From Arenibacter catalasegens (GTDB lineage: Bacteria > Bacteroidota > Bacteroidia > Flavobacteriales > Flavobacteriaceae): a stretch of DNA of 64,000 nt. The stretch is from contig NZ_PHQQ01000001.1 of the NCBI RefSeq assembly GCF_002909235.1, forward strand, positions 248,001 through 312,000. Reading direction: 5' to 3'. Below, piece by piece: positions 1 to 64,000 of the stretch. Under the pieces are notes generated by a model. The model was not told the DNA's origin. It made no database searches and saw only the letters and a list, made by a program, of their open reading frames with translations. A program made the position numbers and the translations under genes. Within the stretch, counting starts at the first letter, position 1. Each line of letters begins with the position of its first letter.

Positions 1-2
1 CT

Positions 3-1472
3 TGCCGATATGTATTGAAATTGATTATTAACCGTCCTACCCAACTTAACCCCTACAAAGTCCTGTTGTGTATATTCGTATTTTTCAAGCCTGAAATATT
101 CCTTTCCGTTTACTTCCTCTATTGACCACATTAAAGGCAAAGCCATATAATAAGATTCGTAGGCATCCTTTAGGCTTGTGTTGAATTGTTTAAATGGTAT
201 CAGTTCCCCATTAGCATCTTTTCTTTGTGTTCCTAAATCAAAACCCCTAGCCCAGAAACCAGAACCTACACCCAATAATGACCACTCCCCATCTTCGTTA
301 TATCCTATATCTTGTCTGCCGAATAGATTGGATTTAAACAGCCCCTTTTCTCCTGTAATCTTCTCTAAAAGCCTGTCGAATATCTCATGTGGTAATAGTG
401 TCTTTGCTTCCGAACTTGGGAATATAGAACTGCTCTCAATTGTTAAAGCCGTGTCTTGGTATTCCCATTTGACCGTTGGACTACCGCCCCCGCTATTATG
501 AACATGGCAGACAATAGCAACACTTTCGCCCTCTTGCAATGAAATAGGGTAATCATCAAATATTACCTCCCCTTCGTTCAAAGTACCGCCCGTATCAACA
601 AGCCCTAATTGTGTCCTGCTACCATCCACATATACCAATACATCTGCAACCTTTTTATATCTTACCTCTTCGATTTCAAGATACCCCGCATTCGTATCCA
701 ATATCCTGACCAATATCTTCCCGTTAAGCGTCAATGTCTTGTTTTGGTCTGCATCGAAATAAAGCAAAGTGCCTACGCTTCCTTCTTGGTATGTGTCACT
801 TGAATAATAAACTTTATCACTACCTTCCGAAGTCCCGTCTATGTGTCCAGGGTCACTAGTTGCGTCGTTCTTTAATTGAAAAGGTACTGCCCTAACAGTA
901 TCTTCACCGCTGCCTGTAAAAGTTACTTCCTGCGCCACATAATCATCTACCTCCAATTCTGTTTTACGGTAAATTTCACGGCCTGTCACTTGCTCGGTGA
1001 TCGTTGATAATTCGGTTATATCCTTGTTGTCGGCACTTTTAGTATTTACCAGATCGTAGGTATTTGAAATCCTTGACCTAACCCTGTCATAAAGCCCACC
1101 TTGAGTAAAAGGTACGGAAAACAGTCTTTTGCCGTTAGATTCATTGAACTCGCCTAACATTAAATCGAGATTGTAGGTTTGCGATTCCCAATCCTCCCCG
1201 ATTTTCGTTTTACTTTTTGCCCTCTTTGTTATTGCTGCCTTTACACTGTACCCATAAACATTGATCAGTCCGTCTATGTAATTAACCCCCTCCCCGACTA
1301 TCTCGACCTTTGTGTTTATCTTTCGTAAAGTCCCCCCCCCTTCGCTATCACGCTCAAATGCTTTATCATCATTATCCCAATTAAGAACATCTTCTTTTAA
1401 TTCAAGAGGTTCCCTGTTTTCGCTTGACAGTTCAAAAACATGGTTGTTGTCATTGTGCCCTAAATTTCCCAT
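3..1472 (-). CDS. Probable phage structural protein, C-terminus outside the window
   Basis: An uninterrupted frame of 490 codons begins at the ATG at 1470-1472 and runs off the left edge without a stop. The product is hydrophilic and rich in Asp/Glu/Asn and beta-prone sequence, with no signal peptide or membrane segment. The part near residues 370-480 (LLPHEIFDRLLEKITG, then a FGRxDIGYNEDGE stretch, then SLKDAYESYYMALPLMWSIE) resembles an unnamed structural or tail-associated protein I recall from Bacteroidota phages; this is recognition of pattern, not a search. A run of nine G on the coding strand (1332-1340) encodes Gly-Gly-Gly near residue 46. An (ATT)n tract lies just upstream of the start. 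It is separated by a long non-coding field from the replication genes. Confidence 0.6.
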   Translation of the reverse strand, partial: MGNLGHNDNNHVFELSSENREPLELKEDVLNWDNDDKAFERDSEGGGTLRKINTKVEIVGEGVNYIDGLINVYGYSVKAAITKRAKSKTKIGEDWESQTYNLDLMLGEFNESNGKRLFSVPFTQGGLYDRVRSRISNTYDLVNTKSADNKDITELSTITEQVTGREIYRKTELEVDDYVAQEVTFTGSGEDTVRAVPFQLKNDATSDPGHIDGTSEGSDKVYYSSDTYQEGSVGTLLYFDADQNKTLTLNGKILVRILDTNAGYLEIEEVRYKKVADVLVYVDGSRTQLGLVDTGGTLNEGEVIFDDYPISLQEGESVAIVCHVHNSGGGSPTVKWEYQDTALTIESSSIFPSSEAKTLLPHEIFDRLLEKITGEKGLFKSNLFGRQDIGYNEDGEWSLLGVGSGFWARGFDLGTQRKDANGELIPFKQFNTSLKDAYESYYMALPLMWSIEEVNGKEYFRLEKYEYTQQDFVGVKLGRTVNNQFQYISA

Positions 1473-1492
1473 AGTATTATTATTTATTTGAT

Positions 1493-1516
1493 ATTATTAT
1501 TATTATTATTATTATT
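1493..1516. repeat. ATT trinucleotide microsatellite
   Basis: About eight consecutive ATT units lie 20 nt upstream of the start codon of the minus-strand structural-type gene (AAT on its coding strand). Length change here would alter the spacing between any promoter and the start codon. Confidence 0.8.
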
Positions 1517-1549
1517 TAGAATCGTTTTAAATAGGTGACCTAAAAAACC

Positions 1550-2385
1550 TACCCGTAATATACCCGTTGTGTCTAATGGGCCTTTCCTAAGAATTCCTAA
1601 GATTACGGCATTGCAATAAGCGGATTGCCTAAACTGATCAATCGCACTAAGGTTACACTAAGGATATTTAAAAACCCTCGCCCTAATCTTACCAATTCTT
1701 ACCAATTCACGAAGCCTTGCCGTAATCGTGCCGTAATATTCACTAGACCTTGAATCCGTAGATTTCCGTAGTTATTCCTTAGGGAAACCTTAGGAAACCC
1801 TCGCCCTACCCTAACGTAACCCTAACGTAGTTTTGATAAAAGAACAATCGACAACCTTACCGTAACCTTACCGTTGTTATCAGATTAAATATCATTGTTT
1901 ACCCTTACGGTAATATTACGGTTCTACATGGGTAACCCTCGTTGTAATCTCGTTGTTCAACCTTGAGGTGTAAATCATTCGAGTATTTTCGAGTAAATTT
2001 ATAGGTCATACATTGTAACTTGTCAACATTAAACCTTAGGGTAATCTTAGGGATGTTGCCTTGGTATTTTCAATATTACTTGGTTGGTTGTATCGGTCGT
2101 AATGCCAAAACAACCTCCATTACAACAACAAACACAAACTAAACAACTCAAAACCAACATCTTAATATTTATTATTACAACCGTTACGACCAAAACCGAA
2201 TGACTAATTATATTCTATAATAATTATTTAGATATTTGATTCTTATTAAATTTAAAATCTCCCGCGAATAACTTTAAAAAGGTTGTCATGGTTGTAATTA
2301 ACCCTTGCAATACCCTTTAAATCAAATACTTTAATATTTAAAATCGGTTGTAATATGGTTGTAAAATCATTACATCCATTACGAC
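1550..2385. repeat. Field of short direct-repeat doublets with 10-11 bp period
   Basis: This 0.9 kb gene-free stretch contains many pairs of identical 7-11 nt words repeated once at a lag of 10 or 11 bp, each pair with its own sequence. Examples (first copy start/second copy start): TACCCGT 1550/1561, TTCCTAAGA 1584/1594, CACTAAGG 1645/1656, CTTACCAATT 1688/1698, TGCCGTAAT 1718/1729, TCCGTAG 1755/1765, CCTTAGG 1777/1788, CCCTAACGTA 1809/1820, AACCTTACCGT 1853/1864, TTACGGT 1905/1916, CTCGTTGT 1938/1949, TTCGAGTA 1978/1988, CTTAGGG 2035/2046, ACCCTT 2301/2312, GGTTGTAA 2346/2357. It lies between the helicase/primase-like gene and the structural-type gene, so a replication origin or control region is possible. 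Confidence 0.75.
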
Positions 2386-2409
2386 CACAAACATTAAAAC
2401 CAACCAGAA

Positions 2410-4806
2410 TTAAATCCCTTTCATCCATTTTCTATCACCTTTTGAATAACAGTAAGGAAGTTTATTATGATTTATGTATGTATTAATTAATCCCTTAACA
2501 TTGTTCTTATGAAAATATCCTTCAAACTTTAATGGGTTCTCATGGTGTTTGTACAGTTCTAAAAACCGACCGACCGTAAACCCTTCTGTATCATTTTTTA
2601 TAAGGTTAAAAATCCGTTCAAACTCATCAAGAACAACATCACTATTGAAGTTTGCTCTAAAATTATCTTCAACTTTATCGTACTCTATCCGCTGCAAACC
2701 CTCATTCATGTAGAGACCAACGCAATAAAAGACGAACCTATAAAAGCGATTCCACTCAATATCATCCCAATCCTGAAAAAGGGTGTGCCCAAAAACTTGT
2801 TCCGGCCTATTGTTTAGATTAAAATAACTACTGAATTTATATTCGTAAAACCGCCTGTTCGTTGAATTACTATCTTCGTCGTACCTAACCGACCAGTTAG
2901 TTGTAATTACGAATTTCGGGCTTTCCTCAAATGTTATTGCCTGAGCTGCCTTTCCTTTGCGCTGACAGTTAATCCCGCCTACAATATTGGTGTAAAGGTC
3001 ATCATATTTAAAAGCTGCAGGGACATCATCCAGGATGTAAACCTTTCTACTTTTATCCAAGTCTGCGAAATTATGGGTGTATTTAGGGTCAAACTCATTC
3101 CCCCCTTTTAGTATTGTTGGTTGGACATAGGAAACCGCCTTGGTTAGTATAGTTTTTCCCCGCCCACCATTTCTACTAGAATCATCAGCGCCCTCATCAC
3201 TTAGTATTATTGCAGGGCTAAATGATTGATCCTTGTAGGTATGGCATAAATACCCGAACATTGCGCAGAAGTTGGATAGTATTTTGCTATCCGTGTTTGT
3301 CAACTCTTCTTTTCTGGGGTCCTTGCCTATACATGCCATAGTAAGAAACAATTGAAAAATACTTGCATCAGAATCCCCATCGTAATTAAAATCAACATCT
3401 TGTGTGGCGTGAGGAGCAAAAAACCCGTCAACCAAACCATAAGGGACTATTCTTATTTCATTATCAATATGGGTGTACCTGGCAAAACCATTTTTAAAGG
3501 GCAGGCCAAAGTATTCTTTACTATCGGAATGATATTTTAAAAGCTTCGATGGTATTAATAAATACCCTCCTGTAATTGCACTAAAATTGTCTCGAGCTAT
3601 TCTGTTCTCTACTTCATCCGTACAAAATTCATTGATGTTTTCCTTAAGATATGGCAGCGTATCAGTTTTGTAATTAAAGGGTGACACCACATTACGCGTA
3701 TCCTTAAAAATGGTTATTTTGTCGTTATCTGGCTCTGAAATCCTTATAAAGTTTTCTTGGATAAAAAAGTCGGAGTATTTCTTCGGTGTTGTCACCAACT
3801 CACCTTTGTTATTATAGCTATAGAAAGTAGTGATTTCATTAACTATAGCTGGCTTAATGTTCTCCTTGATTGAAAAATTAATTTGTCCAAATCTTAAGTT
3901 CTCGCATTGTACTTCTTCTTTTACAAAAACACCATCATGCAGCCTAACATAATCCACTAGTCCATTAGAAAGTACAAATTCATTTATTGCCTTTTCCTCA
4001 TAACAAACAAGCTCCCTGAACATCAAACCTTTATTGTTAAACCTTTCTATAGTTATTACTTCATTGGTTCTACCATTGTAAATAGGTCTTAACTGTGATC
4101 TGACTTTTTCGATATTACTATTATCGATACCCTTATGGGTATTAAGCAAAGTATTAAATTGAACCTTGTCCAGTAAACTGTAGACATCCGTTTTCCTGCC
4201 ACTAATCCCCAACTCTATATCAATGAAAGTGGGGTATGCCCTCTCTATATCATACTCCTTGACAATAAATGGAAGCTCCCCTCTTAAAACACTTGGAATC
4301 GAGGTTAAGGGATTGTATTCCCTATGATCATTACGCTTTACATTAAAACTAATATCATATTCAATAAGGTAAACACCATTGAGCTTAAGCATCATAAAAA
4401 GTACATAGGATTTATACGCTTCTATATTAAATGGGTTATAACCACCTTTATTTAAGTCAGCTTTCCTGTAATAACTTCTTAACTTGTTAATATCGTGCTT
4501 AAAATATTTAACATTAAGTTCCTTACCTTTGACATAGGAATCCATATACTTAAAGTAATCATTGCCATTTAAAGGATTGCTATCAATAAAAGCAATATAA
4601 CTTACCATGCATTCATCAAGGTTTGTTCTATGTCCCAATGACCTCTGAACCGCATCAAAATAACCAAATGAGTATTTTTTACTTTGAGATTCCCTTTTAA
4701 TGCGTTTTATGAAATCATCCTTCCACTTCTTAACGATTGACTTGTAACTATATTTATTTATCGGAACAAATTCCTCAACTACCATTTTTTCTTTACTAAG
4801 AACCAT
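2410..4806 (-). CDS. Phage-type replication protein: SF3-like helicase with possible polymerase/primase N-terminal part
   Basis: This 798-aa protein carries a P-loop ATPase in its C-terminal half: Walker A GGRGKT near residue 547 and Walker B ILDDVP near 590, followed by a sensor-like FVITTNW stretch, as in superfamily 3 / D5-like helicases of phages and satellites. In the N-terminal half two motifs recall nucleotidyltransferase palm motifs: EYDIERAYPTF near residue 187 (like motif A of DNA polymerases) and RLHDGVFV near 288 (like a HD-containing motif C). This second point is inference. Its start codon overlaps the stop of the upstream 143-aa gene by one base (TAATG), so the two are probably translated together. 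It is probably the replication initiator of the element, and the doublet field begins just beyond its 3' end. Confidence 0.7.
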   Translation of the reverse strand: MVLSKEKMVVEEFVPINKYSYKSIVKKWKDDFIKRIKRESQSKKYSFGYFDAVQRSLGHRTNLDECMVSYIAFIDSNPLNGNDYFKYMDSYVKGKELNVKYFKHDINKLRSYYRKADLNKGGYNPFNIEAYKSYVLFMMLKLNGVYLIEYDISFNVKRNDHREYNPLTSIPSVLRGELPFIVKEYDIERAYPTFIDIELGISGRKTDVYSLLDKVQFNTLLNTHKGIDNSNIEKVRSQLRPIYNGRTNEVITIERFNNKGLMFRELVCYEEKAINEFVLSNGLVDYVRLHDGVFVKEEVQCENLRFGQINFSIKENIKPAIVNEITTFYSYNNKGELVTTPKKYSDFFIQENFIRISEPDNDKITIFKDTRNVVSPFNYKTDTLPYLKENINEFCTDEVENRIARDNFSAITGGYLLIPSKLLKYHSDSKEYFGLPFKNGFARYTHIDNEIRIVPYGLVDGFFAPHATQDVDFNYDGDSDASIFQLFLTMACIGKDPRKEELTNTDSKILSNFCAMFGYLCHTYKDQSFSPAIILSDEGADDSSRNGGRGKTILTKAVSYVQPTILKGGNEFDPKYTHNFADLDKSRKVYILDDVPAAFKYDDLYTNIVGGINCQRKGKAAQAITFEESPKFVITTNWSVRYDEDSNSTNRRFYEYKFSSYFNLNNRPEQVFGHTLFQDWDDIEWNRFYRFVFYCVGLYMNEGLQRIEYDKVEDNFRANFNSDVVLDEFERIFNLIKNDTEGFTVGRFLELYKHHENPLKFEGYFHKNNVKGLINTYINHNKLPYCYSKGDRKWMKGI

Positions 4807-5237
4807 TATCTCAACTTTAATTCGTTCCTATCTACCAAATTAGGATCGTCCCATATTTCTGGATTAGTTGAAAGAAATTGAACGTTTGCCGAACCAGTAG
4901 CCGGACATCTTCCAAAGCCAACGACCTTGAGTTCTCCCTTATCCTCCAGTAAAAATTTTACTTGACAAATATATTTTTGTGGTATACTTGTAATCTTACT
5001 TACATAGGCAGCCGTAGAAGTATTACTATACAGGAATCTCTTTATCCTATTGGAATATTCTTCTCTAAATACCATTGGACTGTAAGGAATACCAAATTGC
5101 ATACTAACAGATGGTTGTTCCAATTTTGATATGTATGGAGATTGCCTAACAAAGGCTTTTAATAGTTCTAAATTTTCATTATATTTGACCTTATCACCGT
5201 TAGAAGATTTTAGGTCATTAGAATTCGTTGTTCTCAT
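4806..5237 (-). CDS. Small protein of the replication module, possibly winged-helix
   Basis: This 143-aa hydrophilic protein has no recognised family. Its central part (about residues 60-115) has the helix-helix-strand pattern of a winged-helix DNA-binding fold: RIKRFLYSNTSTAAYVSKI followed by a QKYICQVKFLLEDKGEL helix and a Gly-rich hairpin. It lies 8 nt downstream of the HTH gene and overlaps the helicase start by one base. Position and size suggest a helicase loader, origin-binding or regulatory accessory protein; this is inference from context only. Confidence 0.5.
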   Translation of the reverse strand: MRTTNSNDLKSSNGDKVKYNENLELLKAFVRQSPYISKLEQPSVSMQFGIPYSPMVFREEYSNRIKRFLYSNTSTAAYVSKITSIPQKYICQVKFLLEDKGELKVVGFGRCPATGSANVQFLSTNPEIWDDPNLVDRNELKLR

Positions 5238-5245
5238 GGCCTTTT

Positions 5246-5590
5246 TTATTTTTTAGATGATAAAAGATTGTCTAATTCGTCGGATATTTCTGAATTGGAC
5301 TTAATTTTCCCTTGCTTTAACCAAGCGTCTATTTCAGACTTCAAAAAGATTAATTTCTTTCCCCTTTTATGAAAAGGCAACCCGCTAGTAGGATTTTGGG
5401 TGTAGCTGTAAAATGTTGCTTTTGCTCTTTTCTCGGGATCATATTTCACTAATTCGTCTAAGTCCATCCATTTATCCTCGTTCACATTGGAGGATACTGT
5501 TTGACTTAACAATAATGAAATAATTCTATCAGCTTTCGCTAATAAGTCCGTTGTTGCCCTAGGCAAATCATTGTGTGTAAGTGCTTCCAT
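5246..5590 (-). CDS. Excisionase-type helix-turn-helix protein
   Basis: This 114-aa protein has, after a 40-residue helical lead, a MerR/excisionase-type (HTH_17-like) module: WMDLDELVKY, then a helix and the segment GLPFHKRGKKLIFLKSEIDAWLKQGK. The pattern of a short recognition region, a K-rich hairpin (KRGKKLIFL) and a closing EIDAWL helix is typical of the small HTH proteins that accompany tyrosine recombinases in Bacteroidota mobile elements. It may act as recombination directionality factor or as regulator of the replication genes 8 nt downstream. Confidence 0.7.
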   Translation of the reverse strand: MEALTHNDLPRATTDLLAKADRIISLLLSQTVSSNVNEDKWMDLDELVKYDPEKRAKATFYSYTQNPTSGLPFHKRGKKLIFLKSEIDAWLKQGKIKSNSEISDELDNLLSSKK

Positions 5591-5686
5591 TGCTGTACTA
5601 TTTTAATTAATAATACCCCAATGGTAAGAAGTGGTTTTGGTGGTCTAAAAAGTGTTTTTGGTGTTTTTGGTGAACACCCTTAAAAC
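5591..5686. repeat. Short intergenic gap with GTTTTTGGT direct repeats
   Basis: The gap between the unknown 339-aa gene and the HTH gene contains near-tandem copies of a 9-bp word (GTTTTTGGT, about 5652-5670) and related TGGTTTTGGTGGT sequence at 5632-5644. It lies upstream of the HTH gene, so it could be its control region. The period (9) is near that of the doublet field at 1550-2385 but the words are different. Confidence 0.45.
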
Positions 5687-6706
5687 CTATGCTTTTGTAT
5701 GGAAATATTTATAAAGTGTAGTCTTAATGTGGTTATTCTCATCATATCCAGCATCTTGATAAATTGAAATATGTTGTTTAGCAAATTTTAAATATGTAGT
5801 AGGTAAGTTTTTAGGAAAAGTACCCAGAACACCATTAACATGATGATATAAACTTTTTAACATCCATCCGAATTTTTTAACGTTAGGACTTGATTTAAAA
5901 GTAATAATCTCATTTGTATACCGAAATGCCCCATTGTTAAAATAATATTTCAATGAATTAACCAATAACAAGTAATTTTTTTCGGACATGTTATCTTTGA
6001 AAACTTCCAAATACTCTTCAATAGTTGATTCTATGAAATTAATCGAAGATTTGAAATCGGTATTATTGAAATCGTTTACAGATAAATAATCATCATTTCG
6101 CTCATCTGATTTTTCCTTTTTTAAATTACCATTAAGACTACTATCGAATAATCCTGGTACTTCTATAAATAACTCTTCAAAACGATTGGTCAAAGCTGAA
6201 TAATAGCCTATAGACTGAATTCCCAAAAGGGACATTTTATTAGGAAAGTAGTCTTTAACAAATCTACACCCTAGGAGCTTGATATCCGGTTTATATTGAA
6301 AAGGTGCTATAAAAATTTCTTCTTTATTATAAAGAGCCGTAATAGACATACGCCATCTTTCAAAATCGTCGCCCAATCTTTTATTAGGTGCTAAGTGATA
6401 TTCATTCAGATAAGCCTTGATACCCTTTATTGCTCCTTTGAGATAATATGCTTTAAATAAATTACGATCTAAAACAGTTCCTTTTTCAGATAAAAAAAAC
6501 ATTTCATCGTCACCAAAAAAAATCAATGCAAGGTCAGGATGATAGATAGGGGTTTCCTTAAGGTAGTCTACACAAATACCATTTTGATTCTTTTCTACCC
6601 AATTGTCATAAACAGAATCGTCATTTAATAATGACTTAGCTTTTTTAAAAATAGATCGTAAATCGACCATCTCCTTTTCATAAGGCTTAACATCTTCTAT
6701 GTTCAT
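5687..6706 (-). CDS. Unknown protein coupled to the recombinase
   Basis: This 339-aa protein is not recognised. It is hydrophilic, rich in Asn, Lys, Tyr and Phe, without signal peptide or membrane segments, and is predicted mostly helical. Its ATG follows the recombinase stop codon with no spacer (TAAATG), so it is almost certainly translated with the recombinase. In Bacteroidota mobile elements this position is sometimes taken by RteC-type regulators. The N-terminal half (YHPDLALIFFGDDEMFFLSE and a following helical stretch) has only a faint likeness to that family, so I leave it unnamed. Confidence 0.6.
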   Translation of the reverse strand: MNIEDVKPYEKEMVDLRSIFKKAKSLLNDDSVYDNWVEKNQNGICVDYLKETPIYHPDLALIFFGDDEMFFLSEKGTVLDRNLFKAYYLKGAIKGIKAYLNEYHLAPNKRLGDDFERWRMSITALYNKEEIFIAPFQYKPDIKLLGCRFVKDYFPNKMSLLGIQSIGYYSALTNRFEELFIEVPGLFDSSLNGNLKKEKSDERNDDYLSVNDFNNTDFKSSINFIESTIEEYLEVFKDNMSEKNYLLLVNSLKYYFNNGAFRYTNEIITFKSSPNVKKFGWMLKSLYHHVNGVLGTFPKNLPTTYLKFAKQHISIYQDAGYDENNHIKTTLYKYFHTKA

Positions 6707-7963
6707 TTAAAAATTCATTAATTTGTCCGAAAACTCCTTTTTCTTATCGTCCTCAAACCCATCAAAATAATTTTGGGTCACTCTAGTATCACTATGGTTC
6801 AAAGCTTCGCTAATCAGCTCTATGCTAGCCCCTATATTGATCATGTTGGTAGCGTAGGAATGTCTAGCCCAATACGTACTTAAGCCTTCAGGAAAATCAT
6901 ATTCTTTTGCAATACGTTTTAACTGTTGATTGGTAGCCCGTATAAAATTGTTCACCTTTCTAAATATTTTCTCTGGGGAATCTCCATCTTCCAAAATAGG
7001 AAAGACATAAGATTTATCACCTCGATACTCAGTTTTATACTTATCAAGTATCTTTTGAGACAAATCGTTGATCTTAAAAGTGATTTTCTTTTTATTGGTC
7101 CTCTTTTTAATCTTTGTCTTTTCCCTGTAATAAGATATTTCTCCTTGATCTATGTTTTCAAACTTAAGCATTGCAATATCCTTAAAATTCATTCCACTAC
7201 AGGCATAACTAAAAAACCAGTAATCTCTGGCCCTTTCTTGTAAGGGTGGTAATATAGCGTGATAAAAAAGCTCTACCTGGCTCCTGATAAGTGTTTTCTT
7301 TACTTTCTTTTCCTCAGGTATCTCATACTTCTTTTTCCCAAATGGATAATATCTCTTATCTAGATCATTATCAGAAATGGCATTATTGAATATAACCCTT
7401 AAAGTACGTGTGTATATTGCAACGGTGGTAACACTTCGTCCAAGATCATCGATCATGTAACTTTCATAATCGTGCAGCCATTTAGGGGTAACCTCAACGA
7501 ATGTTAAAGACTCTTTGGAAACTTTGGTTCTTTGGGCTTCATACTTCATTAAAGATACTAGGGCAGAATTATAACTTTCAGCAGCCCCTATTCTGCCTTT
7601 TTTTCTAAATTCCGAAATAGCCTTGTTAAAATGATAGACGACACTTATTTTATCGGAAGATTTTCTTCTTAGTTTTTGCTCGAAGGTTTTAAAATCAAAA
7701 TAATCCAAGGATTTAGCAGATTCCTCTGCCCTATCGCTTAAGTTCATCAACATTTGATAGTTCTCCCTATCGTTACCTTTCAATTTATTGGGGTTCTTTT
7801 TGCTTTCCCATGAATTTAAAAAATCATCTTCCGTCATTTCAACACCCGTAGTAACTCTTTTAGCCTTTTTAAGGTCGTTTACCCAAACTCTGACCTTAAC
7901 GGGAAACTTGCCATTTTTAAGTTGCCTACGCTTATCCTGTACGATTGATATTTTATAATCCAT
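6707..7963 (-). CDS. Tyrosine recombinase (integrase) of the element
   Basis: This 418-aa site-specific recombinase has the three-part layout of Bacteroidota phage/ICE integrases: an N-terminal Arm-DNA-binding domain (about 1-100), a SAM-like core-binding domain (about 105-220) and a catalytic domain (about 225-410). The C-terminal catalytic box is clear: RHSYATNM, then EALNHSDTRVTQNYFDGF with the HxxxxxxxxY arrangement and nucleophile Tyr. The first catalytic Arg position reads SGMNFKDIAML, with Asn where many tyrosine recombinases have Arg; I have seen this in related Bacteroidota enzymes. It lies about 160 bp from the tRNA-Arg fragment at 8124-8171, the probable target, and is transcribed away from it. 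Confidence 0.9.
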   Translation of the reverse strand: MDYKISIVQDKRRQLKNGKFPVKVRVWVNDLKKAKRVTTGVEMTEDDFLNSWESKKNPNKLKGNDRENYQMLMNLSDRAEESAKSLDYFDFKTFEQKLRRKSSDKISVVYHFNKAISEFRKKGRIGAAESYNSALVSLMKYEAQRTKVSKESLTFVEVTPKWLHDYESYMIDDLGRSVTTVAIYTRTLRVIFNNAISDNDLDKRYYPFGKKKYEIPEEKKVKKTLIRSQVELFYHAILPPLQERARDYWFFSYACSGMNFKDIAMLKFENIDQGEISYYREKTKIKKRTNKKKITFKINDLSQKILDKYKTEYRGDKSYVFPILEDGDSPEKIFRKVNNFIRATNQQLKRIAKEYDFPEGLSTYWARHSYATNMINIGASIELISEALNHSDTRVTQNYFDGFEDDKKKEFSDKLMNF

Positions 7964-8123
7964 GACAACTATTTTAATTTGCCCACAATTTACCCATATT
8001 TGCCCACAAAAACAATAAATAAACCAATAATAACCATATATTTATTAACTTATAAACCCCTTGTTATCAACTAAAAACGTGGTATTTAGATATAAACACA
8101 TAACAACAATAATAAATAACTTA

Positions 8124-8171
8124 TGATTACGGCTCAGAAGGTTACTGGTTTGAATCCAGTCGAGGTCACCA
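8124..8171 (+). other. Attachment site: 3' half of tRNA-Arg(ACG)
   Basis: The sequence folds as the 3' half of a tRNA: anticodon loop TTACGGC (8127-8133, anticodon ACG), stem TCAGA, variable loop AGGTT, T arm ACTGG-TTTGAAT-CCAGT (8144-8160), acceptor strand CGAGGTC, discriminator A (8168) and encoded CCA (8169-8171). The 5' half is absent: 8122-8126 reads TATGA where TCTGA would pair, and further left is AT-rich element DNA. It is therefore an att duplication marking the chromosome-element junction, not a working tRNA gene. Confidence 0.85.
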
Positions 8172-8180
8172 CAAGCAAGA

Positions 8181-8213
8181 AACCACGTCTTTTTAGACGT
8201 GGTTCTTTTTTTT
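8181..8213 (+). terminator. Intrinsic terminator behind the tRNA-Arg locus
   Basis: A perfect 10-bp stem AACCACGTCT / AGACGTGGTT with a TTTT loop is followed by eight T. It would originally end the tRNA-Arg transcript. Confidence 0.85.
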
Positions 8214-8364
8214 ATGGAAAAATGGAGTTTACTCAAAATTTTGGAATAAAAAAAAGAACAAGCAGCGATAGCTGCGTGGTTTCTTATTTGCAAGACGGAG
8301 CTCAATGGAAAACCGCAGGTAATCCTGGTAAGGGTAACGAATAAGTCAACAAAAAGTTGAAAAC

Positions 8365-8401
8365 AAAGCAAGCTATAAAACATAGCTTGCTTTTGTTTTT
8401 T
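8365..8401. terminator. Intrinsic terminator hairpin
   Basis: A 12-bp perfect stem AAAGCAAGCTAT / ATAGCTTGCTTT with a 5-nt loop is followed by a T-rich tract. No supported gene lies directly upstream; the short frames around 8123-8344 look spurious. The hairpin directly precedes the 100-bp tandem repeats. Confidence 0.65.
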
Positions 8402-8430
8402 AGCTTGTGAAGTTTTCTTTTGTTGACTTT

Positions 8431-8870
8431 CAAAGCGGAGCTTTTCTGGTTCACGAGCGAAGCGAGTACTCCAGTGTTATAAAACAAGCATTAAAACCCC
8501 ATCCATAAGGTTATTGAAATCCCTCCTCTTCAATGTGGACCTTTTCTGGTTCACGAGCGAAGCGAGTACTCCAGTGTTATAAAACAAGCATTAAAACTCA
8601 ATCCATAAGGTAATTGAAATTCCTCCTCTTCAAAGCGGAGCTTTTCTGGTTCACGAGCGAAGCGAGTACTCCAGTGTTATAAAACAAGTATTAAAACCCA
8701 ATCCATAAGATAATTGAAATTCCTCCTCTTCAAAGCGGAGCTTTTCTGGTTCACGAGCGAAGCGAGTACTCCAGTGCGATAAAACAACCATTAAAACGAG
8801 CCCCATGGCTATTGAAATCCCTCACCTTCAAAGTCGAGTTTTAATGGTCCATGAGCCAAGCGAGTATTCC
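8431..8870. repeat. 100-bp tandem repeat, four copies plus a degenerate fifth
   Basis: Units begin with CTTTTCTGGTTCACGAGCGA at 8441, 8541, 8641 and 8741, an exact 100-bp spacing, and a decayed fifth copy follows at about 8840. Each unit continues with AGCGAGTACTCCAGT, then a TATAAAACAAGCATTAAAA stretch and an AATCCATAAGG...TTGAAAT segment. Copies differ by a few substitutions and decay towards the right. No coding frame is supported inside. The array lies just outside the element boundary, on the chromosomal side of the tRNA-Arg fragment. Confidence 0.9.
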
Positions 8871-9147
8871 TAATAAAATTACTCTAAACCAAAAGTATTA
8901 CCCAAATATATTGACCAAACAGCCCACCTTTGAGCTACAAAATCTACTGTGTCCTTTACGCATTGACCAACGTTAATTTGTTGGACCATGTCATTAACAT
9001 TCGCTTCGCCATAATACCAACCTTAAAAAGTATCAAGATTATTCTTAATTCTGAGTTTTAATAAAAGATTATTTTTATTATGACATTTATCATTTTATAG
9101 CCAAATCCAATCTTCTAACTTTTCCGGTTCAAATTATTTTTGATCTT
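8871..9147. other. Intergenic region upstream of nadA
   Basis: No gene is visible. It ends with the nadA promoter -7 candidate TATTTTTG at 9135-9142. Confidence 0.5.
9135..9142 (+). promoter_or_regulatory. Candidate -7 element of nadA, near-leaderless
   Basis: TATTTTTG matches the Bacteroidota -7 consensus TAnnTTTG. It ends only 5 nt before the nadA ATG, so the transcript would have almost no leader. No TTTG is seen at the expected -33 distance. Confidence 0.35.
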
Positions 9148-10074
9148 ATGGATTTAAAAGAAAGAATCAACGAGTTAAGGCACGAAAAAAATGCCGTAAT
9201 TCTCGCGCATTATTACCAGCGCGATGAAATACAAGAAATCGCCGATTATGTTGGGGATAGTTTGGGGCTTTCACAAAGGGTCGCTGAAACCGATGCCTCT
9301 ATAATTGTATTTGCCGGGGTACACTTTATGGCAGAGACTGCAAAAATCCTAAATCCGACTAAAAAAGTGCTGTTGCCCGACTTAAACGCAGGTTGTTCGT
9401 TGGCAGATTCTTGTCCGCCAGAGGCATTTTCAAAATTCATAAAAGCACACCCCGATCACCTGGTTATTACATATATTAATTGTTCTGCAGAAATTAAAGC
9501 AATGAGCGACATTGTATGTACCTCCTCCAATGCCTTAAAAATAGTTGAGTCCGTACCTATGGACAGACCAATTATTTTTGCGCCCGACAAAAATTTGGGG
9601 CACTATATAAGCAAAAAAACGGGACGTAATCTATTGCTGTGGGACGGCTCCTGTGTAGTACACGAGGCTTTTTCCGTAGATAAGCTCTTGGCTCTCTATA
9701 AGATCTATCCCGAATCAAAAATAATAGCCCATCCCGAATCAGAGGAACACATCTTGGATCTTGCCAACTACATTGGTTCCACTTCAGGAATGATCAATTA
9801 TGTAAAAACCCATCCCAAGGAACAGTTTATTGTTGCCACGGAAGCTGGTATTTTACACAAAATGCAACTAGAGGTCCCTACTACCGTACTTATTCCGGCT
9901 CCAGCAGAGGAAGATAACACCTGTGCCTGCAGTGAATGTGCTTATATGAAAGTTAATACCCTTCAAAAAATCTATGACTGCCTTTTAAATGAAACGCCAC
10001 AAATTGAAGTACAAAAAGACATAAGGTTACGTGCATTACAACCTATTCAAAGAATGTTGGAATTATCGATATAG
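9148..10074 (+). CDS. nadA: Quinolinate synthase
   Basis: This 308-aa [4Fe-4S] enzyme condenses iminoaspartate with dihydroxyacetone phosphate to quinolinate, the second step of de novo NAD synthesis in the cytosol. It has the family's triplicated layout and length. The likely cluster ligands are Cys83 (AGCSLADSC), Cys169 ([11 protein letters not shown]) and Cys264 ([14 protein letters not shown]). The N-terminal [19 protein letters not shown] motif is diagnostic. The gene is followed at once by nadB, which makes its substrate, so the two form an operon. Confidence 0.97.
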
Positions 10075-10075
10075 G

Positions 10076-11665
10076 ATGGTACATGCAAATTTTCTTGTTA
10101 TAGGCTCGGGAGTGGCAGGATTGACATACGCCGTAAAAATTGCCCAGAGATTTCCCAATAAGACCGTAATTATAGTCACTAAGGCAGAGGAGCAAGAATC
10201 CAACACAAAATATGCCCAAGGCGGTGTTGCAGTAGTATTGGATTTAGAGGAAGATTCTTTTCAGAAACACATTAAAGACACCTTGGTTGCAGGAGACGGA
10301 TTATGTGATGAGGCAGTGGTTGAAATGGTCATAAAGGAAGGTCCTCAACGGCTTAAGGAATTAATACTTTGGGGTGCAAGTTTTGATATTAATGATTCTG
10401 GTAGGCTAGATTTAGGAATCGAAGGAGGACACTCGGAATACCGTGTGGTGCACCATAAGGATATTACCGGGTTGGAGATAGAGCGTGTATTGCTGCAAGA
10501 AATTCATAAATTATCGAATGTCACCGTTTTATCCTATCATTTTGTATTGGACCTCATTACGGAACATCATCTTAATATTCCGGAATCCAAAAACATATCC
10601 TGTTACGGAGCTTATGTATTAGACCAAAAGACAGAAGAAATAATTACGATAAGAGCAGATAGCACATTATTGGCATCGGGCGGCATAGGTAGCGTTTATG
10701 GTCATACCACAAATCCTGCAATAGCAACAGGAGACGGAATAGCAATGGCCTATAGGGCAAAAGCTAAAATTAAGGATATGGAGTTTGTACAGTTTCATCC
10801 CACGGCCCTGTATAGCAATAAAAATGGGCGCTCTTTTCTGATTTCCGAAGCGGTCAGGGGTTTAGGTGCCTTCTTACGAAATAAAAGTGGACATAGGTTT
10901 ATGCCAACTTACGATGATAGGGCAGAATTGGCCTCTAGGGATATCGTATCCCAGAGTATTGACAAAGAGTTGAAAAAATCCGGGGATACCCATGTCTTTT
11001 TAGACTGCACCCACCTAGATATCGATGTCTTCAAAAATCATTTTCCAAATATTTATGAAGAATGTTTGACCAACCATATTGATATTGAAAAGGATTGGAT
11101 TCCAGTAGCCCCAGCTTCACACTACTTATGTGGTGGCATTGTCGTGGATAAGAACGGAAAAACTTCAGTAGCCAACTTATATGCCTGCGGCGAATGCTCT
11201 AGAACAGGATTGCACGGAGCCAACAGGTTGGCATCCAATTCCCTATTGGAAGCTTTAGTTTACGCCCATAATATTTTTGAATATCAAACTGCACATCCAG
11301 TAGACCCCGTCTACACTTCAATTCCCGAATGGAATGATGAAGGAACTAGCTTGACCAAGGAATATGTTCTCATCCAACACAACCTTATACAGTTGCAGGC
11401 ACTCATGCGGGACTATGTAGGAATTGTAAGGAGCAACAACCGTTTAATAAAAGCTGTTCGTCATCTTGATCTAATTTACAATGAGGTCGAGGAACTTTAT
11501 AAAGGCGTAAAAATCAACACAGCGCTCTGTGAATTAAGAAACATGGTGAATGTAGCGCATTTAATTATTCATCAATCCTTGGAAAGAAAGGATAATAAAG
11601 GTGGTTATTACAATGTAGACAATGTACGGACAGGTAAAGATAGCCTGATAAAAGATCTACTGTAA
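10076..11665 (+). CDS. nadB: L-aspartate oxidase
   Basis: This FAD enzyme oxidises L-aspartate to iminoaspartate for NadA. The N-terminus MVHANFLVIGSGVAGL carries the dinucleotide-binding GxGxAG pattern directly after the chosen start, which lies one base after the nadA stop. A longer frame from 10031 overlaps nadA and is rejected. Further signs are the TKYAQGGVAVV flavin motif, GGIGSVYGHTTNP, the QFHPTALY active-site block and the SRTGLHGANRLASNSLLEALV C-terminal FAD motif. At 529 residues it has the usual length. Confidence 0.97.
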   Translation: MVHANFLVIGSGVAGLTYAVKIAQRFPNKTVIIVTKAEEQESNTKYAQGGVAVVLDLEEDSFQKHIKDTLVAGDGLCDEAVVEMVIKEGPQRLKELILWGASFDINDSGRLDLGIEGGHSEYRVVHHKDITGLEIERVLLQEIHKLSNVTVLSYHFVLDLITEHHLNIPESKNISCYGAYVLDQKTEEIITIRADSTLLASGGIGSVYGHTTNPAIATGDGIAMAYRAKAKIKDMEFVQFHPTALYSNKNGRSFLISEAVRGLGAFLRNKSGHRFMPTYDDRAELASRDIVSQSIDKELKKSGDTHVFLDCTHLDIDVFKNHFPNIYEECLTNHIDIEKDWIPVAPASHYLCGGIVVDKNGKTSVANLYACGECSRTGLHGANRLASNSLLEALVYAHNIFEYQTAHPVDPVYTSIPEWNDEGTSLTKEYVLIQHNLIQLQALMRDYVGIVRSNNRLIKAVRHLDLIYNEVEELYKGVKINTALCELRNMVNVAHLIIHQSLERKDNKGGYYNVDNVRTGKDSLIKDLL

Positions 11666-11694
11666 ATCTTTACAAAAATTCTAAAATTGTAACA

Positions 11695-12066
11695 ATGGAA
11701 AAACATAGTCAAAGTACGGTACCTCTAATATATTCCTGTTCCGGCTGTAGCAATGTGGCGCAATTGGCGAACGATATTGCCGTAAAAATAAATTCCGATG
11801 GTATTGCTGAGATGTCCTGTATAGCTGGGGTTGGCGGCAAAGTCAAATCACTTGTAAAAAAGGCCAGATCAAATAGGCCGATAGTTGTTATTGACGGATG
11901 CCCTCTTCAATGTGCCAAAGAATGTCTTAAGAATATTGACATCGAACCTAATGAACATATCATTTTAACGGATTATGATCTAAAGAAAAAATATAATGTC
12001 AATTTAAGATTGGATGATAGCTTGGATATTTTTGAGCAAATTGTAAAAAAAATTAACAAGCTGTAA
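11695..12066 (+). CDS. DGC-domain putative zinc-binding protein
   Basis: This 123-aa protein has the Cys pattern of the DGC family: YSCSGCSNVAQLAND near the N-terminus, then MSCIAGVGG, and DGCPLQCAKECL with the DGC signature around residue 67. These Cys are the presumed metal ligands. The family's role is unknown; members occur with metal or redox genes. It lies 29 nt after nadB on the same strand and is probably cotranscribed, which might hint at a link with the Fe-S enzyme NadA. That link is inference. Confidence 0.85.
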   Translation: MEKHSQSTVPLIYSCSGCSNVAQLANDIAVKINSDGIAEMSCIAGVGGKVKSLVKKARSNRPIVVIDGCPLQCAKECLKNIDIEPNEHIILTDYDLKKKYNVNLRLDDSLDIFEQIVKKINKL

Positions 12067-12242
12067 ATACGGAGGCCGTCTGCAATTGTTGATTAATAGC
12101 TGTTGTGGTTTACCTTTCCCTCCATGAACCTCCACCCATAGAAGCGAATTAAAACAATGTTCCTTTTTTAACAGAATTTACTTTTAATAACCTCCTAAAA
12201 CCTAGCCCCATTCTGGGAAATTTAATGGCAGATTTTGAAAAC

Positions 12243-12274
12243 AAAAAAACGCCCATTCTTACGAAGGGCGTTCC
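12243..12274 (-). terminator. Terminator of rpsT
   Basis: Read on the minus strand, the stem AACGCCC / GGGCGTT with an 11-nt loop is followed by a T7 tract. It lies about 20 nt past the rpsT stop. Confidence 0.85.
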
Positions 12275-12293
12275 TTAATATAAAATATAAAAC

Positions 12294-12545
12294 TTATAGC
12301 GCAGCTATTTGCTTTGTCAACTTGCTCTTCAAGTTTGCAGCCTTATTGGAATGGATAATATTGCGCTTAGCCAATCTATCGATCATACTTACCACGCTTG
12401 GCAACAAAGTCTCAGCAGCTTTCTTATCCTCCTCTGTACGCAATCTTCTAATCGCGTTACGAGTTGTTTTGTGCTGGTACCTGTTACGTAACCTTACCGC
12501 TTCGTTCCTTCTAATCCTCTTTAATGCTGACTTATGATTTGCCAT
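12294..12545 (-). CDS. rpsT: Small ribosomal subunit protein bS20
   Basis: This 83-aa basic protein of the small ribosomal subunit begins [21 protein letters not shown], the typical bS20 start, and continues with the three-helix pattern ending in [15 protein letters not shown]. It binds 16S rRNA early in 30S assembly. The gene is monocistronic, between its own terminator and the tRNA-Glu pair. Confidence 0.97.
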
Positions 12546-12594
12546 TTTCTATTTAATTAATTTTTTAGTGGGATAAACCCCGAAATCTACTGTG

Positions 12595-12666
12595 TAGTCC
12601 GTAGGGGAATCGAACCCCTGTTACCAGGATGAAAACCTGGCGTCCTAACCCCTAGACGAACGGACC
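12595..12666 (-). tRNA. tRNA-Glu (TTC), copy 1
   Basis: The minus strand reads GGTCCGTTCGTCTAGGGG at the 5' end, anticodon arm CCAGG-TTTTCAT-CCTGG (anticodon TTC), T arm CAGGG-GTTCGAT-TCCCCT and acceptor ACGGACT with discriminator A. CCA is not encoded. Identical in sequence to the copy at 12739-12810. Confidence 0.96.
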
Positions 12667-12738
12667 ATTTTTTGGCTTTAAGTATTGAAACAATTTTAAC
12701 ATCGAAATCAATACCCCAAAATTTCAAAATAACTTTAG

Positions 12739-12810
12739 TAGTCCGTAGGGGAATCGAACCCCTGTTACCAGGATGAAAACCTGGCGTCCTAACCCCTAGA
12801 CGAACGGACC
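12739..12810 (-). tRNA. tRNA-Glu (TTC), copy 2
   Basis: This is an identical 72-nt copy of the tRNA-Glu gene at 12595-12666, 72 bp upstream of it on the minus strand. The pair is probably transcribed together, and a rise in copy number for an abundant codon is the likely reason. Confidence 0.96.
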
Positions 12811-12890
12811 ATTAAATCGCATAATTGCGGATGCAAAAATACAATTATTTTTTACTATCGCAAGACCTAAATAAAATTTTTTAAAATCTT

Positions 12891-14366
12891 TTAATATGCC
12901 TTGGCAAAAAGCACTCTTTTTGAGGATGGTTTTCCTGTCACCATACACACTCCAGCTTCCTCTTTTGCATCTATCGGAATACAGCGAATAGTAGCTTTTG
13001 TTTGCTCTTTGACCAATTCTTCCGTTTCCGAAGTCCCATCCCAATGTGCCGACAAGAATCCTCCTTTCTTTTCCAGAACATCCTTAAATTCTTCATAAGA
13101 ATTCACCTCAGTAATGTGAGTTCTTCTATGTTCCAAGGCCTTATTGTGAATATTTGTCTGAATATCCTCCATCAAAAATTCAATTTTAGCCACTACGTCA
13201 TCGGCATTTACGGTTTCTTTTTCAAAAGTATCCCTTCTAGCTATCTCAAAAGTGCCATTATCCATATCCCGCTGTCCTATGGCCAAACGAACCGGCACTC
13301 CTTTTAACTCGTACTCATTGAACTTAAATCCTGGCTTGTGGGTATCCCTGTTATCGTATTTTACCGAGATTCCTTTAGAGCGTAATTCCTTAACCAAAGG
13401 AGCTACTCTTTCTGAAATAGCATCCAATTGATCTTCCCCTTTATAAATTGGAACAATCACCACTTGTATTGGAGCCAGTTTTGGAGGCAAAACAAGTCCG
13501 TTATCATCGCTATGAGTCATAATCAACGCCCCCATTAGTCTAGTGGAAACTCCCCAAGAAGTTGCCCAAACATATTCTTGCACTCCTTCCTTCGTCGCAA
13601 ATTTCACATCAAAAGCCTTTGCGAAATTTTGTCCGAGGAAATGGGACGTACCTGCCTGCAAAGCTTTACCATCTTGCATTAAAGCCTCTATACAATAGGT
13701 TTCCAAAGCTCCTGCAAAACGCTCACTGGCTGTTTTAGTCCCTTTTATGACCGGCATGGCCATGTAATTTTCTGCAAATTCCGCATAAACATTCATCATT
13801 AGTTCCGCTTCTGCTATGGCTTCCTTTTCCGTAGCATGTGCGGTATGACCCTCTTGCCATAAAAATTCTGCCGTTCGCAAGAATAGGCGCGTACGCATTT
13901 CCCAACGCACCACATTGGCCCATTGATTGATCAATAGTGGTAGATCGCGATAAGACTGGATCCATCTTCTATAGGTGTCCCAAATAATGGTTTCCGAAGT
14001 TGGCCTAACAATAAGCTCTTCCTCCAACTTGGCATCAGGGTCCACAATTATACCACTACCATCTTCCGCATTCTTCAATCTATAGTGTGTTACTACAGCA
14101 CATTCCTTGGCAAAGCCCTCCACATGACTAGCCTCTTTGCTCAAGTAAGATTTAGGTATAAATAAAGGGAAATAGGCATTCTCATGTCCTGTTTCCTTGA
14201 ACATTTTATCTAATTGGGCCTGTATCTTTTCCCAAATCGCGTAACCATAGGGTTTAATGACCATACAGCCCCTAACCCCAGAATTTTCTGCTAAATCCGC
14301 TTTTACAACAAGTTCATTATACCATTTGGAATAATCCTCTGCTCTTTTCGTTAAATTTTTACCCAT
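12891..14366 (-). CDS. proS: Proline--tRNA ligase, archaeal/eukaryote-like type
   Basis: This 491-aa class II aminoacyl-tRNA synthetase charges tRNA-Pro. It has class II motif 2 ([26 protein letters not shown]) and motif 1 ([20 protein letters not shown]), then an anticodon-binding domain (about 290-395) and a C-terminal domain ending in KAY. It lacks the large editing insertion of the E. coli type, and its length fits the short type common in Bacteroidota. A -7 element (14421-14428) lies 55 nt upstream. Confidence 0.96.
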
Positions 14367-14420
14367 ACTAGTAAGTTTGGCACAAAACTTGCGACCTTAT
14401 ATTTAAATAAAATAGTTCGG

Positions 14421-14428
14421 CAAAACTA
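14421..14428 (-). promoter_or_regulatory. Candidate -7 element of proS
   Basis: On the minus strand the sequence TAGTTTTG matches TAnnTTTG, and ATTG lies 20 nt upstream as a weak -33. Confidence 0.45.
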
Positions 14429-14465
14429 ACTATTTTTACAATGTTCAACAATTAAATTTACAGCG

Positions 14466-15731
14466 ATGATACATTCTCTACCCCACCGAAGAATACATAT
14501 TGCAGCAACTGTTGTAATTCTTAGCATAGTATTGGCATCTTGCGGTTCTTATCAACAAGCTTCATACTACGATAATGACGGCATCTATTCAGATAGAATC
14601 GAAAGAACTGAGCAAGTTCGCGTTACCAATCCGCCAAGAAACCAACAAGTTACTCCTCAACAGAATACCTATGGTGATTTTTTTGGACAAAAAGCCGATG
14701 AGTATGGAGAAATCCTGGATAACGAAGTATTCACAGATGTTGATGGATATTATAGCAATGTAGAAAACGACAGCCTGAATATGAATCAGGACCGGGGTTA
14801 CGATGGCAACTATAATGATTATAACGGTTATGGCTCTTGGGGAGATAACACTACAAGCGTTAGTATAAACATACACGACAACTGGGGCTGGGGAGGCTCA
14901 CCATATGGATGGGGATACGGCGGTTTATACGGTGGCTACTATGGCGGTAATTACGGATACCACAATCCATGGAGATGGAACCGATACGGATCGGGTTGGA
15001 ACAACTGGGGCTGGGGAGGTTACGGTTATTCCTATGGTTGGGGAGGCTATTATAGTCCTTACTACTATTCCCCTTACTACTCTCGATATTATAACAACCC
15101 TTATTACTATTCCCATAATAGGTTTGGCAATAATTACAACAACAGAAATTATGCTTATAGCGCCAGCAGGAGAGGTGTTTACAACTCTAATCCCGCTTTA
15201 AGAAGCACTGCCTTAAGAGGTAGATCCAATTTAAATACTACCAGTCCTTCAAGCACTAGTAGATACAGAAGCACTACTACTTCCCGAAGCAACATCAACC
15301 GAAGCAGCACCACATCACGGAGCAATGTAGGGGTTGATGCCTTGGAAAGAAACCGTTCTTACCGCACCAGCAGAAGTACAAGGGCAGTGCCTAGATATAA
15401 TAGCAGTTCAAGAAGCAATCAGACGTATAGAAGCGGTACACCTAACAGTAGCACCTATAAAGGCACAGCACCCAGAACCTCTACATATAGAAGTTCTAGC
15501 AGCAGTCCTTCAAGGTCGTCCAATGGAACCTACAGAAGCTCTAGTCCAACAAAATCATCTAGTGGAACTTATAGAAGTAACTCTAGCAGTACTCCATCAA
15601 GATCATCCAGCGGTAGCGTAAGAAGTTCTAGTAGCTCTAGTAGTTCCAGCGGTAACGTGAGAAGTTCTAGCAGTTCTTCTTCTTCAAGATCGTCATCTTC
15701 TAGCAGTAGAAGTAGTGGTAGACGCAACTAA
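14466..15731 (+). CDS. Low-complexity surface lipoprotein, Gly/Tyr/Trp-rich then Ser/Arg-rich
   Basis: This 421-aa protein begins with a lipoprotein signal peptide (hydrophobic segment to about residue 25, lipobox LASC). Residues 30-130 are acidic and polar. Residues 135-235 are a Gly-Tyr-Trp-Asn-rich tract with repeats such as NWGWGG and YYSPYY. Residues 235-421 are Ser-rich with repeated Arg (RSSSS, TYRSS, SRSS), giving a very basic tail ending GRRN. No domain is recognised. It is 50 nt upstream of an OmpP1/FadL-like porin gene and probably forms an operon with it. The composition suggests an extended, possibly adhesive or cell-wall-interacting protein. Confidence 0.75.
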   Translation: MIHSLPHRRIHIAATVVILSIVLASCGSYQQASYYDNDGIYSDRIERTEQVRVTNPPRNQQVTPQQNTYGDFFGQKADEYGEILDNEVFTDVDGYYSNVENDSLNMNQDRGYDGNYNDYNGYGSWGDNTTSVSINIHDNWGWGGSPYGWGYGGLYGGYYGGNYGYHNPWRWNRYGSGWNNWGWGGYGYSYGWGGYYSPYYYSPYYSRYYNNPYYYSHNRFGNNYNNRNYAYSASRRGVYNSNPALRSTALRGRSNLNTTSPSSTSRYRSTTTSRSNINRSSTTSRSNVGVDALERNRSYRTSRSTRAVPRYNSSSRSNQTYRSGTPNSSTYKGTAPRTSTYRSSSSSPSRSSNGTYRSSSPTKSSSGTYRSNSSSTPSRSSSGSVRSSSSSSSSSGNVRSSSSSSSSRSSSSSSRSSGRRN

Positions 15732-15777
15732 ACAATATGGCCCCTAATTTCAATAAAAACTTTCTAAAATAATTAAA

Positions 15778-17286
15778 ATGAAAAGGAATCACACTTTCAT
15801 TCTACTATTGGTATGTGCCTTCGCCAGCGCCCAGAACATTAATGATGTTTTAAGGTTGAATGGGGAAAGCTCTTACGGATCCGCTCGTTTTCAAGGATTA
15901 AATGGTGCTTTTGGCGCTTTGGGAGGTGATTTATCATCTCTAAATATAAATCCTGCAGGTTCTGCCGTTTTTAACAACAGCTTATTGTCCTTTACGGGAT
16001 CAAATTACAATGTTAAAAATGATGCCACCTATTTCAACAGCAGCTCCAGCACCTCATTGAACTCAGTAGATCTTAATCAAATAGGAGGTGTTTTTGTATT
16101 TAAAAGCACCAACAGCAGCTCTCCATGGAAAAAGGTTTCATTGGCATTTAATTATGATCTAATTAAAAATTTTGATGACGATGTCTTTGTTTCTGGCAAT
16201 AGCGATCAAGGTATTGACAATTACTTTTTAGATTTAGCCAATGGAGTACCATTGGGACCAATTTTAAGACAGGACGATGAATTTATAGAAGAGGCCTATC
16301 TAGATATTGGTGCAAATTTAGGCTTTGTGGACCAACAGGCGTTTTTAGGTTACTATGGCGGTATTATAGATCCTGTGGATTTCTCGGACGACAACAATAC
16401 CGATTACCTCTCCAACGCCAAATACAGTAATGTTAACCAGAATTACTCGCAAAGTAGTTCGGGATATAATAGTAAGTTTACCGCTAACCTGGCCTCACAG
16501 TATGGCGACAATCTATATGTGGGAGCCTCCATGAACATTCACAGTGTATTTCTGGATAAACTTACCCAATTGACCGAAAGAGGTTTCGATACTGATTCGG
16601 ATATTCAAAACATAAGCTTCGACAACTTTCTAAGAACTCAAGGGAGTGGTTTCTCCTTTAGTGCAGGGGCCATTGGAAAATTAAATGAAAATTTTCGAAT
16701 TGGCGCTAGTTACCAATCCCCTACTTGGTACAGGTTGTCTGATGAAACCTCTCAAAAAATAAATTCTAATCTGGCAGATGGTGATATTTCATACATCAAC
16801 TTTAATATCATTAACGTTTTTGAAGATTACACAATAAAAATACCTGCTAAATTAACCGGCAGCTTAGCTATTATTTTTGGCCAGGATGGACTTATAAGTT
16901 TTGATTATGGATATCAAGACATGTCAAAGGCTGAATTAAGACCTGGTTCAGACCCAAGTTTTGCCTCAGAAAACAACTATATATCGGACAAATTAAGTAC
17001 TGTTTCTACTTTTAGATTGGGTGGGGAGTACCGTATTCAAGCGCTTAGCTTAAGGGCTGGTTATAGATTTGAACAAAGTCCGTATGCCAATGGAGGAACC
17101 ATAGGCGATTTAAATGGTTATTCTGGTGGTCTTGGTTATAATTTTGGAGGAAGCAGGCTAGACCTATCCTATAACTACGCCACCCAGGACATTAACAAAC
17201 AACTTTTTGATATTGGCCTTCCTACCCCGGCCAGCATTACCAATAAGAACTCAGTGATCAGCTTAGGCTATACCTTGAACTTTTAA
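15778..17286 (+). CDS. OmpP1/FadL/TodX-family outer-membrane transporter
   Basis: This 502-aa protein has a signal peptide (cut after about residue 18, FASAQN), then the family's N-terminal motif region SARFQGLNGAFGALGGDLSSLNINPAGSA, which forms the plug in FadL-type porins. The rest is alternating beta-barrel sequence ending in NSVISLGYTLNF, with the terminal Phe typical of outer-membrane barrels. FadL-type proteins take up hydrophobic compounds such as fatty acids or aromatics; the substrate here is unknown. A terminator follows the stop. Confidence 0.88.
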   Translation: MKRNHTFILLLVCAFASAQNINDVLRLNGESSYGSARFQGLNGAFGALGGDLSSLNINPAGSAVFNNSLLSFTGSNYNVKNDATYFNSSSSTSLNSVDLNQIGGVFVFKSTNSSSPWKKVSLAFNYDLIKNFDDDVFVSGNSDQGIDNYFLDLANGVPLGPILRQDDEFIEEAYLDIGANLGFVDQQAFLGYYGGIIDPVDFSDDNNTDYLSNAKYSNVNQNYSQSSSGYNSKFTANLASQYGDNLYVGASMNIHSVFLDKLTQLTERGFDTDSDIQNISFDNFLRTQGSGFSFSAGAIGKLNENFRIGASYQSPTWYRLSDETSQKINSNLADGDISYINFNIINVFEDYTIKIPAKLTGSLAIIFGQDGLISFDYGYQDMSKAELRPGSDPSFASENNYISDKLSTVSTFRLGGEYRIQALSLRAGYRFEQSPYANGGTIGDLNGYSGGLGYNFGGSRLDLSYNYATQDINKQLFDIGLPTPASITNKNSVISLGYTLNF

Positions 17287-17301
17287 CGAGCACAGTATTT
17301 T

Positions 17302-17342
17302 AGAAACAAAAAAGACGGGCAAATCCCGTCTTTTTTGTTTCT
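17302..17342. terminator. Bidirectional terminator
   Basis: A stem GACGGG / CCCGTC extended by A6 / T6 on either side with the loop CAAAT serves the convergent genes at 15778-17286 (+) and 17357-18793 (-). Confidence 0.9.
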
Positions 17343-17356
17343 AATCTTTATAACAG

Positions 17357-18793
17357 CTATCGCTTCAATGTAAAGTGGGTCCTAATAGCTCGCGCCACTA
17401 TAATACCATCTTCATCACGGGAATAATCCATCCTAAACCAATAATCCGATGATGGCATAGGCCTTCCATTGAAAGTACCGTCCCACCCAATAGTGGTTTC
17501 ATCTATCTGTTTCAGCAATTTTCCGTAGCGATCAAATATAAACACTACAGGATCGATCAGGGTAGAGATTCCATATACATTCCAACGGTCATGTATACCA
17601 TCGGCATTGGGTGTAAAAAACTTGGGATACCCGACCACTAAAAATTCTATGGGCTCCGTAATACCGCAGCCATTTTTATCGTTTATAATAACCGTATTTA
17701 CGCCTGGCGGCACATTGTTAAAAACGGGATCATCCTGAAATTCCCCTCCATTTATAGCGTATTCATAACTCCCCTCTGGCCTCAACATTACAAATTCCAC
17801 AATATTATTATCGGAAAGATCATCCCTAACGATTACTTCCTGTAAAACCGGGGTTCCAAAAAAGGTGATTAGTATATTATCACCTACATCATTTCCAAAA
17901 CTGTTGGTCAGTTCTACAAAATAGCGTCCAGAATTGGGGCTGCTCACCACCAATTCGGCATTGGAAGGTCCGGATCCCAGCAAGGTGGCATCAATAACGC
18001 CATCGTCCTCATAATCTACAGTCCAAACAACAGTTGCAATATCAGGTCCAAAAGGAGAATTTTGTGCAGATAAGGTGATGTCCGGATCACCCTCACAAGC
18101 AATTATATCCAATCCTAAAAATTCGTCACGTAAGGTACAATCCAACGCATTATCTTGATCGGCATCAACCGAACTACCCGTAAAAGTCAATGAAAATTGC
18201 TCGGCATCATCATCGAAATTGGTGTTGAAATTATTAATGAAAATATAGTAGATTTCTCCTGGGAGTACATCTAACCATTCGTCATATGTGTTTTGGCTTT
18301 GCTTTAAAAAAGGAGCACCCACATCCCCATTCTCCGGATTAATCCCTATTCCTGTGAAACGCGTATTATTGGCTTCATAATTGCAACGGATAGGTTCTGA
18401 TCCACTTCCTATAATCGAACAGAAATTTTGCCCACTGGTCTGATCATAAGGACCATAAACCGCAAAGTCCCACTCCGCTGTTATTGTAGTACCCGTTACC
18501 GGCAAAGCCTCAATGTCAAAACCTACCTGACCGCCTGTACCTGCTCTAAAAACGAACCAAGAGGTGTTGTTTTCGATATTCGCAGAACTTACACTTCCTT
18601 TCTCCAAACAACCACTTTGCCTAATTACATCAGGATCAAAATCGTCTATATCACCACTGCCATCAACAATTGGCATAATTGGCTGGCCATCTGCACAAAC
18701 AGGAATGGCACTCCTACAATCAGGTGAATTTTGGGCACGTATATTACTGACAAACAGAAATATAAGACATATAGAACAGGTAAATGTTCGCAT
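17357..18793 (-). CDS. Secreted protein with T9SS type B sorting domain (paralogue 1)
   Basis: This 478-aa protein has a signal peptide (to about residue 20, RAQN), a Cys-containing N-terminal segment (DCRSAIPVCADGQPI), a beta-rich jelly-roll-like region of about 60-210, an Ig/PKD-like region, and a C-terminal type B sorting domain with the hallmarks FFTPNADGIHDRWN, FDRYGKLLKQ, GWDGTFNGRPMPSSDYWF and terminal HFTLKR. This domain directs export by the type IX system and attachment to gliding or surface complexes. It is a clear paralogue of the upstream gene at 19015-20820 and lies on the same strand. Confidence 0.92.
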   Translation of the reverse strand: MRTFTCSICLIFLFVSNIRAQNSPDCRSAIPVCADGQPIMPIVDGSGDIDDFDPDVIRQSGCLEKGSVSSANIENNTSWFVFRAGTGGQVGFDIEALPVTGTTITAEWDFAVYGPYDQTSGQNFCSIIGSGSEPIRCNYEANNTRFTGIGINPENGDVGAPFLKQSQNTYDEWLDVLPGEIYYIFINNFNTNFDDDAEQFSLTFTGSSVDADQDNALDCTLRDEFLGLDIIACEGDPDITLSAQNSPFGPDIATVVWTVDYEDDGVIDATLLGSGPSNAELVVSSPNSGRYFVELTNSFGNDVGDNILITFFGTPVLQEVIVRDDLSDNNIVEFVMLRPEGSYEYAINGGEFQDDPVFNNVPPGVNTVIINDKNGCGITEPIEFLVVGYPKFFTPNADGIHDRWNVYGISTLIDPVVFIFDRYGKLLKQIDETTIGWDGTFNGRPMPSSDYWFRMDYSRDEDGIIVARAIRTHFTLKR

Positions 18794-19014
18794 AGGTTTT
18801 GGGGCTAAATATATACTTAAGTCAAGTATAATAACTCTTATGAAAAAGATTTAGTATAAATGGGGTATAATTTATCACAAAAACTGAGGTAACCCCCGTT
18901 GCCTCTGAAAGCAACAATCCTTCAATGAATGAGAATCTTTAGATAATGTGTCTCACCGAAATGGGTGAATTTAGTTTCAACAAACAACCAAGACCGTTAT
19001 CGGACTATTGCCCA

Positions 19015-20820
19015 TTATCGCTTTAAAGAGAAATGATTATTAACATACTTTGCGGTTGTACGTTGCCCATTGTGATCCAAAAAGCTCAACTTAAACCAAT
19101 AATCGTCCGAAGGTAATGCCACTCCATTATAAGTTCCGTCCCAACCCAAACTATTACGGGATAGTTGTTTAAGCAACTTCCCATACCTATCATAAACAAA
19201 AAGCATTGGTTCTTCCAAACTGGAAATACCTACAATATTCCATATGTCATTGGCCCCATCCCCATTTGGGGTAAAAAATTTAGGAAACCCCACCACAACT
19301 ATGCTTTCTGTAGCAGTCCCACAACCATTCATATCATTTAACGTTATTTTATGTGCACCGGGAAGTACGTTATAAAAAATATTTTCCTCCTGATATTTCC
19401 CATCATCCAAACGATATTCAAAATCACCTTCCCTATCCGGTATAATAGTAATGGTATTGCTATCCTGTAAATCATCAACAACGACCTCCTTAATATGCGG
19501 TGTCTTGGAAGCATAGACGGTAATCACAAAAGTATTGTCGCAGGTAGATTCACCAAGTTTATCACTTATTGTCAAGGAATATTCACCTCCTTGAGTAACT
19601 GTTATATTGGAAGTTATTTCGCCAGTACTCCATTGATAATTATAGTCCGTATCCGGGGACGACACTCCAATAACAGCACTAAGTTCCCCTTCACAAAGAA
19701 ATACCTCCAAAGGAAAATCAGGCACCAAAGGTATATGTGCCGTTAATTTAAAGTCTTGGGAAGCATCATAACATCTAGGATTCTGCACTGAGGTGGCCCT
19801 AATGTAAATCTGTTGTTCCCCTGACACTAATTTATATTCCAAAGACAGTGCATTTATTCCTGCATCAGCATTACCGCTAGTCGCATGATAGGATATAATA
19901 ACCTCTCCTGCGGATTGTCCACCCAAGGCCATTTGGTCCTTTTCACTAAAATTAAAGTATTCGGCATCCAAGCAGGTGTTTTCATCATTTACAGGGAATG
20001 TCGTTGGTGCTGTAGAAAAACCCACCTGAACATCACTGATAATATTATTCTGGGATTGGGTAATGACCTCCACCCTGTAAAAGGCTGCATCCAAGACCGT
20101 AAGGGTAGCGGAACTCTCTCCAAGAATTTGGGTATATCCGTTCCCCACATCCTTGTACCAAGTATAGCTCACCACATCAGCCGTAGTGGCATCCAAAACA
20201 ATGTTTTCGTTGTTACAAGCAGCGATGGGTGGCCCCAAAAGATTGCTGATAATTGAACAGTCCAAGGCATCAAAAGGGTTGGATACAAAAATTTGACCTG
20301 TGAATTGTATAGAAAATCCGGAATTGATATTACTAAAATTATTGACCAACAAGTAATAATCCTCACCGGGCAAAACCTCCAACCACTCCTCATACTGTAC
20401 ATTGTTGGCAGCTCCTTTTGGGTCCTCTCCTACACCAATAAAACTATTGGCCTCCCTATTATCAAAGAAATTACATCTTATCGGGTCACCTAGAGAATTA
20501 CAATTACTGGCCCTATAAAGTGCAAAATCCCAATCTTCATTGGTGTCAAAACCTATATTAAAACCCAATTGACCAGAAGCATTTGTCCTAAATCTATACC
20601 AGGCAGCATTGGATTCTATTGACCCAGAACCTGTTTTTTCCAAACAACCAGATGCTACAGCCCCATTAAAATCGTCCGAACCAAAACCTGTGGTACCACC
20701 ATTGACTGGTGTGTTATTGCAAATAGGTACTGCATTTGAACAATCTTGAGCCACTTGAGCCATGGCCAAATTGGCACCTAGAAACCAAATACAACCAAAA
20801 ATGACGACCAACCTGTTCAT
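19015..20820 (-). CDS. Secreted protein with T9SS type B sorting domain (paralogue 2)
   Basis: This 601-aa protein shares the layout of the 17357-18793 product: signal peptide (MNRLVVIFGCIWFLGANLAMAQ), DCSNAVPICNN N-terminal segment, a jelly-roll-like module (AWYRFRTNASGQLGFNIGF and EEWLEVLPGEDYYLLVNN), Ig-like segments, then one extra Ig/PKD-like module (about 370-440) and the type B sorting domain (FFTPNGDGANDIWN ... GWDGTYNGVALPSDDYWF ... NHFSLKR). The two genes probably arose by duplication. The cargo function is unknown; adhesion is a usual role. Confidence 0.92.
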   Translation of the reverse strand: MNRLVVIFGCIWFLGANLAMAQVAQDCSNAVPICNNTPVNGGTTGFGSDDFNGAVASGCLEKTGSGSIESNAAWYRFRTNASGQLGFNIGFDTNEDWDFALYRASNCNSLGDPIRCNFFDNREANSFIGVGEDPKGAANNVQYEEWLEVLPGEDYYLLVNNFSNINSGFSIQFTGQIFVSNPFDALDCSIISNLLGPPIAACNNENIVLDATTADVVSYTWYKDVGNGYTQILGESSATLTVLDAAFYRVEVITQSQNNIISDVQVGFSTAPTTFPVNDENTCLDAEYFNFSEKDQMALGGQSAGEVIISYHATSGNADAGINALSLEYKLVSGEQQIYIRATSVQNPRCYDASQDFKLTAHIPLVPDFPLEVFLCEGELSAVIGVSSPDTDYNYQWSTGEITSNITVTQGGEYSLTISDKLGESTCDNTFVITVYASKTPHIKEVVVDDLQDSNTITIIPDREGDFEYRLDDGKYQEENIFYNVLPGAHKITLNDMNGCGTATESIVVVGFPKFFTPNGDGANDIWNIVGISSLEEPMLFVYDRYGKLLKQLSRNSLGWDGTYNGVALPSDDYWFKLSFLDHNGQRTTAKYVNNHFSLKR

Positions 20821-20926
20821 GAATACCTACAAAATTTGGGAATTTCAAAAGTAACCCCCTCATCTAGTTAACACTAATTTATGTTGTGTAACGAAGCAAA
20901 CATGGTATAAAGTGGCATTTAATGTA

Positions 20927-20934
20927 TATCTTTG
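20927..20934 (+). promoter_or_regulatory. Candidate -7 element of folE-cysS
   Basis: TATCTTTG matches TAnnTTTG and ends 23 nt before the ATG at 20958. Its position argues that the in-frame ATG at 20922 is not the start. Confidence 0.45.
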
Positions 20935-20957
20935 CTGCCTTAAAAAGCAATATTTTA

Positions 20958-21638
20958 ATGAAAATTAATAACGCATTGGAAAAGCATTTTGAAGAGTTAG
21001 GAGACGATCATGTTTCCGCTGCTGAAGACACACCTTTACGTAAGGATGCATTTGTGCTAAGTGATGAAGAAAAAATAGCCCGTATAAGGGGTAGCGTAAA
21101 CGAAATAATGTTGACCTTGGGCTTAGACCTAGAGGACGATAGCCTAAAGGGTACCCCGAATAGGGTAGCCAAAATGTTCGTTCAAGAAATTTTTGGAGGA
21201 CTAAATCCAAAACGGCGACCGAAATCATCCACTTTCGACAACAAGTATAAGTACGGCGAAATGTTGGTGGAAAAAAACATTACATTATACTCTACCTGTG
21301 AACACCACTTACTACCCATAGTTGGTAAAGCACACGTAGCTTATATTTCCAAAGGCACCGTGGTTGGCCTATCAAAAATGAACAGGATCGTTGATTTTTA
21401 TGCCAAAAGACCGCAGGTTCAAGAGCGACTTACCATTCAGATTGTCAGGGAACTTCAAGAAGTTTTAGGCACGGAAGATGTCGCCTGTGTTATAGATGCC
21501 AAACATTTATGTGTAAATTCCCGTGGTATACGTGATATCGAAAGCAGTACAGTAACCGCCGAATACGGGGGTAAATTTAAAAATGATACCGTTAGACGAG
21601 AATTTTTGGACTATATCAACATTGAAACTAAATTCTAA
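20958..21638 (+). CDS. folE: GTP cyclohydrolase I
   Basis: This enzyme converts GTP to 7,8-dihydroneopterin triphosphate, the first step of folate/pterin synthesis. It has the zinc and active-site motif STCEHHLLPIVGKAHVAYI and the second Cys block VACVIDAKHLCVNSRGI. From the start at 20958 the protein has 226 residues, normal for the family. The upstream ATG at 20922 would sit inside the promoter candidate. The cysS start follows 15 nt after its stop, suggesting an operon. Confidence 0.96.
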   Translation: MKINNALEKHFEELGDDHVSAAEDTPLRKDAFVLSDEEKIARIRGSVNEIMLTLGLDLEDDSLKGTPNRVAKMFVQEIFGGLNPKRRPKSSTFDNKYKYGEMLVEKNITLYSTCEHHLLPIVGKAHVAYISKGTVVGLSKMNRIVDFYAKRPQVQERLTIQIVRELQEVLGTEDVACVIDAKHLCVNSRGIRDIESSTVTAEYGGKFKNDTVRREFLDYINIETKF

Positions 21639-21653
21639 TTGCCCCGCCTTAAA

Positions 21654-23135
21654 ATGCCATTGTACCAAAGTCAAAAATTAAAAGTTTACAATTCCCTTTC
21701 TGGAAAAAAGGAAGATTTTGAACCGTTAAGCGAAAGTCATGTGGGAATGTACGTCTGTGGACCAACCGTTTACAGCAATGTGCATTTGGGTAACTGCCGA
21801 ACCTTCATGTCTTTCGATATGATCTTTAGGTATTTAAAACATCTGGGATATAAGGTTCGCTATGTACGAAATATTACGGACGCCGGACATTTGGAGAATG
21901 ATGCCGAAGACGGCGAGGATAAGATTGCGAAAAAAGCGCGATTGGAACAATTGGAGCCGATGGAAGTGGTACAGCAGTACACCTTGGATTTTCACAATAT
22001 CCTTCAAAAATTCAATTTATTACCCCCTAGCATCGAACCTACTGCAACGGGACATATCATTGAACAAATTGAAATCATAAAGAATATTCTAGAAAAAGGA
22101 TATGCTTATGAAATTAATGGTTCTGTTTATTTTGATGTTGAAAAATTCAACAAAACCTATGAGTACGGCAAGCTAAGCGGGAGGAAATTGGAAGATATGA
22201 TTGCCAATACGCGTGAATTGGCCGCACAGGACGAAAAAAAGAGTCCACAAGATTTTGCCTTATGGAAAAAGGCCGAGGTGCAGCATATCATGAGATGGCC
22301 TTCTCCCTGGGGAGATGGTTTTCCCGGCTGGCATTTGGAATGCACCGCCATGAGCACAAAATACCTCGGAGAAACTTTTGACATTCATGGTGGCGGTATG
22401 GACCTTAAATTTCCACATCATGAATGTGAAATTGCCCAAGCTGAAGCTAGCAACGGGCATGCGCCGGTAAAATACTGGCTCCACGCCAACATGCTTACCT
22501 TGAATGGCAAAAAAATGGCCAAGTCTACAGGGAACAATATCTTACCCAACGAAATGTTTTCTGGAGAGAATAACATCCTTAGCAAACCATACACACCATC
22601 TGTAGTCCGCTTTTTTATGATGCAGGCACATTATACGAGTATATTGGACCTAAGCAATGAGGCACTTTTGGCTTCTGAAAAAGGCTATCAAAAACTGATG
22701 GATGCAATTGGCGCCCTCGAAAACCTACCTACATCTTCATTATCCACCTTTAGTGTAGAGGGATGGAAACAGAAAGGGTATGATGCCATGAACGATGATT
22801 TTAATACTCCAATGCTTACTGCCAATTTATTTGAAGTAGTAAAGCACATCAACTTAATTAAAGAAGGCAAAGAAACCATAACTGAAAAGGACAAGGAGCT
22901 TTTAATAGAGACTATGCATATTTTTGCTTTTAACTTATTGGGATTGGAAAATCAGAATAATGCTGCACTAAATTCGGATAAATTAGGCGATGTTGTTGGG
23001 CTATTGATCCAATTGAGGAACGAAGCACGAGCCAATAAGGATTTTTCCACATCAGACAAAATAAGGGACCAATTAGCAGAGATGGGCATTCAGTTGAATG
23101 ATGGCAAAGACGGCACTACCTTCAGCCTATCTTAA
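21654..23135 (+). CDS. cysS: Cysteine--tRNA ligase
   Basis: This 493-aa class I synthetase charges tRNA-Cys. It has the zinc/HIGH region [20 protein letters not shown], further zinc ligands in HLECTAMS and [11 protein letters not shown], and the KMSKS loop as [10 protein letters not shown]. The C-terminal helical anticodon-recognition part (about 370-493) is present. The ATG at 21654 is chosen; a TTG 15 nt earlier is the only upstream alternative. It is cotranscribed with folE. Confidence 0.96.
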
Positions 23136-23291
23136 ATTAGGCAGTATCTTTTTAAAGCTATGGTATGTATAAAATTATTTTTTCCCTTTCCAATCGAAAT
23201 AATTAAATTTTTTGTGCGAAAGTGAAGTGTTTGATTCCGGAAGAAAATTTTTATTAAGGTCATTTTCCAATTAATACAAAATTCTAAATAG

Positions 23292-23513
23292 ATGAAAAAA
23301 GCATTAATTGCCCCCTTTATCCTATTGGTAAAGTTTTACCAGAATTTTATCTCACCGCTTACCCCTGCCTCATGCCGCTATTCCCCCACATGTTCACAAT
23401 ACACTTTGGAAGCATTGCAAAAGCACGGTTTATTCAAAGGAGGTTGGCTCTCCATAAAAAGAATTTTTAGCTGTCAACCATGGGGAGGAAGTGGGTACGA
23501 CCCTGTTCCATAA
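23292..23513 (+). CDS. yidD: Membrane protein insertion efficiency factor YidD
   Basis: This 73-aa protein has an N-terminal amphipathic segment ([21 protein letters not shown]) and the invariant [46 protein letters not shown] block. YidD assists YidC-dependent insertion of inner-membrane proteins. In many bacteria it lies with rpmH-rnpA-yidC; here it stands alone before lgt. Confidence 0.95.
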
Positions 23514-23682
23514 TTGGTTAATCACGAACTTTCTAATTTCTGGTTTTAAAAATACCCCAAAGCCTTAATGTTGCATAATTACGGATAAACACATTACCAT
23601 ATTTCTATTTATAACATTTAAACATTTCCGTCCACTTTTCTTTCCAGTATTTACTTATCTTAGTCCCTTAAAAAAATTGTAG

Positions 23683-24651
23683 ATGTACTTTTTAGGCTTT
23701 ACTTGGAACCCCGCCGATACACTTTTCAAAATTGGGGTATTACAAATAAAATATTACAATCTTCTCTGGATAATTGCTTTCGCTTTAGGATGGTACCTAA
23801 TGAAGAAGATCTTTTTAAAGGAAAAAAAATCCCTTGAACAGTTAGACTCCCTTTTCATATACACTGTTTTGGCTACCATGTTGGGCGCTAGACTGGGTCA
23901 TGTAATCTTTTACGATTGGCCTTATTATCAGAACCATGTGTTGGAGATTTTGCTACCTATAAGAGAGAGTGCAGACAGCACCCTTTTCGGATTTATAAAT
24001 GGTTATGAATTTACCGGATTTACCGGCTTGGCCAGTCATGGTGCGGCCATTGGAATCATAATAGGCATGTACCTCTATACCAGAAAATTTCCTGAATTTA
24101 AAATTCTCTGGATTCTGGATAGAATCGTTATACCAGTGTCTATTGGTGCTTTTTGTGTACGATTGGGAAATTTCTTCAATTCCGAAATCAACGGCAAACC
24201 TGTAGAAAAATCTTATGCACTTGCTACAAGGTTCGTACGTGACTCTGATGACATGCCCGCCTACAAGGCCTTGTCCATTACCAAAGAAAAAACAGTGAAT
24301 GCCGCCTACAATCTTATTGAAAAAGATCCTAGGTTTTCAGAATATTTGGAGGCAATACCCTATAGGCATCCAGCCCAACTATATGAAGGTTTATGTTACA
24401 TTTTCGTCTTTGCCATTTTGTATTTTTTATATTGGAAAACTGATAAAAAGGAAAAGCTTGGATACCTTTTTGGTGTATTCTTAGTACTATTATGGACGGT
24501 GCGTTTCTTTGTGGAATACGTAAAGAAGAGTCAAGGCGGCTTTGAGGACTCCCTTGGGTTATTATCTACCGGCCAGTGGTTGAGCATACCATTTATTCTG
24601 GTAGGATTCTATTATATTCTTAGACCAAAACCCGGAACATCAAGAAAGTAG
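23683..24651 (+). CDS. lgt: Prolipoprotein diacylglyceryl transferase
   Basis: This 322-aa inner-membrane enzyme moves diacylglycerol from phosphatidylglycerol to the lipobox Cys of prelipoproteins. About seven membrane segments are visible. Key motifs are GARLGHVIFYD, the HGAAIG block after a GFTGLASH stretch, RLGNFFNSEINGKP with the Lgt signature, and RHPAQLYEGL. An insertion of about 50 residues between NGKP and RHPAQ is typical of Bacteroidota Lgt. The next gene encodes a lipoprotein. Confidence 0.95.
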   Translation: MYFLGFTWNPADTLFKIGVLQIKYYNLLWIIAFALGWYLMKKIFLKEKKSLEQLDSLFIYTVLATMLGARLGHVIFYDWPYYQNHVLEILLPIRESADSTLFGFINGYEFTGFTGLASHGAAIGIIIGMYLYTRKFPEFKILWILDRIVIPVSIGAFCVRLGNFFNSEINGKPVEKSYALATRFVRDSDDMPAYKALSITKEKTVNAAYNLIEKDPRFSEYLEAIPYRHPAQLYEGLCYIFVFAILYFLYWKTDKKEKLGYLFGVFLVLLWTVRFFVEYVKKSQGGFEDSLGLLSTGQWLSIPFILVGFYYILRPKPGTSRK

Positions 24652-24695
24652 ACAACACCTAATTACAGATCCAAAAAACTCAGAATCTTTGCAAA

Positions 24696-25187
24696 ATGAG
24701 AAATAATAAAATCTATCTAATTTTAGTTGTTGTTTTTATTATCCAATTGTCCTGCAAGGAAGAAACTAAAAAAGTAATTAAAACAACCCCTATTACCTTC
24801 AAAAAAGAAGGCGACCTCCGCATCCTGAAAAAGGAATCGGATTCCCTTATCATCAATTTGGACATTGAGATAGCGGATACTGACTACGAAAGGGAAACAG
24901 GTCTTATGTACCGTAGTTCAATGCAATCTAAAGAAGGGATGTTATTTGTGTTTGATGATGTGTCCATGCACTATTTTTACATGAAAAACACCGAGTTTCC
25001 TTTAGATCTCATTTTTGTGGACGATCAAATGCACATTGCCAGTTTTCAAAAAAATGCACAACCTCTAAACGAGAACAGCCTATCGTCCGAGGTGCCAGTA
25101 AAGTTTGTTTTGGAAGTAAACGCCGGAATGGCGGATAAGTGGTCCTTGGAGATTGGGGATTCAATATCCTACGAGAAATTACCATAA
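24696..25187 (+). CDS. DUF192-family lipoprotein
   Basis: This 163-aa protein has a lipoprotein signal (lipobox LSC, Cys20) and a DUF192 domain over about residues 45-160. The diagnostic stretches are RETGLMYRSSMQSKEGMLFVF and YFYMKNTEFPLDLIFVD. The family's role is not established. It sits 44 nt after lgt. Confidence 0.88.
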   Translation: MRNNKIYLILVVVFIIQLSCKEETKKVIKTTPITFKKEGDLRILKKESDSLIINLDIEIADTDYERETGLMYRSSMQSKEGMLFVFDDVSMHYFYMKNTEFPLDLIFVDDQMHIASFQKNAQPLNENSLSSEVPVKFVLEVNAGMADKWSLEIGDSISYEKLP

Positions 25188-25281
25188 TCCCTAGTGGGCC
25201 AGAAGTTTACTTAAAAAGTAGTTCTGACTTTACGGTTTTGATTCTCTTAAAACACTTAATTTAGTGAGCTTAACCAACAAA

Positions 25282-27477
25282 ATGACCATACCATTGTCCG
25301 CTACCAGAAAAGCATACCTCACCTTAATAATTTTTGCCTTAGCCCTGCCCTCCGCTGCCCAGAAGAAAAATGAAGCCTTTCAATTAAATATAAGAAAGAC
25401 CAGCTCACCCATTGAAATAGACGGTACCGGTAACGATAAGGCCTGGCAAGATACCGATGTGGCCACCAACTTCTATATGGTATTGCCTATGGATACCGGA
25501 AAGGCCAATGAACCATCGGAAATCCGCATGACCTATGACGAAAATAACCTTTATCTATTAGCCACTTTTTACAACGCTACCAAAGGCTCTTACTATGTAG
25601 AGTCGTTACGAAGGGATTTTAGTTTTGGAAAAAATGACAACTTTCTGTTGTTTATGGACCCCTTTAACAATCAGACAACTGGCTACTCCTTTGGCTCTAA
25701 TGCTGCAGGAGCACAATGGGACGGAACCATGTATGGTGGAGGAAGTGTTGACCTAAATTGGGACAGTAAATGGATCTCGGCAGTAACTAGCGATGATGAA
25801 AAATGGATATTTGAAATGGCAATTCCCTTCAAATCCATTCGTTATGAAGACGGGGTTACGGAATGGGGCATCAATTTTAGCCGGTTAGATCTAAAATCGG
25901 GCGAAAAATCGAGCTGGACCCCCATTCCTAGACAATTTCCAACCGCTTCACTTGCCTATACCGGAACCTTGGTATGGGATTCGCCCCCACCTTCCCCGAA
26001 AACAAATTTCTCGATTATCCCTTATGTCTTGGGTGGAATCAGTGAAGACAGGGAAAATAACAGCAAGACCCAGTACGATAAAAAAATTGGAGGCGATGTT
26101 AAATTCAGCCTCAGCACTTCCTTGAATTTAGACCTCACAGTGAATCCAGATTTCTCGCAGGTTGAAGTAGATCGCCAGGTCACCAATCTAGACCGATTTG
26201 AACTTTTTTTTCCCGAAAAAAGACAATTCTTTTTAGAAAACGGAGATCTATTTGCCAATTTTGGGTATGCTACCATACGTCCTTTCTTTTCCAGAAGAAT
26301 AGGTTTAGGGGTACCCATAAGAGCTGGAGCTAGAGTAAGCGGAAACCTAAATAATAAATGGCGCATGGGGCTAATGAACATGCAAACAGCCAGTGTAGAT
26401 GAAACAGGACTACCTAGTCATAACTTTGGCGTACTCTCCTTACAAAGAAAAGTTTTTGCCCGATCTAGTATTGGTTTAATGTTTGTAAATAAAGAATCCA
26501 TCAATTACCCACAGGATACCGATTCCCTAAGAACACTTTTCCCTAAGTTCAACCGAAACTTAGGCTTGGAATACAATTTGGCCTCCGCCAATAACCAATG
26601 GACAGGGAAAGCGTTTATCTTGAAATCGTTTGCACCCAATAAAAACGGTAATGGCATTACCCAAGCAGCCCATTTGGAATACAAAAGTCGTAAATGGAAT
26701 TGGCGCATACAGGAAGAATCGGTAGAAGACAATTATACCGCTGAGGTGGGGTTTGTTCCTAGAAATGGGTATATGAACATTACTTCTTATGTAGGGCATT
26801 TATTTTTTCCAAAAAAAAGTACCATTTTAAGCCATGGGCCTAAAATAAGCACTAGCTATTTCTTCAATGAAAAAGTGGAGCGCACAGACAATATCAATCT
26901 TTTTGAGTACCTGCTGGACTTTAGGGACCGTTCCAAATTAAACGTTGGTGTAACCGACGAATACGTAGAATTACTATCCCTTTTTGACCCTACAAGATCA
27001 GGAAAGGAATCCCTGGATATTGGAACCCAACATCATTGGAACGCCTATACTATAGATTTTATTTCGAAACCCCAAAGTATGTTCACTTATTCCATGGGGG
27101 GGCGTTTCGGAGGTTACTATTCTGGAGGCAACAGAACAAGCCTTATAAGTGAAATAGGGTACCGTTTTCAACCCTTTGTTAGCTTAAGCACTAATTTAAG
27201 CTACAACAACATCAACCTACCTTCACCTTGGAACAATACAGAATTTTGGCTTATTGGTTCAGAGGTAGATGTTACCTTTACCAACAAATTGTTCTTTGCC
27301 ACTTTATTCCAATACAATGAACAATCGAAGAACTTTAACCTAAACTCCCGTTTTCAATGGCGCTATAAGCCAGCTTCTGACCTATTTTTAGTCTACAGCA
27401 ACAACTACCTTATAGAACCTTTTGAAGGGAGAAACTGGGCATTGACTTTAAAATTCACTTATTGGTTCAACAAATAA
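25282..27477 (+). CDS. DUF5916 protein with CBM9-like N-terminal domain
   Basis: The 731-aa product (ATG at 25282; a GTG 18 nt earlier is less likely) has a signal peptide ending SAAQ. Residues of about 30-220 form a CBM9-like beta sandwich (IEIDGTGNDKAWQD, MTYDENNLYLLATFYN, ISAVTSDDEKWIFEMAIPFKSIRY). The rest has DUF5916 features and outer-membrane-barrel-like strands (NPDFSQVEVDRQVTNLDRFELFFPEKRQFFLEN is characteristic), ending in LALTLKFTYWFNK. The family is common in Bacteroidota; its function is unknown, with carbohydrate binding suggested by the first domain. Confidence 0.87.
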   Translation: MTIPLSATRKAYLTLIIFALALPSAAQKKNEAFQLNIRKTSSPIEIDGTGNDKAWQDTDVATNFYMVLPMDTGKANEPSEIRMTYDENNLYLLATFYNATKGSYYVESLRRDFSFGKNDNFLLFMDPFNNQTTGYSFGSNAAGAQWDGTMYGGGSVDLNWDSKWISAVTSDDEKWIFEMAIPFKSIRYEDGVTEWGINFSRLDLKSGEKSSWTPIPRQFPTASLAYTGTLVWDSPPPSPKTNFSIIPYVLGGISEDRENNSKTQYDKKIGGDVKFSLSTSLNLDLTVNPDFSQVEVDRQVTNLDRFELFFPEKRQFFLENGDLFANFGYATIRPFFSRRIGLGVPIRAGARVSGNLNNKWRMGLMNMQTASVDETGLPSHNFGVLSLQRKVFARSSIGLMFVNKESINYPQDTDSLRTLFPKFNRNLGLEYNLASANNQWTGKAFILKSFAPNKNGNGITQAAHLEYKSRKWNWRIQEESVEDNYTAEVGFVPRNGYMNITSYVGHLFFPKKSTILSHGPKISTSYFFNEKVERTDNINLFEYLLDFRDRSKLNVGVTDEYVELLSLFDPTRSGKESLDIGTQHHWNAYTIDFISKPQSMFTYSMGGRFGGYYSGGNRTSLISEIGYRFQPFVSLSTNLSYNNINLPSPWNNTEFWLIGSEVDVTFTNKLFFATLFQYNEQSKNFNLNSRFQWRYKPASDLFLVYSNNYLIEPFEGRNWALTLKFTYWFNK

Positions 27478-27544
27478 CGTCAGCAATCCGCCAAAACTCC
27501 CTCGATAAATTATTTTCTTTACAAAGCATAAAAAGACAATATTC

Positions 27545-28792
27545 ATGACTCACAAAATACATTGGGCCGTATTTATAAATAACAATTCCCAAAAAGATCT
27601 CTTTATAAAAAATGTTTTGGAAGGTGATCTCCCAAAAGGATTTGAAGATCTTCAGGATTTAAAGGGCGCCCTATTTTCCAAAATAACATTGAATGAGTTT
27701 ATAGATGAAGAGGAAAGGCACGGGATTAAGATAATTAATCAAAATACCCAACAAAGCCTAAAGACGATGTCCAGTGGAGAACAAAAAAAGGCGCTATTGA
27801 AATATATATTTAATGTAGCGCCGGATTTTATTGTTTTGGACAATCCCTTCGATAATTTGGATAAAGACTCCCAAAACGACTTAAAAGCATCTCTTGGCCT
27901 TATAGCCAAAAACACTTATATAATCCAGTTAATAAGCAGAAAAGTAGATATCCTACCCTTTATAAATCATAGGATGATATTGGAAAACGCTTCAATAAGA
28001 TTGCTTTCCGGCGACCTCAAGACAGATAAAAAAAGTGCTTCATCTATAAATTCCTCCTTCACGGGAAGAATTCCCAGGCCAATTACACCTACAGACTTTA
28101 ATGAATCCGTTTTAATAGACTGTAAGGAAATTAGCGTAGCATATGGTGATAAAAAAATACTGAAGAATATTAATTGGACCATAAAGAAAGGGGAGTTCTG
28201 GCAACTTATAGGTCAAAATGGAAGTGGAAAATCAACGCTATTATCCATGATTACCGGGGACAACCATAAAGGATACGGACAGAAACTATACCTTTTTGGT
28301 CAACAAAAGGGAACCGGAGAAAGTGTTTGGGATATAAAGAAAAGAATTGGATACTACACCCCTTCCATGACCGATAAGTTTTCAGGTCTGCATTCGGCCC
28401 TAAACATGGTCATCTCTGGAATGAACGACTCCGTTGGACTGTATTTAATCGCCACCGAAAATCAGAGAGCACTTGCCAAAGAATGGCTGATTATTTTGGA
28501 CATGTGGCACCTAAGGGATGTTCATTTCGCCGACCTTTCAACAGGACAACAGCGTATGATTATGACCGCCAGGGCCATGATAAAACATCCGCCACTACTA
28601 ATTTTGGATGAACCTACAGCAGGTTTGGATGATGAAAGCGCACTGCTTTTTATAGCCCTAGTAAATAAAATAGCTAGAGAGAGTACAACTGCCATTGTCT
28701 TTGTGTCGCATAGGAAAGAACCTGGATTGGAACCACAATATCTCTACGAATTAAAATTATCGTCCGAAGGATCCATTGGAAAAATCATATAA
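27545..28792 (+). CDS. ModF/PhrA-like double ATPase with degenerate first domain
   Basis: This 415-aa soluble protein has two ABC ATPase domains. The second (about 200-410) is complete: Walker A GQNGSGKST at about 222, signature LSTGQQRMIMTARAM and Walker B LLILDEPTAGLDDES. The first (1-165) keeps a signature MSSGEQKKALL and Walker B DFIVLDNPFDNLD but has no recognisable Walker A, so it probably does not hydrolyse ATP alone. The layout resembles ModF/PhrA-type proteins. No permease gene is nearby. A palindromic terminator shared with secDF follows. Confidence 0.85.
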   Translation: MTHKIHWAVFINNNSQKDLFIKNVLEGDLPKGFEDLQDLKGALFSKITLNEFIDEEERHGIKIINQNTQQSLKTMSSGEQKKALLKYIFNVAPDFIVLDNPFDNLDKDSQNDLKASLGLIAKNTYIIQLISRKVDILPFINHRMILENASIRLLSGDLKTDKKSASSINSSFTGRIPRPITPTDFNESVLIDCKEISVAYGDKKILKNINWTIKKGEFWQLIGQNGSGKSTLLSMITGDNHKGYGQKLYLFGQQKGTGESVWDIKKRIGYYTPSMTDKFSGLHSALNMVISGMNDSVGLYLIATENQRALAKEWLIILDMWHLRDVHFADLSTGQQRMIMTARAMIKHPPLLILDEPTAGLDDESALLFIALVNKIARESTTAIVFVSHRKEPGLEPQYLYELKLSSEGSIGKII

Positions 28793-28822
28793 AAAAAGGC
28801 CGCTGATCAGCGGCCTTTTTTT
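28791..28822. terminator. Bidirectional terminator between the ModF-like gene and secDF
   Basis: The perfect palindrome GGCCGCTGATCAGCGGCC (28798-28815) is flanked by A7 and T7, serving convergent genes. Confidence 0.92.
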
Positions 28823-28841
28823 ATTATACATGATAAGAGAC

Positions 28842-31808
28842 TTATTTCTCTTCGTCACCAATTTGTGTTTTTCTTTTCAAAGTATCGAACATTACCGGAG
28901 TTGCAATGAACAAAGATGAATAAGTACCTACAATAATACCTATGATCATTGCGAACATAAACCCTCTTAAGGATTCACCTCCGAAGATAAATATCGCCAA
29001 CAATACCACTAAGGTAGTCATGGAGGTATTCAAGGTTCTACTCAAGGTACTGTTTAGTGCCAAGTTGGTGTTTTCACCAGCCTTCCAGCCTTTCTCGGCA
29101 ATAATTTCCCTAATACGGTCGAACACTACCACCGTATCATTCAATGAATAACCAATAACTGTCAATATTGCAGCGATAAAGGCTTGGTCAATCTCCATAT
29201 TAAAAGGCATTAGTTTACCAAAGATAGAGAATACACCCAATACGATTAAGATATCATGGAATACAGCTGCAACCGCACCTAAAGAGAACTGCCATCTACG
29301 GAACCTAAAAAGAATATAAAGGAACACTACAGCCAAAGACCCAATAATGGCCAAGAAGGCGTTCTTTTTAATATCATCCGCTATAGTTGGACCCACTTTA
29401 ACCGATTGAAGGATTCCAATCCCTTTTTCACCACTACCGATAGTAAAATCATCAAAACTGGTACCATCGGGCATATATTTCTGTAGGGAAGTATAAAGTT
29501 TATTCTGTATTTCATTATCAACTTCTATTCCTTCAACATCTACTTTATAAGCAGTGGTAATTTTTATTTGATTTGCCTCGCCATATGTTTTAACATTGGT
29601 GCCGCTACCGAAAACTGTATTTAGTTCCGAAGCGATTTCAGACGGGTTTACCATTTTTTCAAATCTCACAGTGTAAGAACGTCCTCCAAGAAAATCTACC
29701 CCTTGCGGTATGCCTTGGGTAAATAATGAAAATAGACCTATGCCCACCAAAATTGAAGAAGCTATATAAGCAATCTTTCTTTTGGCCAAGAAATCGATAT
29801 TGATATTCTTGAAAAGATTCTTGGTCATAGCCGTGGAGAAATCCAATTTTTTTCCTTTTCCACTCACATACCAATCAACCAAAAGTCTGGTGATGAATAT
29901 GGCCGTAAACAAGGAAGTAACAATACCTATTAATAAGGTGGTAGCAAAACCCTTAATTGGTCCTGAACCAAATATAAATAGTATAAGCGCCGTTAAACCA
30001 GTTGTAATGTTGGCATCCAATATAGAAGAAAGTGCATTTCCAAATCCATCTGCTATTGCCTGGCTCTGCCCCTTCCCTTTCGCTAATTCCTCTTTAATAC
30101 GTTCAAAAATAAGTACGTTGGCATCTACCGACATACCTATAGTCAATACAATACCGGCAATTCCCGGTAAGGTTAAAACAGCATTTAAGCTCACCAATAC
30201 TCCAAAGATCAACATGATATTTAGAAGAAGGGCGATATCTGCAAATATTCCGGCTTTACCGTAGTAAAAAACCATCCATACCAATACAATGGCCATAGCT
30301 ATCATAAAGGAAAAGAATCCACTGCTAATAGCTTCTTGTCCTAAGGAAGGACCTACAATTTCCGATTGAATGATCTCTGCAGAAGCAGGCAGTTTACCTG
30401 CCCTTAAAACGTTGGCAATATCTTTGGTCTCATTGATGGTAAAAGTTCCTGTTATCTCTGAGCGACCACCTGAAATTGGTCCTGATGAAACACCTGGAGC
30501 GGTATAAACCTTATTATCCAAAACGATAGCGATACCAGTCTGATTATTAAAGGCATCACCTGTTAGTTTTTCCCATTCCTTTGCCCCCTTGGTATTCATG
30601 GTCATTGAAACCGCAGGTTTGTTATATTGATCAAAAGTATCCGAAGCATCAGACACAACATCACCGCTTATTCTCGGTGTATTATCCCTGTTGGATTTTA
30701 AAGCATATAATTCAACAACTTCCGAACCTTCTGTTGGACGTTCCCATACAAATTTAACGAACTGTATATCTCCCGGAATCAATCGACGTATTTCCTTCAT
30801 CCTAAGGTATTCGCCTATTTTAGCCGTATCCTGAATAGCCGCGCTAACCAAAGCATTTCCGTTAGGATTAGCTGGGATCAATAAACTAAACAATGGGTTA
30901 ACGTCTTGGGAAAAATCCAATGAATCTTGAGCAACATCTGACAATAAGGAATCCAATTCGGATTCTGGTTTTACTATAACTTCAGGTTTTTCTACTTCGA
31001 CCAAAGTCTTTAACCTTTCGTTAGCTGTTTGCAAGAAGTTGCTTAAACTAGGGTTGCTCTGCTTGTAAGTTTCCCAAAACTCTAACTGAGCCGTACTAGA
31101 TAACAAATCCTGTGCTCGTCCAATATCCCTTGCTCCTGGCAATTCCACCAAGATACGACCAGAATTACCTTCACGCTGAATATTGGGCTGAGTTACACCG
31201 AAACCATCAATACGCTCACGAAGCACTTCAAAAGCCGAAACAATGGACTCATCGATCTTAGTCCTAATGATCGGTTTAACCTGATCATCCGACATTTGAA
31301 AATTAATGACATCGCTCAAACCTTTGTTCGCAAAAATATCTGGAGAAGCCAATTTTGCATCTCCTTTTATCTTTTCAAAAGATTCAAAAAACAGTTCTAT
31401 GTAGGTAGCATCACTATTCTTGGAAGCGGCATCGGCATCGGCCAATGCTTTATTGAAAACCGGATTCTTTGTATTGTTGGCCAGACCTTTTAAAATATCC
31501 TTTACAGATATTTGAAGGGTAACATTAATACCTCCCTTTAAATCCAGACCTTTATTTAGCTCCTTTTTCTTAGCTTCATCATAAGTGGTAAATCCCAAAA
31601 TTGAATTTCCTCCTATAGAGTCTAAATATTTAGCTTCTAGAGCTTCCCTTTTCTCAAGGTAATCTTGCTCAGATTCCGAAATTTTGTTCGTAGCAAAGAC
31701 AACTGAATCCTTTTCTACTTTATTGGTAATAAAAGTGTAGGATAGCTGATAAATACTAACTAGCCCAAACAAAAAAGCAAAAAGCTTTATAAGTCCTTTA
31801 TTTTGCAT
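28842..31808 (-). CDS. secDF: Fused protein translocase subunit SecDF
   Basis: This 988-aa inner-membrane protein joins SecD (about 1-650) and SecF (about 660-988), as is usual in Bacteroidota. SecDF uses the proton gradient to help pull preproteins across after SecYEG. Visible are an N-terminal membrane segment, the periplasmic P1 head (FGVTQPNIQREGNSGRILVELPGARD), SecD motifs IGMSVDANVLIFERIKEELAKG, and SecF motifs TVIGYSLNDTVVVFDRIREI plus TLNTSMTTLVVLLAIFIFGG. The tail ends in QIGDEEK. A -7 element precedes it at 31848-31855. Confidence 0.97.
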   Translation of the reverse strand: MQNKGLIKLFAFLFGLVSIYQLSYTFITNKVEKDSVVFATNKISESEQDYLEKREALEAKYLDSIGGNSILGFTTYDEAKKKELNKGLDLKGGINVTLQISVKDILKGLANNTKNPVFNKALADADAASKNSDATYIELFFESFEKIKGDAKLASPDIFANKGLSDVINFQMSDDQVKPIIRTKIDESIVSAFEVLRERIDGFGVTQPNIQREGNSGRILVELPGARDIGRAQDLLSSTAQLEFWETYKQSNPSLSNFLQTANERLKTLVEVEKPEVIVKPESELDSLLSDVAQDSLDFSQDVNPLFSLLIPANPNGNALVSAAIQDTAKIGEYLRMKEIRRLIPGDIQFVKFVWERPTEGSEVVELYALKSNRDNTPRISGDVVSDASDTFDQYNKPAVSMTMNTKGAKEWEKLTGDAFNNQTGIAIVLDNKVYTAPGVSSGPISGGRSEITGTFTINETKDIANVLRAGKLPASAEIIQSEIVGPSLGQEAISSGFFSFMIAMAIVLVWMVFYYGKAGIFADIALLLNIMLIFGVLVSLNAVLTLPGIAGIVLTIGMSVDANVLIFERIKEELAKGKGQSQAIADGFGNALSSILDANITTGLTALILFIFGSGPIKGFATTLLIGIVTSLFTAIFITRLLVDWYVSGKGKKLDFSTAMTKNLFKNINIDFLAKRKIAYIASSILVGIGLFSLFTQGIPQGVDFLGGRSYTVRFEKMVNPSEIASELNTVFGSGTNVKTYGEANQIKITTAYKVDVEGIEVDNEIQNKLYTSLQKYMPDGTSFDDFTIGSGEKGIGILQSVKVGPTIADDIKKNAFLAIIGSLAVVFLYILFRFRRWQFSLGAVAAVFHDILIVLGVFSIFGKLMPFNMEIDQAFIAAILTVIGYSLNDTVVVFDRIREIIAEKGWKAGENTNLALNSTLSRTLNTSMTTLVVLLAIFIFGGESLRGFMFAMIIGIIVGTYSSLFIATPVMFDTLKRKTQIGDEEK

Positions 31809-31847
31809 TGGTTATATTATTTTAAAATGGTATTCTTAAATAGCGTG

Positions 31848-31855
31848 CAAATATA
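31848..31855 (-). promoter_or_regulatory. Candidate -7 element of secDF
   Basis: Minus-strand TATATTTG matches TAnnTTTG; ATTG lies 20 nt further upstream as a weak -33. Confidence 0.5.
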
Positions 31856-31902
31856 TTATTTCCCTTAGGAACTAACAATATATTTATCAGATTTATAAAA
31901 TA

Positions 31903-31955
31903 AGGGCATCCGCCCCGTTCCGATGGTCTTCGGAAACCTTTGGGACGGATGCCCT
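31903..31955 (-). terminator. Nested stem-loop, probable mdh terminator
   Basis: Outer arms AGGGCATCCG / CGGATGCCCT (10 bp, perfect) enclose an inner hairpin TTCCGA / TCGGAA. On the minus strand it lies 24 nt past the mdh stop and is followed by the T-rich TATTTTATAAAT. The large nested loop is unlike a simple terminator. Confidence 0.55.
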
Positions 31956-31978
31956 AAATACTGGTCAACCCCTGTGAA

Positions 31979-32905
31979 TTATAAGGTCAATAAGCTATTT
32001 GTCTTTCTTACACCTTCTGCACTATCTTTCATTTTCGTTTTCTCTGCTTCGGTCAAATCTATTTTTACGATTTTTTCGATGCCATTTTTACCTAATAGTA
32101 CAGGAACACCAATGCAAATATCATTTAAATCGTACTCACCTTCCAAAAAGGCAGAACATGGAAACATCTTCTTCTGATCGCAGGCAATAGCCTGTACCAT
32201 GGAAGAGACTGCAGCACCAGGTGCGTACCAAGCACTAGTACCCAACAATTTGGTAAGGGTAGCCCCACCAACTTTTGTATCCTCGGAAACTTGCGCCAAT
32301 CGCTCTTCCGTCAAAAATTCGGATACCTTAATACTATTTCGTGTGGCATGGGCCGTAAGAGGCACCATTCCTGTATCACTATGACCGCCAATTACCATTC
32401 CATCCACATCGGAAATAGGAGCTTCCAATGCTTCGGCCAATCTGTATTTAAACCTAGCGCTATCTAAAGCACCACCCATTCCTATAATCCTGCCCTTAGG
32501 TAGATTAGTTGTTTTGTGAACCAAATAGGTCATGGTATCCATTGGATTGCTAACTACAATCAAAATTACATTAGGAGAATGTTCAATTAAATTTGAAGAT
32601 ACCGTTTTTACAATACCTGCATTTATTCCAATTAATTCCTCACGGGTCATTCCCGGCTTACGAGGAATACCCGATGTAATAATAGCAACATGGCTTCCAG
32701 CTGTTTTGCTATAATCATTAGTAACTCCAGTTATTTTGGTATCAAAACCATTTAAGGAAGCTGTTTGCATTAAATCCATGGCCTTGCCTTCAGCAAAACC
32801 TTCCTTAATATCCAACACAACTACTTCTGATGCAAAATTCTTTATAGCAATGTACTCTGCACAACTTGCGCCAACAGCACCTGCCCCAACAACGGTAACT
32901 TTCAT
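31979..32905 (-). CDS. mdh: Malate dehydrogenase
   Basis: This 308-aa NAD enzyme of the TCA cycle has the lactate/malate dehydrogenase fold: GAGAVGASCAEY nucleotide loop, Asp of VVLDIKEG, TSGIPRKPGMTREELIGINAGI with the mobile-loop Arg residues, VVSNPMDTMTYL, and the catalytic His in VIGGHSDTGMVPL. The Arg-Lys-Pro-Gly-Met loop indicates malate specificity. Length fits the LDH-like MDH type. It is monocistronic. Confidence 0.96.
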   Translation of the reverse strand: MKVTVVGAGAVGASCAEYIAIKNFASEVVVLDIKEGFAEGKAMDLMQTASLNGFDTKITGVTNDYSKTAGSHVAIITSGIPRKPGMTREELIGINAGIVKTVSSNLIEHSPNVILIVVSNPMDTMTYLVHKTTNLPKGRIIGMGGALDSARFKYRLAEALEAPISDVDGMVIGGHSDTGMVPLTAHATRNSIKVSEFLTEERLAQVSEDTKVGGATLTKLLGTSAWYAPGAAVSSMVQAIACDQKKMFPCSAFLEGEYDLNDICIGVPVLLGKNGIEKIVKIDLTEAEKTKMKDSAEGVRKTNSLLTL

Positions 32906-32936
32906 TATAAGGTTCTTTTAAGTTAAATTTTATCCC

Positions 32937-32944
32937 CAAAAATA
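32937..32944 (-). promoter_or_regulatory. Candidate -7 element of mdh
   Basis: Minus-strand TATTTTTG matches TAnnTTTG, 31 nt upstream of the mdh start; no clear -33 TTTG. Confidence 0.4.
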
Positions 32945-33201
32945 CTGATTTTAAACAGAATAATACCACCATATTGTTAGAAACCACCTAATTTTTATTA
33001 GATGGTAGATTTTATCTTTTTCACAAGTTTATGCAAAAAAGAGCGTCTAAATAAGCTATTTCCTAGTTTATACTCAACGTAATAAAAAGACCTTTTATCG
33101 AAAAAAGTTAAAATAAGGTTCCATACAACGAATTAATACAATACATAACTGAAAGTACACGTTCAATACTCAGTACCAAATCTTAAGAAAATTCCTACAA
33201 A

Positions 33202-33576
33202 ATGAAAAAAGTATTTTCATTCTTTGCAATACTTGCTATCCTACTAGCAAGTAATTGCACCAGAATTACAGAAAACAATGATCCGGTGATTGGGATATGG
33301 TCCCACATCTCCGCAGATGGTGGAACCACCCAAAAACAGGGCGTTACCCTGAGGCAGGAATGGATTTTTAACGATGCCTACCTAGGTAGGTACCATACCT
33401 ATCAAAACAAGGAGCTAACTATTATTTCTGATTTTAAATGGGTCCGAAAAGACAGCCTATACGTTATTTCTTATCCTGGTTTGGAGAAGGAAGAAGATAT
33501 AGTGCTTATAATCGAATCTGAAGACGGAATAATACTAGCCGATGATGACGGTAATGTATTGGCAATAAGGGAATAA
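33202..33576 (+). CDS. Small putative lipoprotein, unknown
   Basis: This 124-aa protein has an N-terminal signal with a lipobox-like end (LLASNC, Cys19). The mature part is short and beta-rich (DPVIGIWSHISADGG, then EWIFNDAYLGRYHTY), reminiscent of small lipocalin-like proteins that begin with a GxW motif. No family is assigned. It stands alone, convergent with the gene at 33599-34609. Confidence 0.65.
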   Translation: MKKVFSFFAILAILLASNCTRITENNDPVIGIWSHISADGGTTQKQGVTLRQEWIFNDAYLGRYHTYQNKELTIISDFKWVRKDSLYVISYPGLEKEEDIVLIIESEDGIILADDDGNVLAIRE

Positions 33577-33598
33577 ATTATAAGGGTAAATTTTGGAT

Positions 33599-34609
33599 TT
33601 ATCTAAATCCAAAATTTACTCCTAAAGTAAGGTTGTTAAATTCCGCCAAGGAATAATCGGCATGCAACCTAAAGAAACCAAGTTTCAATTTGGCGCCCAA
33701 AGTTCCCGAAACTCCACTTGCCTTTCTAGTTAAAGAAAAAGGATCTATATAGGTTTCCTGAAATGGGCCTGATTGCACGCTGTAGGTACCCAAAATATCC
33801 GTTGTAGATTTCCCGGAAACATATCCTATGCCTCCATAAAAATTAATGATCGGAAGTTTAGTAGAGGCGATTGCCTGAAAGGTTAAAACATTAATATCCA
33901 CATCTATCTTCTGATCGCTACCGTCTACAATATTACTATTGGTAAAATCGTAAGTGGCATTCAATTGCGTATAACCCACTACAGCAGAAAGTGCAACTGG
34001 TAATATTTTATCTGCAGGTAACAATTTAGAAAAGTCGTACTGAAGACCCACCCCGTATAATCCCAAGGCAACATCATCTGTATCAATTTTAGGCAAAAAC
34101 CTCGCCTTAACCTCCAACCCTTTTATTAAACCTACACTTACCTGTAAAAAGGCCGTAGGAATAAAATTGATATTTTCTGAAGCCAGTCCCGTAGGCAATT
34201 CAAACTCCTCTCTTGTAGTTATTGGCCCAACGTCCCCTTCCACAAACACACGGATGCCTTCCAAATCCCCTAAAGCTGTTGACACTGGTCTAGAACTACT
34301 ACCATCTACAAACTGAAGATTTTCATAGTCGCTTGTATTTAAAACAAAGGACTTTTTATCCTCCTTATTCTTAAAAGAGGTCATATTTCCTATTATCGAA
34401 ATCTCAAATCCCCCTAAAGGCTTTGAATCAGCGGAGTTGTACCACCCATTTGACAAACTATAGATTGCGCCTTCAGATACAGGCCCAAAATAACTATCAG
34501 AAAATTTTTCCGCATCATTAATCCCTGCAGCAAATAATTCATTGACATTGGATTGCGAAAATCCCATTGCACTTAAAAACAAAATACTCGTTAAAAATAT
34601 ATATCTCAT
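33599..34609 (-). CDS. DUF6588-like outer-membrane protein
   Basis: This 336-aa protein has a signal peptide (to about residue 18, GFSQS) followed by beta-strand-rich sequence and a barrel-like C-terminus (LHADYSLAEFNNLTLGVNFGFR). The N-terminal block ELFAAGINDAEKFSDSYFGPVSEGAIYSLSNGWYNS recalls the DUF6588 family of Bacteroidota; this is from memory. It is separated from gyrB by a terminator. Its function is unknown. Confidence 0.7.
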   Translation of the reverse strand: MRYIFLTSILFLSAMGFSQSNVNELFAAGINDAEKFSDSYFGPVSEGAIYSLSNGWYNSADSKPLGGFEISIIGNMTSFKNKEDKKSFVLNTSDYENLQFVDGSSSRPVSTALGDLEGIRVFVEGDVGPITTREEFELPTGLASENINFIPTAFLQVSVGLIKGLEVKARFLPKIDTDDVALGLYGVGLQYDFSKLLPADKILPVALSAVVGYTQLNATYDFTNSNIVDGSDQKIDVDINVLTFQAIASTKLPIINFYGGIGYVSGKSTTDILGTYSVQSGPFQETYIDPFSLTRKASGVSGTLGAKLKLGFFRLHADYSLAEFNNLTLGVNFGFR

Positions 34610-34633
34610 AACTAATAGATTTTGGTTAAAACT

Positions 34634-34664
34634 AAAAAACTCGCACCAATGGTGCGAGTTTTTG
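34634..34664. terminator. Terminator downstream of gyrB
   Basis: The stem ACTCGCACC / GGTGCGAGT with a 3-nt loop has A6 on one side and T5 on the other. It lies about 20 nt past the gyrB stop on the minus strand. Confidence 0.88.
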
Positions 34665-34682
34665 TTGTGTAAACACTATTTT

Positions 34683-37184
<2,502 letters not shown>

Positions 37185-38855
37185 TTATTTTACATAAGCA
37201 TCCGAATGAACCTTAGAAACTGCCCTACCGGACGGGTCGTTCATGTTTTTAAAGGCCTCATCCCATTCCAGGGCAATTCTGGTACTACAGGCAACCGACG
37301 GTTCTTGCGGCACACACAGTGCCGCTGCATCGGATGGAAAATGTTCCTCAAAAATTGAACGATAATAAAACTCTTCTTTAGACGTAGGTGTCTGTAAAGG
37401 AAATCTGTATTTAGCATTTGCCAATTGATCATCCGTAACTTCTTTCTGAACAACCTCTTTTAAGGTATCTATCCAGCTATAACCAACCCCATCTGAAAAT
37501 TGCTCCTTTTGTCTCCAGGCAACGCTTTCTGGCAACATATCTTCAAATGCCTTCCTCACTACCCATTTCTCCATACGCTCGCCGTTGATCATCTTATCCT
37601 GCGGATTGATTCTCATAGCTACGTCCATAAATTCTTTATCCAAAAATGGCACACGCCCTTCTATACCCCAAGCTGCCAAAGATTTATTGGCTCTTAAACA
37701 ATCGTACATATGGAGCTTATCCAATTTACGCACTGTTTCCTCATGAAACTCCCTCGCATTTGGTGCCTTATGGAAGTATAAATAACCCCCAAATAGTTCG
37801 TCCGCTCCTTCTCCTGATAAAACCATTTTAATACCCATGGATTTAATTACTCTGGCCATAAGATACATAGGCGTAGAAGCCCTAATAGTAGTTATATCAT
37901 AGGTCTCAAGATTGTAAATTACATCCTTGATGGCATCCAAACCTTCTTGGATGGTAAATTTTATCTCGTGGTGTATTGTACCTATATGTTTTGCCACTAT
38001 TTGTGCCGCTGCCAAATCGGGAGAACCTTCCAAACCTACCGAAAAGGAATGTAATTGTGGCCACCAAGCATCAGTAGTGTCGTCCGATTCAATTCTTTTC
38101 TGAGCGTATTTCTTTGCGATGGCCGAGGTTACAGAAGAATCCAATCCTCCTGAAAGCAGAACACCATAAGGAACATCGGACATTAGTTGTCTATGAACCG
38201 CCGCCTCCAAGGCTACTTTAATAGCCTCAATACTAGTCTCGTTATCCTTTACTGCATCATATTCCATCCAATCCCTAGAATACCATCTTTTAAATTCCCC
38301 ATCCTTGCTATGTAGGTAATGCCCCGGAGGAAATAACTGTATTTTAGTACAAGTTCCTTCCAGTGCTTTTAATTCGGAAGCTACGTAAAATGTACCATTT
38401 ACATCCCAACCTATATATAATGGAATGATTCCCATATGATCTCTAGCGATAAAATACTCATCTTTTTCCGCATCATAGATAGCAAAACCAAAGATACCAT
38501 TCATTTCATCCAAGAAGTCCACTCCTTTTTTTTGATACAATGCCAATATCACTTCACAATCCGACTCTGTTTGAAAATTATAGGTTCCAGCAAATTGCTT
38601 ACGCAATTCCCTATGGTTATATATTTCACCATTAGCGGCTAATACCAATTTTTTATCCTCACTAAACAAGGGTTGTTTTCCTGAAGCTGGATCCACAATA
38701 GACAAACGTTCATGAGCCATAACAGCCTTATCGTTAGAATATATCCCACTCCAGTCCGGCCCCCTATGCCTAATTTTCTTAGACATTTCCAATAATTGAG
38801 GCCTTAAAGTCTCTGTACTCTCCTTTACATCAAATGCACATACAATTCCACACAT
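37185..38855 (-). CDS. asnB: Asparagine synthase B (glutamine-hydrolysing)
   Basis: This 556-aa enzyme amidates aspartate using glutamine and ATP. The N-terminal class II glutaminase begins MCGIVCAF with nucleophile Cys2 and has the RHRGPDWSG and NGEIYNHRELR motifs. The C-terminal synthetase has the PP-loop LLSGGLDSS and SGEGADELFGGY. Length and layout match E. coli AsnB. Confidence 0.96.
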   Translation of the reverse strand: MCGIVCAFDVKESTETLRPQLLEMSKKIRHRGPDWSGIYSNDKAVMAHERLSIVDPASGKQPLFSEDKKLVLAANGEIYNHRELRKQFAGTYNFQTESDCEVILALYQKKGVDFLDEMNGIFGFAIYDAEKDEYFIARDHMGIIPLYIGWDVNGTFYVASELKALEGTCTKIQLFPPGHYLHSKDGEFKRWYSRDWMEYDAVKDNETSIEAIKVALEAAVHRQLMSDVPYGVLLSGGLDSSVTSAIAKKYAQKRIESDDTTDAWWPQLHSFSVGLEGSPDLAAAQIVAKHIGTIHHEIKFTIQEGLDAIKDVIYNLETYDITTIRASTPMYLMARVIKSMGIKMVLSGEGADELFGGYLYFHKAPNAREFHEETVRKLDKLHMYDCLRANKSLAAWGIEGRVPFLDKEFMDVAMRINPQDKMINGERMEKWVVRKAFEDMLPESVAWRQKEQFSDGVGYSWIDTLKEVVQKEVTDDQLANAKYRFPLQTPTSKEEFYYRSIFEEHFPSDAAALCVPQEPSVACSTRIALEWDEAFKNMNDPSGRAVSKVHSDAYVK

Positions 38856-39066
38856 ATAATAATATTTATGTCAATTTTAAAGCAAATATCAACTTTATAT
38901 ATACATAATAAAATATAAAACGTCTTATTAGTTATAAATAGAAACCATTAATTCGTATATGACAATAAATTATCACAATACAAGGGATTTCACTTACAGC
39001 AACCCACTATTTTGTAAGTTGTCTAAAAATTACCGACTTTTAATTCAAAATAAAAGGAATACTACT

Positions 39067-39074
39067 TAAATTTG
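39067..39074 (+). promoter_or_regulatory. Candidate -7 element of the DUF2911 gene
   Basis: TAAATTTG matches TAnnTTTG and ends 13 nt before the ATG at 39088, implying a very short leader. No -33 TTTG is seen at the right distance. Confidence 0.35.
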
Positions 39075-39087
39075 ACAATCTCTAAAA

Positions 39088-39636
39088 ATGAAAAAAATGA
39101 AAAACTTATTTACAATTACACTTATGGTTCTTGCTTTGGCTTTTAGCCCTGAAGCAACAGCACAGAAATTCAGTGGATTGGACAAGAGTCCTGCAGACAT
39201 TGCCTCTTATCCAACAGATTATAAAGTTTCACAGAAATTGGTTCGAATCACTTATAGTCGCCCACAACTTAAGGGACGATCAATTTCCGAACTTGCTCCT
39301 GCCGGAAAAGTATGGAGAACCGGAGCTAATGAAGCCCCTGAAATCATTTTTTATAAGGATGCAACTGTAGGAGGAAAGTCTGTTGCCGCCGGTACTTATT
39401 CCGTATTTACTATCCCAGGCGATAAGGAATGGACCGTAATTTTGAACAAAAATTTAAATCAATGGGGTGCATATTCCTATCAGGAAGGTGATGATGTAAT
39501 TAGGGTTCCTGCTAGTGTCAGCAATGCCTCTGAATCATTGGATGCTTTTTCAATTGCATACAAAGACGTAGACAATGGCGCCCATATGGTTCTTGGATGG
39601 GGAAACACCAGGGTTTCTTTGCCTATTACCTTTTAA
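39088..39636 (+). CDS. DUF2911 secreted protein
   Basis: This 182-aa protein has a signal peptide (cut after ATAQ, about residue 26) and one DUF2911 domain: ITYSRPQLKGRSISELAPAGKVWRTGANEA followed by GKSVAAGTYSVFTIPGDKEWTVILNK. The family is common in Bacteroidota, periplasmic or outer membrane, and of unknown function. An ATG at 39097 is an alternative start. A strong terminator follows. Confidence 0.9.
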   Translation: MKKMKNLFTITLMVLALAFSPEATAQKFSGLDKSPADIASYPTDYKVSQKLVRITYSRPQLKGRSISELAPAGKVWRTGANEAPEIIFYKDATVGGKSVAAGTYSVFTIPGDKEWTVILNKNLNQWGAYSYQEGDDVIRVPASVSNASESLDAFSIAYKDVDNGAHMVLGWGNTRVSLPITF

Positions 39637-39656
39637 TAGAAACCAAGTCTCTAAAT

Positions 39657-39691
39657 AAAAAAAACCGAAGTTTAGAACTTCGGTTTTTTTT
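39657..39691. terminator. Terminator after the DUF2911 gene
   Basis: Stem ACCGAAGTT / AACTTCGGT, loop TAG, followed by T8 and preceded by A7; usable from both directions. Confidence 0.9.
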
Positions 39692-39743
39692 ATTCCTATC
39701 CCTAAAGCAAAAGGTCATGGGTCATCAAGGATAACATCAAAGT

Positions 39744-40178
39744 CTATTCCGGATCCAATCGTCTTTCTCCGCTCAATTTAAAGATCCCTTCTTCTGAAGT
39801 GGCCTTTCCGCTTATTTTATCACCTTCAACGGTGAAACTCACGGAGACCAATTGCCCGTCAAGATTAAGGGAAAATGTCAATGTATTTTCTTTTACCACA
39901 ACATCATCAGCTTTACGCTCTCCACCTGGCAAGGCAACAACAACTTTTAGGGAACCTTCTTTTTTAGAAATAAATAAAATGCCCCTAGCATACTCATAAG
40001 GCACATTTTCGGCCGAATATTTCCAATTACCAATAAACTTTTCCTCGTCAAAAGAACTGGAATCATTACTAACTTCTACATCCAATCTATTTACAGCTGC
40101 ATAGGCCAGAGTAGAAAAACCAAACAGCATGGTACATGCTAAAAATCCAAATTTTATAATTCTTTTCAAATTTCCCAT
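39744..40178 (-). CDS. Small exported protein, unknown
   Basis: This 144-aa protein has a signal peptide (FLACTMLFGFSTLAYAA) and a short beta-rich mature part that begins with a KFIGNWKYSAENVPYEYARG block and ends GIFKLSGERRLDPE. The pattern of GxW followed by short strands is lipocalin-like. No family is assigned. It is monocistronic and convergent with the DUF2911 gene. Confidence 0.65.
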   Translation of the reverse strand: MGNLKRIIKFGFLACTMLFGFSTLAYAAVNRLDVEVSNDSSSFDEEKFIGNWKYSAENVPYEYARGILFISKKEGSLKVVVALPGGERKADDVVVKENTLTFSLNLDGQLVSVSFTVEGDKISGKATSEEGIFKLSGERRLDPE

Positions 40179-40368
40179 TTATCAATTTTTTTTAAAATAA
40201 TTACTTTATACTCTTCTAAATTTACATAATAATTGCTTTCCATGGAGTCATGAAATAAATTTTAATCCTTGTTCCATTTTAAGTTTACACCTACATAAGA
40301 ACATCCTTTGGTCCATATTTATTGTCTAAATTGCCATCAAAATAAAAATTCCAATTGCTCTGGAAACT

Positions 40369-41079
40369 ATGAGTGAAAACCATCTCCCTAATAAACTTCC
40401 CTCCAAAGCTCAACTTTTACAGCACGAGATAGATGTCCTTCTACTTGAAATTAGCGACATAAAACAAAAAACCTTAGCTTTTGAAAACGTTCTTCGTGCG
40501 AAAATTGAAGATGAATTAATTCAGGAACAGGAACTTTCTATACTTTACAAACAACAAAAGAAAGCAAAGAAGGACAAAAGATGGGCCCAGAAAAAGTGTG
40601 GCAAAAAATATCAGGAACAGGAAGCAGTCCAAATAACTAAAAGTATACCATTACCCGAAAAAAATTCAACGGAACAACTACAGAAAAAGCGCTTATATCG
40701 AGAGGCCATGGTACAGGTGCATCCGGATAAATTTTCTATGCAAAAGGAAAAACTGGAGTTTGCTACCGAAATAACGGCCCAACTTATAGAAATATATCAA
40801 TCTGGGGACCTTATGACCCTTCAGGCATATCACGCACATATTTTTAATGGCAATACTTCTTTACAACCTATAGCCGGGCAAGCACTTAGCAAGGATTCAG
40901 GATTTGCATATATGCAAATGGAGCTTACGAAACTCCGAGAAGAATTATCGCAAGTCAAAAATCGACAGACTTATAAAGTGTTGACTGAATATGAAAATCC
41001 AATGACCTTTGTGGATGAATTAAAGTCTTACTACAAAGACAGACTTAACAAACTCAGAAAAAGGACAAGAACTAAATAA
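40369..41079 (+). CDS. Coiled-coil protein with J-domain-like HPD motif
   Basis: This 236-aa cytosolic protein has a charged coiled coil (about 10-85), then a segment LYREAMVQVHPDKFSMQKEKLEFATEITAQLIEIYQSGDL (about 109-148) that matches the helix II-HPD-helix III part of DnaJ J-domains, with His118-Pro119-Asp120-Lys121. A second coiled coil and a basic tail (RLNKLRKRTRTK) follow. J-domains stimulate Hsp70 through HPD, so it may be a DnaK partner. The full J-domain is not clear, so this stays an inference. Confidence 0.6.
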   Translation: MSENHLPNKLPSKAQLLQHEIDVLLLEISDIKQKTLAFENVLRAKIEDELIQEQELSILYKQQKKAKKDKRWAQKKCGKKYQEQEAVQITKSIPLPEKNSTEQLQKKRLYREAMVQVHPDKFSMQKEKLEFATEITAQLIEIYQSGDLMTLQAYHAHIFNGNTSLQPIAGQALSKDSGFAYMQMELTKLREELSQVKNRQTYKVLTEYENPMTFVDELKSYYKDRLNKLRKRTRTK

Positions 41080-41173
41080 TAAGGGAATTCGCTATTATTC
41101 CATAAAAATTGAAGTAACAAATACTTCAACTATTTAAATACCGAAGGTATATGTATTCAAAATAAGTATAGGT

Positions 41174-41821
41174 TCAATAAGTATAGGATTTTAGTAAGTA
41201 GTGCTTTTGCCATTTACCGAACAAATTAATATATAAATAAAATTTCAAATGTTTGGAATTGAGCTTTTTTTTAAATTTTATGGACGACTTATTGAAATAT
41301 TGAGTGATACTATATTTGGTATCCCGACCCTGATCATTCAAAAGTTGGTAACACTTATAACGCAGATAGGGGGCAAGGTTTCGGCCCCTAAAAGAATGAA
41401 AGGTCCACATATTAAATAGATACGCTTCATTCCCTTTGATCCGGAATAGGTTACCCTTATAATCCAAATCCTTTAGGCCGATGAACATATAGGCCGCAAT
41501 TTCGCCATTATGTTCCAACCCCATACATAATTGACTATTCTCATAATTCACCATCAAATTTTCAATATTAAAATTGTCTATGCCTTTACTGATCAATTTC
41601 ATTTCATCCAGACTTAACTCCCTAAAAATGAATTCTGAAACATCTCCTTTAATTTTTGGTTCCGTACATTCTTCTGCTTCTTCTTTGACCCAATAATAAG
41701 GCGTGATTACTATCCCAATACGCTCCAAACGATTTTTCAGGCCAAATAAAAACATACCATTTTTTATGATATTCCAAAATCTTTTGACCGTTGATATTTT
41801 TCTGCTTTCCTTTATCTGCAT
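41174..41821 (-). CDS. GNAT-like acetyltransferase
   Basis: This 215-aa protein has a GNAT-like core around residues 75-175: GLEHNGEIAAYMFIGLKDL, then YLFNMWTFHSFRGRNLAPYLRYKCYQLL, where RGRNLAP occupies the acetyl-CoA loop (usual Q/RxxGxG/A), and NKSSIKFKKKLNSKHL at the end. The N-terminal 60 residues are basic. It lies 6 nt after the BKACE gene on the same strand and is probably cotranscribed. A role in making or modifying an acyl-CoA-linked compound fits that pairing but is inference. Confidence 0.65.
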   Translation of the reverse strand: MQIKESRKISTVKRFWNIIKNGMFLFGLKNRLERIGIVITPYYWVKEEAEECTEPKIKGDVSEFIFRELSLDEMKLISKGIDNFNIENLMVNYENSQLCMGLEHNGEIAAYMFIGLKDLDYKGNLFRIKGNEAYLFNMWTFHSFRGRNLAPYLRYKCYQLLNDQGRDTKYSITQYFNKSSIKFKKKLNSKHLKFYLYINLFGKWQKHYLLKSYTY

Positions 41822-41827
41822 GTGTTA

Positions 41828-42703
41828 TTAAATTAATCCAATTTTTCGACCATATTTTCCGTTTCCAGGTTCCAGTTTCATTTTCAACCTAAATTCTTGA
41901 GGCGACATAACCTCTCTATCATTAGCCTTAGCTATAGTATGAATTCTATTTAGTAAATCTATATTTGTAGCCAATTTGGTCCTGGCCGAATTAAACCATA
42001 TGTTATCTTCCAGTCCTACCCTTACCCCAGCGCCAATAGCTATTGCCAAGGAATTCATCTTCAATTGTTGATTTCCTATACCTGCCAAACTATAAAATGA
42101 ATTCTTGGGAAGGTCCCGTATCATAATACCAGTATGCAAAAGATCTGCCTGTGCACAAGCAATATTCCCAAATAAAAGATTAAAATAGTATGGCCCCTCT
42201 ATAAGTCCCTTCTTCTGTAAATATTTGGAATAATTAATCATTCCAATATCAAATACTTCCAATTCAGGTACAATACCCCTTTCTTGCATAATAGCTGCCA
42301 AACCCTGAACCGTTTCAGGAGAATTTACACTGGCTGAATTATTGAAATTTAAAGAACTTAACGTTAAGCTTCCAAAGTCCGGCTTTAAAAACCCTTCCAA
42401 CAACAGTGGATCCGCCCTAAATTCCAATTTATTTATATTTCTCCCACTAAGGGATACACAGATAACTAAGTAGGGGGCATGTTTTCTAATACCTTCAATA
42501 ATTTTAGCATAAATCTCCTTTTTGTAAGTTGGCTCTCCAGAAATAGGGTCCCTAGCGTGTAAATGCACCATGGTTATACCAAGTTCAGAAGCCTTAAGAA
42601 TATCCTCAACTATTTCAGAAACGCTTACCGGAACATGTGGAGTCATCTTTTTGGTTGGTATCATTCCCGTAGGCGTAAAATTTATTACTAATTTATCATC
42701 CAT
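41828..42703 (-). CDS. BKACE family beta-keto acid cleavage enzyme
   Basis: This 291-aa TIM-barrel enzyme (from ATG at 42703; a start 33 nt upstream is less likely) belongs to the BKACE/DUF849 family, which cleaves a beta-keto acid with acetyl-CoA to give acetoacetate and a CoA ester. Known zinc ligands correspond to His47 and His49 in MVHLHARDP; the catalytic Glu-containing motif appears as GVRVGLEDNIW, and SLSGR follows strand 3. The 3-keto-5-aminohexanoate enzyme of lysine fermentation is the type member, but most relatives use other keto acids. Substrate unknown. Confidence 0.88.
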   Translation of the reverse strand: MDDKLVINFTPTGMIPTKKMTPHVPVSVSEIVEDILKASELGITMVHLHARDPISGEPTYKKEIYAKIIEGIRKHAPYLVICVSLSGRNINKLEFRADPLLLEGFLKPDFGSLTLSSLNFNNSASVNSPETVQGLAAIMQERGIVPELEVFDIGMINYSKYLQKKGLIEGPYYFNLLFGNIACAQADLLHTGIMIRDLPKNSFYSLAGIGNQQLKMNSLAIAIGAGVRVGLEDNIWFNSARTKLATNIDLLNRIHTIAKANDREVMSPQEFRLKMKLEPGNGKYGRKIGLI

Positions 42704-42932
42704 TTCACTTGTATTAATCAAAATAAATGTAACCAATTGAATTAGAACCTTATAAAAAAGCTAATATTTTTCGACCTTACTACTTTTATCTTCGTTCAAC
42801 TGGGCAACAAAAAGTATATGAAACCGTCCTAAACTTGATTAAAATTTAGCTTTAGGAAACTATCCGATATTTTGAGATGAGACTAAAATTCACAACCTAG
42901 TATTTAAATAGTTAGTATATCCTGCTTTTTCA

Positions 42933-42940
42933 TAGTTTTG
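42933..42940 (+). promoter_or_regulatory. Candidate -7 element of the ABC-F gene
   Basis: TAGTTTTG matches TAnnTTTG and ends 18 nt before the ATG at 42959. Confidence 0.45.
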
Positions 42941-42958
42941 CAAACTTAAAATTGTAGT

Positions 42959-44596
42959 ATGATTTCTGTAGATGCAATAGCAGTAGAGTTTAGTGGGGAT
43001 ACCTTATTTAGTGATGTTTCTTTCGTTATCAACGAAAACGATAAAATAGCCTTAATGGGAAAGAACGGGGCTGGAAAATCGACCATGATGAAGATTATTG
43101 CGGGAGAGCAAAAAGCCAACCGTGGCCATATTCGTTATCCGAAGGACTCCGTAATCGCCTATCTGCCCCAGCACTTACTCACAGATGACAACTGCACCGT
43201 TTTCGAGGAAGCATCCAAAGCTTTTAAGGAAATCTTTGGCATGCGCGATGAAATGGAACGTCTAAACAAGGAATTGGAAACCCGCACCGATTATGAATCG
43301 GACGCTTATATGTCCATCATTGAAAAAGTGTCGGATCTGGGGGAGAAATTCTATGCCTTGGAAGAAATAAACTATGAGGCAGAGGTAGAAAAGGCACTTG
43401 GGGGACTAGGTTTTAAACGCGAAGACTTTCATCGACTTACCAGTGAATTTAGTGGTGGATGGCGCATGAGGATAGAGCTAGCTAAGATATTATTACAAAA
43501 GCCGGACCTCATACTATTGGATGAGCCCACTAACCACGTGGATATTGAATCTGTAATATGGCTTGAGGATTTCTTATTGAATAAGGCCAAAGCCGTTGTA
43601 GTAATCTCGCACGACAAAACTTTTATAGACAATATCACCAATAGAACCATTGAGGTTACCATGGGCAGGATTTATGATTACAAGGCTAATTACACTCATT
43701 ACTTGCAACTGAGGGAAGACCGGAGAAGCCACCAAATAAAGGCTTATCAAGAGCAGCAAAAATTTATAGCAGACAACCAGACATTCATTGATCGGTTTAA
43801 AGGCACCTATTCCAAGACCAACCAGGTAACCTCCCGAGAACGAATGTTGGAGAAATTGCAGATTATAGAAATTGACGAAATAGATACATCTGCCCTAAAA
43901 TTGAGGTTCCCCGCTTCTGTACGATCCGGTGACTACCCTGTTACCGCTGAAGGACTTTCTAAAAGTTATGGCGACCATGTAGTATTTAAAGATGCCAATC
44001 TTTCCATTTCGCGCGGAGAAAAGGTTTCTTTCGTAGGCAGGAACGGTGAAGGAAAATCTACCATGATCAAAGCCATTTTAGGTGAAATTGAGGTAGACGG
44101 AAAATGTAGTTTGGGACATAATGTAAAAGTTGGCTATTTCGCACAAAACCAAGCCTCCTTGTTAGACCCTGAACTTACAATCTTTCAGACTGTGGATGAA
44201 GTGGCAGAAGGAGAAGTGCGTACACAGATCAAAAACATTTTAGGCAGATTTATGTTTGGCGGAGATGACTTGGAGAAAAAGGTAAGTGTACTTTCCGGAG
44301 GAGAAAAAACAAGATTGGCAATGGTGAAATTACTCTTGGAACCTGTAAATCTTTTGATTTTGGATGAGCCTACCAATCATTTGGACCTAAAATCCAAGGA
44401 CGTACTTAAAGAAGCACTTCTGGCCTTTGACGGTACATTGATCTTAGTTTCCCACGACAGGGATTTTCTACAGGGACTATCTCAAAAAGTATTCGAATTC
44501 AAGGATAAACGGGTCATTGAACATTTTGAGACCATAGACGCCTTTTTAATACGTAACCGAATCGAAAATTTAAAGGAAATAGATTTAAAGGCCTAA
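42959..44596 (+). CDS. ABC-F family ribosome-associated ATPase
   Basis: This 545-aa cytosolic protein has two ABC ATPase domains and no membrane part. Domain 1: Walker A GKNGAGKSTMM, signature FSGGWRMRIELAKIL, Walker B LILLDEPTNHVD. Domain 2: GRNGEGKSTMI, LSGGEKTRLAMVKLL, LLILDEPTNHLD. Between them is the linker rich in charged residues (about 240-310) that inserts near the ribosomal E site in EttA-type proteins. The protein is probably a translation factor of the EttA/YbiT/Uup group; the sequence does not support antibiotic resistance. Confidence 0.92.
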   Translation: MISVDAIAVEFSGDTLFSDVSFVINENDKIALMGKNGAGKSTMMKIIAGEQKANRGHIRYPKDSVIAYLPQHLLTDDNCTVFEEASKAFKEIFGMRDEMERLNKELETRTDYESDAYMSIIEKVSDLGEKFYALEEINYEAEVEKALGGLGFKREDFHRLTSEFSGGWRMRIELAKILLQKPDLILLDEPTNHVDIESVIWLEDFLLNKAKAVVVISHDKTFIDNITNRTIEVTMGRIYDYKANYTHYLQLREDRRSHQIKAYQEQQKFIADNQTFIDRFKGTYSKTNQVTSRERMLEKLQIIEIDEIDTSALKLRFPASVRSGDYPVTAEGLSKSYGDHVVFKDANLSISRGEKVSFVGRNGEGKSTMIKAILGEIEVDGKCSLGHNVKVGYFAQNQASLLDPELTIFQTVDEVAEGEVRTQIKNILGRFMFGGDDLEKKVSVLSGGEKTRLAMVKLLLEPVNLLILDEPTNHLDLKSKDVLKEALLAFDGTLILVSHDRDFLQGLSQKVFEFKDKRVIEHFETIDAFLIRNRIENLKEIDLKA

Positions 44597-44647
44597 TTGG
44601 TCTTTTCACAATACCCAACAATCACCTTAGGGTAGAGTTATAAAAAT

Positions 44648-45478
44648 CTAAGGCAGCCTTTGGGATTTAAAGAAAGCATCAAAATACACTAATTGGTATT
44701 GGATGGCATTTGCCCAATAATCCCAATTATGACTTCCTGGGCGTTCAATATAATCATGAGGTATATTTCTTTCCATCAATTTTTGGTGCATTCTTTTATT
44801 GCCATTATAAAAGAAATCATTTACCCCACAATCAAATATGAGTTTCAAATTATCTCCTTTTAACAAATGCACCATATTAATTACCGTATTATCTTCCCAT
44901 TGGTCACGATTTTCCGCATAATCGCCTAAGCGTTTGGACAGGTCCCAATTCTCCGGAAATGGACGAATATCCAGTCCCCCGCTCATACTTCCAGCAGCCC
45001 CCCAAATATCCTGGTGCCTAAAAGCTAAATAAAATGCACCATGACCCCCCATACTTAAACCGGTAATTGCCCTCGACTCCCTATTCGCCAAGGTATTGTA
45101 ATTTGTATCTATGGCTCCTATAAGTTCTTTTGAAACATAAGTCTCATAATTCATTTCCTTGTCTATGGGGCTATCAAAATACCAACTTGTTTTACCGCCA
45201 TCAGGACAAACAATAATAATATTATAGGTGTCTGCATAATCCTTTATATCCGAAACTTTTGTTGACCAATCCTTATGGTCCCCTCCTGCCCCGTGCAACA
45301 AATAGAGCACTGGGAAACGTTCCTTTTGTAGCGCGTAACTATCCGGTAAAATCACCAGATTGGCAATGGATTTATTCATAGATCTGCTCTTCACTTGTAG
45401 GGTATCTACCCGAGATGCAAATGCACTTATTACAGTAAATAGAACTACCAGTACAGACAAAATTCGTCTCAATTTCAT
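44648..45478 (-). CDS. Secreted CE1-like esterase (alpha/beta hydrolase)
   Basis: This 276-aa protein has a signal peptide (to about residue 21) and an esterase-D-like fold: oxyanion LLHGAGGDHKDW, nucleophile elbow GLSMGG (Ser142), acid near DCGVNDFF and His in RPGSHNWDYW (about 255). Such periplasmic or secreted enzymes remove acyl groups, for example acetyl or feruloyl, from polysaccharides. It lies near sulfatase and sialidase-fold genes, which fits sugar deacylation. The substrate is unknown. Confidence 0.85.
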   Translation of the reverse strand: MKLRRILSVLVVLFTVISAFASRVDTLQVKSRSMNKSIANLVILPDSYALQKERFPVLYLLHGAGGDHKDWSTKVSDIKDYADTYNIIIVCPDGGKTSWYFDSPIDKEMNYETYVSKELIGAIDTNYNTLANRESRAITGLSMGGHGAFYLAFRHQDIWGAAGSMSGGLDIRPFPENWDLSKRLGDYAENRDQWEDNTVINMVHLLKGDNLKLIFDCGVNDFFYNGNKRMHQKLMERNIPHDYIERPGSHNWDYWANAIQYQLVYFDAFFKSQRLP

Positions 45479-45729
45479 ACAATTATTTTTTGAATCTTTT
45501 CTAATATTTAGTTAGGTGATGTAGGCCAGTTTATAAAAAAAGACACATTCTGTCTCCCCTGTGATGCCCCAATAGACAACATTTTCAAAACTAGGTAAAA
45601 AAGACAAAACACTCGTAGTAAACTATACAAAATGAATGCAGAGCAGACTAAATAGATTTTTGCCCCATAATGGACTATAAAGACTCGAATTATGTAGTGA
45701 GATCAATTTCGGGAAAAATCCCTAAGAGT

Positions 45730-46338
45730 TTATGCTATAACCTTGTATCCCTCTGGAAATGGACGGTAGGCATAATACTGAAGTACTTCTTCAATAGCCG
45801 CCTTCATGGCCTTATTGATAGGAAGAATACTATTGCCCATTCTAAAATCTATTTGATTAAGGTTCATGTAGTAGTCTGTGAAAATTGGCACATATAGTCC
45901 ATTTTTCATTGCCACCTTAGAATTTTCATAAAGTTCGGACTGGTTTTCCTTTATAATCTTACAGGTGGCCAAGCGAAGTTCACCCAGCTTATCTCTATTT
46001 GCACCATAACCAAATAGTCTACATATTAACCCTCGGTACTTGTAATCCCCACATCTTCCACTGTTACTGTCCAAAACGGATAGTGGTCGATATAAAGGGC
46101 AAATAGTACTTTCAGTGACCCTTAATTCCTCTAAAGTAGTTTCTGCCTTCCCACTCAAAAAAAGATTAAAAGCCCAAGGCAAAAATTCCAATGGGGAAGC
46201 ATCAATATCCGGATGGGTGCAACACCTGCCACAGCCGGCTTTACAACCCAGACCCGTTTGAGATTGAAAAGTAGCGATTTCCTGATCTAAACCAGCAAAT
46301 AACTCCTCAACCGCTTTTACCCTACGTTCTATGGACAT
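45730..46338 (-). CDS. YkgJ-type cysteine-cluster protein
   Basis: The 202-aa product (ATG at 46338, MSIERRVKAVEEL; upstream in-frame ATGs would give a Cys-rich lead unlike the family) has CKAGCGRCCTHPDIDASPLE near residue 31, ICPLYRPL, GRCGDYKYRGLICRLFGYG and ATCKI. The eight or so conserved Cys form the zinc/iron-chelating YkgJ cluster. Its function is unknown, with metal binding likely. Confidence 0.82.
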   Translation of the reverse strand: MSIERRVKAVEELFAGLDQEIATFQSQTGLGCKAGCGRCCTHPDIDASPLEFLPWAFNLFLSGKAETTLEELRVTESTICPLYRPLSVLDSNSGRCGDYKYRGLICRLFGYGANRDKLGELRLATCKIIKENQSELYENSKVAMKNGLYVPIFTDYYMNLNQIDFRMGNSILPINKAMKAAIEEVLQYYAYRPFPEGYKVIA

Positions 46339-46475
46339 TAATTTTTTTGTGCGAAGGTACACCAATAAAGGTATCCCACAACAAATATTGCCACAGTCGC
46401 AATAAGAAAATTTCATTTCTAAAGTGAATGTTAACAGCACCTTAAATAGGAACTAGGATTAAAAAACCTTAGTCG

Positions 46476-48236
46476 CTAATCCACTCTTTCCATCTCCATC
46501 CAAAAAGGAAATATATTTTTATTATCCACTGCATAAAAAGGCATAAGATTGCCGACCATTTTAGGAAAATAGACCTTCTTCATTTGAATAATATCGGTTG
46601 TCCCTTTTTTATTCTCCATTTGTCTAACTAGGGTATTGGCTTCCAAAACCATTCTCCCATTCCCCATTACCGGTTTTACAAACTTATAAGTAATATCATA
46701 ATATCCTTCTTCAATATCCACATCCCAATTGCCATAAACTTCTTCCTGATTCCATATACCCCTTTCGCCCCCAGCATCGTTCCTGTTAAGGATCACCGGA
46801 TTTTCCTTGGGCGTACCCACCATAATTCTTGGAGGATTTATAAGGTTTTCCGAATTGATCAATTCATTATATATGTTATCCAATTCTTTTTTAAGGCCCA
46901 AAGCCAATTCTTGGTTTTCTTTTATCATGTTGCGCTGTTCATAAGGATCTTTATTGAGATGGTACAACTCGAAATTTTCAATAGTGGCATTATAATCGGT
47001 ATTTCCCACCAATTTATATCCACCTTTCTGAAGGGCCATATTGTTGTATAGTTCTGGGTAACGACGGGACCAATAAAAAAACAAGGATCGATCGGCCCAA
47101 TCCACCTGCTTGCCTTTTATTAAGGGAAGTAGACTTTTACCATCAATTATCCTGTCTTTGGGCATTTCCACGCCACAGATTTCAGATAATGTAGGCAGTA
47201 CATCTAAATGGGCTGTCATGGTTTCCACATCGCTATTCCCCTTGACAAGTGCTGGGTATTTAAAATAGAAAGGAACCCGTACTCCTCCATTGTATACATC
47301 GCCCTTAAGTCCGCGCATACCACTTACGTACCTCGTCTGCTGGGGGCCATTATCGGTCATAAAGATTACTAGGGTATTTTCCGTAAGCTTCAAGTCCTTC
47401 AATTTTTTAAAGAGTTTCCCTAGATTGTCATCAATATTGTTGACCATGGCGTATACCTTTCTAGCATCTTCCTTATCCTTCTCGCTCATTTCTGAAAAAG
47501 GCCTTCCATCCTTATCGAAACCAGAAGAGGGGTCTAAGTCCTTGTATTTTTGATAATAAGAATCTGGCACCTGCAAAGGGGTATGTGGAGCATTAAAAGC
47601 CAAATAACAGAAAAAAGGGGACTCCTTATTTTTGTCTATAAAATTGATGGCTTGATCGGTAAAAATATCAGAACAATACCCGTCATAGGACTCTTGCTGG
47701 TTATTATGCCAAAGCACAGGGTCAAAATAACTTCTATCCCCCTTAAAATAAGTAGTAATATCTCCTACCTGCCCCATACCCCCTGAAAGATGGATAACAG
47801 ATTCATCAAAACCCTGATCACTGGGCCTACTAGGAAAATTATCGCCTAAATGCCATTTACCAAAAGCCCCGGTGCTATAATCTGCCTGCTTCAACATTTC
47901 AGCAATGGTTACTTCGTTGGATGCCATAATGGCGCCCCCATTATAGGTATCCCTCATACCCGTACGCAAAGAATAACGTCCTGTCATTAAACTGGACCTA
48001 GTTGGGGCGCATACAGGGGAAACATAAAAATTATTGAACCGCACACTTTCCTTTGCAAAGGCATCAATTACCGGAGTTTTTACATGAGGATTCCCTGTAA
48101 ACCCCAAATCTCCGTATCCTTGGTCGTCTGTAATTATTAGGATTACGTTGGGCCGTTGTTTTGGTTGGGCCTTTACGCCAAAGGTTAGACCTAAAATAAG
48201 GAGGAGAACAAAACGATGTGTGTACTTTATTATCAT
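46476..48236 (-). CDS. Secreted S1-family sulfatase
   Basis: This 586-aa protein has a signal peptide (to about residue 23) and the type I sulfatase fold. Asp37-Asp38 (ITDDQGYGD) bind calcium, and CAPTRSSLMTGR at Cys76 is the C-x-P-x-R site converted to formylglycine by a separate maturase. GKWHLGD, FMTDNGPQ and RGLKGDVYNGGVRVPF are further active-site blocks. It probably removes sulfate esters from marine polysaccharides. It lies 122 nt downstream of two sialidase-fold genes, an unusual neighbour set for alginate, which is not sulfated. Confidence 0.93.
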   Translation of the reverse strand: MIIKYTHRFVLLLILGLTFGVKAQPKQRPNVILIITDDQGYGDLGFTGNPHVKTPVIDAFAKESVRFNNFYVSPVCAPTRSSLMTGRYSLRTGMRDTYNGGAIMASNEVTIAEMLKQADYSTGAFGKWHLGDNFPSRPSDQGFDESVIHLSGGMGQVGDITTYFKGDRSYFDPVLWHNNQQESYDGYCSDIFTDQAINFIDKNKESPFFCYLAFNAPHTPLQVPDSYYQKYKDLDPSSGFDKDGRPFSEMSEKDKEDARKVYAMVNNIDDNLGKLFKKLKDLKLTENTLVIFMTDNGPQQTRYVSGMRGLKGDVYNGGVRVPFYFKYPALVKGNSDVETMTAHLDVLPTLSEICGVEMPKDRIIDGKSLLPLIKGKQVDWADRSLFFYWSRRYPELYNNMALQKGGYKLVGNTDYNATIENFELYHLNKDPYEQRNMIKENQELALGLKKELDNIYNELINSENLINPPRIMVGTPKENPVILNRNDAGGERGIWNQEEVYGNWDVDIEEGYYDITYKFVKPVMGNGRMVLEANTLVRQMENKKGTTDIIQMKKVYFPKMVGNLMPFYAVDNKNIFPFWMEMERVD

Positions 48237-48358
48237 ATTTTAGAATTTCAAGTTCTGATGGTTATATTATGAATCAAATTGAATAGGAAGGTAAAACATT
48301 TAATGCCCATGAACAATAAAAGTCTTCTTAGGAAACATAAGAAAAACCGTCCTGTTAA

Positions 48359-49531
48359 CTAAGGGCTACTAATCCATTCCTTTTTCATGGAAGTTAAATT
48401 AGTGACCAGCAGCCCGGTTCTTTGGACTCGGTTGCCAGCACAATAACCTAAAATCAGATTTTCAGGATCTACAAAGTACAATGCCGTATAACAGTACCAT
48501 CCTTTAGGATCTTTTTCTATATTTTTAATGTTGCCCCATGTTTTTCCCTCATCTTTGGAAATGGCTATCGATAATGGGGTTCTGTTATTCTTTATAGCAG
48601 GATCGGAACCATTATTGTTGTTCCATATCATAATCCAATCCTTAGTCCCTGGAACTTTTTCTATTGTAGCTGGGGAAAGCGGGGAGTAAATGGCACTAGG
48701 TTCTATAGGGGTCCATGTTGCCCCACGATTTTCTGAAAAAGAAAGCTGTTGCACACCACCGCTTGCACGAATGTACATCATGATACGGCCATCATGCATT
48801 TCAATTAGGCCCGGTTCTTGGGTAACAATTTCCGTTTTGTTCGGAACCACTTGACTAGACGTCCAAGTCTTTCCATTATCATCCGAATAATAGCAGAAAA
48901 GATTTCCCTTGGCAACAAAACCTTTATCAGTGTTGGGGTGTTCTGCTACAGCAAACATTAAACGACCATCTTCCAACTGAATAACCCGGTCGTTATTTAA
49001 AACGAAATATCCCTTTTTATCAGTAATACAGGACACTGGAGCACTCCAGGTCTTAGCTTCATCCGTGGATACTCTCATCATAGGCATACAATCCTCAATG
49101 CTGTTCTTTCTCAGATAGAACAAGGCTATAGAACCATCATGTAATCGTAATAAGGAAACCGACATTACATTCATTTCGCCATCATTTGGAATTACCATTT
49201 CATCTTCCTGGCTCCATGTTTCACCTCCATCTTCGGAATACCTACTGGCCAAATAGGCGGGATCATGGTCCGAACCCGTTCCTTGGGTATAATGGGTATA
49301 GACAAATAACAATTTTCCGTTATTGAGCCTTATAAAATCTCCTTCGCTGTTACGAGGGTTATCGGCCGAAGGTTGTAGACTCAAGACTGTTTTAGGCCCT
49401 AAAAAGGATGATTTATTGTTGGCACTTTCTTCTCTTTTTCCCTTACAGGAGAAGACCAGTCCTAGCAGCACAGAGAAAAGAAATAGGTTTGAAAAAAATT
49501 TAAAATAGGTTACTTGGATGTTAAAAGACAT
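48359..49531 (-). CDS. Lipoprotein of the sialidase/BNR beta-propeller fold (1)
   Basis: This 390-aa protein has a lipoprotein signal with lipobox VFSC near residue 29, and a six-bladed propeller marked by five Asp boxes: SEDGGETW, STDEAKTW, SDDNGKTW, SENRGATW and SKDEGKTW. The fold is that of sialidases, but the N-terminal FRIP motif is not seen. Enzymes of this shape in marine Bacteroidota also act on other sugars, so the substrate is open. It starts 14 nt after the second propeller gene and is probably in one operon with it and the sulfatase. Confidence 0.82.
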   Translation of the reverse strand: MSFNIQVTYFKFFSNLFLFSVLLGLVFSCKGKREESANNKSSFLGPKTVLSLQPSADNPRNSEGDFIRLNNGKLLFVYTHYTQGTGSDHDPAYLASRYSEDGGETWSQEDEMVIPNDGEMNVMSVSLLRLHDGSIALFYLRKNSIEDCMPMMRVSTDEAKTWSAPVSCITDKKGYFVLNNDRVIQLEDGRLMFAVAEHPNTDKGFVAKGNLFCYYSDDNGKTWTSSQVVPNKTEIVTQEPGLIEMHDGRIMMYIRASGGVQQLSFSENRGATWTPIEPSAIYSPLSPATIEKVPGTKDWIMIWNNNNGSDPAIKNNRTPLSIAISKDEGKTWGNIKNIEKDPKGWYCYTALYFVDPENLILGYCAGNRVQRTGLLVTNLTSMKKEWISSP

Positions 49532-49545
49532 GAATTTATTTTTTC

Positions 49546-50580
49546 TTAATTAAGTTTGGACAAAGGTATTTCTGCGAAATAAATTGAGGTTTTTTCAGTC
49601 TCGTGCGAAGAATAGTAGCTCATAAACAACGTATCATTTTCTACCACAAACCCGGGATAACTACTGTCGGAATTAGAGGGTAATTGAAGTGCTTTCTTAA
49701 AATCGCCATCCTTTGTAAAGGAAACGAGGCCAGTATATGCCCTATTTATCCTTCCCCCGCCAATAAATCGGTTCTCCCCTACACTTATAAAATCTGGGCC
49801 ACCTATGAAAAATGGTGATTCTAAAAAAGTCCATTCCTTATAGGGGGCCTTACTTTTCCCCAAATAAGCCATCCCATCTCCTTTTTCCCTTCTAACCAGC
49901 ATTAACATCTCCCCACTGGGCAAAAAACGGAAGGTGGATTCATTGGGATTGCCTTCAATTGCCAAATCGGATACCTTTTCATAATCAATACCGTTGGTCG
50001 TTTTAACTAATTTTATAATCGTCTTATTTTTATCCTCCTTATTTTCGATTCTGGAATACATCCCCCCATAACCGGTACCCTCATACCATGTTAGGCTCCA
50101 TAACCAATCGAACTTTGTTTTTAAACTGGAATCATATTTAATGGGCTGTGGTAAGGAGAACTTAGCCCCTTTCGTATTTGAAAATGCTACATGAGGTATC
50201 CCTCCCATTAAGGTCTTTCCCTTATATATAGAACCTCCCATAGTGGCCATTATACGCCCATCTGGAGTAATGGATAATTTGGGATCCCGCAAATCACAAC
50301 CCTTTAATGAAATTTTGTCTACTTCCCTCCATTTTACCCCGTCTTTTGAAGCAATAATTTTAATGACGCCGTCCTTACCATAAACGTGTTTTTCTCCAGA
50401 ACGAAAAGCACAGTAAAAGTCTCCGCTAAACTTTATTAAGGATGTAAAGGCATTATAGTTTTCATCGGAATAAATCTTGGTTACCTTAATATCTTCCAAT
50501 TGTGTTTGGCCAACTACATTTAAAGTAGATACAAGGAATAAGCACAATAATGACAGTGAAGGAACATTGGTTTTTTTCAT
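49546..50580 (-). CDS. Secreted sialidase-fold propeller protein (2)
   Basis: The 344-aa product (ATG at 50580, signal peptide SLSLLCLFLVSTLNVVGQ) has a five/six-bladed propeller with weak Asp boxes (ASKDGVKW, SNTKGAKF). The stretch YCAFRSGEKH is followed by DPKLSITPDGRIMATMGGS. It is related to exo-sialidase-like proteins but lacks clear catalytic triad marks. It heads the minus-strand set propeller-propeller-sulfatase. Function as a glycosidase is inference. Confidence 0.72.
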   Translation of the reverse strand: MKKTNVPSLSLLCLFLVSTLNVVGQTQLEDIKVTKIYSDENYNAFTSLIKFSGDFYCAFRSGEKHVYGKDGVIKIIASKDGVKWREVDKISLKGCDLRDPKLSITPDGRIMATMGGSIYKGKTLMGGIPHVAFSNTKGAKFSLPQPIKYDSSLKTKFDWLWSLTWYEGTGYGGMYSRIENKEDKNKTIIKLVKTTNGIDYEKVSDLAIEGNPNESTFRFLPSGEMLMLVRREKGDGMAYLGKSKAPYKEWTFLESPFFIGGPDFISVGENRFIGGGRINRAYTGLVSFTKDGDFKKALQLPSNSDSSYPGFVVENDTLFMSYYSSHETEKTSIYFAEIPLSKLN

Positions 50581-50613
50581 TTTTATTGGTTTGATTTTGG
50601 TTATTGACCCCAA

Positions 50614-51009
50614 CTACACGATGTTGGATCAAGGTTTTATCCGATATTATGAAAAATAATCTCCTTTTTTTTTCACATTTTTCCGAAAAACACATTCTAT
50701 AGACGTAGACCATTTAAAGATCGTGCCTAGTGTGAACCTCCTAAAATATAAAATATATGCGTTAAAAAAAAGAATAGACCATCCCAGGCCTTCATATGCG
50801 CAAAAGGAAATTTAGAAGCCCCCTGTTAGGCTTTGCTTAAGGATAGTTGTAATTTATTCAACTAAAAGTTTAAAGTCATAGAAACAAGGAGTTCCCGACA
50901 TAATGGACAAGTTTGTTCCCACAGGCAGAATCCAAGAAACCCTCAGCAGAAATGAGGTAGTTCTAAGGCTTAGTTGCAACTGTTCATTAATGCTGTAGTT
51001 TTAATAGTC
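50614..51009. other. Gap between propeller gene and RraA-like gene
   Basis: About 400 bp without a supported frame, terminator or operator copy. I see nothing clear in it. Confidence 0.4.
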
Positions 51010-51726
51010 TTAATTTTTATTTGTCTTCCAACCTTCAAATTCTTCTGCAATTTGTTTATCCACCAAAGGATAAAGTCCAATAATAGATCGGCCATTTTTT
51101 ACTTTTTCCATGACAAATTCCTCAAACAATCCCATTTGCAAGCATTCATCGGCCACCTCATCGGCAATTCCGGCCGGAATGACCATAACCCCGTCATCAT
51201 CCCCCACCAAAATATCTCCCGGAAAGACGGCAACATCACCGCATCCAATAGGTTCGTTAATGGCGATTGCCTGGTGCAAGGTTAGATTGGTCGGTGCCGA
51301 AGGTCTATTGTGATAGGACGGGAAATCCAGTTCAGCAATTTCTGCCGAGTCCCGGAAACCGCCATCGGTTACAATTCCCGATACGCCTCTGACCATTAGT
51401 CGCGTAACCAATATGGAACCTGCTGAGGCCGCCCTGGCATCTTTTCTACTATCTATAACCAAAATAGCGCCTTTGGGGCAATCTTCAACGGCCACCCGCT
51501 GCAAATGTTTTGGATCTTTGAATACTTCAATGGTATTTAAATCTTCACGGGCCGGAATATAGCGAAGGGTATAGGCCTCTCCGACCATAGTAGGCTTGCC
51601 TAATTTTAAAGGTTTTATGTCCTGAATAAATTGTTTTTTCAATCCCTTTTTAAAAAGACAGGTAGCAATGGTGGCGGTACTGACTTTGCTTAATTTCTCT
51701 TTCGTGGAATTTCGTTTATTATCCAT
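51010..51726 (-). CDS. RraA-like protein (HMG/CHA aldolase fold)
   Basis: This 238-aa protein has the RraA / 4-hydroxy-4-methyl-2-oxoglutarate aldolase fold: GEAYTLRYIPAREDL, DCPKGAILVIDSRKDARAASAG, and VTDGGFRDSAEIAELDFPSYH with the Arg-Asp pair that binds substrate and metal. C-terminally VFPGDILVGDDDGVMVIPAGIADEV is characteristic. Such proteins cleave 2-oxo-4-hydroxy acids. It lies 25 nt after the TIM-barrel gene and may act in sugar-acid breakdown. Confidence 0.85.
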   Translation of the reverse strand: MDNKRNSTKEKLSKVSTATIATCLFKKGLKKQFIQDIKPLKLGKPTMVGEAYTLRYIPAREDLNTIEVFKDPKHLQRVAVEDCPKGAILVIDSRKDARAASAGSILVTRLMVRGVSGIVTDGGFRDSAEIAELDFPSYHNRPSAPTNLTLHQAIAINEPIGCGDVAVFPGDILVGDDDGVMVIPAGIADEVADECLQMGLFEEFVMEKVKNGRSIIGLYPLVDKQIAEEFEGWKTNKN

Positions 51727-51751
51727 ATTGTTATGCTTTGGTTATCATAAT

Positions 51752-52720
51752 TTATTCGGCTCTTTGCCAAGCTTCTTTAAGGAATTTTAGATCCTTTTTC
51801 ATTTGGGAAAAGACAACATTCTTATCTATGGTTAATTTTGTTGCACCATGTTCGGCACCACCTAGGTCATACTCCAGGTGTAGGGATATAGGTACGTTGA
51901 TTTTATATTTTTTAAGCAAAGCAAAGTAACGGTCAAAATCTACCATGCCCTCCCCTAGCGGCGTATTGATCGGTTTCCATTGTCCGTTGACAGAGCCCCA
52001 TTTAAAATCTTTGATGACGATGGATTTAATAAATGGTCTGATCAGTCGCAGCCCTAGTTCCCAGGAACTGCCCCCTTCCACTACGGCATGTCTTATATCG
52101 TATTGACAACCCATGTGTACGTTTTTGGCAGCCTCAAGAATAGGCGGTAAATCCCAAATAGGCGCCCCTACATGGTTACCTGCGTGATTTTGATAACAGC
52201 CGATAAGGCTCAGTTTCTTATTAAACTCCTCTAAATTTTTAAACTGCTGGCCATAGATGATCTGACTTTCTGAGATCTCCCTATCCTCTGGATAGGTTAA
52301 CCAACCTGTGCGATAATGGGAAAGTCCCAACTTACTGGCTGTTTCCAATACGGACCTTTGTTCCATGTTTTCAACATCCAAAACATTAGTAGTCATCATC
52401 CTTGGGCTTAGACCATATTTTTTCATGGCCTCGACCGCCTTAGGCAAATCTTCATATACGCGATCTGGCAAAACATGCCCTGCGGGTCTTACTGTCAAAT
52501 CCAATCCGTCAAAACCCATATCCGCCGCCGCTTCGGACATATCATTATAGTCTAGAAATTGCAGATGCTTTGAAAACAAATTTACCTCCAAGGAATTCTT
52601 AAAAGGCGTAATAGAACTGAACATTGCTTTATCAAATGCCATCAGCGGTATGGCCGCTCCCGCCATTGTTGCAAGTTTAACAAAATTCCTTCTATCATAA
52701 TTTAAAATATTCTTCTTCAT
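51752..52720 (-). CDS. Exported sugar phosphate isomerase/epimerase-like TIM barrel
   Basis: This 322-aa protein begins with a Tat-type signal (DRRNFVKLATMAGAAIPL) and continues as an AP-endonuclease-2-like TIM barrel: GFDGLDLTVRPAGHV, HAGNHVG, GCQYDIRHAVVEGG, KDFKWGS, LGEGMVDFDRYFALLKKY and HLEYDLGGAEHG. His, Asp and Glu residues at strand ends would bind a metal. It is divergent from the PL6 gene; the operator at 52796-52818 lies in the shared promoter region, so the repressor may control both. Confidence 0.82.
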   Translation of the reverse strand: MKKNILNYDRRNFVKLATMAGAAIPLMAFDKAMFSSITPFKNSLEVNLFSKHLQFLDYNDMSEAAADMGFDGLDLTVRPAGHVLPDRVYEDLPKAVEAMKKYGLSPRMMTTNVLDVENMEQRSVLETASKLGLSHYRTGWLTYPEDREISESQIIYGQQFKNLEEFNKKLSLIGCYQNHAGNHVGAPIWDLPPILEAAKNVHMGCQYDIRHAVVEGGSSWELGLRLIRPFIKSIVIKDFKWGSVNGQWKPINTPLGEGMVDFDRYFALLKKYKINVPISLHLEYDLGGAEHGATKLTIDKNVVFSQMKKDLKFLKEAWQRAE

Positions 52721-52766
52721 TTTAAGTGCTGATTATTAGATTATTGGATAGTTTTTATGTTAAAAA

Positions 52767-52797
52767 TTTGTTAGTCTTACAAATATACGTATTTTTG
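52767..52797 (+). promoter_or_regulatory. Promoter of the PL6 gene
   Basis: TTTG at 52767-52770 and TATTTTTG at 52790-52797 match the Bacteroidota -33/-7 consensus with a 19-nt spacer. The -7 end overlaps the first operator box. Confidence 0.75.
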
Positions 52798-52818
52798 GTA
52801 AACCAATCTGGTTAACCA
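52796..52818. promoter_or_regulatory. Operator 1: two palindromic boxes
   Basis: TGGTAAACCA (52796-52805) and the perfect palindrome TGGTTAACCA (52809-52818) are spaced by ATC, a 13-bp centre-to-centre distance. The same pair recurs at 57360 and, with one more box, at 60386. It resembles TnGT-ACnA sites of FadR/GntR repressors. Overlap with the -7 element implies repression. Confidence 0.8.
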
Positions 52819-52857
52819 ATTTATAATTGGAAGTTGTTCCTGAAAAATCTATTAATT

Positions 52858-55167
52858 ATGAGGAGAATAATAACCTTACTGTACTTTTTATTTATTCTTA
52901 ACGCCTGTGCAGACAAGGCTAATCTGAATACTATAATAATAAGCACTCCTCAAGAACTGGAAGTAGCTATAAAAAATGCAGGGGCTGGTGACAACATTGT
53001 GTTGGCCAATGGTATATGGAAAGATGTTCGAATTAAATTTATAGGTGAAGGCACGGAAGAGAAGCCAATAACCATTAAAGCTGAAACAGCTGGAAAAGTT
53101 TTTATTGAAGGAGTGTCTGATTTAAAATTTGGAGGGAAGTATTTAGTGGTCGATGGACTGCATTTTAGAAATGGTTATTCGCCAAGTGAAGCAGTATTGG
53201 AATTTAGGGTGGACGAAAAAACTATTGGAAATAACTGTACCGTTACCAATTGCGTTATAGAGGATTTTAATAAAATGCATCGCGATGATACGGATCTCTG
53301 GGTTCAATTCTGGGGAAGACATAATACGCTAAGCAACAGTTACATTGCCGGAAAAACAAATCGCGGACCAACTATTAGGGTGGACTTAGAGGGCAATGAG
53401 AGTATAAATAATTACCATCAAATCGTTAATAACCATTTTGGACCAAGACCTCCCAAAGGTGGTGCCAGTGGGGAGACCATTCAAATTGGCAACAGCTATT
53501 CCTCAATGTCCCCGAGTTATACAAAGGTTGCCAATAATTTATTTGAAGAGTGCAACGGCGAGGTTGAAATTATTTCCAGTAAAACCAACTTCAACGAGTT
53601 CAGAAATAATGTCTTCTACAAAAGCCAAGGTTCTTTGGTAACAAGACACGGAAATTATTGCACCATAGATGGCAATTACTTTATTGGCGATGGTAAAAAT
53701 GAAAACATAGGCGGAATCAGAATTATCAATACGGGACATTGGGTGACCAACAATTATTTCTACAATATAAAAGGAAAGAATTTTAGAAGCGCCTTGGCCG
53801 TGATGAACGGAATTCCAAAATCACCCCTAAACAGATACAATCAAGTTACAGATGTAGTGGTCGCTTACAATACCTACATAAATTGCGATTCCCCATGGCA
53901 ATTCGGAGTGGGTCAAAATCTAAGTCAGAAAGACGTTTTGCCTCCCTCGGAAATTCGCTCAGCAAGACCCATAAGGACATTAATTGCCAACAACGTAATT
54001 TATAATGAAAAAGGTGATGCTTCACCAATTATTGAACATGATAAGGCTGATGGTGTAACCTTTAAAAACAACCTCATCAATAATCAAGGTATGGATTTTA
54101 AAGCCTATGACGGATTGGAGGCTACAAATTTTGAAATTAAGGAAATAGGAGAAAATATTTTTATCCCTTCATCTAATTTACAAATTGGACCTTATCGAGG
54201 GTTTGAATTTGAAAAAATTTCGAAAGATTTAGTTGGAAATTCCAGGGGTGACAACAATTCCATTGGAGCATTCACTAATACGGATTTTAAAGACCCGAAA
54301 ATACTGGATAGGTCCAAATACGGTCCAAGCTGGTATTCAGCTGAAACTGAAGCTCGAGAACCTAAAACGGTAGTTGTTGCCAAAACAGAAAACCTTCAAT
54401 CAAAAATAAATGAAGCGGTTAATGGGGATATCATTTCTCTGGAAGCAGGAAATTATGAAATCCAGAAATCCTTGATAATTAATAAAAAGTTGATCATTCA
54501 ATCCTCTGATAAGTCAAAAGTTGTGCTAAATTATTCTGGAGGAGAAAATTCACCACTTTTTGAACTGCAACCTAAAGGGTTTTTAAATCTGAAAAATGTC
54601 ACCTTAAAAGGAAATAATTCCCAATATGCATTCGCCAGTTTAAAGAAAAATATGTTTACACATTTTGGGTTAACGGTTGCCGATTGTGACATCAGTGATT
54701 TCAACTATGTCTTAAAGGTCTATAAAGAGTCCTTTGCAGAACATATCACCTTTGAAAATACTACGATTTTAAACTGCGAAAATGGTTTGGAACTATCAGA
54801 AGAAACTAATGATCTAGGAGATTATAACACTGAATACCTGACTATAAATAATTGCCGGTTCTCCAATGTAAAAAGCAATGTGATCGATTACTATCGTGGG
54901 GGTTATGACGAATCTACCATTGGTGGGAATCTGTTGGTCACCAATAGCACCTTCACAAATTGTGGGGCACAAGATAAAAGTGGAATTCTGATTAACTCCC
55001 ACGGCATTGTAAATGTCGATATTTCTAATAACACCTTTAAAAACAATCCGGTAAAACTGGTGGCTTTACTTTGGGGAGCGAAAAACAATTCACATTCGGA
55101 CAATCAGGTCAACAATTCCGGAGAAATCAGGGTTGAAGAGAATTTAGAAATGAAATTATTGTATTAA
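52858..55167 (+). CDS. PL6 alginate lyase, two-domain lipoprotein
   Basis: The 769-aa product (ATG at 52858; the TTG 24 nt upstream is unlikely) is a lipoprotein with lipobox LNAC. Residues of about 20-470 form a PL6 (chondroitinase-B-type) parallel beta helix. The catalytic pair is Lys242 (EIISSKTNF) and Arg263 (VTRHG), 21 residues apart as in AlyGC (Lys220/Arg241) and chondroitinase B (Lys250/Arg271). Residues of about 490-769 form a second beta helix, as in dimeric PL6 enzymes. It would cut alginate, perhaps G-rich, at the cell surface. It is first in the locus and under operator 1. Confidence 0.9.
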   Translation: MRRIITLLYFLFILNACADKANLNTIIISTPQELEVAIKNAGAGDNIVLANGIWKDVRIKFIGEGTEEKPITIKAETAGKVFIEGVSDLKFGGKYLVVDGLHFRNGYSPSEAVLEFRVDEKTIGNNCTVTNCVIEDFNKMHRDDTDLWVQFWGRHNTLSNSYIAGKTNRGPTIRVDLEGNESINNYHQIVNNHFGPRPPKGGASGETIQIGNSYSSMSPSYTKVANNLFEECNGEVEIISSKTNFNEFRNNVFYKSQGSLVTRHGNYCTIDGNYFIGDGKNENIGGIRIINTGHWVTNNYFYNIKGKNFRSALAVMNGIPKSPLNRYNQVTDVVVAYNTYINCDSPWQFGVGQNLSQKDVLPPSEIRSARPIRTLIANNVIYNEKGDASPIIEHDKADGVTFKNNLINNQGMDFKAYDGLEATNFEIKEIGENIFIPSSNLQIGPYRGFEFEKISKDLVGNSRGDNNSIGAFTNTDFKDPKILDRSKYGPSWYSAETEAREPKTVVVAKTENLQSKINEAVNGDIISLEAGNYEIQKSLIINKKLIIQSSDKSKVVLNYSGGENSPLFELQPKGFLNLKNVTLKGNNSQYAFASLKKNMFTHFGLTVADCDISDFNYVLKVYKESFAEHITFENTTILNCENGLELSEETNDLGDYNTEYLTINNCRFSNVKSNVIDYYRGGYDESTIGGNLLVTNSTFTNCGAQDKSGILINSHGIVNVDISNNTFKNNPVKLVALLWGAKNNSHSDNQVNNSGEIRVEENLEMKLLY

Positions 55168-55317
55168 ACCAATCTCCCTGTCATGAAGCCACCTTGCATG
55201 GATTACATCCAATGTTTCTAATTAAACTAAAACCTAATAAAATACTTATTAAAGTATCAAAACCTATAGAAAATTGAGTTTTGAATCAAAAATAAAATTG
55301 AATCCAAACCATAAAAA
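55168..55317. other. Spacer between PL6 gene and decayed leader
   Basis: AT-rich; no gene, terminator or operator is recognised. Confidence 0.3.
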
Positions 55318-55450
55318 CTGAATAAAAAAATTATCACATCAGTAGCAATGTCCGTAGTCCTTTGTCTTTTCCTAATATTTAACAGCTGCAAGTAAATCTG
55401 TAAGTGATGACGCCGTGTCGAATGAAGGCTATTTCACAAAAAATGATTAA
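55318..55450 (+). pseudogene. Remnant of a lipoprotein gene (signal peptide only)
   Basis: Reading from a CTG at 55318 gives LNKKIITSVAMSVVLCL, then FLIFNSCK and a stop. One base away, the frame continues SKSVSDDAVSNEGYF and TKND before a stop at 55448-55450. This is a normal lipoprotein leader with lipobox, its start codon changed to CTG, one frameshift just after the Cys and the body missing. It is probably the decayed start of a further secreted enzyme or binding protein of the alginate locus. Confidence 0.55.
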
Positions 55451-55470
55451 ATCAATTAATTTAGAAAAAA

Positions 55471-56241
55471 ATGAAAAACAATAACAAATTAGCTGGCAAA
55501 AATGTTCTCATAACTGCTGGTGCTCAAGGAATTGGAGAATCAATCACCAAACACTTTATCAACAGTGGAGCTAATGTAGCCATCCACTATTTTTCCAGTG
55601 CGGATACAGCCAACCAATTAGTGGAATATGCAACCAGCAAAGGGCAAAAAGCGGTTGCTATATCTGGTGACTTAACAAACGAAGCCGATGCAGATGCATT
55701 GGTCGTAAAAACAATAGAAGCATTTGGTGGACTAGACATACTGATCAACAACGCAGGTTCACTTGTTGCGCGTAAAATGCTTAGCGAAATGGAAGCTGAG
55801 TTCTGGCACAAGGTAATGGATATTAACCTTACATCCATGATGTTTGTAACGCGAGCCGCAGCTCCTTACCTAGCAAAAAATGACAACAGTAGTATAGTTA
55901 ATCTGGCATCACTTGCTGGACGTAAAGGTGGTCACCCAGGGTCATTAGCTTACTCTACCAGTAAAGGTGCTATTCTAACACTAACACGAGCGCTATCGGC
56001 AGAATTAGGGCCTCAAGGAACTCGAGTTAACGCGGTCGCGCCAGGACTTATTCTGGGTACTTCATTTCACAACACCCATACATCCAAAGAATCAGCAGCT
56101 GCAACAACAGCAGGCATTCCAATCCAACGAGCTGGTAATGTAGCTGACGTAGCACGAGCAGTTTTGTATCTGGCGTCCGAATACGATGGCTTTATTACTG
56201 GTGCAACACTAGACATTAATGGTGGTGTTTACAATATGTAG
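55471..56241 (+). CDS. Short-chain dehydrogenase/reductase, possibly acquired
   Basis: This 256-aa SDR has the NAD(P) loop TAGAQGIGE (about 14-22), NNAG, catalytic Ser in SIVNLASLAG and YSTSKGA (Tyr-x-x-x-Lys), and the C-terminal DINGG. In alginate loci an SDR reduces DEH to KDG, so that role is possible; fucose or other sugar dehydrogenase activity is equally open given the RbsD/FucU neighbour. Codon use looks richer in GC than the neighbours, and downstream genes are proteobacterial in style. A decayed different SDR lies at 60090-60268. Confidence 0.85.
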   Translation: MKNNNKLAGKNVLITAGAQGIGESITKHFINSGANVAIHYFSSADTANQLVEYATSKGQKAVAISGDLTNEADADALVVKTIEAFGGLDILINNAGSLVARKMLSEMEAEFWHKVMDINLTSMMFVTRAAAPYLAKNDNSSIVNLASLAGRKGGHPGSLAYSTSKGAILTLTRALSAELGPQGTRVNAVAPGLILGTSFHNTHTSKESAAATTAGIPIQRAGNVADVARAVLYLASEYDGFITGATLDINGGVYNM

Positions 56242-56283
56242 TTCCCTATTGAATCAAATATAATTGATTGTTATAAAAAAGAA

Positions 56284-56459
56284 AACACCAGTGTTACGTT
56301 AAAGTTGAAATGGCGTATTAGGCATCGCGGATTTTGTGGCAGATCTAGGCAAAAAATCATTGCATAGCTGTAGCTACGGAATTATTTATTAACGACGATA
56401 TGCCGCAAAAGTCACATTGGATTATACGACGATTTTGGCTTAACTTAACACTAGGTGTT
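56284..56459. repeat. Long imperfect palindrome (MITE- or REP-like)
   Basis: The left end AACACCAGTGTTACGTTAA and the right end TTAACTTAACACTAGGTGTT are inverted copies with few mismatches, and each end is itself a small palindrome. Inner parts also pair, with mismatches, towards a centre near AGCTGTAGCT (56367). The 176-bp element could fold into one long hairpin. The sequence style recalls repeats I have seen in marine gammaproteobacteria, which needs checking. Confidence 0.6.
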
Positions 56460-56505
56460 ATTTAGCTCCTTCTGTTTTTTACTTACTTATTTTAAGGATA
56501 ATTAT

Positions 56506-56940
56506 ATGCTAAAAACTCCGGTAATACACCCAACAATTATGGAGGCGCTTGCGCGTTCAGGTCATTTTGCACAAGTTGTCATTGCAGACGGAAATTTGCC
56601 GGTCGGTGCTATGAAAGGCCCTAATTCGACAACCGTACACCTCAACTTTCGTCCAGGACTATTAGATGCTCTCACAGTACTTGAAGGCATACTGGAAGTC
56701 TGCCCAGTTCAAGGTGCAATCGTCATGGAAAAGCCTGCTGAAGCAAATGCAGAAATACACGATGCTTATAAAAAATTACTGGGTGAAGTATCGTGGATCG
56801 AGATGGAACGATGGGCTTTCTACGACAAAATCAGAGAACCTGCCACCACATTAATTATTCAAACCGGTGAACAGCGCCGATTCGCTAATTTGATACTAAC
56901 TGTCGGTGTCGTAAAAATGGCAGAAGAAAGCGGATTTTAA
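56506..56940 (+). CDS. RbsD/FucU family sugar mutarotase-like protein
   Basis: This 144-aa protein begins MLKTPVIHPTIMEALARSGHFAQVVIADGNLPVG; the His of SGHF and Asp of ADGNLP are the family's active-site region. It ends with the RFANLILTVGVVKM segment. RbsD and FucU interconvert sugar anomers. The ATG at 56506 is chosen over an upstream one at 56455 because the family motif follows at once, and because AAGGA lies 8 nt before it, a Shine-Dalgarno that Bacteroidota genes normally lack. That suggests transfer from a proteobacterium. Confidence 0.85.
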   Translation: MLKTPVIHPTIMEALARSGHFAQVVIADGNLPVGAMKGPNSTTVHLNFRPGLLDALTVLEGILEVCPVQGAIVMEKPAEANAEIHDAYKKLLGEVSWIEMERWAFYDKIREPATTLIIQTGEQRRFANLILTVGVVKMAEESGF

Positions 56941-57330
56941 GAAGAAATACAAAAAAAGCAAATTGGAATCACAAGAGATATACTAATGAAAACAACCGAT
57001 ATAAAAGTTTTCGTTTGTTGCCCAAGCCGCAATTTCGTTACCGTTAAGGTTATAGTTGCAGATGGTATATATCTCCAACCCTCTTTGGGGCAGTTGCTCT
57101 TTGCGGCTTTTTGTTGAAGCGTAGCGTCAAAAGCAAAATATCTGCACTTTGAATTTATTAGATCACTAATGCCAACGGTGTTGTGCAATGAACGATCTTA
57201 TTTCTAAATTACTTTTTTAAGTACCCAATCCAATATTCGCCTTGGAAAAATTTTAGATTTACCGAATTACCAATTTCACATGCGATGTATTATTAATTAG
57301 AGATAAAATAGACCTATTTAATGTTAAATA
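56941..57330. other. Recombined spacer with ManD-like stub and repeat debris
   Basis: It holds the truncated ManD-like start (56986-57072), after which the sequence changes character at about 57073 into CTCCAACCCTCTTTGGGG and a stretch to about 57190 ending GGTGTTGTGCAATG, which looks like a transposon or MITE edge. From 57190 the sequence is AT-rich and leads to the PL7 promoter. Confidence 0.45.
56986..57117 (+). pseudogene. Truncated D-mannonate-dehydratase-like gene start
   Basis: The frame from ATG 56986 reads MKTTDIKVFVCCPSRNF, VTVKVIVADGIY (29 residues), which matches the N-terminus of ManD/RspA enzymes of the enolase superfamily (KITDxxVxVTCPGRNFVTLKI.T.DGxYG). It then runs into unrelated sequence and stops at 57115-57117. 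The barrel domain is absent, so it is a break scar. It follows the RbsD/FucU gene by 45 nt on the same strand, as if an operon of uronate or fucose metabolism had been cut here. Confidence 0.65.
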
Positions 57331-57361
57331 TTTGGTGGTTCCACAAATTTCCGTATTTTTG
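57331..57361 (+). promoter_or_regulatory. Promoter of the PL7 gene
   Basis: TTTG at 57331-57334 and TATTTTTG at 57354-57361 with a 19-nt spacer. The stretch CGTATTTTTGG through the operator and the following ATTTA is the same as at the PL6 promoter. Confidence 0.75.
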
Positions 57362-57382
57362 GTAAACCAATCTGGTTAACCA
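57360..57382. promoter_or_regulatory. Operator 2: two palindromic boxes
   Basis: TGGTAAACCA (57360-57369), ATC, TGGTTAACCA (57373-57382): identical to operator 1. It overlaps the -7 element of the PL7 promoter. The leader to the PL7 start is about 190 nt. Confidence 0.82.
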
Positions 57383-57558
57383 ATTTAGATTTACTCGCTT
57401 TCTCAGTAGTATAATGTGGCTTTCTTTTACTTAGTAGCGCATGTAAAAACCACCCAGCAGAAGGTGTAGTTTGGATTGGTGAAGAATTTAATTTAGTCAT
57501 TGTAAAAAAGTGACATCGTACTGTTTTTGAATTAAACATAACCCATACATTATATACT

Positions 57559-59613
57559 ATGAACTTAAAAATATTTAAGTCAATTTTTGTCCATAAGCTA
57601 TTTATAATAAGTGTCATTTTGTTATTTCATAGCTGTGCTGAAAACAAAAAACAAAAACCTACTGACAAAACTGAAGATGTCGCGATAGGTCGTAATGCAA
57701 ACGACATCATACCATTTTTTCAACATTGGAATTTAATCCTAGGTGATGGTTCTAATGTAGGCCAGGCAACTGACTATGAGAACAAAAATTACTTTTACAC
57801 TGCAACTGATGAAAATGGTGATTGGGTCGTATTTAAAGCACCAAATGCAGGAAACACCCATGGTTCTTCGAACAATACAAGAACCGAACTGGCACAATTA
57901 AAGAAGTGGTCACCAATGACTAAGGCTAAAATGAATGCCACCCTTAAGGTAATGAATGTGTCGACTACGGGCGATGCTCGCGTTGCTTCGACGTATTCAG
58001 TAGTGGTTGGCCAGATTCACAGTGCAGATGGGCACGAGAACGAACCGCTTAAAATATTTTATAAAAAATTTCCGGGCCATAATAAAGGTTCTGTCTTTTG
58101 GAATTATGAAATCAATACAGCAGGTGATGATAATGCTGGAAGGTGGGATTATTCCACTCCTATATGGGGCTATGACTTTTCTGTTGTTGGTACTGATGAA
58201 AACACTTATCCGCCAGAACCAGAAGATGGTATTGCTCTAGGTGAAGCGTTCAGTTATGAAGTAGAGATTAAGGATGGCATGATGCATCTAACATTCACTA
58301 GTGACGGGCATGAGACCAAAACATTTACTAAAAATCTTATTTCGTCTGAATTTGCAAAACGTTCTGAGATGCCAGAGCAGGTCAAGAAACTATTCGTCCC
58401 TATAGGTCAGGATGGCCTCGAGCGAAAAGAAGCGTATACCGGTGAAGGCCTCTTTTTTAAATTGGGTACGTACAACCAAACGAATGGAAAAGACCCTAAG
58501 GTAAATAAGGTTTGGTGTTCTGGTGCCGAAACCCATGGCGGTGATATTCAAAAACAATATGCCGATGGCAATTACGCCGAGGTTTGGTTTAAATCAGCGA
58601 ATATTACCATTAGTAATGATGCAATATCCAATGCAGGATATTTCCAAGCGAATGATGGCTTAAGTACGAAAACAGTTTATCCAAATGAGGTGATTCCTTT
58701 TATGGATAAATTTAAAATATTGATGGGGGACGGAACGGAGGTAAAAGATATCACTGCGTTCGAAAACAAAGATTTTTTCTATACTGTAATTGATGGTACA
58801 AGGCGTTGGGTAGTCTATAAAACACCTAATTCTGGTGTCACTTCAGAAAACTCCAGCAATACAAGGACAGAGCTACACGAAAAAAGAGAATGGAAGCCTG
58901 AGGAAGGAGGTAAGCTAACAGGCACCTGTAAGGTTATGCAAGTGTCTATTTCTGGCGACGCCAGAGTTGCAGCCTCTTACGCAACAGTAGTTGGACAAAT
59001 TCATAGTGGTGAAGGACATAAAAATGAACCTCTAAAAATATTTTATAAGAAATTTCCTGGTCACACTAAGGGTTCCGTCTTTTGGAATTATGAAATCAAT
59101 ACAGCAGGTGATGATAATGCTGGAAGGTGGGAGTTATCAACCGCTGTCTGGGGGAATGATATGTCTGTAATTGGAATAAGTAAAAATGACTATCCCGCTG
59201 AGCCAAAGAATGGAATAGAATTGGGTGAAGAATTCAGCTATGAGGTAAATGTATATAAAGGTATCATGTATCTCACCTTCAAAAGTGATAATCACGAAAC
59301 AAGAACATTTACTAAAAATCTAATTTCCTCTGAATATGTGAAAAAATCAGACCAGCCAGAACAAGTAAGGAAACTATTCGTGCCAATAGGACAAGATGGG
59401 ACAGAACGCGCCACCGCCTATAGTGGAGAGTTAAATTTTTTCAAACAAGGCGCTTATAACCAAACCAATGGAAAAAGTCCTGAAACAAACATGGTTTGGT
59501 TTGCGGGTGCAGACACCTATGGAGGTGATATCGCCAAACAATATGAAAATGGCTGTTATACGGAAGTATGGTTTAGGGAAGCAACAATAGGTCAGGGTAC
59601 ACCACCAAAATAA
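57559..59613 (+). CDS. Tandem double PL7 alginate lyase, lipoprotein
   Basis: This 684-aa protein has a lipoprotein signal (lipobox FHSC) and two full PL7 (alginate lyase 2) modules of about 328 residues. Module 1: Arg108 (NTRTEL), Gln152-Ile-His154, Tyr305 (GTYNQ). Module 2: Arg436 (NTRTEL), Gln480-Ile-His482, Tyr633 (GAYNQ). These are the family's substrate Arg, neutralising Gln/His and catalytic Tyr, with equal spacing in both, so both look active. The modules share an identical 56-bp stretch (58093-58148 and 59077-59132). It would be a surface enzyme and is controlled by operator 2. Confidence 0.93.
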   Translation: MNLKIFKSIFVHKLFIISVILLFHSCAENKKQKPTDKTEDVAIGRNANDIIPFFQHWNLILGDGSNVGQATDYENKNYFYTATDENGDWVVFKAPNAGNTHGSSNNTRTELAQLKKWSPMTKAKMNATLKVMNVSTTGDARVASTYSVVVGQIHSADGHENEPLKIFYKKFPGHNKGSVFWNYEINTAGDDNAGRWDYSTPIWGYDFSVVGTDENTYPPEPEDGIALGEAFSYEVEIKDGMMHLTFTSDGHETKTFTKNLISSEFAKRSEMPEQVKKLFVPIGQDGLERKEAYTGEGLFFKLGTYNQTNGKDPKVNKVWCSGAETHGGDIQKQYADGNYAEVWFKSANITISNDAISNAGYFQANDGLSTKTVYPNEVIPFMDKFKILMGDGTEVKDITAFENKDFFYTVIDGTRRWVVYKTPNSGVTSENSSNTRTELHEKREWKPEEGGKLTGTCKVMQVSISGDARVAASYATVVGQIHSGEGHKNEPLKIFYKKFPGHTKGSVFWNYEINTAGDDNAGRWELSTAVWGNDMSVIGISKNDYPAEPKNGIELGEEFSYEVNVYKGIMYLTFKSDNHETRTFTKNLISSEYVKKSDQPEQVRKLFVPIGQDGTERATAYSGELNFFKQGAYNQTNGKSPETNMVWFAGADTYGGDIAKQYENGCYTEVWFREATIGQGTPPK

Positions 59614-59684
59614 ATCGAATTGATTCATATAAAGCAGTTGATCGCTATTAAAAAAGAGTAAAGACATATTAAAATCATAAAAAA

Positions 59685-60062
59685 ATGAAACGATTTAGTG
59701 AAAAGTACATCATCTCAAAAGAAATGAAATGGGAAGAACTTGGAGGAGGAGTATCAAGAAAGTTCTTAGGTTACGATAACCAAATCATGATGGTAAAAGT
59801 GAAATTTGAGAAAGGAGCATTAGGTGCCCCACATCAACATTTTCACACACAAGCTACCTATTGTGTTGCAGGTAAATTTGAATTTGAAATTAATGGAGAA
59901 AAGAAAATTGTAGAAGCAGGAGATGGAGTTTATATTGAACCTAATCTATTGCATAGTGCAGTTTGTTTGGAAGAAGGGATACTAATTGACACATTTAGTC
60001 CTGTAAGAGAAGATTTCTTAAGCGGTGGAGAGGTATCTTATTTTGGAGATAAACAGTCTTAA
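59685..60062 (+). CDS. kdgF: KdgF-type cupin, uronate linearisation
   Basis: This 125-aa single-domain cupin catalyses ring opening of the 4,5-unsaturated uronates released by lyases, giving DEH for reduction to KDG. It has the cupin metal motif PHQHFHTQATYCVAGKFEFEI (HxH-x-Q) and a second strand block with GDGVYIEPNLLHSAVC. It has no signal peptide. It lies 72 nt after the PL7 gene, in the order usual for alginate loci, where an SDR reductase often follows; here that position holds a decayed SDR. Confidence 0.92.
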   Translation: MKRFSEKYIISKEMKWEELGGGVSRKFLGYDNQIMMVKVKFEKGALGAPHQHFHTQATYCVAGKFEFEINGEKKIVEAGDGVYIEPNLLHSAVCLEEGILIDTFSPVREDFLSGGEVSYFGDKQS

Positions 60063-60089
60063 TAAAAAAAACTGTCCTTTTCGGGAAGA

Positions 60090-60268
60090 CTTAATGACAT
60101 AAACAACGCCGGTAAACTGAAAGCTAAAAGACCTTAACAGGAACAACCGCACTACGCCGAGAAGGCTAAGCTAAAGAGATTGCAAATACAGTGGCTTGCC
60201 TTGCTTCTTCCTAAACATCCTTTAAACAGGGGCAAATAGATATTAACGGTGGGCTTGCCTTTTCATAG
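60090..60268 (+). pseudogene. Decayed SDR (probable former DEH reductase)
   Basis: Short SDR pieces survive in different frames: an NNAG motif in DINNAGKLKAKRP (about 60097-60135) and the C-terminus EIANTVACLASS, a stop, TSFKQGQIDINGGLAFS and a final stop at 60266-60268. Both are hallmark SDR parts in correct order, about 40 codons apart instead of about 130, with stops between. The gene has therefore suffered large internal deletion. In flavobacterial alginate loci the SDR next to kdgF is usually the DEH reductase, which I infer was its role. Confidence 0.7.
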
Positions 60269-60379
60269 CCCAATATTGCCCTAGGTCTAAAAAGAATGAT
60301 TTAATCATTTCATTTTCAGCCTCTAACCCTTACAAATGTTAAATTTTAATTTGTTCTTTTTTTTAACGAATAAATAACA

Positions 60380-60387
60380 TATATTTG
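60380..60387 (+). promoter_or_regulatory. Candidate -7 element before susC
   Basis: TATATTTG matches TAnnTTTG and overlaps the first operator box at 60386. The nearest TTTG is 26 nt upstream (60350-60353), too far for the consensus. Confidence 0.5.
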
Positions 60388-60421
60388 GTAAACCAATCTG
60401 GTTGACCAGTTTGGTTTACCA
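60386..60421. promoter_or_regulatory. Operator 3: three palindromic boxes
   Basis: TGGTAAACCA (60386-60395), TGGTTGACCA (60399-60408) and TGGTTTACCA (60412-60421) are each spaced by 3 nt, so centres are 13 bp apart. The whole 36-bp array is nearly its own reverse complement. It has one box more than operators 1 and 2 and lies 316 bp before the susC start. Confidence 0.82.
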
Positions 60422-60737
60422 GTAAAACTAATACAATACCAAGCATGTTAAAAGAAAAATACTTGAAAATAGACCATAAAATTTGACAAAAAAAAGGACG
60501 GGTGCACACCCATCCTTTTTTAAAAAGTTTACTTCATTCTGAAGGGAAGTAATAACCTAGACATGTAATAATTTATTACGACACGCCTGCTGCAAAGATA
60601 AAAAAATACATTGAATTCTAACCAGATTGCGTGATTTAGTAAATAGTGGGAAAAATGTGAATGCACAAACACATTTAAAAATCTGATTTCGATTAACGAA
60701 ATCGAAAATTGACAATTCTAACTCAATACAAACACCA
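60422..60737. other. Long leader region of susC
   Basis: There is no frame here. It contains the terminator at 60488-60522 and a hairpin GATTTCG / CGAAATC at 60687-60705 shortly before the susC start. No second promoter matching TTTG-N19-TAnnTTTG was found on the plus strand. Confidence 0.45.
60488..60522. terminator. Intrinsic terminator inside the susC leader
   Basis: Stem GGACGGGTG / CACCCATCC with a CA loop, followed by T6 and preceded by A8, so usable on either strand. It lies between operator 3 and susC; read-through or attenuation would be needed for susC expression from the operator promoter. Confidence 0.8.
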
Positions 60738-63700
60738 ATGAATTTAAGAAAGAAACTCATTTTAGGAGCGTTATTGCTCATTAATGTTGCACTGTTTGCC
60801 CAAGAAGGCTTTATGCTTTCTGGAACGGTAACGGACGCCGCAAACGTCCCAGTGCCAGGAGTGAATGTAATTATTGCCAACACTACTACAGGAACGGCAA
60901 CAGACTTTGATGGAAATTACCAAATTGAGGTAAAAAACGGGGATGTACTACAGTTCTCGTCCTTGGGCTTTGTTTCCCAATCGATATCAATTACAAATCA
61001 AAAACAATTGAACATCATCATGCAAGAAGATGCAAGTCAACTTGATGAGGTTGTTGTAGTTGGATATGGTACAATAAAGAAATCACATCTTACTGGTGCG
61101 GTAGCAAAAATAGGAGGTGATGAAGTTGCTGCTGTTCAAGTGGCCCGTGTGGATGATGCCCTCGCAGGCAAGTTATCCGGGGTAAGGATACAAAATCAAA
61201 GTGGAGAACCTGGTGCGGATCCAAAGATCCAAATAAGGGCAGCTTCCTCTGTTTCAGGTGACTCAGGGCCACTCATTGTTGTGGATGGTTATCCGATTTC
61301 AGGTAATTTAGCCACCGTTAACCCCAACGATATAGAAAGTTTAGAGGTATTAAAAGATGCTGCTTCAGCCGCTATTTATGGTTCTTTGGGTGCAAATGGT
61401 GTTATTTTGGTAACCACCAAAAAAGGAAAGTCAGGAAAAGTTAATTTTAGTTACAATTCATATACAAGCACCTCAAGCAAGTATGTGAAGGACATTGAAA
61501 TGCTTAAGACTGCGGGCGAATGGGCCAGTGAATTACAGACTAGTGCATATGATCTTTCCGAAACCGACCCAGGTTTATTGGCTTACAGACTAGATGCATT
61601 CACTAATGCGCCTGATGTAGTAAGTATAGAAGATTGGCTTTTCAAAAATGGTAGTTCAACTAGCCATGATTTCAGCGTAAGCGGAGGGTCTGAAAATATA
61701 AAAGCTTTTGCTTCTCTTGGTTATTTGAACACTGAAGGTATAGTAAAAGGGCAAGGTTATGAAAGATATAACGGACGTATGAACGTAGATGCCAACTTGG
61801 GTTCTAAATTAAAGGCCGGATTGAGTATGAATGGTTATTATGGCAAACAAGATATTGTTCCTTGGGAGATGAGAGATCTTTTAAGATCATATAGCATTAG
61901 TCCTATATACCATACGCAAGCCTCAATAGATTTCGTTCAACAATTGGATCGTAACAGACAGGCATTAGCAGATTCCGGATTTACAGGAAATAACATAGGT
62001 AGATCATTTGACCAAGACTATAGAGGTATAGGTCTGGATCCTACAAGTATCTATGATTTGCAACCTGGTGATGTAGCTCACGATTGGCAATACGGTAGAA
62101 ATCAAAATGGTATTGGAGGAACAGGAGATGCAGGTGTAGCGGCGAAGTTTGATAATTCACAAAGATGGAAAAAGACATATTTTGGGAACGTGAGTTCTTA
62201 TTTACAATATGAAATCATAGAAGGATTAAATTTAAAAACCATTTTTGGAGCAGATCTTCAAGATACCCAAACCTACGAATATCATGGAATATTATCAGAT
62301 GGTCAACAACGTTCCAATCAAACAGAGTTGGATATATCCAATATAAAAAAATCTACTGTTTTAAGTACGACTACTTTAAATTATGCAAAAGTTTTTGCTG
62401 ATAAGCACGATATATCTGCGGTGGCTGGAATGGAATTTGTAAATACATATTATAAGGGAATTGTAAACAATGGATCAAACGTGGCATTTGGTCTGCCATT
62501 AAATTATGATTTTTTTGACCCTGCAGATGTGATTACCAACGAGATAGATGAGACTCAGTCAAGAAATGGTTTTTTTGGAAGAATTGCTTATGCGTTTGAT
62601 GATCGTTATCTACTATCGGCATCCATTAGAAGAGATGGTGATTCACGATTTGGAGCCAATGAAAAATACGCGGTATTCCCAGCACTATCCTTAGGCTGGA
62701 ATATTCATAATGAATCCTTTTTTGGAGATGCTGATGGGTTTAGCCTATTTAAACTTAGGTTTAGTACTGGATCTTTAGGAACGGCTTCTTTCTTAGGGTC
62801 ATACAACTCATTAAGTATTTTGGGAACCTCACCGACCGCTTTCGGGACAGGATTTCTAATTCCGGAGGATATAGCAAACCCAGATTTAACTTGGCAAACC
62901 AATAAAGAGACAAACTATGGTGTTGATACAGGGTTTATAAATAACCGTTTCAGATTGAGTGTAGATTATTATACGTCTGATGTAAATGATATGTTGATCA
63001 ATCAAAGTGTTTCTGAAGTTCTTGGGACACCTGCTATAAAACTTAATCGCGGTGATGTGACCAGTTCCGGTTTGGAGTTTGAACTTAATGCAAAAATAAT
63101 TGCCGATCAAAACTTCTCTTGGAATGTTAACGCCAATTTATCAACTGCTAAATCAGAAATTACCAATCTAGGTGAATTGACCGAACTGCCCAGGCAAATT
63201 TACGGTGGACCGAGTGGAAGAGGTCCTGAGTTTAGAAACTATGTAGGAGGTGAAATTGGTGAAATGTGGGGATATGAAGTAACTGGTGAGGTTGAAACGA
63301 TACATATGTCGGATCCATCCAGAGGCGTTGGATTTGGCAGCGGAGAATATTATGTCGTAGACCAAAACGGTGACGGTGAAATTACCTATGAAGAAGATTA
63401 TGTAAAGTTAGGATCCGCAACCCCGGATTTCTATTGGGGACTTTCAAGTTCTATGAGCATCAAGAATTTTGATTTTTCGTTCCAGTTCCAAGGATCTCAA
63501 GGAGCAGAACTTTACAATATAGACCCCATTTACTGGAAATCACAATTTGGCGGTAGATTAAAATCCAGTTTTGATGCCAATAATGACGGTATTGCCGATG
63601 CCAGTGGCAAGTTTTATCAGGAGACCAGAAATGCACATGGTTCGGGGATTCAAGATGCTTCCTTTACCGCTTTAAGAAACATAACTTTAGGTTATACCCT

Positions 63701-63920
63701 TGATTCTGATTTAACGGATAAAATTGGTATAGGTTCTATGAGGGTATATGTTGCAGCTACCAATTTGTTGTACATAATGGCAGATAATTATACCTCATTT
63801 AACCCTGAAGGTGTAGAGATCGAAAATACAGGTTATGCTGGTCCAACAACTTACGGATACCAAGAAGGTGCGAGCCCGCTTGTAAGAAGTTTTACTTTGG
63901 GTGTAAATGTTAATTTTTAA
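60738..63920 (+). CDS. SusC/RagA-type TonB-dependent outer-membrane transporter
   Basis: This 1060-aa protein imports oligosaccharides, here probably from alginate, across the outer membrane with its SusD partner. It has a signal peptide (cut after ALFAQ), a carboxypeptidase-regulatory-like domain (about 25-95: SGTVTDAANVPVPGVNVIIANTTTGTATD...), the SusC TonB-box region LDEVVVVGYGTIKKSHLTGAV, a plug domain (to about 235) and a 22-strand-type barrel ending in SFTLGVNVNF. The susD start follows 10 nt later. Confidence 0.95.
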   Translation: MNLRKKLILGALLLINVALFAQEGFMLSGTVTDAANVPVPGVNVIIANTTTGTATDFDGNYQIEVKNGDVLQFSSLGFVSQSISITNQKQLNIIMQEDASQLDEVVVVGYGTIKKSHLTGAVAKIGGDEVAAVQVARVDDALAGKLSGVRIQNQSGEPGADPKIQIRAASSVSGDSGPLIVVDGYPISGNLATVNPNDIESLEVLKDAASAAIYGSLGANGVILVTTKKGKSGKVNFSYNSYTSTSSKYVKDIEMLKTAGEWASELQTSAYDLSETDPGLLAYRLDAFTNAPDVVSIEDWLFKNGSSTSHDFSVSGGSENIKAFASLGYLNTEGIVKGQGYERYNGRMNVDANLGSKLKAGLSMNGYYGKQDIVPWEMRDLLRSYSISPIYHTQASIDFVQQLDRNRQALADSGFTGNNIGRSFDQDYRGIGLDPTSIYDLQPGDVAHDWQYGRNQNGIGGTGDAGVAAKFDNSQRWKKTYFGNVSSYLQYEIIEGLNLKTIFGADLQDTQTYEYHGILSDGQQRSNQTELDISNIKKSTVLSTTTLNYAKVFADKHDISAVAGMEFVNTYYKGIVNNGSNVAFGLPLNYDFFDPADVITNEIDETQSRNGFFGRIAYAFDDRYLLSASIRRDGDSRFGANEKYAVFPALSLGWNIHNESFFGDADGFSLFKLRFSTGSLGTASFLGSYNSLSILGTSPTAFGTGFLIPEDIANPDLTWQTNKETNYGVDTGFINNRFRLSVDYYTSDVNDMLINQSVSEVLGTPAIKLNRGDVTSSGLEFELNAKIIADQNFSWNVNANLSTAKSEITNLGELTELPRQIYGGPSGRGPEFRNYVGGEIGEMWGYEVTGEVETIHMSDPSRGVGFGSGEYYVVDQNGDGEITYEEDYVKLGSATPDFYWGLSSSMSIKNFDFSFQFQGSQGAELYNIDPIYWKSQFGGRLKSSFDANNDGIADASGKFYQETRNAHGSGIQDASFTALRNITLGYTLDSDLTDKIGIGSMRVYVAATNLLYIMADNYTSFNPEGVEIENTGYAGPTTYGYQEGASPLVRSFTLGVNVNF

Positions 63921-63930
63921 TTAAGAAAAA

Positions 63931-64000
63931 ATGAAAAAAATGAAAACTATATATCTAGCAGTAGTTTCCTTGTTGTTGATAACAGCATGTGATAACGATT
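63931..64000 (+). CDS. Start of SusD-like lipoprotein, cut by window edge
   Basis: Only 23 residues are present: MKKMKTIYLAVVSLLLITA followed by CDND. This is a lipoprotein signal with lipobox ITAC. Its place 10 nt after susC identifies it as the SusD-type surface glycan-binding partner; the sequence itself cannot prove this. Confidence 0.8.
   Translation, partial: MKKMKTIYLAVVSLLLITACDND

Follow-up and report, generated by a model that had tools for sequence, protein, structure and literature searches.

The alginate lyase AlyA5 of Zobellia galactanivorans (PDB 4BE3) is the nearest PL7 enzyme of solved structure to the protein analysed here, and according to the available text of PMC7268478 it carries three added loops that, together with Trp313, shut one end of its groove. 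In the same source, replacement of the equivalent Trp by Ala in VxAly7D is reported to have added endo activity; the rule linking this Trp wall to mode of action rests on two enzymes, AlyA5 and VxAly7D. The accessible part of PMC8073546 places AlyA5 in the periplasm, where it degrades imported material, a placement that fits an exo-enzyme role, and that of PMC10811132 names Glu392 of VaAly2 as the hallmark Glu of PL7 subfamily 5. AlyA5 is described as preferring polyG (PMC7268478, in the part available) and Alys1, 71.8% identical to it, as preferring polyM (PMC8065536, likewise), and preference for M or G is therefore unreadable from lineage. PMC10811132 also calls tandem domains ubiquitous, and the double-PL7 proteins identifiable in the accessible open-licence literature all come from Vibrio.

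The window, a stretch of 64,000 nt from the 5.45-Mb assembly of Arenibacter catalasegens, holds a gene encoding two PL7 modules in a single chain. Its parts are given below, S1 and S2 denoting the two sets of single-module genes with which the N-terminal module (N-module) and the C-terminal module (C-module), respectively, group in our tree.

57559..59613, + strand: double-PL7 gene, 684 aa, ATG start (open reading frame list, Pfam match)
57559..57636, + strand: signal peptide with lipobox-like LLFHSC, Cys26 the probable lipid anchor (read by eye from the sequence)
57694..58596, + strand: N-module, aa 46-346, PL7 of S1 type (Pfam, module alignment, tree)
57880..57882, + strand: Arg108 (TRTEL) of the N-module, Arg in 80/80 N-modules
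58012..58020, + strand: Gln152-Ile-His154 (QIH) of the N-module, 80/80
58471..58473, + strand: Tyr305 (YNQ) of the N-module, 80/80
58513..58515, + strand: Trp319, N-module counterpart of the AlyA5 exo-wall Trp313, Trp in 80/80 N-modules
58597..58680, + strand: linker, aa 347-374, its first part (aa 347-366) matching the tail with which S1-type single genes end
58681..59610, + strand: C-module, aa 375-684, PL7 of S2/AlyA5 type (Pfam, alignment, tree, structure comparison)
58864..58866, + strand: Arg436 of the C-module, 81/81
58996..59004, + strand: Gln480-Ile-His482 (QIH) of the C-module, 81/81
59455..59457, + strand: Tyr633 of the C-module, 81/81
59497..59499, + strand: Trp647, C-module counterpart of AlyA5 Trp313, 80/81, the exception (L085) stopping at a contig edge

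The Pfam profile Alginate_lyase2 (PF08787.18) matched the whole protein in two stretches (E 2.4e-95; 319.1 bits against a curated cut-off of 29.7), and in the genome search it returned 175 and 156.1 bits within one open frame, each above the cut-off. No further PF08787 match was found elsewhere in the 5.45-Mb assembly, making the double protein the entire PF08787 complement of the genome, and an NCBIfam search of the protein assigned no family. The N- and C-modules have the same residue at 189 of 310 aligned positions (61%), and the DNA shows an internal repeat with a period of 984 nt that is 72-73% identical over 300 and 139 nt. An earlier note on this DNA had claimed two complete PL7 modules in one lipoprotein, with Arg, Gln/His and Tyr at 108/152-154/305 and 436/480-482/633. 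The module alignment locates the residues exactly there, and the two PF08787 stretches, together with the identity of the named residues in all compared modules (80 N, 81 C), bear out two complete modules in one lipoprotein-like chain. Its figure of 328 residues per module is correct as the repeat period of module plus linker, whereas the catalytic module itself spans about 305 aa and the rest is linker; the QIH-to-QIH distance is 328 aa in 87 of 88 double open reading frames (327 in one), a count that includes six re-fetched copies. Cys26 is present in at least 90% of 38 aligned double proteins, and the protein is probably lipoprotein-like, with this residue as its lipid anchor.

The catalytic motifs are strictly kept in both modules: within R.EL, Q(I/V)H and YNQ, the residues R, E, Q, I, H, Y, N and Q are invariant in 80/80 N-modules and 81/81 C-modules. 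The Glu of NYEIN (E184 and E512), invariant in 38 sequences, is the putative counterpart of VaAly2 Glu392 by a presumed match in numbering. AlyA5, found as the closest solved structure at 471 bits, shares 60% identity with the N-module and 66% with the C-module, and the predicted C-module compares with 4BE3 at a Z score of 49.2 and an rmsd of 1.2 over 311 residues; this comparison hardly probed the N-module, as a single domain fills the match list. The predicted full-length model (one of five that differ among themselves, with mean pLDDT 66-83) confirms the fold of the C-module, says little on the relative placing of the two modules at its pTM of 0.62, and has pLDDT below 50 in the loop at aa 99-105, before Arg108. 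When scored with module profiles, AlyA5-like modules reached at least 453 bits (the broken gene of L152 apart) versus 18-57 bits for other PL7 proteins of L003-L017 and L026. By these sequence comparisons both modules are members of PL7 subfamily 5, the AlyA5 group, in a tree that holds no other subfamily.

Both modules also carry, at the level of sequence, the exolytic-type features of the Trp wall and loop 3, and because of their kinship to AlyA5 and the conserved counterpart of Trp313 we predict both to be exolytic. That one module is catalytic and the other merely binds alginate has a precedent in domain 1 of Vibrio splendidus 12B01 AlyA, reported inactive in the accessible parts of PMC9781882 and PMC6165035, although the latter suspects a preparation artefact. 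We regard such an arrangement as very improbable here, given that no exception to Arg, Glu, Gln, His or Tyr occurs among 80 N-modules and 81 C-modules, and that the wall Trp is retained in all 80 of the former and in 80 of the latter. The gain in processivity that the earlier note had imagined for two linked sites found no backing: both modules resemble AlyA5-type exo-lyases, and nothing was found for a hand-over of the chain between sites.

A variation on the wall occurs among the single-module relatives. In 11 of the 24 S2 singles (for example L043:363-1460) a natural deletion of 8 residues has taken away the exo-wall Trp together with part of loop 3, and a wall-less S2 gene is present in 7 of the 11 loci that carry both S2 and S1 genes. 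These wall-less singles may be endo-acting or mixed-mode enzymes, and they constitute a natural test of the Trp-wall rule.

We then placed the modules in a tree of 92 rows, comprising 22 double proteins (of 82), 47 single-module relatives and AlyA5, without an outgroup root and with bootstrap values not fully settled. The single genes are a non-random set, hand-picked among the matches listed (40 stretches, five of them aimed at double genes) and their flanks. Dropped before counting were L001, L002, L113, L114, L116 and L117, whose genes duplicate other loci, the identical entries L038_N, L044_N, L044_C and L044_S363, and also L152, a broken S1 gene (at L152:3110-4228, in genome G091, an in-frame TAA interrupts this S1-type single gene). 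N-modules form one clade (99/91) that joins 23 single genes, the S1 set, at 100/100, and C-modules form one clade (100/94) that joins 24 single genes and AlyA5, the S2 set, also at 100/100. Forcing N- and C-modules into one clade lowered lnL by 92.8 (p-AU 0.0016). Because N groups with S1, C groups with S2 and a joint clade is rejected, the S1/S2 paralogue split is, on this tree, older than the double protein. The 61% identity of the two copies at a fixed 984-nt period is what one PL7 gene doubled within itself, with copies that later diverged, would also leave behind, but such an internal tandem duplication can scarcely be maintained when each module is nearer to a different single-gene family (100/100 on both sides) and the clade it predicts is rejected; a recent internal duplication is ruled out on present sampling by the same p-AU of 0.0016. 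Within the sampling of the tree, the double arrangement appears to have been made, or undone, once.

The junction between the modules retains the outline of two separate genes. In the S1 singles of the tree, an ND pair aligns with N365-D366 in 23/23, 19 of which end exactly there while 4 extend three residues further, and most S1 stop codons in the genome search fall at the ND position too. Beyond the joint, seven residues lead to the mature S2 start (YP..VIPFMD in most). By alignment, the linker is the inherited C-terminal tail of an S1 enzyme, and we dropped the idea of a fusion-specific rigid joint because single-gene S1 relatives have the same tail. Mean column identity over 81 sequences is 0.84 in the linker, compared with 0.88 and 0.89 in the two modules. 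Most likely, the gene arose when two older separate genes were fused, S1 in front of S2. On this tree without an outgroup root, an old double gene may instead have undergone fission into S1 and S2 singles; because fission would require the gain of a signal peptide, a fusion in which the second signal peptide was lost is the simpler account.

If the gene arose by fusion, it did not do so in the simplest manner. The 11 fetched loci that contain both single genes, in every case on one strand, all have S2 upstream of S1, whereas the fused gene has the S1-type part first; merely losing a stop codon between genes placed as they now are therefore cannot give the fusion, and rearrangement or duplication must have intervened. 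An NRAMP-like gene separates S2 from S1 in 10 of these 11 loci, the two being adjacent in L126, and in genomes G388, G184 and G345 they lie on different contigs, which are uninformative for order. Distances among N-modules correlate with those among C-modules over 80 double proteins (r 0.66; 0/999 permutations as high), and both modules have been inherited together since joining, with L111 as a possible exception. In L111 the C-module is basal to all other C-modules and the N-module is nested in the tree, and its two modules are more alike (66% identity) than those of any other of the 80 double proteins; exchange of a module or gene conversion may have taken place there. The fused gene (20 genomes) and the S1-type single (33 genomes) share 1 genome where 6.5 are expected among 102 with PF08787 (P 0.002), in a test that was chosen post hoc, counts related genomes as independent, and recognises S1-type singles by tail match, not all of them being in the tree.

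The earlier note had taken the double layout for unusual and had suggested looking for other double-PL7 proteins; many were found, at sequence level, and that view is not supported. A scan of 84,980 species genomes with the double protein as query yielded 402 confirmed relatives; the best-scoring 80 of the 402 were retained, and all of them are double-module open reading frames, a figure to be read with the fact that ranking by a double-protein query favours doubles. They come from Arenibacter, Kordia, Eudoraea, Winogradskyella, Flagellimonas, Psychroserpens and other Flavobacteriaceae, and also from Saprospiraceae and Chitinophagales bins. With the module junction as query, the fused form was found in 20 of 397 sampled genomes of the host family, host included, at 21 places, one of which is frame-broken in the N-module (G353, L163). 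In the phylum sample the junction was matched over 68 or 69 of 69 residues in 4 of 395 genomes, of which three also belong to the family sample and one has a largely missing N-module; in G544 (L162) just the last part of the N-module is in frame. Of two sampled relatives within the genus Arenibacter, one carries the fused gene and the other lacks any PF08787 match.

Whether the two sites do the same work can be approached through the 14 positions that are fixed differently (at least 85%) between the S1 and S2 lineages. Those near the catalytic motifs in sequence are His101/Ser429, Asn105/Ser433, Asp157/Glu485, just after QIH, and Leu302/Gln630, near YNQ; at the last of these AlyA5 has Leu, the N-type residue. 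A difference in subsites between the modules is plausible because of these 14 positions and the nearness of several to catalytic motifs. They would also suit a division of labour, akin to the split specificity suggested in the earlier note, with M-ends taken by one module and G-ends by the other, which would keep degradation from halting at block borders; Vibrio tandem PL7 enzymes are described as pairing M- and G-preferring domains (PMC9781882 and PMC11671496, in the parts available). We consider this possible if on the doubtful side, since QIH is present in both modules, AlyA5 itself has Leu at Leu302/Gln630, and the reported polyG preference of AlyA5 and polyM preference of Alys1 within S2 make lineage no predictor. 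Alys1 was separately considered as a marker of an M-preferring S1 type and rejected, its 71.8% identity to AlyA5 fitting S2 (70-96%) and lying outside S1 (61-64%).

Two equivalent exo-sites on one anchor could instead serve the same function and simply raise dosage, in keeping with catalytic residues and a wall Trp that are alike in both modules and with the about equal conservation of the modules (0.88 and 0.89, as above). This is rather unlikely in view of the 14 differently fixed positions and of paralogues that have long been separate and are kept as two genes in the 11 fetched loci. An unlikely but more elaborate picture is that of a widespread two-headed exo-lyase whose long-diverged subfamily-5 paralogues have complementary end preferences and a fixed spacing, replace two lipoproteins and clear alternating ends while bound, the preferences being, for example, for M-ended versus G-ended chains or for polymer ends versus short oligomers. 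If it were true, a genome with a single PL7 gene could clear alternating chain ends without leaving the substrate.

The surroundings of the double gene within the window comprise the following.

52834..55167, + strand: PL6-type lyase (Chondroitinas_B), the sole PF14592 match in the genome, in the same locus
55471..56241, + strand: SDR oxidoreductase (Pfam match, neighbour comparison)
56455..56940, + strand: RbsD/FucU-family protein (Pfam match), upstream of the double gene
59685..60062, + strand: small cupin (Cupin_2 match), probable KdgF, named from context
60738..63920, + strand: SusC-like TonB-dependent transporter (read from sequence)

Beyond the window (L159) follow SusD, a GntR-type regulator, an MFS transporter, an SDR, a PFK-like kinase, a KDPG aldolase and an NRAMP-family protein. 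The KDPG aldolase has an NF005499 match above cut-off, and SusD is named from sequence, its NCBIfam matches being weak and below cut-off. Because the lyases adjoin SusC/SusD and genes of monouronate metabolism, this is, by gene content, an alginate utilisation locus. In 62 of 80 loci the double gene has, on its downstream side, a cupin at least 40% identical to that of the window; more than 3.5 kb of downstream sequence is present in 69 of the 80. No two-domain PL17 was recognised in the genome by PF05426 and PF07940 profile searches; PF05426 has one match, on another contig, that coincides with none of four PF07940 matches.

Other features of the neighbourhood deserve mention. A PfkB-type KDG kinase is expected in an alginate locus. 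The kinase to the right of the window (L159:7173-8396, contig G000:C1), between SDR and KDPG aldolase, is of the PfkA family, with NF041103 (PPi-PFK) as its best NCBIfam match at 336 bits, below the 550 cut-off, and the seven PfkB matches of the genome all lie on other contigs. In L126 (G129) the SDR and FucU neighbours are 94% identical to their counterparts at 55471-56940 of the window, and where the window has the fused gene there are two adjacent singles (S2, S1), 68% identical to the window protein, which looks like an exchange of the PL7 part within an otherwise shared locus. On the minus strand of the window, 44648-52720 encodes a sulfatase-like protein (by eye), a BNR-repeat protein, a protein without Pfam match, an RraA-like protein and a TIM-barrel protein. 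RraA and TIM-barrel homologues occur upstream of the double gene in 28/80 and 22/80 loci, and they lie on the opposite strand in fused loci among those listed of L033-L112.

Taken as a whole, we think it reasonably probable that the gene encodes a membrane-anchored, two-headed exo-alginate lyase, most likely derived from fusion of single S1 and S2 subfamily-5 genes. An S1-type gene, retained to its natural last residues, would have been joined once to an S2 (AlyA5)-type gene minus its signal peptide. In a groove that the Trp wall closes, each module would take up an alginate chain or oligomer by its non-reducing end and release unsaturated mono-uronate, which KdgF, SDRs, the kinase and KDPG aldolase would pass to central metabolism. 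Once fused, the two exo-sites would always be made in a 1:1 ratio and sit together at the cell envelope, and there is probably some difference between them in the end sugar or oligomer length that they prefer. Relatives that keep the same two paralogues as separate genes provide a natural experiment on why lyase modules fuse, and for alginate saccharification there would be practical interest in having two exo-sites on one polypeptide. The N-module also points to a subfamily-5 lineage, the S1 type, for which no characterised enzyme was found in the literature searched.

Compared with known systems, the protein is most like AlyA5, with which it shares the catalytic residues, Trp313 and a nearly gapless alignment through the added loops, but AlyA5 is a single module with its own signal peptide whereas two modules share one chain here. 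Alys1 of Tamlana sp. s12 is likewise described as an exolytic subfamily-5 enzyme that needs Q, H and Y for activity (PMC8065536, available part); it has one module, and its S2-like placement is taken solely from the reported 71.8% identity to AlyA5. Two PL7 modules per polypeptide are reported, in the accessible text, for Vibrio AlyC8, Aly35, VsAly7A, AlyA-OU02 and Algb, with both modules active in AlyC8, Aly35 and AlyA-OU02. However, the modules of AlyC8 are given as subfamilies 6 and 3 with 22.4% identity (PMC9781882), and the double protein, with both modules AlyA5-like and 61% identical, does not show this layout of different PL7 subfamilies and low mutual identity; Aly35, too, differs in being reported as endolytic (PMC11671496). 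The enzyme of PMC13235733, set aside as unlike the double-PL7 protein, is described there, in the part available, as GH5-PL31. In the accessible open-licence literature we found neither a double protein of two subfamily-5 exo-type modules nor a description of a fused form of the two-gene S1/S2 pair. PL7(4) of Flagellimonas alginate loci is named in species that carry the double gene here, and we presume it to be this gene, although the accessible text of PMC12323373 does not mention two modules; we found the double gene in F. algicola, F. flava, F. hymeniacidonis, F. allohymeniacidonis and F. spongiicola (L064, L082, L078, L081 and L093, respectively). Zobellia SF5_4 and SF5_5 are described, in the available part of PMC8073546, as subfamily-5 paralogues 65-67.5% identical, both with lipoprotein signals, but encoded by separate genes, and SF5_5 is, judging from identity, probably of the S1 type. 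The layout is thus known in kind from tandem PL7 enzymes, frequent in this lineage and shared by many marine Bacteroidota.
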